From a virus, in IMG/VR virus record IMGVR_UViG_3300043466_002588, positions 1-32,973 of that record: a DNA stretch of 32,973 nucleotides. One strand, 5' to 3'. The position numbers and the translations under genes are program-made. Of this stretch, positions 1-32,973 are shown piece by piece (position 1 is the first letter of the stretch; each line of letters begins with the position of its first letter). The notes beneath the pieces were generated by a model that searched no databases, was not told where the DNA came from, and saw nothing but the letters and a program-made list of their open reading frames with translations.

Positions 1-476
1 ATGTTTGCTTTCCAGTTCAGAGCCTCAAGCGTATTGAGTTCTGCAGCGGCACCGGTAGTCTCGATCTTGAACTCGTCCTGTATGAACTTGTACCATGTGT
101 AGTAGTACCTTGCGTAGATACCGATGGCGAACAGCGAAGACTCTACGAACTTCATCTTGCCTCGGTTGTCTTCTACGAACTTGGCAATATCTTTCTCTGA
201 CAGACGATCAATGCCCTCAGCCGCAGTTGCTATCATATTCTCGTTTGCAACAAGATAGTGATAGATAATCTTTGCCTCGAGTGGGTTTTCTACCACGATC
301 AAGTGCTTTGGCCTTGGCTTTTCTGCCATGTCGTACAGCTTGTTAACGATGCCAAAAGCCGACTCTCTGTCAAAGTTCTTGTGGTTCTTTCCGTCAAATA
401 CGCCGTCAAGTGCGTGGTTGATGTAGTCTGGGATCTTTGCTTTGATCTCGTCTGTAAACTGGTCGATTGTAATCAT
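1..476 (-). CDS. Hypothetical protein, N-terminal part (weak DUF6745-like resemblance), runs off window
   Basis: An open frame starts with ATG at 476 and stays open to base 1, giving about 158 codons of a longer protein. The N-terminus begins MITIDQFTDEIKAKIPDY, followed by a segment containing KHLIVVENPLEAKI. From memory, this order (an 'IP.Y' helix, then a variable helix, then a 'VV..PLEA' strand) recalls the start of DUF6745 proteins, whose function is unknown, but I could not run a search. Codon use is biased to C/G at third positions compared with the glycan genes. The start is preceded by AAAATAAAGG, a purine-rich leader. The 83-base gap to the next gene holds no convincing promoter or terminator. 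Confidence 0.75.
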   Translation of the reverse strand, partial: MITIDQFTDEIKAKIPDYINHALDGVFDGKNHKNFDRESAFGIVNKLYDMAEKPRPKHLIVVENPLEAKIIYHYLVANENMIATAAEGIDRLSEKDIAKFVEDNRGKMKFVESSLFAIGIYARYYYTWYKFIQDEFKIETTGAAAELNTLEALNWKAN

Positions 477-559
477 AAAACCTTTATTTTGTTTGGTATG
501 AAGTAAAAGTAATTAATTAAATTGAAATGATGTAATTAATCTTCTAAGTGGTAAATTAT

Positions 560-913
560 TTATTGCGGTTCAAATTCCTTTTTGAGTTTTAGGTACTCTG
601 CTCTGCGTCTCTCTTTCTCTTGAGCTTGACGCTTCTCTTCTTGAAATTTGCGTTCACGCTCCATTGCAAGTCTTGCCTCTTCTTCTTTTCTCTTGCGCTC
701 TTCTGCGACAGCATCTAAATCAGCAGTTAAATCTTCAGCGCCGATGTACTCATATTCACAATCCCATTCTCCACCCCTGTAACGTTCCCATGCTAAAGCG
801 ATTGCCCCACCTTCAAGTTCAATTCTATCTGGGGTTCCTTTGTTCCAACGAGCAATAGCATACTGTTCGGCTCGAGTATAAATTGTCTGTAATAATTCTG
901 ATGTGATTTCCAT
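560..913 (-). CDS. Hypothetical protein with C-terminal charged coiled coil
   Basis: This 117-residue protein has two parts. The first ~68 residues are mixed alpha/beta with several aromatics (WERYRGGEWDCEYEYIGAED). Residues ~69-115 are almost purely Glu, Lys, Arg, Ala and Gln with a few Met/Leu, which predicts one long charged helix or coiled coil. No enzymatic motif is visible and I do not recognise the family. It follows directly downstream of the tRNA-like gene on the same strand, 15 bases from its 3' end, and so may share a transcript with it. The ATG at 913 follows AAAATAAAAGGTT, an A-rich leader with a weak GG. The 193-base frame on the opposite strand inside it is a shadow. Confidence 0.7.
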   Translation of the reverse strand: MEITSELLQTIYTRAEQYAIARWNKGTPDRIELEGGAIALAWERYRGGEWDCEYEYIGAEDLTADLDAVAEERKRKEEEARLAMERERKFQEEKRQAQEKERRRAEYLKLKKEFEPQ

Positions 914-928
914 AACCTTTTATTTTTG

Positions 929-1048
929 CAGTCAAGACAGGACTTGAACCTGTAACCGATTTTCTAAGCTCTACGTGCAGGATTTTCACTGCCTCGTATC
1001 GGTGCCTACTCGAGCATAAACAGTGTATTCCAATTCCACCACTCGACT
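929..1048 (-). tRNA. Class II tRNA-like gene with oversized variable arm (Leu/Ser-like)
   Basis: Read on the minus strand, the ends form a 7-bp acceptor stem (AGTCGAG at 1048-1042 with CTTGACT at 936-930, one G-U). A D-arm with GTG/CAC stem and the loop GAATTGGAATA follows. Close to the 3' end is a perfect 5-bp T-arm (ACAGG, loop TTCAAGT, CCTGT; 953-937). The discriminator base is G and no CCA is encoded. The total is about 120 nt, much longer than the usual 85-95 for class II tRNAs. The extra length is a helix ACCGAT/ATCGGT (1003-998 with 960-955) enclosing a second hairpin (GCAG/CTGC with ACG/CGT below). The anticodon arm is poor: the best stem has two G-U pairs and an 8-nt loop containing T-CGA. 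It may be a real divergent tRNA, a decaying one, or a tRNA-mimic RNA. The D-arm looks Leu-like, while the G discriminator and possible CGA anticodon look Ser-like. Confidence 0.5.
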
Positions 1049-1065
1049 AAATAGCTCTTTATATA

Positions 1066-1095
1066 ATAATATTGTATAATGATATCAAGGGTCAA
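1066..1095 (-). promoter_or_regulatory. Possible sigma-70-like promoter before the tRNA-like gene
   Basis: On the minus strand, TTGACC (1095-1090) is followed after 18 bases by TATTAT (1071-1066), 18 bases before the 5' end of the tRNA-like gene. The region is AT-rich, so such matches arise easily by chance. The placement next to a stable-RNA gene is the main support. Confidence 0.3.
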
Positions 1096-1253
1096 CTTAA
1101 TACTCCCTTCACCACATCCTTGTACTTTGAATGATCTGATATCGACCAGTAACAATCTACAATACTTGCAAATACAAAGAGCAAAGAATGAGAGTTCCAC
1201 ATCTATCAATAGAGCCTATACAGCAATAGATAGTCACTCACAACCTTTAGTGA
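1096..1253. other. Gene-free stretch upstream of the tRNA-like gene
   Basis: No convincing gene lies here. Short open frames on both strands lack recognisable protein features, and one of them runs through the tRNA-like gene. On the minus strand TCACT/AGTGA and CTATC/GATAG can form short hairpins just after the upstream gene's stop, but neither is followed by a clear T-run. I see nothing else that I can name. Confidence 0.5.
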
Positions 1254-1631
1254 TTAGTCGATAACTTTCTCCATCAACTTAGAGTACGGGTTGTACGAGT
1301 TCTGGATCCAGATTTCGTAGTTACCAGCAGGCAGATGAAGTGGATCGTGGTCTGCTTTCTGAATAGTCTTTGTAGATACCCAGTCGCTCTCTTTGAAGTA
1401 GCTCTCGTGTATGTGCTGAAGTGTTGCGCCATCGCTACCAACTGCTGCGAAGAATGTGCCGTCTTCTGCCATGAATAGTGCCACATCTCCTGTAAGGCAG
1501 TGCTGATGTCCTGAGTGCTCACCGTACGCAACTGGCTGATTCTTAACCTGTTTTGCTGTAGATGGAATTGCTGTGATCTGGCGGAACTGAACGTCGCCCT
1601 GATGTCCTTTAATAAATTTGCTTGCGCTCAT
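1254..1631 (-). CDS. Conserved-type phage hypothetical protein with GHQH motif
   Basis: This 125-residue protein has a compact beta-rich look: GDVQFRQI near residue 13, GEHSGHQHCLTGDV in the middle, FFAAVG, and ATLQHIHE. A C-terminal strand follows (AGNYEIWIQN). The clustered histidines (GHQH and HIH) could bind metal, as in cupin-like folds; this is inference. I recall similar small proteins of unknown function in large phages and Bacteroidota, but I cannot name a family. The start is ATG at 1631 with a leader rich in A and T and no Shine-Dalgarno. A terminator for the preceding gene lies ~85 bases upstream, so this gene may have its own promoter in the 1632-1714 stretch. Confidence 0.75.
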   Translation of the reverse strand: MSASKFIKGHQGDVQFRQITAIPSTAKQVKNQPVAYGEHSGHQHCLTGDVALFMAEDGTFFAAVGSDGATLQHIHESYFKESDWVSTKTIQKADHDPLHLPAGNYEIWIQNSYNPYSKLMEKVID

Positions 1632-1714
1632 TGTATATTGATTTTGTTTAGTAAATTTAAGAAACTTTTTTGACTTTTATTAGTTAATCTTCCAAGTTAT
1701 AAATATCTCTATTG

Positions 1715-1759
1715 CTAAAAAGAAAAAGATCCACCGGATTTTTAGGCCCAGTGGATCTT
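1715..1759 (-). terminator. Intrinsic terminator after the small HTH gene
   Basis: On the minus strand AAGATCCACTGG (1759-1748) pairs with CCGGTGGATCTT (1737-1726) with one U-G pair, closing a 10-nt loop. It is followed by TTTCTTTTTAG. The stem starts 10 bases after the stop of the HTH gene at 1770. Confidence 0.85.
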
Positions 1760-1769
1760 GGTAGGATCA

Positions 1770-2009
1770 TTAGGCGATCAATGATGCGTTCTCCTTACGA
1801 CCACGAAGCATGTCGAATGCGCGGTTCATAATACGATCATTGAAACGGCGGCCTGACAGTACGTCACTTACGTGAGTTGTCGAGTAACCTGTCCTCTCTG
1901 CAATGCGACTGATATCGCCTTCACGTAGACGGCGGTTTGTCATTGCGGCTTTCTGAATGTAGGTGCGAGTCCTGTAGTTCGCTGGCCTGTTTGCTGTAAC
2001 TGTGCTCAT
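1770..2009 (-). CDS. Small helix-turn-helix DNA-binding protein
   Basis: This is a 79-residue basic protein. Residues ~31-55 (DISRIAERTGYSTTHVSDVL) fit a helix-turn-helix of the Cro/XRE type: helix, the turn around RTGYS, then the recognition helix THVSDVLSGRR. The N-terminal 30 residues are Arg/Thr-rich and the C-terminus is short. It is probably a phage transcription regulator; its target is unknown. It is a single-gene unit: a strong terminator follows it, and 140 bases without a gene precede it (2010-2149), where its promoter must lie. That gap holds AT-rich sequence including TATATTGTATC on the minus strand, but no promoter I would call with confidence. The start is ATG at 2009. Confidence 0.8.
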   Translation of the reverse strand: MSTVTANRPANYRTRTYIQKAAMTNRRLREGDISRIAERTGYSTTHVSDVLSGRRFNDRIMNRAFDMLRGRKENASLIA

Positions 2010-2149
2010 TTTCTGAGTTTTATTTGGTTAACAATAGATACAATATAAAAGTAAGAGATTTGACGTAGATAGGAAAGCTTTTGTTTTAAGTGATCATATA
2101 TTTTTTATTATGATTCTCTCCGCTTCAGTCACCTCTATATTATAAATGT

Positions 2150-2182
2150 ATAAAAAAAGATAGACCTGGTTAAGTCTATCTT
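2150..2182 (-). terminator. Intrinsic terminator overlapping the end of the 68-residue gene
   Basis: On the minus strand AAGATAGAC (2182-2174) pairs perfectly with GTCTATCTT (2165-2157) across an 8-nt loop and runs into TTTTT. The TAG stop codon of the gene ending at 2176 lies inside the 5' arm of the stem. Confidence 0.85.
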
Positions 2183-2382
2183 CTGAGTAGTGTATTTAAT
2201 TTCCATTGGATCGGTATCATCACTTTAAACTTTATCCTGTCCTCTAACCTGTCATGTAGTTTAGATTCGAGTTGTAGTTTTATCGCCGTCCTCTTTCCTA
2301 AATTGGATTCCAAAGATTTGTGCATGTGGCTCCATAACTTTGGCGTTAGCTTATTGGTTATGAATTGGTTTATCTCTTTCAT
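2176..2382 (-). CDS. Small basic hypothetical protein
   Basis: This 68-residue basic protein (MKEINQFITNKLTPKLWSHM...) is rich in Lys, Arg, Leu and Ile, with no recognised motif. Its ATG overlaps the TGA of the upstream HTH-repeat gene by four bases (ATGA), the classic arrangement for translational coupling. Its stop lies within the terminator stem. Both points support it as a real last gene of the operon. Function is unknown. Confidence 0.65.
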   Translation of the reverse strand: MKEINQFITNKLTPKLWSHMHKSLESNLGKRTAIKLQLESKLHDRLEDRIKFKVMIPIQWKLNTLLRR

Positions 2383-3659
2383 CGGTAGTCTATAAGATCA
2401 TCAATTTCTGGGTTCTTGTCATCCTTTTGTGGTTTGACTTCTTCTGCTAAGTCTTTTACTCCAAGATTTCTAAGATGTTCTAAGTAGAAGTCATCTATCT
2501 TATAGAACGATTCTAGCTCTTCTGGGGCATCTGGAGATTCTGGTGCGATAGATTGTATGATCTCACGTTTAGACCTCGTGAATGAGTCCAGAGATAGCAA
2601 GAATGAGCAGTTATAGCACAGCCATCTTAGGTTGTCTTCTGTCCAATCGGTTCTGTCATTATTCTTGAAGTTTATCATCAGAGGCATCTTCATATCGATA
2701 GGCCTCTTTTGTGAGAATCCACACTCGGCACAACAATACCCAAGTCTGCCATCCTTCATTAGTCTTGCTGAGAGTTCATCTATTCTTTTTGGCGTGCAGT
2801 ACTGACCTTTTATAAGTTGATATCCAAGCTCTAATGCTCTTGGATTAGTCTTACCCTTTCTAGACTTCATGACTTTAGGTATGCCTTTGCCACCTGATGC
2901 CATATGAAGATTGAATAGACTTCTGCCTGTAGTCTGATCGATGTATGACTCAGCGTATCTCTTCCAAGTCTTATACGATACTCTCAACCATGAAGCCGCC
3001 TCTTTATTGCTACGAGTATTCTTCATAGCAGTACGTATCAGCTCTTCACTTAGTTGTAGTCCTTTGTACTTGTGCTCATCTGCGATCTGATGTCCTGGTT
3101 TAAACCTTGCTTGGATAAACGCCTCTTTTCTTTTTGCGTTCTTCTCAAACCAACCTGATTCTTTCTTTGCAAGGAATCTCTCCCAGTTTATCTTTCTCCA
3201 CTTCTCATGCAGTAATTCATATAGACTCATTCCAGTCTCCTCATCGAAATACTGAGACGCGTACTTCTTCCAAGACTGACGTGTTATTTGCATTATCTCT
3301 GAAGCTTCTCTATTGGACTGGGCAATTGCTACCGTGTCTCTGATCTGCTTCTCGGTTATATCAAGTTTATTATTAGGCGCGTTCTTTACTTTAGTACCTC
3401 TAGGCTCACTACCAACCTTCTCAGCCTTTTCTATGAGTCTTGCTTTTCTTTGCAGTTCTAATAGAGTGAGTCCTGTGTCTGCATCAAGATAGTGATTAGC
3501 CCAGTGTCTAAATCTGTGCTCTGTTACTTTAAGAAACCTTGCGGCTCTGTTTACGTGATTGGAATGTTGTATCGCTCGTCTTATATCTGACTCGGCGATT
3601 ACCATCTGCGCAGCCCAAGATTTATGCCACTTCCGTGGATCATCAAATAAGCCTGACAT
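2379..3659 (-). CDS. Protein with three HTH-like repeats and a degenerate HNH/treble-clef zinc knuckle
   Basis: In this 426-residue protein, three related segments of ~48 residues sit near 24-72, 104-152 and 206-252. Each has a helix, an N-(R/K)-A/E-A turn, W/F-(K/R)-(H/K/R)-(W/Y)-A, then a TG-(L/M/R)-(T/S)-L signature. They look like homeodomain-style helix-turn-helix units. The linkers are very basic. Residues ~307-355 form a zinc knuckle with C310/C313 and C348/C351, and DNLRWLCYNC matches the C-terminal half of HNH endonucleases. Where HNH enzymes have the catalytic His pair there is PLMINF, and the final His after CxxC is Ser, so nuclease activity is doubtful. It is probably a site-specific DNA-binding protein derived from a homing endonuclease. 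It overlaps the next gene by four bases. Confidence 0.75.
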   Translation of the reverse strand: MSGLFDDPRKWHKSWAAQMVIAESDIRRAIQHSNHVNRAARFLKVTEHRFRHWANHYLDADTGLTLLELQRKARLIEKAEKVGSEPRGTKVKNAPNNKLDITEKQIRDTVAIAQSNREASEIMQITRQSWKKYASQYFDEETGMSLYELLHEKWRKINWERFLAKKESGWFEKNAKRKEAFIQARFKPGHQIADEHKYKGLQLSEELIRTAMKNTRSNKEAASWLRVSYKTWKRYAESYIDQTTGRSLFNLHMASGGKGIPKVMKSRKGKTNPRALELGYQLIKGQYCTPKRIDELSARLMKDGRLGYCCAECGFSQKRPIDMKMPLMINFKNNDRTDWTEDNLRWLCYNCSFLLSLDSFTRSKREIIQSIAPESPDAPEELESFYKIDDFYLEHLRNLGVKDLAEEVKPQKDDKNPEIDDLIDYR

Positions 3660-4066
3660 TATTTTATTTTTGGATTGACTTTAATCATTAGATCCCAAAG
3701 ATCATATGGATTTTGCATATTGATCTCATTGCCTTGGGTGTCTATTAGTGCGAGAGGTTGACCATTTTCATCCATGCGTTCCCATAGATAGAAACTGATA
3801 AGCTCATAACATGGTAAGCCGTAACTTGTTAATAGTAGATAGTCAATGACCTCATAGAACTTCTCATCGTATTTGGCCATATCTATTTCTATATCAGAGA
3901 ACATGATATTGGATCTTACGATCGCCGCCTCTAACATAGTAATGATTCTTACAAAGGACTCTCTCTTTTTTTCTGGAGCTCGCTGTGAAGTTGATTTCTT
4001 CTTTACGAATGACTGTACATTAAGCACTGAGTTGACCGCGCTCTGTATGTTCTTATAATCTTCCAT
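3659..4066 (-). CDS. Hypothetical protein
   Basis: I place the start at ATG 4066 (MEDYKNIQSAVNSVL), giving 135 residues. A longer frame back to 4129 would overlap the upstream gene by 58 bases, whereas 4066 lies five bases after that gene's stop and follows AATAGGTCAC. The protein is largely helical: a basic stretch (KKKSTSQRAPEKKRE) near residue 25-40, then acidic and aromatic helices (DMAKYDEKFYEVIDYLL), and an aromatic C-terminus (NPYDLWDLMIKVNPKIK). I do not recognise a family. It abuts the HTH-repeat gene at 3659 and is probably co-transcribed with it. Confidence 0.75.
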   Translation of the reverse strand: MEDYKNIQSAVNSVLNVQSFVKKKSTSQRAPEKKRESFVRIITMLEAAIVRSNIMFSDIEIDMAKYDEKFYEVIDYLLLTSYGLPCYELISFYLWERMDENGQPLALIDTQGNEINMQNPYDLWDLMIKVNPKIK

Positions 4067-4071
4067 GTGAC

Positions 4072-4401
4072 CTATTTTTTTGCCAACCTCTTTTTTATAT
4101 CTTGTGCTAGTGTTGTGATCTTTCCACAAGTCTCATAGTCCTCTTTCTCAGCGTACATCGTAATACATGAGTCTAATGCATTGACCCAGTCATTTCTGTG
4201 TATCTCTATAAAACATCCTGAGTCATTGATCTCAAATAGAGTTGCAAATACGCTATTGGCTTTATGAGCCTCTTCTATTATCTTTGGAGTCTTCTCTTTG
4301 AGTAACTGTAAAAATGACTCAGACTTTGCTACGTCTTCTGCCTTAAGATCATGGACTCCGTCAAATATTGCTCTGATAGGAACTTCTTTCTTTGCTGCCA
4401 T
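4072..4401 (-). CDS. Hypothetical protein
   Basis: This is a 109-residue, mostly helical protein with a Lys-rich start (MAAKKEVPIRAIFDG) and end (IKKRLAKK). A central strand-like segment (SGCFIEIHRNDWVNALDSC) carries one of two scattered Cys. No catalytic pattern is visible. It sits in a tight series of four small genes between the ClpP-like protease and the HTH-repeat protein, 14 bases after the previous stop. Function is unknown. Confidence 0.75.
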   Translation of the reverse strand: MAAKKEVPIRAIFDGVHDLKAEDVAKSESFLQLLKEKTPKIIEEAHKANSVFATLFEINDSGCFIEIHRNDWVNALDSCITMYAEKEDYETCGKITTLAQDIKKRLAKK

Positions 4402-4415
4402 AACTATTTGCCTAT

Positions 4416-4736
4416 TTAGTTTACTCCTTTAAGGATATCAGTAAGCATCTTTGATACAGAAGTGAGTGGTACTAAGAAGCCTATCACGTTTTCATACGGG
4501 TTTCTGTCATCGTAATCTACCATGATTCCTGCGTCTCCGAATCTCTTCTGTAGCACCGCTGATATTTTCTGGGTTAGATCTTGTTTTACATTAGGATCTA
4601 TTCCTTCTTGCGGATCTAGAATGAATTGCATCTTAACTCCTCTCTTAGTCTCATTAGTATTAAGATCAAACTGTAGACCTAGTTTCTGTCCTGCTATTGA
4701 TACAGACGCTTTAGGTTTTGGTATAGTATTAGCCAT
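4416..4736 (-). CDS. Hypothetical protein, predicted alpha/beta
   Basis: This is a 106-residue protein. It opens with a beta hairpin (KASVSIAGQKLGLQFDL), continues with a strand (GVKMQFILDP), an amphipathic helix (VKQDLTQKISAVLQKRF), another strand (AGIMVDYDD), and ends with a helix ending KGVN. The alternation suggests a small ferredoxin-like or clasp-type fold, perhaps a virion or DNA-associated accessory protein; this is a guess. It starts at ATG 4736, 28 bases downstream of the clpP stop. The sequence just before it contains TATTTATAA, a motif shared with other gene starts in this window. Confidence 0.75.
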   Translation of the reverse strand: MANTIPKPKASVSIAGQKLGLQFDLNTNETKRGVKMQFILDPQEGIDPNVKQDLTQKISAVLQKRFGDAGIMVDYDDRNPYENVIGFLVPLTSVSKMLTDILKGVN

Positions 4737-4764
4737 TGCTGTTTATAAATAAATATACAAAAGA

Positions 4765-5349
4765 TTACTCCACTTCTTCTCCGATGATATGATCTACTAC
4801 TCCAAGTTCTACGGCCTGTTTAGCGTCAAAGTACCAATCTTTTCCACTGTCTTTGATCTCGTCTATCTTCTGTTGAGTGATATGAGTATACTCGATCAGT
4901 AAGTCATCGTACTTCTTCTCCATCAGATCATACTCGACCAATTCATTCTTATGTACCTTTCCAGTGCCCTCTACACCATAGCTTCCCTCATGATACATAA
5001 ATCTGGTATTTGGGCCTGTTACTCGGTAATGACATACTGCCGCTATTAATAAGGCCATACTCATTGCTCTCCCAAGTATAGTTGCTTTTACTGGAGTCAC
5101 TGAAAAGAGGATGGCATCTATTATTCCAAAGCCATCGTAAACTTCACCACCTGGAGAATTGATGATCAGATGTATAGGTTCTCTCTTTTCTACTTCTATA
5201 CTCGAGTCCATAAGATTTATCTCGTATATTGCCTCGATAGCATCATTGGCACTCTTATCATCAATATAACCTAGAGATATTACTCTGCTTATATGCTCTT
5301 GGTTTTTATCGTTATTTTTCTGTTTTGATTTGGTTCTACTGTGTCGCAT
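4765..5349 (-). CDS. clpP: ClpP-like serine protease (peptidase S14)
   Basis: This 194-residue protein matches the ClpP/S14 fold. INSPGG (63-68) is the oxyanion-hole strand, S97 in RAMSMALL is the nucleophile, H120 in RFMYHEG the catalytic base, and D171 in GKDWYFDA the third member of the triad. The C-terminal AVELGVVDHI is the usual end of the family. The first 20 residues are a hydrophilic Lys/Asn-rich extension rather than a secretion signal. Host ClpP degrades proteins with an ATPase partner. Phage S14 enzymes often act instead as the protease that matures the prohead, but no capsid, portal or scaffold gene is visible here, so the role stays open. The glycan cluster begins 30 bases upstream. 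Confidence 0.88.
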   Translation of the reverse strand: MRHSRTKSKQKNNDKNQEHISRVISLGYIDDKSANDAIEAIYEINLMDSSIEVEKREPIHLIINSPGGEVYDGFGIIDAILFSVTPVKATILGRAMSMALLIAAVCHYRVTGPNTRFMYHEGSYGVEGTGKVHKNELVEYDLMEKKYDDLLIEYTHITQQKIDEIKDSGKDWYFDAKQAVELGVVDHIIGEEVE

Positions 5350-5378
5350 ATAAGAATGTAAGTAATTGAGATGATATA

Positions 5379-6545
5379 TTATACTAATTTTATTAAGTCA
5401 TTTTGTTTTTCTTCCATTTGGTTTATGGTTATCTTTAGATCTTCTAACTCGAAAGTTCCTATATCCCCAGATTCTTTTATTATAAGTGGAAGTTGTTGTA
5501 GTAACTCAAAAGATCTTTGATTGAATTTATTCGCATCAATCTCAATAACTATATCGTTCTCTGACTGTGGATCATTTAGTCCAATTGTCATAACTCTTTT
5601 TGAAAGATCGAATTTAGTATTAGGTTGTTCTTTCTGTATATAATCAAATTTATTCTCCACATAAATTCTATCACACCATGGTTCAAGAGTTTCTAGTGCA
5701 TGAATATTTCCATTAGTTAAGACTATAGCTATATTATATTTAGGAGAAATAATAGGATGTTGATATGAATCATTTTTAATCCAACTACCCCATTTACGTA
5801 AATAATTCCTTGCTGCCGTATGCTTCATAGAATGAAATTGTTGATCTTTAGTAATTTGCTCGATTCCATCTTGAAACTGACCTCCGCGACATGTTAGATG
5901 ATATACAAATGAATCACGTGACTGAATACATTTCATGCCATTTAAAATCATTCTATTAAATATATCGGAGTCCTCATGATACGAATGTAATAATATATCG
6001 TCATGCATTCCGATATCAACTAATTCATTAATATAACATGCCCACGGGGCAAATATACCATTAGTAATTTGATCTTTACATTCTAAATGTTGCTGTAATA
6101 ATTCAACTTCTCTATTAAATTCTAACTCTAGAAAATCTTCAGGATACATTCCAAAATCTCTGATTAATTTTTCTTTACCTGCAGGATGCAATGGTGGCTC
6201 AATTCTAGTAGCAGATACTATTGTTTTAGGTTTAAGATGCTTAAGCAAATTTACATCAAAATTCTTACCCATAAACATATCAGCATGAAACATACATACA
6301 ACTTTTGTATTTGCAATTTCAATACATCTATTATATGCAAACGCAATTCCGCGTGGCGTATTTAATTCATTTTTAATATATTTGATATGATTATCTTTCA
6401 GCCAATTTTCAGTGCCATCTTGATCAAGATCTATATATACAATAATATCATGTTCAATAGTACTATTCTGTTTAATCGATCGTATACTATTTTTAAGATA
6501 TCGTAAATTGTTTTTACTAGGTATACAAAAAGTTATTTTATTCAT
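5379..6545 (-). CDS. Glycosyltransferase family 2-like protein, last gene of glycan cluster
   Basis: In this 388-residue protein, residues 1-100 are a GT-A Rossmann-like nucleotide-sugar binding domain: FCIPSKNN, then YIDLDQDGTENW and MFHADMF, where D89 is the likely metal-binding DXD-type aspartate. An acceptor-side ED pair follows at 191-192 (YHEDSDIF), then VYHLTCRGG. The last ~110 residues (after ~270) are a separate tail of unknown role. The closest relative in this window is the GT2 encoded at 13731-14597, which shares the N-terminal CI..(K/Y)NN..YLK pattern and a C-terminal YLRKWG-like segment. The start overlaps the upstream FkbM gene by eight bases. It is predicted to add one sugar to a glycan; donor and acceptor are unknown. 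Confidence 0.82.
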   Translation of the reverse strand: MNKITFCIPSKNNLRYLKNSIRSIKQNSTIEHDIIVYIDLDQDGTENWLKDNHIKYIKNELNTPRGIAFAYNRCIEIANTKVVCMFHADMFMGKNFDVNLLKHLKPKTIVSATRIEPPLHPAGKEKLIRDFGMYPEDFLELEFNREVELLQQHLECKDQITNGIFAPWACYINELVDIGMHDDILLHSYHEDSDIFNRMILNGMKCIQSRDSFVYHLTCRGGQFQDGIEQITKDQQFHSMKHTAARNYLRKWGSWIKNDSYQHPIISPKYNIAIVLTNGNIHALETLEPWCDRIYVENKFDYIQKEQPNTKFDLSKRVMTIGLNDPQSENDIVIEIDANKFNQRSFELLQQLPLIIKESGDIGTFELEDLKITINQMEEKQNDLIKLV

Positions 6546-7152
6546 ATAATGAGCTTGGTCGTTTAACTAATTTTGCATTTTCTGTATAATATGCTTCCCA
6601 TATTTGCAATGGCTTTGATATATTTTCTAATGTACGTTGCAATTTATCTGCTTTAAGCGCAAATTGTATTCGCTCATCTTCTTCTAAATTATTAATAATG
6701 TGTCCTACATGCCATTCTCCCCAAAGCTCATTAATCAAATTAATAGTCTTATCATCAATAAGTTTTTGTAAGACGTCATATTCGGCTCCTTCAATATCTA
6801 ATTTTAATATAATATAATCGTTAGAGTCAAATGTATTAGTAATCCATGATGATAAGTCAAAACATGGTACTGTAACTTTTGATGCTTTATGATTATCATT
6901 CAATGTTGTTAATATTGAGGATCCATCTGTAAATACTTGACAAATATTAATATCAATAGTGCCGTCTGTTATATAAACGGCCGCATTACAGACCTGAACT
7001 GAAGGATCATTGACATATATATTCGCTAATTCATTTGCTAGTTTAGGTACGGCTTCGAATGATATAACTTGAGTATCATATCCAAATTGTTGTTTTGCTC
7101 GTAATATACTCTCACCACAATGAGCACCGCAGTCAATAAAAATTTTTCTCAT
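6538..7152 (-). CDS. FkbM family SAM-dependent methyltransferase
   Basis: This 204-residue protein opens with the SAM-binding loop FIDCGAHCGES (5-14), followed by SFEAVP (31-36) and the family signature KLDIEGAEYDVL (117-128). FkbM-type enzymes O-methylate hydroxyl groups, often on sugars of surface glycans or on polyketides. Here it sits between two glycosyltransferases, so methylation of a glycan, perhaps to cap the chain, is the best guess. The gene is AT-rich like its neighbours and overlaps the next one by eight bases. A second, divergent FkbM gene lies at 10156-10911. Confidence 0.87.
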   Translation of the reverse strand: MRKIFIDCGAHCGESILRAKQQFGYDTQVISFEAVPKLANELANIYVNDPSVQVCNAAVYITDGTIDINICQVFTDGSSILTTLNDNHKASKVTVPCFDLSSWITNTFDSNDYIILKLDIEGAEYDVLQKLIDDKTINLINELWGEWHVGHIINNLEEDERIQFALKADKLQRTLENISKPLQIWEAYYTENAKLVKRPSSLYE

Positions 7153-7162
7153 TTTAATATTT

Positions 7163-7885
7163 TTAGATTATATATTGTTCTCCGTAATTTCTTAAACTTA
7201 AGTATAAAGAATTCATATCAGAATTCCTAAAGTAGTTGTGTAAATTTGTCTCTGCCAATCTACAAAACTCTGACACTCCAATGTCAATTTTGTTTTGTGC
7301 AAAGGTTTGTGAGTTTAAATGACAAATGGTATGATTGTCAGACACAACTGTTTTTAGTTTATTCTGTTCTGTAATACATCCAGTATAAAAATCAATTCCC
7401 CAACCATACATTAATTCATTTGGATATTGTTTAATCAACTCTAAAACACTTCTATGTATAAGTGGACATTGAAAGTCTATCCATTTTACTTCTCTCAATC
7501 CTCTACCCCAATTCCACATTTGTTTCCAATGACACTGTTCCATTGATGCATTAATGACCGAAGGTGAATATACCGAGGCGTTAGACTCTTCAGCTTCCTT
7601 TATGGAGGTTGATAAGAATGAAGGGCCGTGAAATATTAAATCGTTATTTAAAAAGTAAAGATACTCGTGTTTTGTTGAGAGAAAATAATCAACAACTACA
7701 TTAATGCCTCCTCCAAAAAATATATTCTGTTCTATTTGATGAGTTGTTGATTTTGCTAATTGCTCTTTTGAACCATTATCTAAAACCATAAGTTCACACT
7801 TATTAAAATATGAATCTCTTTTTAATTGTTCTACTAGATTATCTGTTAAATCTGGTAAATTGTGATTTAATGTTGCTATTAACAT
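7163..7885 (-). CDS. Glycosyltransferase family 2
   Basis: This 240-residue GT-A enzyme has the pattern LDNGS (35-39), the glycine loop FFGGGINV (57-64) and the metal/nucleotide motif FLNNDLIF (79-85). These resemble rhamnosyl- or galactosyltransferases of the WbbL/GlfT type, in which an NxD motif replaces DXD. After residue 150, YGWGIDFYTG provides the likely catalytic Asp region. No membrane segment is visible, so it probably works in the host cytoplasm. It is followed by the FkbM gene with 10 bases between them and preceded by the RgpF-like gene with one base between them. Confidence 0.85.
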   Translation of the reverse strand: MLIATLNHNLPDLTDNLVEQLKRDSYFNKCELMVLDNGSKEQLAKSTTHQIEQNIFFGGGINVVVDYFLSTKHEYLYFLNNDLIFHGPSFLSTSIKEAEESNASVYSPSVINASMEQCHWKQMWNWGRGLREVKWIDFQCPLIHRSVLELIKQYPNELMYGWGIDFYTGCITEQNKLKTVVSDNHTICHLNSQTFAQNKIDIGVSEFCRLAETNLHNYFRNSDMNSLYLSLRNYGEQYII

Positions 7886-7886
7886 A

Positions 7887-8732
7887 TTAAATATAATTGT
7901 AATTAGGTGGAGTTAATTGATCAAATTTATAGTTAGTTAAATATAAATTAATTTCAGACATCTTACTAGTTAAGTTATTAGTTACAGCCCATTTTTCTGT
8001 TAAATCTACAATATCAAATCCATTCATAGTAATCTTATTTTCTACATAAAGAAAATAACCCAATCTAGATACTATAAAAGGGAATACTCCTTCAAAATAA
8101 TACCTTCCTAAATTTGAGTCATACCATTTATCTGTTATCAAAGATAAAAATTTATTAATGATATCTCCCTTTATAGCATATAGTGTATGTATATAGAAGA
8201 AATTAGAATGAGTATATGGTAAATCCTCTGTTATCTTATTTTCAAAAAGAGGAATTTCTACATCTTTTTCTATATAATGTTTATTATTATCATATTCTAC
8301 AGAAAGCATACCATATGATCCGATTACTGGATTATTATTAAGTATATTTTCAATAGCATCTTTACGATTTAGAAAATTTTTTATATACCAACTTCTAAGA
8401 TAATCACTATGAGAATTTACTGCCCCTTTTGTATGTATAAACCAACAAGTATCATAATCTCTCTTTGATTCTTTTAATAATTTTAAAGATATTTGATATG
8501 CTGAGGCATCACTTTCAGTATATAGAATATCAGATACTCTTGACATTGCTACTACCTTAATTCCACTATCAATTATTATATTTTCGACATCCTTAATACT
8601 ACCAGGATTTATTCCTATATATAAATCGCAATCATAAAATTTATCTTTTATAACTTTAAGAAATTCATATAATACAAAAGTTCTCTGCTCTGTTAAGATT
8701 GTACAAGCAAATAAAATACAACTTTTTTTCAT
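7887..8732 (-). CDS. RgpF-like (rhamnan synthesis F-type) glycosyltransferase domain protein
   Basis: In this 281-residue protein, the segment CWFIHTKGAVNSHSDYLRSW (97-115), followed by a helix and NPVIGSYG (134-141), matches the pattern of rhamnan synthesis protein F-like glycosyltransferases: IHTK, then a W-R/L segment, then NP-IG. The N-terminus (SCILFACTIL) is a hydrophobic strand rather than a clear membrane helix. The donor sugar cannot be read from sequence. It is very AT-rich. The start coincides with the last base of the upstream methyltransferase gene's stop codon (8732), indicating translational coupling. Confidence 0.7.
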   Translation of the reverse strand: MKKSCILFACTILTEQRTFVLYEFLKVIKDKFYDCDLYIGINPGSIKDVENIIIDSGIKVVAMSRVSDILYTESDASAYQISLKLLKESKRDYDTCWFIHTKGAVNSHSDYLRSWYIKNFLNRKDAIENILNNNPVIGSYGMLSVEYDNNKHYIEKDVEIPLFENKITEDLPYTHSNFFYIHTLYAIKGDIINKFLSLITDKWYDSNLGRYYFEGVFPFIVSRLGYFLYVENKITMNGFDIVDLTEKWAVTNNLTSKMSEINLYLTNYKFDQLTPPNYNYI

Positions 8733-9346
8733 TACTTTTTTATTATAAAAGCTATATCAGATACATTACCTTTCTCAATGTATATAGTATCTATATTATT
8801 ATTAAGATATTCAATCTCATCAATAGTCATACAATTACTTATTATACTTCTTGTTGATTGGAATATTTGTAACATGTGTAAAGTATCTGTATCTCCTTCT
8901 CTAGTATAAGACGGATTCCCACAAGTATGTAAATCTTCTATAACAAAAATACCTCCAGAAGCTAAAAATGGAAACATATACCCTAAAGTTATCTGTTGTT
9001 GATGCATCATATGACCACCATCATCTATTATTATATCAAATATTCCATAAGTAGTATCTATTAACTTTTGTAAATCTTCCCTATTAGATTGATCACATAT
9101 TTTTATTTTTGTATTAGGCAGTGATATATGTGATAGATCTAAAATATCAGCTCCAACTAAATTTCCACAATTAAAATATTCTCTCCACATTTTAATACTC
9201 TCTCCTTTCCATAAACCTATCTCTAAAAAATTAGTTAAAGTAAATCTATACTTATTAAAATACTTTTCATATATATTCAAATAGTTATGATATATCTCTC
9301 CTTTATCTGATTCGTAACTTTTACTTATTTGTTCTAATGTTTTCAT
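8732..9346 (-). CDS. Class I SAM methyltransferase, macrocin/mycinamicin O-methyltransferase-like
   Basis: I choose the ATG at 9346 (MKTLEQISKSY), one base after the upstream stop; a TTG three codons earlier is possible but less likely. The product has 204 residues. LEIGLWKGES (41-50) is the SAM loop. IIDDGGHMMHQQ (107-117) and VIEDLHTC (135-142) match the sugar O-methyltransferase group around MycE/TylE and cephalosporin hydroxylase-like proteins, where the IDDGxH Asp residues and His bind metal and SAM. In this cluster it probably methylates a sugar hydroxyl. It is encoded between two glycosyltransferase-like genes. Confidence 0.83.
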   Translation of the reverse strand: MKTLEQISKSYESDKGEIYHNYLNIYEKYFNKYRFTLTNFLEIGLWKGESIKMWREYFNCGNLVGADILDLSHISLPNTKIKICDQSNREDLQKLIDTTYGIFDIIIDDGGHMMHQQQITLGYMFPFLASGGIFVIEDLHTCGNPSYTREGDTDTLHMLQIFQSTRSIISNCMTIDEIEYLNNNIDTIYIEKGNVSDIAFIIKK

Positions 9347-9347
9347 T

Positions 9348-10151
9348 TTATTCAAAATTATATATTGATTGAATACCTATACCTAAATATAGATTTGTTA
9401 TCTTATCTACTCCATAATTATATTGTTTATCATAATCATATTGATGTGGATAATGGTAATTTTTAAATAATGGCCCTTTAGGCATTAATCTTATTTCTTG
9501 ACTATATAGTAACCACTCTCCATACCAAGTAAATTCTGATGGATTTATAGATATTAATTCTTCAAATTCAATGTTATTATATATCATGTAGTTATCATAT
9601 AGACTCTTCCAGATCTTTGTTGACCATATAGTAGGTCCTGGTCCGAAATCATAAATTACACCTGTTCTATTAAAAAGTTCCATTATATGGAGTCTTTCCT
9701 TGACGAAGGATTCTCTAGGATTAAAAGTCAAATTCTGACCTTTTTCATAATATGGGTGCTTTTCTAAAAATTCAAAGAAGTATTTATACTCATGGCATAT
9801 AGTATAAGGAGTCTCATCATCAAACATAAAATCGCTAACACGGAAAGGTTTTATGAAAAAACAATCAGAGTCTATACAAACATAATTCTCACAAAGATCC
9901 AACTTCCAAAATTGACTCTTTACTACTTGCTGACCTATCCAACCACCTTTCGTAATGCTAATATCCTCATCTTTTAATAAAGTATATCCAGAAGTTCCTA
10001 AAGTATCTTTAAATAATTTCAAATCTGATTCAGGTACTGATATATAAAATGGAATATTATCAACATTATATTTTAAAATACTCTCTAATAATTTTTTAGC
10101 TCTAAATACATCTTTAGAATAACTTTTACAATATAATACTACTTTATTCAT
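9348..10151 (-). CDS. DUF6492-like glycosyltransferase-type protein
   Basis: In this 267-residue protein, the GT-A-like core shows a first strand VVLYCKSYSKD, then GGWIGQQVVK (69-78) and the likely metal-binding VCIDSDCFF (91-99), where D94-S-D96 is a DXD. These features match my memory of the DUF6492 family, which is found among polysaccharide genes and probably transfers sugars. A Tyr/Phe-rich C-terminal half follows (YHYPHQYDYD). It is five bases downstream of the second FkbM gene. It is strongly AT-rich, as are the genes on either side. Confidence 0.75.
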   Translation of the reverse strand: MNKVVLYCKSYSKDVFRAKKLLESILKYNVDNIPFYISVPESDLKLFKDTLGTSGYTLLKDEDISITKGGWIGQQVVKSQFWKLDLCENYVCIDSDCFFIKPFRVSDFMFDDETPYTICHEYKYFFEFLEKHPYYEKGQNLTFNPRESFVKERLHIMELFNRTGVIYDFGPGPTIWSTKIWKSLYDNYMIYNNIEFEELISINPSEFTWYGEWLLYSQEIRLMPKGPLFKNYHYPHQYDYDKQYNYGVDKITNLYLGIGIQSIYNFE

Positions 10152-10155
10152 CTTT

Positions 10156-10911
10156 TTATTTTTTTGGCATCCATATTGTTCTGTTAGAATCAGTCATTTC
10201 TTTTTGTAATATTTCTAGATAATTCTCAACTTTCTTATTATCTAAATCATATACATCATAATTAATGGACTCTACAAATGTTACAATATCTTCAATAGAG
10301 TTATTATATTGTATTAAGAATTTTGGATGTACTTCTATGAATATTATGGGTTTAAATTTATTTATAGAATTTTTTGCAGCAGATAAAGCCTTATATTCGC
10401 ATCCTTCTATATCAATTTTAATAACATCTGGAGTAATATTAAACATATCTACTATTGTATCAACTGTAAGCATTACTTTTGTATCATCTCCTGGAATAGC
10501 TAATGATTGTAATGATTCTGAAAAGCACTTTATAATGCCATCCATATCTCCTATCAAAAAATTAAATACATTGAAGTTTGTTAAATTATTTATATATTTA
10601 ATTTGACTTGTAGTTAGATAGGGGTTTATACCGCCATCAAATGCAAATACTTTTTTATCTAATGAATCTCCTATAAAAGTAAAACTAAATGATCCGAATT
10701 GTGATCCTAAATCTAATAATTCTTTTTTATTTTTAGTTAAACGAATAAAATTATCCATCTCCTTAACTTGAGAATTAAATCTAAGATACCATTCACTAGT
10801 ATCGGTTTCATTAAGATTAAAATGTGCTAGCATATGATGCTTAATACCTTCATCATTTTCTGCTATTGATCCAATATATAATTCTTTACCGTTATATTTT
10901 TGTATCTTCAT
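10156..10911 (-). CDS. FkbM family SAM-dependent methyltransferase (second copy)
   Basis: This 251-residue protein has the SAM loop LLDLGSQFGSFS (65-76), an acidic strand end FAFDGG (89-94), and the FkbM signature KIDIEGCEYKAL (165-176) followed by PIIFIEVHP. It is clearly a different lineage from the copy at 6538-7152: it has a 60-residue N-terminal extension and low identity outside the motifs, so this is not a recent duplication. It probably methylates a different position or sugar of the same glycan. It sits five bases after the PIG-L deacetylase gene. Confidence 0.87.
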   Translation of the reverse strand: MKIQKYNGKELYIGSIAENDEGIKHHMLAHFNLNETDTSEWYLRFNSQVKEMDNFIRLTKNKKELLDLGSQFGSFSFTFIGDSLDKKVFAFDGGINPYLTTSQIKYINNLTNFNVFNFLIGDMDGIIKCFSESLQSLAIPGDDTKVMLTVDTIVDMFNITPDVIKIDIEGCEYKALSAAKNSINKFKPIIFIEVHPKFLIQYNNSIEDIVTFVESINYDVYDLDNKKVENYLEILQKEMTDSNRTIWMPKK

Positions 10912-10916
10912 AATAT

Positions 10917-11552
10917 TTATTTATACAGTGTTATTATTTTATAAGACTCTACGAAACCCATTCCTTTTTTCATGCACTGGTAATTAGTGTGAAATCCATC
11001 AAATACATTATCTTTAAAGTACGGCTTTCCTTTTTGAGATACGAAGCTCATTAACATACTTTTCTTTATTTTATAGCACTCTTCATCTACTGTTACAAAT
11101 AAGTTAGGAATCCAAGTCTCTAAAGTAGATGGGGATTTATATTGTATTATACTATGGGGTATTGCTCTACATAATGGAGCTGCTAGTGTTGATACAGTCA
11201 CATGCTCATGATGACTATCAAAATCTGATGTTGTCATTATGCAATCATATGAATTCTTATGAGTATGTACTCTTTCTATATATTCTACCCATTGATCTAC
11301 GCCTCTACTACTTAATACATCAACATCACTAAATAGTAATGTATAATTAGTGGCTTGCGATTTTTTCCATGAATCTACAACTTCTTTATGTCTACTTTCA
11401 CTAGTTGTTTTATCACATCTACCACCTTGAGTTAAACATAATATATCAAAATGAGTTTCTGGATGTTGCATTATAGTTGCGGCTATACTATATTCTGCAT
11501 CATCTGGGTGTGGTGCTAAACATAGCACTTTACTAAAATTTAAAAATTTCAT
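10917..11552 (-). CDS. PIG-L (LmbE-like) N-acetylglucosaminyl deacetylase
   Basis: In this 211-residue protein, APHPDDAE (13-20) is the zinc- and catalysis-defining motif of the PIG-L family (H15, D17/D18) and SHHEHV (113-118) supplies the third zinc ligand and partner His. Family members remove the N-acetyl group from GlcNAc-type sugars in GPI, mycothiol, bacillithiol and glycopeptide pathways. Within this cluster it probably deacetylates an N-acetyl sugar, which the hexapeptide-repeat acyltransferase next to it could re-acylate with another group. The pairing is suggestive but unproven. No signal peptide is visible. Confidence 0.88.
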   Translation of the reverse strand: MKFLNFSKVLCLAPHPDDAEYSIAATIMQHPETHFDILCLTQGGRCDKTTSESRHKEVVDSWKKSQATNYTLLFSDVDVLSSRGVDQWVEYIERVHTHKNSYDCIMTTSDFDSHHEHVTVSTLAAPLCRAIPHSIIQYKSPSTLETWIPNLFVTVDEECYKIKKSMLMSFVSQKGKPYFKDNVFDGFHTNYQCMKKGMGFVESYKIITLYK

Positions 11553-11553
11553 A

Positions 11554-12408
11554 TTATTTTTTTCTTATTAAATTAAACTTAAATCCATGAGGAACAAATA
11601 TCCTTATTCCATATCTTCTTATAAAATCTCTAAAAGCATCTGTAACATCATCGTGTTCTCCTTCGCAAGTTAGATTTTTTACGTCTATCTTTAAATTATT
11701 TATGTTTATATACGGATAATTAGCTTCTATAAATAATTTATTTTCTATATGGTAATACTTCATCAAATTTAAAAAATCTTGAACTATACCATTTAATAAA
11801 GCTTCTTTAATTTTACTAGTAGGTTCTTCTATATATTTTATTAACTTTGCTGGAGATCCTGCATATATAGCTTTACTTTGTGTAATAGATTTTGTTATTG
11901 TTGAATTAGATCCTATTACTACATCATTACATATAGAAACTCCACCCATTATCATAGTCTTCCACCCAACTATAACATTATTTCCTATTTCTATTCCTTC
12001 AAAAAACCTTGGATATCCTTCTAATATTGATGCCCAAAATCCATGAGTTATTATATCTACATCATGAGATAGCCCAACATCATTACCAATCTTAACAGGA
12101 CTTGCTAAATTTATATGACCAGTATGACATACAACTCTATCTCCTATTATTAATTTGGCATTTGGAAAATTTGATGCGCCGCCACCTATAACCATTCCTC
12201 TAGAATCTGTAGGCATATTAAAGAAATATTCTCCTATAATTAATTCTTCAGCATTAGCCTTAAATCTATCTCCGATATAACTATTATCTCCTATTTTTAA
12301 TTGACCTCTAACATGTATATCTACATCTTTTCCAAATGTAACATTATTTCCTATTTGTATATCATTAGCAATAATGTTTATATTTTTTGCTTTATCTACG
12401 TAATTCAT
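11554..12408 (-). CDS. Left-handed beta-helix (hexapeptide repeat) acyltransferase
   Basis: In this 284-residue protein, residues ~10-190 carry imperfect hexapeptide repeats of the form [IV]-G-N/D-x-x (IQIGNNV, LKIGDNSYIGD, VKIGNDVGLS, IEIGNNVIVG, VVIGSNSTI). The fold ends at AIYAGSPAKLIKYI, the typical closing turn of the LbH acetyltransferases that includes maltose and serine acetyltransferase relatives. The C-terminal ~85 residues form a separate helical domain. It probably transfers an acetyl or other acyl group to a sugar. The SDR gene precedes it with a one-base overlap (12408) and the deacetylase gene follows after one base. Confidence 0.85.
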   Translation of the reverse strand: MNYVDKAKNINIIANDIQIGNNVTFGKDVDIHVRGQLKIGDNSYIGDRFKANAEELIIGEYFFNMPTDSRGMVIGGGASNFPNAKLIIGDRVVCHTGHINLASPVKIGNDVGLSHDVDIITHGFWASILEGYPRFFEGIEIGNNVIVGWKTMIMGGVSICNDVVIGSNSTITKSITQSKAIYAGSPAKLIKYIEEPTSKIKEALLNGIVQDFLNLMKYYHIENKLFIEANYPYININNLKIDVKNLTCEGEHDDVTDAFRDFIRRYGIRIFVPHGFKFNLIRKK

Positions 12409-13055
12409 TAGATTATACCTCCGCTTATATTTATGTTCTGTCCAGTAATATATTCTGATTCAATCAAATATTCAATAGATTGTTGCAACTCTTTAATAGT
12501 CCCCCATCTTTTCATAGGAATAGTTGCTTTAAGTTCCTCTCTGAATGTTTGTGGTATTTTATAAGTTAAACCTCCATCAAAGTATCCTAATTGTAAACTA
12601 TTACAATTTATATTTTTATTAGCATTTTCTAGAGCTACTACTTTAGTAAAACTATCTATAAATCCTTTACACCCAGAATACACGCTAGTACTTATTACAG
12701 GATGATCTGCTAATATTGATGAAGTTAATATAATTCTACCATATTTTTGTTCTCTCATATGCCCTAAACAACTAGAGACTATATTAATAGTTCCTCTTAT
12801 ATTTATATCAATCTGTTTATTGATTTCTATTAATGATTCTTCAATAATCTTATGAGTAAATGTATCATAATTATATCCACTTAAGTTAATAACTATGTCA
12901 GCTTTATTTCTATCAAAAAATAATTTTACCTCTTGATAATTTGTAATGTCTACTTCTGATGAACGGACTCCTATAATTTTATATTTATCTTCTAATAACG
13001 GAGCTAATTGACTTCCTAATCCTCCTCCAGATCCAAATAATACTATTGTTTTCAT
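12408..13055 (-). CDS. Short-chain dehydrogenase/reductase
   Basis: This 215-residue SDR has the cofactor loop LFGSGGGLGS (6-15), VDIT (35-38), the NLSG (57-60) counterpart of NNAG, a catalytic Ser in LTSSI (110-114), and Y126-x-x-x-K130 (YSGCK). It ends in YITGQNINISGG, typical of the classical family. NADP preference cannot be decided. In this context it probably oxidises or reduces a nucleotide sugar or sugar precursor. It is joined by one-base overlaps to the genes on both sides, so it is translated as part of the cluster. Confidence 0.9.
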   Translation of the reverse strand: MKTIVLFGSGGGLGSQLAPLLEDKYKIIGVRSSEVDITNYQEVKLFFDRNKADIVINLSGYNYDTFTHKIIEESLIEINKQIDINIRGTINIVSSCLGHMREQKYGRIILTSSILADHPVISTSVYSGCKGFIDSFTKVVALENANKNINCNSLQLGYFDGGLTYKIPQTFREELKATIPMKRWGTIKELQQSIEYLIESEYITGQNINISGGII

Positions 13056-13738
13056 TATATTTTTACTTTACTTGACCAATTACTGCTATTTCTATTCATT
13101 CTACTTAAATAATGTTTTTCATCTTCTGGTAAATTATTAGAATCATAATAGAATGGAGCATGTTTTACTATATATGGATCTCCAATTCTTAGAGTATCAT
13201 TACTCCATATAGGTCTTGTTCCCGGAGAATGTACTGCCATTGTCGTATCTATTGGATGCGGGTATAATTGAATACCATTATCTTCAATGCCATTAGTCCA
13301 GTAAATAGATTCATATTCATAAACCCATTTATTTAAGTCATAATTTAAGTCTATATCATCTATTTTTATTGACATTCCAACTTTAGATTTGCCATATTTT
13401 TTAGCATATCCAATTAAATCATTTACAAATTCATTAGGTACTGTAGTTAATGGTATTATATCACTATCATTGAATACATACCAATTTGATATTATAGAAG
13501 TGAATTTTGGATGACCTATATTTACCAATTGATTAAATGTATCATTACTATTAGGAACTATATCATTGTAAAATATATCTAAATTTGATTCTTTATACCA
13601 TTCTAATAATGGTTGATAAGTAGATTGATTATCTATGATAGTTATATTAGTATATCCTTTACTATATAACACATTTACTTGTTCTATTAATGGATAGAAT
13701 CTATCTCTATTTAATATAACTATAGGAGTATTATTCAT
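13055..13738 (-). CDS. GT-A type glycosyltransferase-like protein
   Basis: This 227-residue protein begins PIVILNRDR, a GT2-like first strand. IIDNQST (34-40) matches the second motif and VFNDSDII (88-95) provides a DSD metal site. The C-terminal half has HSPGTRPIW and a final basic helix. The family resembles GT2 enzymes seen in capsular clusters, but the assignment is by motif order only. It overlaps the upstream GT2 by eight bases. This is roughly the right-hand edge of the very AT-rich block. Confidence 0.75.
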   Translation of the reverse strand: MNNTPIVILNRDRFYPLIEQVNVLYSKGYTNITIIDNQSTYQPLLEWYKESNLDIFYNDIVPNSNDTFNQLVNIGHPKFTSIISNWYVFNDSDIIPLTTVPNEFVNDLIGYAKKYGKSKVGMSIKIDDIDLNYDLNKWVYEYESIYWTNGIEDNGIQLYPHPIDTTMAVHSPGTRPIWSNDTLRIGDPYIVKHAPFYYDSNNLPEDEKHYLSRMNRNSSNWSSKVKI

Positions 13739-14597
13739 TTGTAATATTTTTAATCATGCCGAACTCATTAAATATAGGAAATCCTCCCCATTTATCCAAC
13801 CATTTTCTAACATTTTTCTCTTCAGCATCTTTTTGACGTGCAGAAGTTTTTCCGTTATTTTCTTCTAGTCTGTGTGAACCTCGAGCTCCGAAGTGCCAAA
13901 CAACTGACGTTATTGGTAAAATGAATCGAACTCCATACTGTAACATCCGTAAAAATAAATCCATGTCGTCCCAAGATGTTGGTGCGAATCTAGGATCGTT
14001 ACCGCCCACTTCGTCCCACACAGATTTTTTTACTAAACCAGAAACGCCTTCTCCTTTAGGAACTTCATATTCTGGATTCAATTGTTTAAATTCTTCAACC
14101 CACTTTTCAAATTCATAACTTTGAAAGTCATAGTGGTATGCACCAAACGTGTCTAATGGAACAAATGTAGTTCCGTGACGAGGTGGAGAGTTAAATGTAT
14201 TTGGTTCTATACGATACGAATTTACCCATAATTTTTCATCTGGATATTTTTCGTGATACTTTAATAATTCAACGTCCCAGTCTTTTGTAACGTAAAAGTC
14301 TGAGTGAAGGAACATGATGTATTCAGTTTCAACTTTATTTGCACAGAAGTTCATGCCACCTCCTATACCTACAGGCGTTTCGTTATGTTCAATGTAGACA
14401 TCTAAATTATACAAGTCTTTGTTGTTTTTTAACCAAATGTCAGTACCATCTGTGCAATTTTCTGCATGTATAATGAATGGCGCATCTTTGAAATGGCTAT
14501 TCTTTCGTACAGATGAAATTGCCAATTTTAAGTAAGGCAAATTGTTATACGTGGAAATGCAAAATGTAAGTGGACTAGAGTTTGGCATAAAAATCAT
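13731..14597 (-). CDS. Glycosyltransferase family 2
   Basis: In this protein of 288 residues (285 from the second Met at 14588), FCISTYNNLPYLK (12-24), ENCTDGTDIWLKNN (46-59) and MFLHSDFYV (95-103, with D100 as the metal-binding residue) define the GT-A domain. GVGSGL-like acceptor contacts (GVSGLVKKSVWDEVGG) and SWDDMDLFLR supply the catalytic-base region, and VVWHFGARGSH follows. It is paralogous to the GT2 at 5379-6545, sharing motif order and a terminal RKWLDKWGG/YLRKWGS segment. Its base composition is nearer that of the phage core than of the AT-rich genes beside it. Both possible starts lie inside the upstream gene's last codons. Confidence 0.85.
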   Translation of the reverse strand: MIFMPNSSPLTFCISTYNNLPYLKLAISSVRKNSHFKDAPFIIHAENCTDGTDIWLKNNKDLYNLDVYIEHNETPVGIGGGMNFCANKVETEYIMFLHSDFYVTKDWDVELLKYHEKYPDEKLWVNSYRIEPNTFNSPPRHGTTFVPLDTFGAYHYDFQSYEFEKWVEEFKQLNPEYEVPKGEGVSGLVKKSVWDEVGGNDPRFAPTSWDDMDLFLRMLQYGVRFILPITSVVWHFGARGSHRLEENNGKTSARQKDAEEKNVRKWLDKWGGFPIFNEFGMIKNITNE

Positions 14598-15186
14598 TTT
14601 GTTTCTCTTGCTTTTCTATCGTCTTTGGATGCTGTAAGTAAAACTGCTCTGGAAGTCTTGACACTGTTTTATATCCTTGAATCCTTTCATGCACTTTGCC
14701 CACCCACTCTAACTCAGGTTTGTTCTTACATATCCTGCTCTGTAGGTCCGGCCAGTTGACCCTGCCGTATGCATCTACATTCCAACCCCACTTTTGTATG
14801 TGCTCCTTTGTAAGACCTTCTACTGTATTCCATCTTGGGACATAATACAGATCTACTTCAGGGTTCATCTCTAATATCGTCGGTAGATATGAGATCAGAT
14901 CATTGTTTGGATATTCATCAGCGTCTATATAGATAACATAATCCTTTTTTGCGAACTTCTTTATATTGTTCTTGAAAGTAGCAAAGTCTTTGTTTAGTGG
15001 GAATTCAGTTACTGTGATGCTCTTAAACTTCTCCAGTACAGCCCTGACTTCAGTTGTGGCGCTTGTATCTAACTGAACGATTATCTCATCATCTTCGCCT
15101 ATATGTGCCTCCAATTGCGTTAGGAGGCGCTCCAGTTCAGCGTGTTCATTATGTGCTGTGATTGCGTAACTTATTGTTGGTGTCAT
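14575..15186 (-). CDS. Glycosyltransferase family 2 (WaaE/KdtX-like layout)
   Basis: In this 203-residue protein, ISYAITAHNEH (5-15) is the nucleotide-binding strand, EIIVQLDTSATTE (34-46) follows, then the conserved LNKDFATFKNN (64-74), and the DXD motif YIDADEYP (86-93). The order F-A-FKNN then IDADE is typical of compact GT2 enzymes like the lipopolysaccharide core glucosyltransferase WaaE. The C-terminus continues with LEWVGKVHER, the usual acceptor-side VHE motif. It has 'core-like' base composition and begins exactly at the stop of the zinc-ribbon gene (position 15186 shared). Confidence 0.87.
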   Translation of the reverse strand: MTPTISYAITAHNEHAELERLLTQLEAHIGEDDEIIVQLDTSATTEVRAVLEKFKSITVTEFPLNKDFATFKNNIKKFAKKDYVIYIDADEYPNNDLISYLPTILEMNPEVDLYYVPRWNTVEGLTKEHIQKWGWNVDAYGRVNWPDLQSRICKNKPELEWVGKVHERIQGYKTVSRLPEQFYLQHPKTIEKQEKQNDFYAKL

Positions 15187-15644
15187 TACTCTTGTGTTTC
15201 CAGATCAAACAATCCTATGTAATCGCATGCCTCAAAGAAGCCGTCTAGTCCAAAGTTTTGTAGCGTCGACGGATCTGACTTGTGTGTCTGGCCCTTGAAC
15301 CTTGGCATCTTCTTCTCCTCTTTTGTGAGCGGTATCGTCTTGATCGCCGAGAAGTAACTATTTACCTCTGATGTGCCATTTAAGAATACGGCGCCCTTGT
15401 CTTGAACATTGATCGTCCTCGGGTACCATACTCTGCCCAGTGCATCTTTTATCTTAGCCGCCTTGTGAAGTTCTGGCATTGTGTCTTCGAATGCTTCAAA
15501 GTCAAACTCACCCTCTATCATGAGGTCTGTGGTCTGGTATCCGCAGTTGAAACATGCATGAGCTTTCTTTGTCTCATTTATATTCTCTGTTATGCAAGAC
15601 TCAGGAGCTTTGCACAGAGGACATTCTATTAGTATCTCTATCAT
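15186..15644 (-). CDS. Zinc-ribbon protein of unknown function inside the glycan cluster
   Basis: In this 152-residue protein, the N-terminus holds C8-x-x-C11 and C31-x-x-C34 (CPLC ... CFNC), a zinc ribbon, followed by an acidic helix (EGEFDFEAFEDTMPEL) and a basic/aromatic C-terminal half with ALGRVWYPRT. No catalytic pattern is visible. It could be a regulator or scaffold protein of the phage. It stands between GT2 and GT4 genes, with single-base overlaps at both ends, so it is co-translated with them, yet nothing in it suggests sugar chemistry. I do not recognise the family. Confidence 0.75.
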   Translation of the reverse strand: MIEILIECPLCKAPESCITENINETKKAHACFNCGYQTTDLMIEGEFDFEAFEDTMPELHKAAKIKDALGRVWYPRTINVQDKGAVFLNGTSEVNSYFSAIKTIPLTKEEKKMPRFKGQTHKSDPSTLQNFGLDGFFEACDYIGLFDLETQE

Positions 15645-16945
15645 TAATCTATCTTTTTGAGTTTTGGTAGTTCTATCTTCTTTAATGTTGGAAGCTTTAA
15701 TGCTACTGGTTTGGGCACTACTTCTAGGATCGTGCTCAGCTTAGTCTTCATCGCATCATAAGAGAAAGCGGTCTTTACATAGTGTGACTGTCTCTTTGCA
15801 TTGTCTGTGTACTTGGCGTAGTTCTCAAACATATCGACCATCTTCTCTGCTGCGAATTTCATGTTTGCTGTAAACCACTTAGATCCTTGTATCAACATAT
15901 TCTGCGCTTGTGCTGATGGGTGGATATCTGTCAATTCTCCTGGTACAAACACCCCATACTCTAGGCTACAGAAGTCCATGTGTCCTGACCAAGCTGATAC
16001 TATCGCCGGCTTCTTGCTCATAAAGAACTCTGCCAATGGACGACCAAATCCTTCTCCCTTTGTGAGGTACAGCATCGCTTTGACCTTGTTATGGTTGTAC
16101 AGGTAGTTCATGTCCTCATCGCTGAGATCTCCGTGTATTAAGTAGATATTCGGCAGGTCCTTTGAGTCGACCTCCTTGCGTATTGCATCTATGTTCTCTA
16201 GGATCGAGTCCCTATCCATGATCGAGTTTGTGCCTCTTGATGTTTTGAGTATCAGCGCAGGCTTCTTCTTCTTGCCTTTGAAAGTCTCAAGGAATGTCTT
16301 TATTGTCAGTCCTAAATTCTTTCTGTCTTCACCGATTACTCCAGGCAACCAATGTCCTACGAACAGGTAACAGAAGGTCTCAGGTATGCTATCAAGAGCC
16401 GCTACCAGATCAGTTTCTGGGATCTCTGAGTCTTCGATGAATAGATACTTCGTGAGATCAATTCCTTCAAATAGAACATCAACTGGACGCTCCAATTTAA
16501 CGTGTCTAATGATCTGTCCTGTGTTCTGATCTTGTTGATTGAACGTTGACTCTTCGAACACCTTCTTTGCGTGCTGAGATGATACTAGTGTGAGGTTCAT
16601 CCTGTTGCAACCGTCTATCCAGCTTGGGTCGCACAGAGTCGTCTCTATGCCTGCTGTGACTCCAATATTGTATTTACCTACTGGTTGGAACTCATTTGGA
16701 ACTGTGATCTGAATCCAAAGATCTGGTTGCTGTGTGAGTTGATTGATGAGAAGAGGTTTTACCCACTGGTATTTCTCTTCATCTGGACTGTGCCAAGCTG
16801 TATTGCCCCATCTCTGAGGAATTACTTTTACGTCCCACTCATCTTTTTTAGACTCATACAGGGCTTTAACGAAATCGTAACTGCGTGCGCCGTATCCACT
16901 TGATGTAAGGATTGGGCAACTTATAACTGCTAATGGTTTTATCAT
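15644..16945 (-). CDS. Glycosyltransferase family 4 (GT-B fold)
   Basis: In this 433-residue protein, the N-terminal domain starts ISCPILTSSGYGARSYDFV (8-26), the acceptor-side glycine loop of GT-B enzymes. The C-terminal domain has a strand-helix pattern with RKNLGLTIKTF (208-218), LILKTSRG, YLIHGDLSDEDM, and the donor-binding motif GEGFGRPLAEFF (297-308) containing the E-x7-E pattern of retaining GT4 enzymes. The C-terminal tail has a Leu/Pro/Lys repeat (LPTLKKIELPKLKKID). The neighbouring gene at 16951 is a second GT4, separated by five bases. Base composition matches the phage core rather than the AT-rich block. Confidence 0.88.
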   Translation of the reverse strand: MIKPLAVISCPILTSSGYGARSYDFVKALYESKKDEWDVKVIPQRWGNTAWHSPDEEKYQWVKPLLINQLTQQPDLWIQITVPNEFQPVGKYNIGVTAGIETTLCDPSWIDGCNRMNLTLVSSQHAKKVFEESTFNQQDQNTGQIIRHVKLERPVDVLFEGIDLTKYLFIEDSEIPETDLVAALDSIPETFCYLFVGHWLPGVIGEDRKNLGLTIKTFLETFKGKKKKPALILKTSRGTNSIMDRDSILENIDAIRKEVDSKDLPNIYLIHGDLSDEDMNYLYNHNKVKAMLYLTKGEGFGRPLAEFFMSKKPAIVSAWSGHMDFCSLEYGVFVPGELTDIHPSAQAQNMLIQGSKWFTANMKFAAEKMVDMFENYAKYTDNAKRQSHYVKTAFSYDAMKTKLSTILEVVPKPVALKLPTLKKIELPKLKKID

Positions 16946-16950
16946 GACTA

Positions 16951-18390
16951 TTAATATACTAGTGGATGTTTAATCTTTTTAGGAGGTAATGCGTCGATCT
17001 TGATGAACTCGAACTCGGCTCTTGGTTTGAATGTGTCTATCGTCTTCTGAAGTGTGTCTGCAACTCCGTCTGCCATTGCTTGACCTGTCATCTTAGATTC
17101 CTGTGAAGTGACCCATTTTCTTCCAGCCATTCCACGCTCTTGTCTTTCTTGAGGAGTCATATCGTAGACCTGCTTTATCGCTTTGGCCACGTCTCTGAAA
17201 TCGCACCTGTCATCGAAGATATAAGGTGTTGGTATTGAACCTACTAAGCTGAGATTGCTAGGGAATACTGGTATTGCCCACTCACCGTGTTCTTTGAGGG
17301 TTCCAAAGTGATTCGATGGCATGTCCTTGCTTGGCTCAAACCATTTGCCGTCCTTTACAAACCTCATCTGATCTTGCATGCCACCTGTTACGTTGGCTAT
17401 GATCATCTTGCCACACATCATCGACTCTGTGATGCTAAGTCCCCAACCCTCATTTGATGATATAAGTGCTGTGACATCTGCCAAGTTATAAAGCAAGTTC
17501 ATCTGCTCTGGAGTGTATCTGTCTTCTGCGAAGTATACTTTCTGGTAAGATGGGTCGCATAGAAGTTCTACTACTTTTGGAAGATCTGTGCCATGCTCAT
17601 CTGCTTTCTGTGTATGTAAAAGCAACGCACACTTCTTGGCCTTCTCTTTGCCTATCGAGTCTGTGAATTGTGCCCATGCTGCGATGAGGTCCGATGTTGA
17701 TTTCCTTCTGATGTTTCTTGCGTTGTACAGGACCACGAACTCGGGATTAAAGTTTCCAAAGATGCTCTTCTTCATCTCCTCCATCTTCGTATTCGCCTCT
17801 GGCATGAACTCTGTTATCGGATGAAACACCTTGTCGTTGATACCGTGCGGAACGTAGTTGATGATCTTGTCCTTTGCCTTGTCTCCCAGTACGAGCTCTG
17901 TCAGTATCTTCGTCTGCTTTGATATGCACATGAACGCATCACAAGACTCGTAATATGATTTGTTGTAGAGTGGAGCTGGAGCGCAATCCCATATAGAGAG
18001 GTACGTGATCGGAACTTTCTTTCTGATCTCTGCTTCCATGTCAAACAGCCATACATAGTATCTTGGGTCTGTGAAAAGCATCAGTGCATCTGGCTTCTCT
18101 ATCTCGATAAGCTGGCGGATCATGTCTGGATTTCCATAACCGTCTGTTGGGTATAAGATCACCGAAGCATCAGAAATACCGAGCATATTGTTAGTATCTT
18201 GTGAAAGGTCTAATCTCTTGCCTTTCTCTGGGTGGTTTATGCCTCCTGACACCTGGACCCAGTTAAACCTGTGTGCGGATCCTAAAACTATTTCCCTTGA
18301 CATCGTAGCCACACCTGAGTGCATTCTAAGATCATCTCCGAGAAATAGTATCTTCTTTCTTTTATTTTGTGGAATGTAACCGTTTATCAT
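16951..18390 (-). CDS. Glycosyltransferase family 4 (GT-B fold), first gene of the glycan cluster
   Basis: In this 479-residue protein, FLGDDLRMHSGVATMSREI (16-34) is the N-terminal glycine-rich acceptor loop, and TYLSIWDCAPAPLY (129-142) lies at the domain cleft. NARNIRRKSTSDLI (223-236, with R229/K230 as likely phosphate ligands) begins the donor domain. NEGWGLSITES (313-323) is the E-x7-E motif of retaining GT4 enzymes. The Asp/Met/Pro-rich C-terminal part is longer than usual for the family. It lies three bases after the stop of the ribbon-helix-helix-like gene, so that gene and the whole glycan cluster may be read as one transcript. Confidence 0.88.
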   Translation of the reverse strand: MINGYIPQNKRKKILFLGDDLRMHSGVATMSREIVLGSAHRFNWVQVSGGINHPEKGKRLDLSQDTNNMLGISDASVILYPTDGYGNPDMIRQLIEIEKPDALMLFTDPRYYVWLFDMEAEIRKKVPITYLSIWDCAPAPLYNKSYYESCDAFMCISKQTKILTELVLGDKAKDKIINYVPHGINDKVFHPITEFMPEANTKMEEMKKSIFGNFNPEFVVLYNARNIRRKSTSDLIAAWAQFTDSIGKEKAKKCALLLHTQKADEHGTDLPKVVELLCDPSYQKVYFAEDRYTPEQMNLLYNLADVTALISSNEGWGLSITESMMCGKMIIANVTGGMQDQMRFVKDGKWFEPSKDMPSNHFGTLKEHGEWAIPVFPSNLSLVGSIPTPYIFDDRCDFRDVAKAIKQVYDMTPQERQERGMAGRKWVTSQESKMTGQAMADGVADTLQKTIDTFKPRAEFEFIKIDALPPKKIKHPLVY

Positions 18391-18393
18391 GTC

Positions 18394-18624
18394 TTATTGT
18401 AACTTTGTTTGTTTGATTTGATCTACGAAAGTACTGCCTGTGTAATATGTATTGTATGTACTATGGATCTTGTGTCTGAATTCTGCGTCTGTAATGTAAA
18501 GAAACAGCGCTCTCTCTGTCAGATCTTGCAAGTACATCTTATTCATCTTCGTAAGAACTCTGAAGTCTTCGTAGATGCCTATAGGAACCTTGATAGATGT
18601 GAGTGTTTTTTCTTGTGAAATCAT
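18394..18624 (-). CDS. Small ribbon-helix-helix-like protein
   Basis: In this 76-residue protein, residues ~7-45 fit the ribbon-helix-helix pattern: a short strand TSIKVPIGIYEDF, a first helix RVLTKMNK, and a second helix YLQDLTERALFLYI. The Ile/Lys/Val residues of the strand would contact DNA. The C-terminus (HKIHSTYNTYYTGSTFVDQI) is a polar tail. RHH proteins are usually repressors, so it could regulate the glycan operon it precedes by three bases. The resemblance is by pattern only and the confidence is moderate. The 46-base gap before its start contains TATTTATAG close to the ATG. Confidence 0.7.
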   Translation of the reverse strand: MISQEKTLTSIKVPIGIYEDFRVLTKMNKMYLQDLTERALFLYITDAEFRHKIHSTYNTYYTGSTFVDQIKQTKLQ

Positions 18625-18670
18625 GTCTTTTATCTATAAATATACACAAAATGTTTATGATGTATATTTT

Positions 18671-19576
18671 TTAGATATTTTTTTTATCACACATCGATGA
18701 GTCATTCTTGAACGGACAATACTTACATCCATCTGTATTCTTTGGATATGCTTTGTCTATGTGCTTACCATCTGGAGTGAATGCGTCTTTAACAAATGCC
18801 CTAAGATCTTCGATTGCCTGTTTCATCTTGACTTTGCCCTGAGTTGGTATTACGTGCTGAACTCTCTTTATAGGGAACTCTGCGTCCTCATAAACTTTAC
18901 GTCTTACTATAAAGAACTCTACGTCTACCATATCAGGCTCTACTCCCAGTTTCTTTGAATAGAAATGCTTGTAGAAAAGTAACTGATTAAGCTTTGTCTG
19001 ATCTTTCTTGTCTTTGTCTTTCCATCCTGAAGTACTCGTCTTTATATCGTATATCTTGTACTTGCCACTGATCTTATGCCGCATGATTAAGTCTATGCTA
19101 CCTATCATGAAAACATTTGGTATCTCTTCTACTACTGGCTCTGTGATTGGAATCTCTATGCCTATCAGCTCCTCGTTTTTAAGACTGAAGAACTCTGATC
19201 TTTTCTTCCTAACATATTGTAGTATTGCTATGCCATCATCAATGAACTCTTTGAACTCCTCAGGTTTTGCAAAGTGTGCTCCTTTGTTTTGTTCTAATGC
19301 TTCTTTATAATTCTCTACCATGCGAGACTTAAAGAATTCAAAGAGATCCATTGAATCAGCGGCTTTTCCAGATACAGTGTAGAGTACGTTGATATACTCT
19401 TGGAATGCTTCGTGTAGACTTGTACCGAAAGTAAGATTGATCGAGTTCTCAAACTTCTTGTGCTTCTTCACATACTGGAGATACCAATTGTGGGGACACG
19501 TCTTATACATACTATATTGCGAGTACGATATAGCTTTCTGAGTTGAGTAGTCGATTCCGTAATCTTGCTTAGGCAT
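18671..19576 (-). CDS. PD-(D/E)XK nuclease of RecB/Cas4 type with Fe-S cysteines
   Basis: In this 301-residue protein, C27 (YKTCPHNWY), the helix GTSLHEAF with H55, IGSIDLIM with D162, IYDIKTST with D177 and K179, and NQLLFYKHFY with Q198 give the full RecB-like catalytic pattern. C284, C287 and C296 near the C-terminus join C27 in the four-cysteine arrangement that holds a 4Fe-4S cluster in AddB, Cas4 and Dna2 nucleases. It is expected to cut single-stranded ends with 5'-3' or 3'-5' polarity during replication, recombination or host DNA breakdown. It starts inside the last codons of the zinc-ribbon gene (8-base overlap). No CRISPR array or cas gene is near. Confidence 0.9.
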   Translation of the reverse strand: MPKQDYGIDYSTQKAISYSQYSMYKTCPHNWYLQYVKKHKKFENSINLTFGTSLHEAFQEYINVLYTVSGKAADSMDLFEFFKSRMVENYKEALEQNKGAHFAKPEEFKEFIDDGIAILQYVRKKRSEFFSLKNEELIGIEIPITEPVVEEIPNVFMIGSIDLIMRHKISGKYKIYDIKTSTSGWKDKDKKDQTKLNQLLFYKHFYSKKLGVEPDMVDVEFFIVRRKVYEDAEFPIKRVQHVIPTQGKVKMKQAIEDLRAFVKDAFTPDGKHIDKAYPKNTDGCKYCPFKNDSSMCDKKNI

Positions 19577-19829
19577 CTGGAGTGGTCTGAGTCTGAAGTT
19601 CTTTAGGAAGGAATTCTTGGTTTACATGGCCGCATTGAGTGCATGCAAATGTTGGGATTGGGATGATTGAGTCTTGTGAAGTACCAGTTAAGAACTTAGA
19701 CGCTTTACGTATAATAAGTCCCTCTGTAAATACTTGGCCTCCACAGCTGTCACACTTTATAGGAGTTGTTTTATCGAGTGTGATGTTTAGTTTAGGTGAT
19801 CCGCCACCCATGTTGATTTCTTTTGCCAT
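19569..19829 (-). CDS. Small double-CxxC zinc-binding protein
   Basis: In this 86-residue protein, C26-x-x-C29 (CDSC) and C63-x-x-C66 (CTQC) flank a loop with TEGLIIRKASKFLTGT, making a probable zinc ribbon. The N-terminus is Gly/Asn-rich and the C-terminus Gln/Thr-rich, both probably disordered. Similar small proteins of unknown function occur in large phages next to replication genes. It overlaps the following nuclease gene by eight bases and lies about 50 bases after thioredoxin. Function is unknown; DNA or protein binding is likely. Confidence 0.8.
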   Translation of the reverse strand: MAKEINMGGGSPKLNITLDKTTPIKCDSCGGQVFTEGLIIRKASKFLTGTSQDSIIPIPTFACTQCGHVNQEFLPKELQTQTTPDA

Positions 19830-19879
19830 GTATGTTTTCTATTAAAGTATTGAATCTTTTTGACTCTTGAAAGTGTATC

Positions 19880-20137
19880 TTAAGAGTGTTGCTTTATTTT
19901 ATTGATCAGTAGTTGCTTTGGCATTGCTCCAGTAGTTCTGTCTACCATTTGACCATTCTTTAAGAAGATCAACGTTGGAACTGAAGTGACTGAATATGCT
20001 GATGCCATAGTAGGATTGTCTTGCGCATCGATGTAGTTTATATTAACTCCTGTCTCTGCTGATACCTGTTGTACTACTGGTTTAAACATCTGGCACGGAC
20101 CGCATGTCTTTGTGCTAAAATATATTATGTTTATCAT
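19880..20137 (-). CDS. Thioredoxin/glutaredoxin-like protein
   Basis: This 85-residue minimal thioredoxin fold has FSTKTCGPCQMFKP carrying the C12-G-P-C15 redox site and SVPTLIFLKNG carrying the cis-proline. It is shorter than E. coli thioredoxin (about 108) because it lacks the first strand and helix, as is usual in phage versions. Its probable job is to reduce the C-terminal cysteine pair of the phage ribonucleotide reductase encoded at the right end of the window. Its ATG overlaps the stop of the thymidylate synthase-family gene (four bases), placing it in the nucleotide metabolism operon. Confidence 0.92.
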   Translation of the reverse strand: MINIIYFSTKTCGPCQMFKPVVQQVSAETGVNINYIDAQDNPTMASAYSVTSVPTLIFLKNGQMVDRTTGAMPKQLLINKIKQHS

Positions 20138-21948
20138 TTTGCTTCTAGTATTGATTTGAATTTAAAATATGATTTGTGCTTTTCTACTCCTGGTATATCC
20201 CAGCCGTTTTCGAAGTCTTTGATTGTGTGATGTGGTTTGATGTAATATTGCCAGATCGGATTTTTGATGTACTTCAACCATACACAAAGCAGATCCTCTA
20301 AGTCCATTGGTTTCATATCATATCTTGCACAAAGCTTTTCAAAGTCCTTATACTTAAATCCTGGCTTGAGTATCTTCATCGATGCGGTTGCTGTAGGTCC
20401 TAGTTTACATGTTGACCACTCATCGATCTCAAATAGTCCTTTGAGTTTTGTATCAAGGTTTACGTAGTTTGCGAGATCGCCTGCCATTAGAAGATAGTGG
20501 AAGTTGAATGCATGTAGCTTGTGCTTAGCATTGTATTGGTTCATCGTGTCTACAATTCCGCTAAGACTAGTTCCTGGTTTGATCTTCTCGATGATATGAT
20601 CTGCCCATGGCTCAAAGTGATTGATAACCAAATCTTTAAGTGGGTATCGTGGAGGTTGATTCACACAGCAGCTTACGAAGTTACCTTTATCCTCTTTCAT
20701 GAACTTGTAGAAATCTTTGTATGATCCGTAGTTCTGGAAGTTTAGTAGGATTGTGTTATTGTACCCGTGATTATATTGATTTGATGTGCCTGATCCAAAT
20801 ATCCTGTGTGCATATATCAAGAATAGGTAGTCGTAAGTTCCCCACTCTGGATTTGCAATTGGCTTATAGATATCCCAGGTAAGTGAGTCTTTGCCCATGA
20901 TATAATCTTCGAGCAGGAATATAAATCCTTCAAACCTTCTATCGATGTTGTGGAATAGGTTTACGTTATCGATGTACCCGTCTCCGGTATTAAACTCCCT
21001 TTTCCTTGTGTCAATAAATACCTTTTCTGTTTTTCGGTTGATATCGATGTAGTAATCCAAACACTCTAGCGCGATAGGATTGTAACCGTTTTGATCTAAT
21101 GTAATATTCACTTTAGCTTTTTTTTCTTTGTCTTTTATCAGATATACGCTTGATGAACCTGGAATAGTCTCTTCTTGATATGGTACTGGTTCTGCCTCAT
21201 CATGATAATCTTCGGTCTGGCATTGATAGTCTTCTGATGAAATAGGTCCTGATACCTCTGTTGTCATCTCTGGAACATCTGAATATTTTACCGATGTATA
21301 ACTAATACTTGGCGTAATCTTGTCATAATGCCTTTCGTATACGTGAAGATTTGTAATAAACCAATGCATTTCCCCAAGCTTAGTATTCGTGTCAAAACAA
21401 ACTTTACTCATCAGCTTTGCAAATGTATACTGATCATTACAGAAGCCGTACCATAGATCAATGCTTCTTGCGAATACTGTGAGATTTAGTTTGCCATCTA
21501 CTACAGTGAAGTTAAGCACAACGTTACAGGGAGTGTCTGCGTCATACCTCTCTAGCTCATTTATGTCATAGTGTACAACTATTGCCCTTCTTGTATTCGG
21601 GTTCTTCTTGAGCTCCTGGATAGCACGATCTAACTGCCCATTCTTGTTCCAAAAGTGACCATAGTTTGAATTCACTTCTGTTGTGCCTGGGACCATCATG
21701 TTCTTCCAGATCTTTGCTCTTTGTGATATCTCAGTTGCATCTCTATTGCCCGTAAGATACCAATGCCACTCGTACTCGGCGTAGTCTTGGCTAAAGTTAC
21801 GCTCTGGCTCTGTGATAATCATTTGCATCGGATTTTCCAAAGTAAATGATTTGTTAAATAGGGCTTTAGTACCTGAAAAGTCTTTGCCCATAAACATAGC
21901 TTCTAAGTAGAGCTGCTTAAATGCTTCGTTTGCGTTTTTAAATCTCAT
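20134..21948 (-). CDS. Thymidylate synthase/pyrimidine hydroxymethylase fused to a helical DNA-base-modification-like domain
   Basis: This protein has 604 residues, more than twice a normal thymidylate synthase. Residues 1-210 are the TS fold: NTRRAIV (R120/R121, phosphate), TPCNVVLNF (C141 nucleophile), ARSIDLWYGFC (R161, D164) and LHVYERH (H202, Y204). Aligning from C141, the E. coli Asn177 position is D172; T4 dCMP hydroxymethylase also has Asp there. An acidic linker (210-290) follows. Residues 290-604 are helical with FNFHYLLMAGDL (481-492) and FEIDEWSTCKLGPTA (506-520). To me these resemble the alpha-glutamyl/putrescinyl thymine pyrophosphorylase and 5-hmdU kinase helical domain group found in phages with hypermodified thymine. 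The TS-domain call is firm; the second domain and the hydroxymethylase activity are inference. It overlaps the dCMP deaminase gene by 11 bases. Confidence 0.8.
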   Translation of the reverse strand: MRFKNANEAFKQLYLEAMFMGKDFSGTKALFNKSFTLENPMQMIITEPERNFSQDYAEYEWHWYLTGNRDATEISQRAKIWKNMMVPGTTEVNSNYGHFWNKNGQLDRAIQELKKNPNTRRAIVVHYDINELERYDADTPCNVVLNFTVVDGKLNLTVFARSIDLWYGFCNDQYTFAKLMSKVCFDTNTKLGEMHWFITNLHVYERHYDKITPSISYTSVKYSDVPEMTTEVSGPISSEDYQCQTEDYHDEAEPVPYQEETIPGSSSVYLIKDKEKKAKVNITLDQNGYNPIALECLDYYIDINRKTEKVFIDTRKREFNTGDGYIDNVNLFHNIDRRFEGFIFLLEDYIMGKDSLTWDIYKPIANPEWGTYDYLFLIYAHRIFGSGTSNQYNHGYNNTILLNFQNYGSYKDFYKFMKEDKGNFVSCCVNQPPRYPLKDLVINHFEPWADHIIEKIKPGTSLSGIVDTMNQYNAKHKLHAFNFHYLLMAGDLANYVNLDTKLKGLFEIDEWSTCKLGPTATASMKILKPGFKYKDFEKLCARYDMKPMDLEDLLCVWLKYIKNPIWQYYIKPHHTIKDFENGWDIPGVEKHKSYFKFKSILEAK

Positions 21949-22417
21949 ATCTTGTAATGTCTATAAATTGCTTGAGGAAATCTATGCCTTCAGTCTTTCT
22001 GTACTGGTCTAAGTATACTACACGTTTTATTCCAGATTGTAGTATTAGTTTTGCACACTCGACACACGGAGACAAAGTAAGGTATAATGCGGCCCCGTCT
22101 ACTGAGTGACCTGTCTTCGCAGCTTTTAGAATTGCATTCATCTCTGCGTGGATCACTTCAGGCACAGTAACGCCATGTCTTTCACAGCAATTATCTACGC
22201 CTGCTGGAGTTCCATTATACCCAAATGATATTATGTTATTATCCTTGACTATGACAGCGCCTACTTTAGATCTTGTGCAATGAGACAGTGTTGAGATCTC
22301 CTTTGCAATATTTAAGTAGACAGTGTCTAGTTTACGTTGTTTTGTCATTTCTTTAAGTTGTGCTTGTGTGTATACGCTGATCTGGACTCCGTATCCGTAT
22401 AAGTTGTAAGTTTCCAT
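21938..22417 (-). CDS. dCMP deaminase
   Basis: I place the start at ATG 22417 (METYNLYGYG), which immediately follows the dUTPase stop and has GGAG nine bases upstream. A longer frame to 22468 would overlap the dUTPase gene by 50 bases. In the resulting 159-residue protein, HAEMNAI (H90, E92) and PCVECAKL (C118, C121) are the zinc and proton-shuttle residues of the cytidine/dCMP deaminase family. RSKVGAVIV and GYNGTPAG are also typical. It converts dCMP to dUMP for thymidylate-type synthesis. The order dUTPase, dCMP deaminase, TS-family enzyme makes a compact dUMP-producing and -using unit. Confidence 0.93.
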   Translation of the reverse strand: METYNLYGYGVQISVYTQAQLKEMTKQRKLDTVYLNIAKEISTLSHCTRSKVGAVIVKDNNIISFGYNGTPAGVDNCCERHGVTVPEVIHAEMNAILKAAKTGHSVDGAALYLTLSPCVECAKLILQSGIKRVVYLDQYRKTEGIDFLKQFIDITRYEI

Positions 22418-22418
22418 C

Positions 22419-22850
22419 TTAGTGTACTCCAGTGCTACCAAATCCTCCAGCGCCTCTTTCTGTTTCAATCTCGTCTAAAGACTCTACCTCTTCTATGTTC
22501 TCGTAGTTCATTTCTATGAGGATAAACTGTATAAGCTTTTGTCCTGGATTGATCATCGATGTGGTTCTTCCTGAGTTGAATACATGGATATGAATCTCTC
22601 CGGTATAATCTTCGTCTACTACCTCTGCGCCTTTTGTGAGTTTATTCTTTGTTGCTACTCCAGACTTATTGTAAGCTATCAGTGCGTATCCAGGTGGTAC
22701 TTGAGCCTTTATGCCTGATGGAATTAGCGCATCTTCTCCAGGTCCTAAAAGAATAGGATTCATATCGTTTGGAGTATAAAAATCGATGCCAGCACTTTTT
22801 GATGTGCCTCTTGATGGTGTTTTAACGTCGCGAATTTTTTGGATCTTCAT
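22419..22850 (-). CDS. dut: dUTP pyrophosphatase (dUTPase)
   Basis: This 143-residue protein has all five motifs of trimeric dUTPase: SAGIDFY (19-25), NKSGVATK (61-68), GAEVVDEDYTGEI (74-86, with D81 as the likely catalytic Asp), PGQKLIQFIL (102-111) and RGAGGFGSTG (132-141, the mobile C-terminal arm). It hydrolyses dUTP to dUMP, keeping uracil out of DNA and feeding the TS-family enzyme. If this phage makes 5-hydroxymethyl-dU, the enzyme would still be needed to limit plain dU. It is one base before the DUF6378-like gene's stop codon. Confidence 0.95.
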   Translation of the reverse strand: MKIQKIRDVKTPSRGTSKSAGIDFYTPNDMNPILLGPGEDALIPSGIKAQVPPGYALIAYNKSGVATKNKLTKGAEVVDEDYTGEIHIHVFNSGRTTSMINPGQKLIQFILIEMNYENIEEVESLDEIETERGAGGFGSTGVH

Positions 22851-22851
22851 T

Positions 22852-23130
22852 CTATTTTGTTTTGTCGTATTCGTCTTTGTAATGCTCTACCATCGCTGTT
22901 AAATATGCTATCGTGTCAAGAACGTTATCGTACTTCTTTGAGTAAGATTCCCTTGACATCTTAAGAGCTACCATACAGAGGTACATGTCTTTTGCGTTGA
23001 TTTGTTTGCCTGTCATAGTAGAAGCCAATGTTGCGGCCTTCTCCATGCTCTCTTTCATAGGACCGTATTTCCTAGAGGATTCTTCAGCTCGGCGATACAC
23101 AATATCTTGAGCGTGTTCGAGTATGTTCAT
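22852..23130 (-). CDS. DUF6378-like protein (MazG-adjacent family of phages)
   Basis: I place the start at ATG 23130 (MNILEHAQDIVYRRAEESS), giving 92 residues. A longer frame to 23274 would run 118 bases into the upstream SGNH-like gene. KYGPMKESMEKAATLASTMTG and the helix MYLCMVALKMSRE followed by DNVLDTIAYLTAMVEHY match DUF6378, a helical family common in large phages that resembles nucleotide-pyrophosphohydrolase helices. I do not see the MazG EExxE metal motif, so enzymatic activity is not supported. It sits directly before dUTPase, which fits a nucleotide-related role. Confidence 0.8.
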   Translation of the reverse strand: MNILEHAQDIVYRRAEESSRKYGPMKESMEKAATLASTMTGKQINAKDMYLCMVALKMSRESYSKKYDNVLDTIAYLTAMVEHYKDEYDKTK

Positions 23131-23156
23131 AATATAATATAAAAATGTTGTGGATA

Positions 23157-24080
23157 TTAGGACAATATTTCTTGTAAGTATGGATAGTATTTTGGCTTTA
23201 TATGTACTGATTGCTTTGATTCCAATACATCTAGCATCTTTGTACCATCTGAGTCTACCCAGTCTTGTGTCCATGATATGTAGTCTAGTCCTGATTGTGC
23301 GATAATTTCGTTTGCGATATCCCTTAATTCCATCCTCAGTTGACGTGTTCCATAGAATGGTTGTCCTTTATAGAGTCCTGTGCCTGGGATTTTTCTAGAC
23401 TCATGTTCTACTGGAAGTAACTGGACTAGGGTTGCGTGGTTTAATTCTTTGGCAAAGTTTACATATTTTGTAAATAATTCCTCTGTGGCTTTGTAAGGAT
23501 CTTCCATGCGACCTAAGTGGAATCTCAGATCAATATTACCAAAGTAAAGGACTACTCCGCCTGGTCTCAATTGATTTATTGCCTGAGCATTTGCGTGTTT
23601 CAACCATCCGTGCAGAGTCTTGCCTTGATTAAAACTTAAAGCATATCCAGGTTTCCATACAGAAAGTGAATGTGAATCTCCAATGACCATATAAGGATTT
23701 GGCTTTGAGAAGTAATCTACTGCACTACTTATAGGCCAATTATTACTGTCAACTTTAATTCTCTGGTTGAACTTTCTAAAATCAAAGGTCTTATTCACAA
23801 ACTCAAACTCACCTTCAAACTTGGATATCGCCTCCATCTTCTGAGTATGAATTGGCTGAGGTCCTCCTGGTACATTGAAGCTACCATCTACGAAGTTTAC
23901 TCCTTCACATACATAGAGCTTTTCATAATCACCCCATGTACTTGGATCTGGATTGACATCTATTGTGTCTTGTGGATTGAGGTCTTTGACCATCTTTGTA
24001 CAAATGAGACCGTAGCCTCCACCCTGTGTATTAAAGGTAGAGCCTACGTTTCCCATTATCGATATAAGTGCTGCTTTCAT
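23157..24080 (-). CDS. SGNH-hydrolase-like protein with N-terminal extension
   Basis: In this 307-residue protein, the C-terminal ~180 residues show the SGNH order: VIGDSHSLS (132-140, block I with S136), a glycine/Trp segment around 150-165, LYFGNIDLRFHL (178-189, block III with G181/N182) and SVHIKPKYY (291-299, block V His293). FGNIDLRFHL resembles the FGEIDCRCH signature of SGNH proteins that occur among polysaccharide genes. SGNH enzymes are esterases or acyltransferases. Residues 1-120 are a separate domain I do not recognise (NVGSTFNTQGGGYG). A purine-rich leader AAAAAGGACACGG precedes the ATG. It lies between groEL and the dUTPase block. Confidence 0.7.
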   Translation of the reverse strand: MKAALISIMGNVGSTFNTQGGGYGLICTKMVKDLNPQDTIDVNPDPSTWGDYEKLYVCEGVNFVDGSFNVPGGPQPIHTQKMEAISKFEGEFEFVNKTFDFRKFNQRIKVDSNNWPISSAVDYFSKPNPYMVIGDSHSLSVWKPGYALSFNQGKTLHGWLKHANAQAINQLRPGGVVLYFGNIDLRFHLGRMEDPYKATEELFTKYVNFAKELNHATLVQLLPVEHESRKIPGTGLYKGQPFYGTRQLRMELRDIANEIIAQSGLDYISWTQDWVDSDGTKMLDVLESKQSVHIKPKYYPYLQEILS

Positions 24081-24101
24081 AACCGTGTCCTTTTTATAAA
24101 A

Positions 24102-25757
24102 TTACATCATTCCTGCCATATTAGGAAGTCCATCTCCTGAGTTCTCCTCTTTTTCTGACTTCTTCTCAAGTACTACTGACTCTACTGTGAGGATTGTACC
24201 AGCTACGCCTGCCGCGTTTTTGATAGAAGATGTTACAACCTTAGTGGGATCAAGAAGCCCTGCCTCGATTCCGTTTACTATGCAACCGTTCTTGGCATCA
24301 TATGTAGTGAACCTGTCGTCCTTTGAGTTGACTCCGTGCAGTATCTCGTACCAGTTTTCTATACCAGCGTTAGAGAGGATCTTTTTAAACGGTGCGTGAC
24401 AAGCTTCAAACACGATTTGGAATCCAAGCTTTTCGTTGTCTTTCCATCCTATTGTATTGTTCTTCATCGCCGTGATCGCCTTGATGAGCGCTATGCCACC
24501 ACCTGGAAGTATACCGTCTACGAGTGCTGCCTTTGTTGCAAGCAGTGCGTCCTCAACTCGGTCCTTCTTCTCTTTCATCTCGATCTCTGAGTTACCGCCT
24601 ACGTTGATGATTGCTACACCACCTACGAGCTTACCGAGTCTCTCTTGAAGCTTTTCCTTTTCGAAGAATGACTGTGCCTTGTCTATCTGGTCTTTGATCT
24701 CTTGTGAACGTGTTACGATTGCGTCTGCATCTCCTTTGCCGTCGATTATCGTTGTCTCCTCCTTGCCCACTGTCACGATCCGTGCTTTACCTAGGAACTT
24801 TTCCATTTCGGTAGACTGGATCTTCTCAAGCTTGTGTCCTTTGTTCTTTGACATCAGAGTTGCGCCTGTGAGAATCGCCATGTCCTCGAGCAGGAGTGTT
24901 CTACGGTCTCCAAAGTCAGGAGCTTTAACAGCACACACCTTAACAACCCCACGCATCTTATTGACTATCAATACTGCAAGCGCCTCGTCTCCGAAGTCTT
25001 CTGCTACGATCAGGATTGATTTGTTCTCAGAGTTTGCTTTCTGTAGGAACGGTACCACCTCATTCATCGAGTTGATCCTGCCATCGTACAGCATAATGTA
25101 GGTGTCTTCCATCACTGCTTGCATCGTTGTGTTGTCAGTCACGAAGTATGGACTCTTGTAACCGCGATCAAACTGCATGCCCTCTACTGTCTCAAGGGTT
25201 GTCTCACCGATCTTTGACTCTTCGATTGTGATAAGACCTTCACGTCCCACTTTATCGATTGCCGCAGAGATCAGCTCGCCTACTTCAGGATCGTTATTAC
25301 CTGAGATGACTGCCACCTGCTTGATCTGGTCTTCTGTGCTTACGTCTACTGAGATCTTCTTCAGCTCTTCGATTACCATGCTCACCGCCTTGTCAATGCC
25401 TGATTTTACCTCTACTGCGTTTGTGCCTTGACGTATCGCCTTCATTCCCTCTTTGATCATCTGGGTAGCAAGCAGTGTTGATGTAGTGGTACCGTCTCCA
25501 GCCTCGTTTGCCGATTTGACCGATACCTGCTTTACCATCTGTGCTCCAAGATCTTCGAAGTCATTCTCGAGTTTAAGGAATGCTTTTGCAACTGTGACAC
25601 CGTCCTTTGTCGCCTTTACCTCCCCGTTTGGTTCACGTATCAAGACTGTGCGACCTCCAGGGCCCAGAGTTGACGATACCGTGTTATTCAATTTTTCAAT
25701 GCCTGCAAGGAGTTGTTCCTTGAGTTCTGTTCCGTAAACGCTATTTGTTGTGCTCAT
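24102..25757 (-). CDS. groL: Chaperonin GroEL (phage-encoded, full length)
   Basis: This 551-residue protein is comparable to E. coli GroEL (548). LGPGGRT (31-37) and ATKDGVTV (49-56, D52) bind ATP. NEAGDGTTTS (84-93) is the P-loop-like phosphate site, KDRVEDALLATKAA contains the ATPase Asp (E. coli Asp398), and LPGGGIALI binds nucleotide. It ends in GLPNMAGMM, keeping a short Gly/Met tail. All domains are present, so it should form a double-ring folding chamber. Phage GroELs fold virion or replication proteins, sometimes without the host copy. The groES gene ends one base before its start, and the two are clearly one unit. Third positions are G/C-richer than in the glycan genes. Confidence 0.97.
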   Translation of the reverse strand: MSTTNSVYGTELKEQLLAGIEKLNNTVSSTLGPGGRTVLIREPNGEVKATKDGVTVAKAFLKLENDFEDLGAQMVKQVSVKSANEAGDGTTTSTLLATQMIKEGMKAIRQGTNAVEVKSGIDKAVSMVIEELKKISVDVSTEDQIKQVAVISGNNDPEVGELISAAIDKVGREGLITIEESKIGETTLETVEGMQFDRGYKSPYFVTDNTTMQAVMEDTYIMLYDGRINSMNEVVPFLQKANSENKSILIVAEDFGDEALAVLIVNKMRGVVKVCAVKAPDFGDRRTLLLEDMAILTGATLMSKNKGHKLEKIQSTEMEKFLGKARIVTVGKEETTIIDGKGDADAIVTRSQEIKDQIDKAQSFFEKEKLQERLGKLVGGVAIINVGGNSEIEMKEKKDRVEDALLATKAALVDGILPGGGIALIKAITAMKNNTIGWKDNEKLGFQIVFEACHAPFKKILSNAGIENWYEILHGVNSKDDRFTTYDAKNGCIVNGIEAGLLDPTKVVTSSIKNAAGVAGTILTVESVVLEKKSEKEENSGDGLPNMAGMM

Positions 25758-25758
25758 A

Positions 25759-26046
25759 TTATCCTAGTACTCCTAATACTTCTGTTTCTTTTGTGATGTA
25801 ATAATCTTCTCCTCCAAAACTGATCTTAGTCGTGCCCATCTTAGGGATCATTACGATTTCTCCTACTTTTAGCTCTGATGGAATTACGCGATCCGAGTGG
25901 TAGTTATAAGTTCCAGACACTGCGATGACTTCGCCAGTCTCAGGCCTCTCCTTTCCCATATCAGGCAGGATGATGTTTCCGATCATTTCTTCGGAGGTCT
26001 CTACGGGTTTCATTACGATGTACCCATTTTTTGGTTTGATGTTCAT
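25759..26046 (-). CDS. groS: Co-chaperonin GroES
   Basis: I place the start at ATG 26046 (MNIKPKNGYIVMKPVE), two bases after the upstream stop. The longer frame back to 26130 would add 28 residues that do not belong to the family and would overlap the upstream gene. The 95-residue product matches GroES: KPVETSEEMIGNIILPD carries the mobile-loop region that contacts GroEL, then GEVIAVS, SELKVGEIVMIPK and ISFGGEDYYITKETEVLGVL close the barrel. It caps the GroEL ring encoded next to it. Having both genes together implies that the phage chaperonin does not depend on the host co-chaperonin. Confidence 0.95.
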   Translation of the reverse strand: MNIKPKNGYIVMKPVETSEEMIGNIILPDMGKERPETGEVIAVSGTYNYHSDRVIPSELKVGEIVMIPKMGTTKISFGGEDYYITKETEVLGVLG

Positions 26047-26048
26047 AA

Positions 26049-26342
26049 TTATAATTTGTCTGCTAATTTTAAAATGTACTCTTCGTCTTCTAGATTCATT
26101 CTCCAACGATTTGCATTTATCTTTGCGCATGCACTAGCGAATGAAGCATCATCTCCTGTAAGAGCTGCTCTGACTTGATTTGTCCTATCTGTGTAAGCTT
26201 CGTGTGATTTGATTGTCTTAAGAACCTCTGCTGGATCTAAGTCATCAAGAAGTCCTTCGAGCAATGCTATTTTGTCGCTCTTTCTCCAGATACTACCTAT
26301 GATATCGTCTATGTCTAGATCTACGTCTACTCTGATGCTCAT
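26049..26342 (-). CDS. Hypothetical helical protein
   Basis: This is a 97-residue protein. It opens with a strand rich in Asp (RVDVDLDIDDII) followed by helices (KIALLEGLLDDLDPAEVLKTI; DASFASACAKINANRW) and ends LKLADKL. It has no recognised family. It is the first gene before groES, with a two-base gap. Upstream, the 85-base gap (26343-26427) contains a weak hairpin (TGAAAAC/GGTTTCA then TTTTATC on the minus strand), which might terminate the preceding gene, but I do not call it. Confidence 0.75.
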   Translation of the reverse strand: MSIRVDVDLDIDDIIGSIWRKSDKIALLEGLLDDLDPAEVLKTIKSHEAYTDRTNQVRAALTGDDASFASACAKINANRWRMNLEDEEYILKLADKL

Positions 26343-26427
26343 AACTTTATTATATTATTTTTTTGTGATAAAATGAAACCTTTGTTTTCAGTGGATTAAA
26401 TTGAAACACCCATAACCTATTTAATTT

Positions 26428-27210
26428 TTATAGTTTTTCTCCACAGTTTGGACAGTACTTCCAGTTTGATTTCTTGATCCTCACTCCACATTCTCCACAG
26501 TAGTTCCTGATCTCACTTGCCTCTACTGCTTTTAGTGACTCTGGAAGTAATTGGATCTCGTATGTGTAGTATGGAGTCTGTGTAAAGTCTCCTACTGTGT
26601 TTGTGAATGATTGGCTTGACTTCTCTCCCTGTGCTACTCTGCCTGTCTCGATAGAATCCATCGTGGCTTCATTAAGTGGGCCTTTGCCAAGTGCAGATTG
26701 TCTGAGTATAGAATTAGAAAACGAAGTTGACATTGAATAAGTACTATATCCGTATCCTATGCTATCTCCTGATTTGTAAAGATACGTGTCATAGAATACT
26801 GGTGGCGTAACCGTTGTGATGTTGTTTGCTCTAATAGTTTGGATCTCTGGATAGAATTCAACTTTGACGAGGCCATTCTTTTCTCTTGCGGCCTTTGTCT
26901 CTTCTACGTTATCAACCTCAAACGTCTTGAATACAAACTTGGCATTCTCATCGATAAACCTCTCGAGATAAACTCGTTGATTTGCATTAATGACGATGCC
27001 AGACTTGGAAACCAACTTGCCGTTGATCCAAATCTTTGCCATGTATCTTATCGATGTGGGATTGTGTAACTCTATCTCGAAATTTGATTCGTCTTTGAGA
27101 TAGATGTTTTTGCTGTCGTAGACCTTGAGCCTAGACTTTTTTGATGTGATGTGGGCCTCTGGACCTGGTCCAAATGAGGTATACCACACAGGTAATTTTG
27201 GTGCGAACAT
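26428..27210 (-). CDS. Putative phage structural-type protein with C-terminal zinc ribbon
   Basis: In this 260-residue protein, the N-terminal half is beta-rich (FEIELHNPTSIRYMAKIWIN, NQRVYLERFIDENAKFVF, GLVKVEFYPE), followed by a Ser/Tyr/Thr-rich low-complexity stretch (SGDSIGYGYSTYSMSTSFS) and a C-terminal zinc ribbon with C238/C241 and C253/C256 (CGEC ... CPNC). The layout 'RVYLERF..., KNGLV.VEFY' is one I associate with a recurring family of phage and bacterial proteins of unknown function. The start has an unusually good Shine-Dalgarno here (AAGGAGA at 27220-27214). It is a stand-alone gene with 151 bases in front of it and 85 behind, flanked by a 13-bp inverted repeat. Confidence 0.7.
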   Translation of the reverse strand: MFAPKLPVWYTSFGPGPEAHITSKKSRLKVYDSKNIYLKDESNFEIELHNPTSIRYMAKIWINGKLVSKSGIVINANQRVYLERFIDENAKFVFKTFEVDNVEETKAAREKNGLVKVEFYPEIQTIRANNITTVTPPVFYDTYLYKSGDSIGYGYSTYSMSTSFSNSILRQSALGKGPLNEATMDSIETGRVAQGEKSSQSFTNTVGDFTQTPYYTYEIQLLPESLKAVEASEIRNYCGECGVRIKKSNWKYCPNCGEKL

Positions 27211-27361
27211 GATTCTCCTTTTTATGTTTGTTTACAATAATGCTAATCTTTTTACAGCCTATGACTGTTCAAGGGAAGTTATCCCAAGACTAACACGATT
27301 ATGGGTGTTTCACTAATAAATATATGCTTTTTATATTTCGTTCGTGTTTTCCCTAAAATTT

Positions 27362-27583
27362 TTATTGGTGTTTTATTGTGTCGCCCACGCTGTACTTACT
27401 ACAATCATCGATAAATGAGTTCCTGCCCCTGTTCCAGTAGTATACGCATCCTGTATCGTATACTTCGTACTTCTCTACAATAGTCCATACTGAGAACTTT
27501 GCATCTGAGGTTTTTATCTTGTTGAATTTTGGTGAGCATGATGCAAGTAAAACTGCCAATAAAATTACTGTGATTTTTTTCAT
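27362..27583 (-). CDS. Small predicted lipoprotein
   Basis: I place the start at ATG 27583; an earlier Met would give an implausible basic extension reaching into the polymerase gene. The 73-residue product begins MKKITVILLAVLLASC: two Lys, a hydrophobic core, and the lipobox LASC with C16 as the lipidation site, so it should be exported and anchored in the host cell envelope. The mature part (about 58 residues) has two further Cys (DTGCVYYW and DDCSKYS), possibly a disulfide, and ends GDTIKHQ. Phage lipoproteins of this size often block superinfection or act in lysis; which applies cannot be told. It follows the polymerase gene by 11 bases. Confidence 0.8.
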   Translation of the reverse strand: MKKITVILLAVLLASCSPKFNKIKTSDAKFSVWTIVEKYEVYDTGCVYYWNRGRNSFIDDCSKYSVGDTIKHQ

Positions 27584-27594
27584 ATAATTATGTT

Positions 27595-29904
27595 TTAGTG
27601 TCCGTCGCGCCAATTGTGTGATATTGCCGCTGGGGCTTTTAGTTTAATACTGATCTTTGTTGTGTTTTCCATGCACTCTTGTACGATCTTTGCACATTCT
27701 TCTGCGTGTTCATCTGGCACCTCAGTTACTATCTGGTCGTGGATCTGAGCACATACCCAACCATTTATACCTCTCTTCTTAAGTTCTCTGTTGATTGCGA
27801 TTGCTGCTCGGTTTACTATTGATGCCGAGAGACCTTGAATTTGTACATTGCGCGAGTTATTTACACCATTAACATAGTCTCGGTATATCTTTGTGACTTT
27901 GTCCTTGCCATATTGTTTACTGAGCATATTCCTTACTTGCCAGTCTGTGATCGCATCTCCAAGTGTTTCATATATCTTCTTGACTTTATCCAAGTGCCTT
28001 ATCCTGCCTACTTGAGTCTTAACATATCCTAGAGTTTGTGCTTGGTTTTTTGAGTCTTCCATCCATTGCTTTAGTGCTGGGAATCCATCTAGATAACCAT
28101 CGATAAGGACTTGGGCTTTCTTTTGATGTATGCCAAGGTTCATTCCAAGTGCATAAGCTCCCATGCCATAAGGAATACCAAGTGCATATGCCTTTGCTTT
28201 ATTTCTCAGAGCTGGTGCATGCTTTCTAAGGAAGTTCTCTGCTTTTTTATCTGGAGAATATTGATCTAGCTTTTCTGTCTTTATCGCGATCGTTGAGTAG
28301 AAGTCCCAGTTATTTCTAAAGATGTCCTTGAGTCCCTCATCACCAGAAACGTGGGCGAATACGTGAGGCTCGAGTGATTCATAGTCACAATCGATAAACG
28401 CGTTGCCCTCTTCTGATATAAAGAACGCTCTTACCAAGTTTGTGTACTCGACAACTATAGGATGATCTTCGCCTTCTTCTTTTGGTCTTGGAAGCTGTTG
28501 CGCATCTGAACCATACCTGCCAGATACTGTGCCATGTTGCTTATAGTAGAAATAGTACCTACCATCCTCATGTGCGTCTAGAAAGCGATCCATGTATGTA
28601 GATTTGATCTTTAAAAGCTTGCCATATATCCTAAGCTTAGATGCCCAAGAATGTTGATCAGCGATGCTCTGGATCAGTTCATCATCAAATTGTGGTTTGC
28701 CTTTCTTTGTCTCTGAAAGTGGTTTTATCCCAAGTGCGTTAAAGGCGATATCACCCATTTGGTCTTTGGATTGGATATTGAAGAATGCGTCATCATTGTC
28801 CTTTTTCCAAAGAATCATACTTATCTTATCTAGATCTTCTTGGTCTAAAACATACTCAAAGCCCTCGGTGAGAAATCTTTTTACTGGGGAATCTGGCAGC
28901 TTTTCTAGAGATGCTCTTGTAATACTGTATTTGCCTGTCGCTGGAGATTTAGGCAGATCAAGACCAAAGTACTTTATTGTCTCTTGTGCGAATGATCCTT
29001 TATTTGTAGGTGGGAACGCCTCTTGTGCTTTTCGTACTATCCATCTTTGAACCTCTTCTCTGCCAAGTAAGTCTTCTATGACCATGTCGTGATACTTATT
29101 CATCTCAGCGTCGATCTTCTCTCTCGATGATTTGATCAGTTCGATGTCAAGCTTTACGCCTTTGTCTTCCATTGGTATTGTAACCTCTCTGTAAAGTGGC
29201 ATTACCTCGTGGAAAAAAAAGAAATCATTTAGTCCTTGCTCTTGTATCTTCTGTAAATAGTACTCGAATACTCTCAGCGCAAGATCAGTATCGGCACAGG
29301 CATACTTTGAAAGAATATCGATGTCAGCTTTCCAGATCTCGTAGTTATCCTTTGTTGTAGATCCGCCGTTTGCTCTGATCGACTCTTTAAGTTCAATCTG
29401 CTCTTGGTTTGCCTCTGTGTCAATGTCAATACCAATGTGAGTTTGAATGCTTCTTGCAACCTCTTTCAGTGCAAAACTACCTTGACCATTCTCTGAGTTC
29501 ACACCCTCTTCTTGGATAGTGTGTACCATCAAGATTGTGTCTGCATAAATCGAGTCTATAAGATCTACGCCATAGAAGTTTTTAACGAACCTCGAGTCGA
29601 ATGAAAGGTTGTGTCCTATAAGCTTTTTGCCTACAAGCAAGGATATCACTCTCTTGGCTATATCATGACATAAAATATCATCAATCTTAGCGTCCAGAAG
29701 CTCACCATTGACAAATAACATCGTCGGCATGTAGTAGCCAAGGCCTTTAGCACCTGATACAGAAAAGCCTATTATTTTACCTTGTCTGGGATTTAGTGAA
29801 TTTGTTTCGGTGTCAAATGAAATAAACTCGTGGTCTTTAATGTGAGAGATCATCTCCTTTACTAGGTCCAAAGTATCGACTTTCAAATAGATCCTTTCTA
29901 TCAT
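27595..29904 (-). CDS. polA: Family A DNA polymerase with 3'-5' exonuclease
   Basis: In this 769-residue protein, the exonuclease domain has SFDTETNS (D31, E33), GHNLSFD (D103) and YACADTD (Y201, D205). There is no 5'-nuclease domain, as in T7-type enzymes. The polymerase domain has SGRYGSDAQQLPRP, motif A CDYESLEPHVFAHVSGD (D507, E512), motif B ALRNKAKAYALGIPYG (R567, K571, L575, Y579) and motif C AQIHDQIVTEVP (H722, D723, Q724). Two residues are unusual: Leu at the E. coli Phe762 position, and Gln instead of Glu after the catalytic Asp of motif C. It is the replicative polymerase of the phage. The start overlaps the preceding small gene by 68 bases. Confidence 0.97.
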   Translation of the reverse strand: MIERIYLKVDTLDLVKEMISHIKDHEFISFDTETNSLNPRQGKIIGFSVSGAKGLGYYMPTMLFVNGELLDAKIDDILCHDIAKRVISLLVGKKLIGHNLSFDSRFVKNFYGVDLIDSIYADTILMVHTIQEEGVNSENGQGSFALKEVARSIQTHIGIDIDTEANQEQIELKESIRANGGSTTKDNYEIWKADIDILSKYACADTDLALRVFEYYLQKIQEQGLNDFFFFHEVMPLYREVTIPMEDKGVKLDIELIKSSREKIDAEMNKYHDMVIEDLLGREEVQRWIVRKAQEAFPPTNKGSFAQETIKYFGLDLPKSPATGKYSITRASLEKLPDSPVKRFLTEGFEYVLDQEDLDKISMILWKKDNDDAFFNIQSKDQMGDIAFNALGIKPLSETKKGKPQFDDELIQSIADQHSWASKLRIYGKLLKIKSTYMDRFLDAHEDGRYYFYYKQHGTVSGRYGSDAQQLPRPKEEGEDHPIVVEYTNLVRAFFISEEGNAFIDCDYESLEPHVFAHVSGDEGLKDIFRNNWDFYSTIAIKTEKLDQYSPDKKAENFLRKHAPALRNKAKAYALGIPYGMGAYALGMNLGIHQKKAQVLIDGYLDGFPALKQWMEDSKNQAQTLGYVKTQVGRIRHLDKVKKIYETLGDAITDWQVRNMLSKQYGKDKVTKIYRDYVNGVNNSRNVQIQGLSASIVNRAAIAINRELKKRGINGWVCAQIHDQIVTEVPDEHAEECAKIVQECMENTTKISIKLKAPAAISHNWRDGH

Positions 29905-30076
29905 AAACTTTATTTTTTTTATACGGGAATAATTTGTTTAGCCTGCTCTGTCTTCTACTACAGCCGCAATCCTCTAAACCTAAGACTTTTTTTGCAAACC
30001 ATGAAGCAAACTTGTCTAGTCCAAAGAAATGGGTGAATTTTGCAATCGTATCACCAAGTCCTCTACTCTTTGTCAT
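29837..30076 (-). CDS. Small Cys-rich phage protein (GLGDTIAK...CGC...LNKLFPY type)
   Basis: In this 79-residue protein, GLGDTIAKFTHFFGLDKFASW forms an amphipathic helix, followed by LGLEDCGCSRRQSRLNKLFPYK. The combination 'GDTIAK..., CGC..R...LN.LFPY' is one I have seen repeatedly in Bacteroidota phages. Function is not known to me. The last 68 bases overlap the start of the polymerase gene in another frame, and its start lies 14 bases inside the upstream membrane-protein gene. The two overlaps argue for a compact, coupled set of small genes. The paired Cys residues may bind a metal or form a disulfide. Confidence 0.75.
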   Translation of the reverse strand: MTKSRGLGDTIAKFTHFFGLDKFASWFAKKVLGLEDCGCSRRQSRLNKLFPYKKNKVYDRKDLFESRYFGPSKGDDLSH

Positions 30077-30260
30077 CTATCTTCTTTTCGAGTTTTGTGA
30101 TCGCTGTTGCCACTCCAAGGATTACATTTTGAACTTGAAGCCAAAGCGTGTTATGGTCTTGACGTAACTTGTGTATTAGTCTGAATTGGTATATCTGCAG
30201 TCCCATGAGTATAAAGATGACTATGAGATAGAAGTTCTGCATCGTTAATGTGAATGTCAT
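30063..30260 (-). CDS. Small single-span membrane protein
   Basis: I choose ATG 30260 (MTFTLTMQNFYLIVIF), giving 65 residues. A TTG at 30308 would start inside the tail of the terminator, so it is rejected. Residues ~7-26 (MQNFYLIVIFILMGLQIYQF) form one membrane helix. The rest is an amphipathic helix ending KLEKKIDDKE with the look of a short coiled coil. Size and layout fit a holin-like, spanin-like or membrane-anchor protein, but nothing decides between these. It sits just after a terminator, so it may begin a new transcript that includes the polymerase gene. Confidence 0.7.
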   Translation of the reverse strand: MTFTLTMQNFYLIVIFILMGLQIYQFRLIHKLRQDHNTLWLQVQNVILGVATAITKLEKKIDDKE

Positions 30261-30311
30261 ATAGATAAATGTAACCCTTTTTATTGGAAATTTAAAATAT
30301 TTCTCCAAAGT

Positions 30312-30338
30312 AAAAAGAGACCTTACGGGGTCCCTTTT
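30312..30338 (-). terminator. Intrinsic terminator after the 104-residue gene
   Basis: On the minus strand AAAGGGACC (30337-30329) pairs with GGTCTCTTT (30322-30314), with one G-U pair and a 6-nt loop CCGTAA, then runs into TTA. It lies directly after the stop at 30342. The opposite strand carries a shorter T-run, so direction is set mainly by the gene it follows. Confidence 0.8.
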
Positions 30339-30341
30339 GTT

Positions 30342-30656
30342 TTATTTCTTTAAACTCTTTGCTTGTACTTTTGCTTCAGCCTCTGCTTTCCACTTTCGAT
30401 CTCTTAACTTTAGATTTAGTGGTTGGACTTTTACCTGAGACATTGATCCTACAATTTTACCTGTTGCTGGGAAGAATTTAGCATCGAAGTTAGGATCCAT
30501 TTCCTGTCCAAGCTTTAAGATTTTTTCCTGATTTGTTTCGACATCAGGTCCAGATATTACGACTCTTGTGGTCTTCATACCCAAAGACATGTGAGACAGC
30601 TTTGAACTTCCAGGTCCGTCTTCATTCTCTTTTAAAAAATCTACTAACTTTATCAT
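30342..30656 (-). CDS. Hypothetical protein with capsid-targeting-like N-terminus
   Basis: In this 104-residue protein, the first residues MIKLVDFLKENE closely match those of the adjacent ADP-ribosyltransferase (MIKLIDLLTEKY). Both have the pattern M-x-K-L-x-D-x-L-x-E. This is similar to the N-terminal peptide that directs T4 internal proteins into the prohead and is cut after (L/I)-x-E. The rest has a basic C-terminus (RDRKWKAEAEAKVQAKSLKK) and a strand-rich middle (TTRVVISGPD). It may be an internal virion protein; function is unknown. A terminator directly follows, so it ends its transcript. Confidence 0.75.
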   Translation of the reverse strand: MIKLVDFLKENEDGPGSSKLSHMSLGMKTTRVVISGPDVETNQEKILKLGQEMDPNFDAKFFPATGKIVGSMSQVKVQPLNLKLRDRKWKAEAEAKVQAKSLKK

Positions 30657-30660
30657 CGTT

Positions 30661-31170
30661 TTAATGTATGTGTGAACAAATTATCATACTATACCCTTCT
30701 GTGGATTGTACATCTTGTATTTTAAATTTTGACTCTTTTGATAATAACCATTCTTTTTCTTTTGACAATACGTCTATGAGATCTAAATCTGATTGCGATG
30801 GAGACTTTAATTGTTCTATGTACCATTTCCAGTAGCAAAAACCAAATCCGTCTACAACTTTCATTATTATCCCTGAATCTTTACCAAAATTTTTCGCAAT
30901 TTTAATATTCTCAGACATGCTTAATATATCCCCTATCGTAAACACTTGTCCAATATACTTTCCAGTAGATAAAGTTCCTATATTATACTTTAATCCAAAA
31001 CCCCTATATAAAGGAATTGGGCAATCCTCTGAATTAGATTTTATCACATTGTTTATCTCATCAGCATATTTTGATACATGCTTTTTATCGTGCGCTAAAA
31101 AATATAACATTTCCGCTTGTTTATTGGAAATGTTATATTTCTCTGTGAGTAAATCTATGAGTTTTATCAT
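30661..31170 (-). CDS. Putative mono-ADP-ribosyltransferase (R-S-E type), possibly packaged
   Basis: This 169-residue protein has the three signature positions of arginine-specific ADP-ribosyltransferases in order: R56 in PLYRGF, S84-x-S86 in ILSMSENIKIAKNFG, and E138-x-E140 in SKEKEWLLSKESKFKI. The spacing fits the compact bacterial toxin and phage Alt/Mod group. It would transfer ADP-ribose from NAD to a host protein, as T4 Alt and ModA do to RNA polymerase. The N-terminal MIKLIDLLTE resembles a capsid-targeting peptide, with LTE as a possible cleavage point. Only the 104-residue gene follows it before a terminator; the RNR gene precedes it by 15 bases. Confidence 0.75.
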   Translation of the reverse strand: MIKLIDLLTEKYNISNKQAEMLYFLAHDKKHVSKYADEINNVIKSNSEDCPIPLYRGFGLKYNIGTLSTGKYIGQVFTIGDILSMSENIKIAKNFGKDSGIIMKVVDGFGFCYWKWYIEQLKSPSQSDLDLIDVLSKEKEWLLSKESKFKIQDVQSTEGYSMIICSHIH

Positions 31171-31185
31171 ATTTTATAAATATCA

Positions 31186-32973
31186 CTAAACTAAGCAAGC
31201 TCCACCTGCACAAGCAACCTGATCTTTAAGGTCTGTATTGTCGTCCATTTCTATGACCATGTCCAGATCTATATTAGTGAGTGACTTCATCATCTCTTCA
31301 TATTTCTCCTTTGTGCAATCCTCGAAAGGCGCCTGAATGTAAGTATGGTCTGAGAAAGGCAGAACTGAAAGGCCATTGTAATATGCTTTATTTTCCCACA
31401 TCCACTGTCCTACTGCTTCCCACTCATCGTCTTTTATTGATACTGTCGCTGAGATATTATGCGTATTCTGTCCAGTTCTGTGTCCTGGCTTGATCCATCC
31501 TTTGTAGAATAGCTTAACTCTCTCAAGAAGATCTATCGCTGACTCTGTCCTTAGTATAGAACCTTCTGGTGCTTTTTGTGGAACTGAGATCACCGCTGTA
31601 TCATGTGGTCTAAAATATTCATCCTGTACAAGCTCTGGGTGATGTATGCTCAGGTACGTATAGATTGCCTCATTCTTGCCTACTCTGATATTCCTTATGT
31701 AGTACTCATTGTGCCATGCGTGAATGCCTGATGACGTTCCCAGCACCAAAGATGATGTGCCTGAAGGTTTGATTGTTGTACATCTTGCAGCTGGATTGAT
31801 ACCGATGATCTTTGCGATCACTGCGTTGGTTTCATTTACGTGTTTTGCGGCCTCTTCAAGATTGAGTTTCTGTGCTACGCCTGATCCAATACCAGTCATA
31901 CCCACACCGATGAGAGCCTCTTTTTCTGTGGTCTTCTGCCATACTGAGCGAAGATAATGGAAGTTTGTATATCCTGCTTGAAGTGTGCCGATGAGTGCTG
32001 CGGCTTTTACCCTTGTATTAAGATCTTCTTGGTCTACTACATCTGATACGTTTACCTCACATAGATTACAGAACTGGTAAGGACGGAGTGCAATCTCACA
32101 ACATGGATTTGTACCCCAATCTTTATCATTGCTTAAGTAGATACCTGGCTCGCCTGATCCTGAGTTCTTGATCTTTTCCCACAGATCCATAAAGAATTCC
32201 TGTGTGATTTTATTCCTTAGAAGCACTGCTGAGTTATTCGCTCTACCTCTTTGTGGATTAAGCTCCCACCAATTTCCTGACTTGCATGCGATCATCTCTT
32301 CATCATCTGCAGAGAAAAGTGATATGAGTGCTGCCCTTCTGATTCCACCTGCGAGTACTGCGTCTGCAATGTGACAAACCATATCATGAACCTCGATAGA
32401 ACTGAGTTTGTCTCCGTCTTCTTTTTGACTTAGTATGCCTTCTAGTTTAAGCAAGCATTCTTTTAGTGGCTGAGGTCCTGGTGCTTTACCTCCAGAAGTT
32501 ACCAACATTGCACCTTTTGGTCTGATGTCTGAGAAGTCAAAGTTAATAGTAGATCCACCTTTGAAATAGGATTTGATCACTGCTTTAACCGCGTCTGCCC
32601 AACCTTCTATTGAGTCACCTACTAGGAATCTTTTATGCTTCTTTGGATTTGGTTTTCTGATCTCTGGAAGTTTTTCTACGTGATGTGTCTGTACTGAGAA
32701 GCCAACACCAGTTCCACCAAGCAGTAGGAACATTGTCTCAGAGAAAGCATGCAAGTCATCGATCGGAAGATATGCGCAGTTATAAACCCTGTTTGGTGAG
32801 ATCTCAATTGGCTTTCCACCAAATTGAAGTGACCTCATCGATGGTAATACTTTCTTGCTGTATACCAATTTGTACGCCTCTTCTATCTCTGTTTCAAGCT
32901 GGGGATATTTTTTGAGGTGCATCTCTTTGTTTCTGTCTACCAATTCAGTCCAGGATTCACGCTTTTTAAATTC
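31186..32973 (-). CDS. nrdJ: Adenosylcobalamin-dependent (class II) ribonucleotide reductase, C-terminal part, runs off window
   Basis: The frame is open to the right edge, so the true start is outside; an apparent TTG start at 32943 is in the middle of the conserved ESWTELVDR segment. At least 595 codons are visible. VLPSMRSLQFGG, NCAYLPIDD (N-terminal redox Cys), LLLGGTGVGFSVQ, TNPCCEIALRPYQFCNL (radical Cys and general-base Glu), TTIKPSGTSSLVLG (phosphate-binding) and the C-terminal CAGGACLV redox pair identify the monomeric NrdJ type. It converts ribonucleotides to deoxyribonucleotides with a B12-generated radical, so it needs no oxygen and no small subunit but depends on host cobalamin. 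The thioredoxin at 19880 is a possible reductant. Confidence 0.95.
   Translation of the reverse strand, partial: EFKKRESWTELVDRNKEMHLKKYPQLETEIEEAYKLVYSKKVLPSMRSLQFGGKPIEISPNRVYNCAYLPIDDLHAFSETMFLLLGGTGVGFSVQTHHVEKLPEIRKPNPKKHKRFLVGDSIEGWADAVKAVIKSYFKGGSTINFDFSDIRPKGAMLVTSGGKAPGPQPLKECLLKLEGILSQKEDGDKLSSIEVHDMVCHIADAVLAGGIRRAALISLFSADDEEMIACKSGNWWELNPQRGRANNSAVLLRNKITQEFFMDLWEKIKNSGSGEPGIYLSNDKDWGTNPCCEIALRPYQFCNLCEVNVSDVVDQEDLNTRVKAAALIGTLQAGYTNFHYLRSVWQKTTEKEALIGVGMTGIGSGVAQKLNLEEAAKHVNETNAVIAKIIGINPAARCTTIKPSGTSSLVLGTSSGIHAWHNEYYIRNIRVGKNEAIYTYLSIHHPELVQDEYFRPHDTAVISVPQKAPEGSILRTESAIDLLERVKLFYKGWIKPGHRTGQNTHNISATVSIKDDEWEAVGQWMWENKAYYNGLSVLPFSDHTYIQAPFEDCTKEKYEEMMKSLTNIDLDMVIEMDDNTDLKDQVACAGGACLV

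Follow-up and report, generated by a model that had tools for sequence, protein, structure and literature searches.

Introduction

What could a viral protein do that joins an enzyme of the thymidylate synthase (TS) family to an unrelated helical domain? The question is raised by a 604 aa open reading frame with an ATG start on the minus strand (20134–21948) of an IMG/VR record from a bacterial virus of lake type; the entire record, 32,973 bases and probably a fragment of a genome, is referred to here as the window. A preliminary description of this reading frame proposed one protein that makes a 5-hydroxymethyl nucleotide and also carries a domain for altering the base in DNA, with modified thymine as the target. 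Both halves of that proposal hold, the second as a domain of base-altering type that would act in DNA; the target has to be revised and is very probably cytosine instead. The protein is best read, with reasonable but not full confidence, as a fusion of two steps in a phage system for cytosine hypermodification, in which 5hmC is made and then decorated together with an SGNH-like partner.

The fusion protein and its neighborhood

The protein consists of a TS-family domain of the dCMP-hydroxymethylase type (residues 1–213; 21310–21948, minus strand), a variable acidic linker (residues ~214–279; 21112–21309, minus) and a helical C-terminal domain, hereafter CT (residues ~280–604; 20137–21111, minus); the end of the linker (residues 262–279) has a pLDDT below 50 in the structural model. 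The fusion is not an assembly accident, because it recurs at conserved length in ten more contigs from the first scan (L001–L010) and in L064 and L070. The linker is also where relatives are split by homing endonucleases: L011, L012 and L069 encode the hydroxymethylase and CT as two genes, between which a GIY-YIG homing endonuclease lies, and in L013–L016 and L061 CT has decayed or is absent. Homing endonucleases of the GIY-YIG and HNH types have repeatedly entered the cassette described below (L011, L012, L013–L016, L036, L042, L050), in many cases precisely where the hydroxymethylase meets CT or in the stretch separating the SGNH gene from the gene for a PLP enzyme.

The genes of the minus strand are ordered as ribonucleotide reductase, DNA polymerase A, GroES, GroEL, the SGNH-like protein, a DUF6378 protein of the nucleotide module recognized by its Pfam match (22852–23274, minus), a dUTPase identified by family searches (22419–22850, minus) and a dCMP deaminase immediately upstream of the fusion gene (21938–22468, minus). 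The fusion gene is followed by thioredoxin (19880–20137, minus; 4-bp overlap), a zinc ribbon protein, a PD-(D/E)XK nuclease and then glycosyltransferases. Further along, positions 5379–14597 (minus) form an island of low G+C content (24–30%) with glycosyltransferase-, methyltransferase- and sugar-modification-like genes, which was apparently acquired and for which DNA glycosylation, the capsid and the host surface are candidate roles.

The N-terminal domain resembles dCMP hydroxymethylase

The Pfam family Thymidylat_synt (PF00303) matches residues 52–231 at 1.3e-26, and the best PDB match of the fusion protein is T4 dCMP hydroxymethylase (1b49, 1e-15). The nucleophile named in the preliminary description, C141 (codon 21526–21528, minus), aligns with T4 C148, and the Asp that it had placed at the dUMP/dCMP switch, D172 (codon 21433–21435, minus; both codons were computed from the reading frame), aligns with T4 D179 at the position of E. 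coli N177. The T4 residues important for dCMP and folate chemistry are Glu60, Ser94, Tyr96, Asp145, Cys148, Asp171, Asp179 and Tyr218 (PMC6400193). The active-site residues of T4 are kept in the window protein as E60, S94, Y96, D138, C141, D164, D172 and Y204, plus H202 for T4 H216; R120 also matches the T4 enzyme. The domain thus has what characterizes the gp42 type of T4, namely the TS fold, the catalytic Cys and the equivalents of Asp179, Ser94, Tyr96 and Asp145, and like gp42 it has dCMP deaminase and dUTPase genes as partners; it differs from gp42 in its smaller size (213 aa) and in the fusion to CT.

In an alignment of the window domain with T4 gp42, M6 gp58 and the relatives found, Asp occupies the pyrimidine switch in 129/129 homologues, and the Ser94 and Tyr96 equivalents are present in all 129 as well. 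M6, by contrast, hypermodifies thymidine, and its dUMP-type gp58 carries Asn at the switch and Gly at the Ser94 position. In an experimental survey of modified metagenomic DNA, contigs with modified cytosine typically had Asp here, and unmodified contigs had Asn (PMC8670742).

As Pfam and the databases name the family thymidylate synthase, the N-terminal half might be taken for an ordinary phage thymidylate synthase to which an unrelated accessory domain has been attached. This is barely tenable given the Asp in all 129 homologues and the loss of the C-terminal ~50 residues of TS; the domain ends ~10 residues past the HxYxRH motif, has Asp172 where canonical ThyA has Asn, and misses every cut-off of the NCBIfam TS families by about 50 to 550 bits. 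A 158-kb relative (G001) moreover carries a second, canonical ThyA elsewhere in its genome (Asn at the switch, PFNIASYA motif, Pfam 3e-93), so the short Asp-type protein is not its thymidylate synthase. From the Asp kept in all homologues and the canonical enzyme in this relative, the N-terminal half is predicted, very probably correctly, to make 5-hydroxymethyl-dCMP.

Fold and family of the C-terminal domain

CT and its separate-gene relatives gave no family match in Pfam, PHROGs or NCBIfam, only matches at chance level, which agrees with the earlier statement that these residues are not part of a TS. Searches with five CT types by tblastn found no match in 50,697 phage records, and a search of 84,980 genomes of bacteria and archaea gave no CT relative either. 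The AlphaFold model, made from an alignment (A2) of 61 relatives, is all-helical with a pLDDT of 86 and a pTM of 0.85. The conserved residues are Y299, D323, R337, F342, R382, G385, S386, G395, N398, F424, P433, F483, D491, G517, E551, D552, C555 and Y560.

When the model was compared with viral models by Foldseek, the only matches above noise were unnamed phage proteins, two proteins annotated as amino acid:DNA transferase (ADDT; E 1.5e-8 and 0.02) and one annotated as the glutamyl/putrescinyl-thymine pyrophosphorylase aG/PT-PPlase1 (E 5e-4); a structural match to base-modification families, on which the preliminary description had staked its proposal, is therefore present in this forward search. 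The reciprocal search from the M6 ADDT model returned no CT-like protein among the matches listed. In the PDB, the best match of CT is the AGOG 8-oxoguanine glycosylase (7ou3; Z 9.6, 4.7 Å, 210 residues), where the Z score lies below the safe range for a helical protein and may merely mean a common arrangement of helices, followed by DUF2419 of queuine salvage (Z 8.3) and other 8-oxoguanine glycosylases. The model of M6 ADDT gp51 matches the 5-PmdU glycinyltransferase 8z2m (Z 40) and then the DUF2419, AGOG and glycosylase set; as CT and M6 ADDT share AGOG, DUF2419 and the 8-oxoguanine glycosylases as PDB neighbors, they appear to belong to one fold neighborhood. The structure 8z2m is not among the PDB matches listed for CT, an absence which carries no weight.

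The match to AGOG, with its Z of 9.6 over 210 residues, could suggest a true DNA glycosylase that removes, for example, unmodified or hydroxymethylated cytosine, either to attack host DNA or to proofread the modification. Such a function is very improbable, since no invariant or nearly invariant Lys exists among the 61 CT sequences that could serve as the nucleophile of a bifunctional glycosylase, CT is locked into a biosynthetic operon, and a score of this size between helical proteins may reflect a shared arrangement only.

At the level of sequence, the EIDEWSTCKLGP and EDLLC segments of CT correspond, without a shift of register, to motifs found in proteins of the PF18723 and PF18724 types. 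In CT and in the helical domain of 5-hmdU DNA kinase (HMUDK_hel; PF18723, M6 gp55), the D...GPxA and E(D)xxC motifs have the same order and the same register, and both are helical domains paired with a catalytic partner; unlike HMUDK_hel, CT stays below every sequence threshold, and its partner is SGNH-like rather than a P-loop kinase. With ADDT, the 5-PmdU glycinyltransferase (PF18724; M6 gp51, PaMx11 gp46, PDB 8z2m), CT appears from its model to share the helical DNA-glycosylase-like fold, and its gene is likewise paired with a fold-type-II PLP enzyme and a TS-family hydroxymethylase. Unlike ADDT, it lacks a significant sequence or profile match and the RWPRGxERRH signature along with similar invariant ADDT motifs, and it is linked to a hydroxymethylase of the dCMP rather than the dUMP type, with no 5-hmdU kinase.

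PF18723 does not match CT, and PF18724 matches neither the window protein nor any of 20 CT-type records (M6 control 2e-48). Alignments by HHalign of CT with HMUDK_hel, ADDT and the helical domains of Aeromonas phages described below were not significant, with probabilities under 3%; the method has little power here, because HMUDK_hel against ADDT scored nothing either, and the best local pieces, themselves insignificant, sit on the expected D...GPxA and ED..C motifs. As no profile test is significant, CT is formally a member of neither PF18723 nor PF18724. The earlier suggestion that it resembles the aG/PT-PPlase and 5-hmdU-kinase group consequently stands for the fold matches and the motif register and falls for profile membership, and CT is treated, on the basis of its modeled structure, as a new family of the ADDT/DNA-glycosylase-like fold outside both.

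A second protein of ADDT/HMUDK_hel-like appearance (CTb), which has no clear family match, lies beside CT in some loci (L047:8122–8991, L251:5732–6727), and in L047 an HhH-GPD glycosylase-like gene is located between the hydroxymethylase and CT.

A conserved viral cassette

In its usual form, with CT as a separate gene, the cassette is a tight group of genes for an SGNH-like hydrolase/transferase, CT, a PLP enzyme and an Asp-type hydroxymethylase. Neither the separate CT genes nor this cassette, nor the strand of the reading frame, figured in the preliminary description. A scan with CT alone as query gave 79 loci. A TS-family hydroxymethylase is present in 75 of these, and in each of the four exceptions CT lies no more than 1.5 kb from the end of the contig or stretch. 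Asp stands at the switch in every one of the 73 hydroxymethylases that could be aligned. Directly before CT comes the SGNH gene, at a distance of −37 to +6 nt in 60 loci, so that the two overlap or abut; in L079 and L080 they are fused. The gene for a fold-type-II PLP enzyme comes after CT, and in 56 loci its start lies between −55 and +4 nt relative to the CT stop. Of the 80 loci from a scan led by SGNH, 65 have the PLP enzyme, and those that lack it either belong to the window's clade or lie at a contig end; the hydroxymethylases again have Asp throughout (48/48). In IMG/VR, about 100 CT-type and over 300 SGNH-type loci exist. The cassette may also be divided: one 180-kb genome has SGNH and CT at ~136 kb and the PLP enzyme and hydroxymethylase near 36 kb, with all parts present. 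A point against the reading proposed here is that in some relatives SGNH, PLP enzyme and TS occur without a neighboring CT, although the single near-complete genome that was examined for this has CT at another place.

The SGNH-like protein of the window (23157–24080, minus), the constant partner of CT, carries GDSHS, GNIDxRFH and SVHxxP motifs, and residues G134, D135, S136, H137, G153, N182, D184 and H293 are invariant in 47 sequences. The GDS, G, GxND-like and His blocks of SGNH hydrolases are thereby present and the assignment is one at motif level only; PDB and Pfam profiles gave no match. The profile of the PLP enzyme finds only cysteine synthases in the PDB, and these weakly (best E 0.009), although the position of the PLP lysine is invariant; PF00291 is too insensitive for this family and was excluded as evidence.

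The cassette showed no carbamoyltransferase, CmoA/CmoX or ATP ligase, and a search of 20 records for the 5-hmdU kinase PF18748 found none, with M6 as positive control. The absence of this kinase leaves the leaving group unexplained and speaks against the thymidine route having simply been copied. It also bears on the possibility that CT is strictly an amino acid:DNA transferase of the ADDT/PUGT type acting on 5-hydroxymethyl-cytosine, where the amino acid would replace a phosphate or other leaving group placed by a host or unrecognized kinase, and the PLP enzyme would then decarboxylate or rearrange the adduct as in M6. ADDT and aG/PT-PPlase1 are the top annotated fold matches of CT, and the CT-PALP gene pair copies the ADDT-PALP pair of M6; with no PF18748 in the 20 records, invariant motifs such as RWPRGxERRH missing, and the reciprocal fold search giving no CT-like proteins among the matches listed, this alternative is nonetheless unlikely.

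The fusion of the hydroxymethylase to CT, together with the separate SGNH-CT fusions, indicates that all three proteins act in a single process. That CT is joined directly to an enzyme with a mononucleotide substrate might also mean that it acts on a free nucleotide, such as hydroxymethyl-dCMP from the hydroxymethylase, and never touches DNA. This is quite unlikely, as its fold neighbors of known function all act on DNA bases or a nucleoside-type substrate, and most phages tie CT to SGNH rather than to TS, including the fusions in L079 and L080.

The window's clade and its cultured relative immuto

In the window's clade the hydroxymethylase is fused to CT through the variable acidic linker and the PLP gene has been lost; no PLP enzyme was found in the 158-kb relative or in sister contigs, where controls were positive. 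The nearest cultured relative by DNA polymerase (52% identity) is Flavobacterium phage immuto, which keeps the flanking order of GroES, GroEL, zinc ribbon, nuclease and glycosyltransferases. The entire module of the window (19880–24080, minus) has no counterpart in the sequenced stretch of this syntenic phage, in which SGNH, CT, PLP enzyme and TS are all absent. Immuto instead carries the 7-deazaguanine DNA-modification genes DpdA, QueF and FolE. The two systems occupy the same genome neighborhood in related phages, presumably for the same purpose; that of immuto, however, modifies guanine by base exchange and uses unrelated enzymes.

Two glycosyltransferase-like genes of the window (15644–18390, minus) have 56–57% identity to immuto and, being conserved there, are not specific to the cytosine module.

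Related parts in other cultured phages

In the T4-like Aeromonas phages 31, 44RR2.8t and UP87, the SGNH family is fused to a PF18723-like domain; PF18723 is the only notable Pfam match of this domain, at E 0.002–0.004, which is below the cut-off. The gp42 of phage 31 is 55% identical to that of T4. The fusion is an unannotated protein of ~800 aa (phage 31 ORF233c, L261:3184–5571; also L270 and L268). Aeromonas phages 25 and AS-gz have an unfused SGNH protein, encoded close to a gene for UDP-galactopyranose mutase.

The PLP family is found in Erythrobacter phage R6L, where gp1 (L263:7810–10232) has a PALP domain inserted in the middle of a DNA methyltransferase with a ParB-like N-terminus; in Microcystis phage Mae-JY30 (L264:7974–8684) the same parts are neighboring genes, and the family is annotated with methylase genes. 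Phage M6 pairs ADDT (gp51) with PALP (gp52) and has a TS homologue as well. Four independent contexts, the immuto swap, the Aeromonas fusions, the PLP-methyltransferase and the M6 pair, therefore point to DNA modification.

Proposed mechanism and comparison with known pathways

The proposal draws on active-site residues, the fusion, the cassette with its conservation and the module swap, all read from sequence, and on the modeled fold of CT. In the first step, which is strongly supported, the gp42-like residues 1–213 would convert dCMP to 5-hydroxymethyl-dCMP; other kinases would then phosphorylate the product, and it would be polymerized into viral DNA. CT, as a base-handling helical domain of the ADDT or 5-hmdU-kinase-helical type, would bind 5hmC in DNA, probably flipped out; that CT acts on DNA has moderate support.

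The chemistry of the second step, including SGNH catalysis, base flipping and the identity of the substituent, is put forward as a proposal. The SGNH-like protein of the operon could supply a Ser-type transferase/hydrolase active site for placing a substituent on the 5-hydroxymethyl group, whose oxygen would gain or give up the transferred group. Beside CT, SGNH might thus have the part of the P-loop kinase that thymidine-hypermodifying phages combine with HMUDK_hel. In most relatives the fold-type-II PLP enzyme would then remodel the adduct or make the donor, and in phages that have this enzyme an amino-acid moiety is probably involved; as the window's clade has lost it, the end product there should be simpler.

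Hydroxymethyl-based amino-acid hypermodification has been described for thymine, through kinase-activated 5-hydroxymethyl-dU (PMC9599517, PMC12783734). The thymidine pathway of the M6/ViI type does not describe the window, whose enzyme is Asp-type and whose 20 related records hold no PF18748. For cytosine, phage hypermodification pathways include that of the 5hmC carbamoyltransferase, which starts from an Asp177-type TS homologue (MetaGPA, PMC8670742), and the carboxymethylcytosine-glycine pathway (CmoX/CmoY, PMC12783734); the cassette has a different enzyme set from both. In its proposed working the system resembles both the thymidine-hypermodification and the 5hmC-decoration systems, but it fails the defining tests of each. 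More tentatively, it may be an undescribed class in which a new domain of glycosylase fold flips out TS-made 5hmC and an SGNH-type transferase then esterifies or amino-acylates it, the PLP enzyme being optional, with the base-making and base-decorating domains forming one polypeptide in the window's clade.

Significance

No description of the cassette was found in an incomplete body of literature, whose search also gave nothing on SGNH with hydroxymethylcytosine in phage. What is rated as new is the cytosine-directed cassette, the new domain family and the unusual fusion of maker and decorator. As CT and SGNH have no Pfam or NCBIfam family, they may define new families of DNA-modifying proteins. 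By hypermodifying their DNA, phages overcome restriction enzymes and CRISPR, and such systems have already yielded useful enzymes; the occurrence of single-part relatives in cultured phages (Aeromonas 31 and 44RR2.8t, Erythrobacter R6L) makes the cassette testable now. It is widespread among viruses, yet undescribed, and looks like a route parallel to the thymine one that starts from hydroxymethyl-cytosine and uses different catalytic partners; it probably decorates cytosine in the virus's own DNA, hiding it from host defences.
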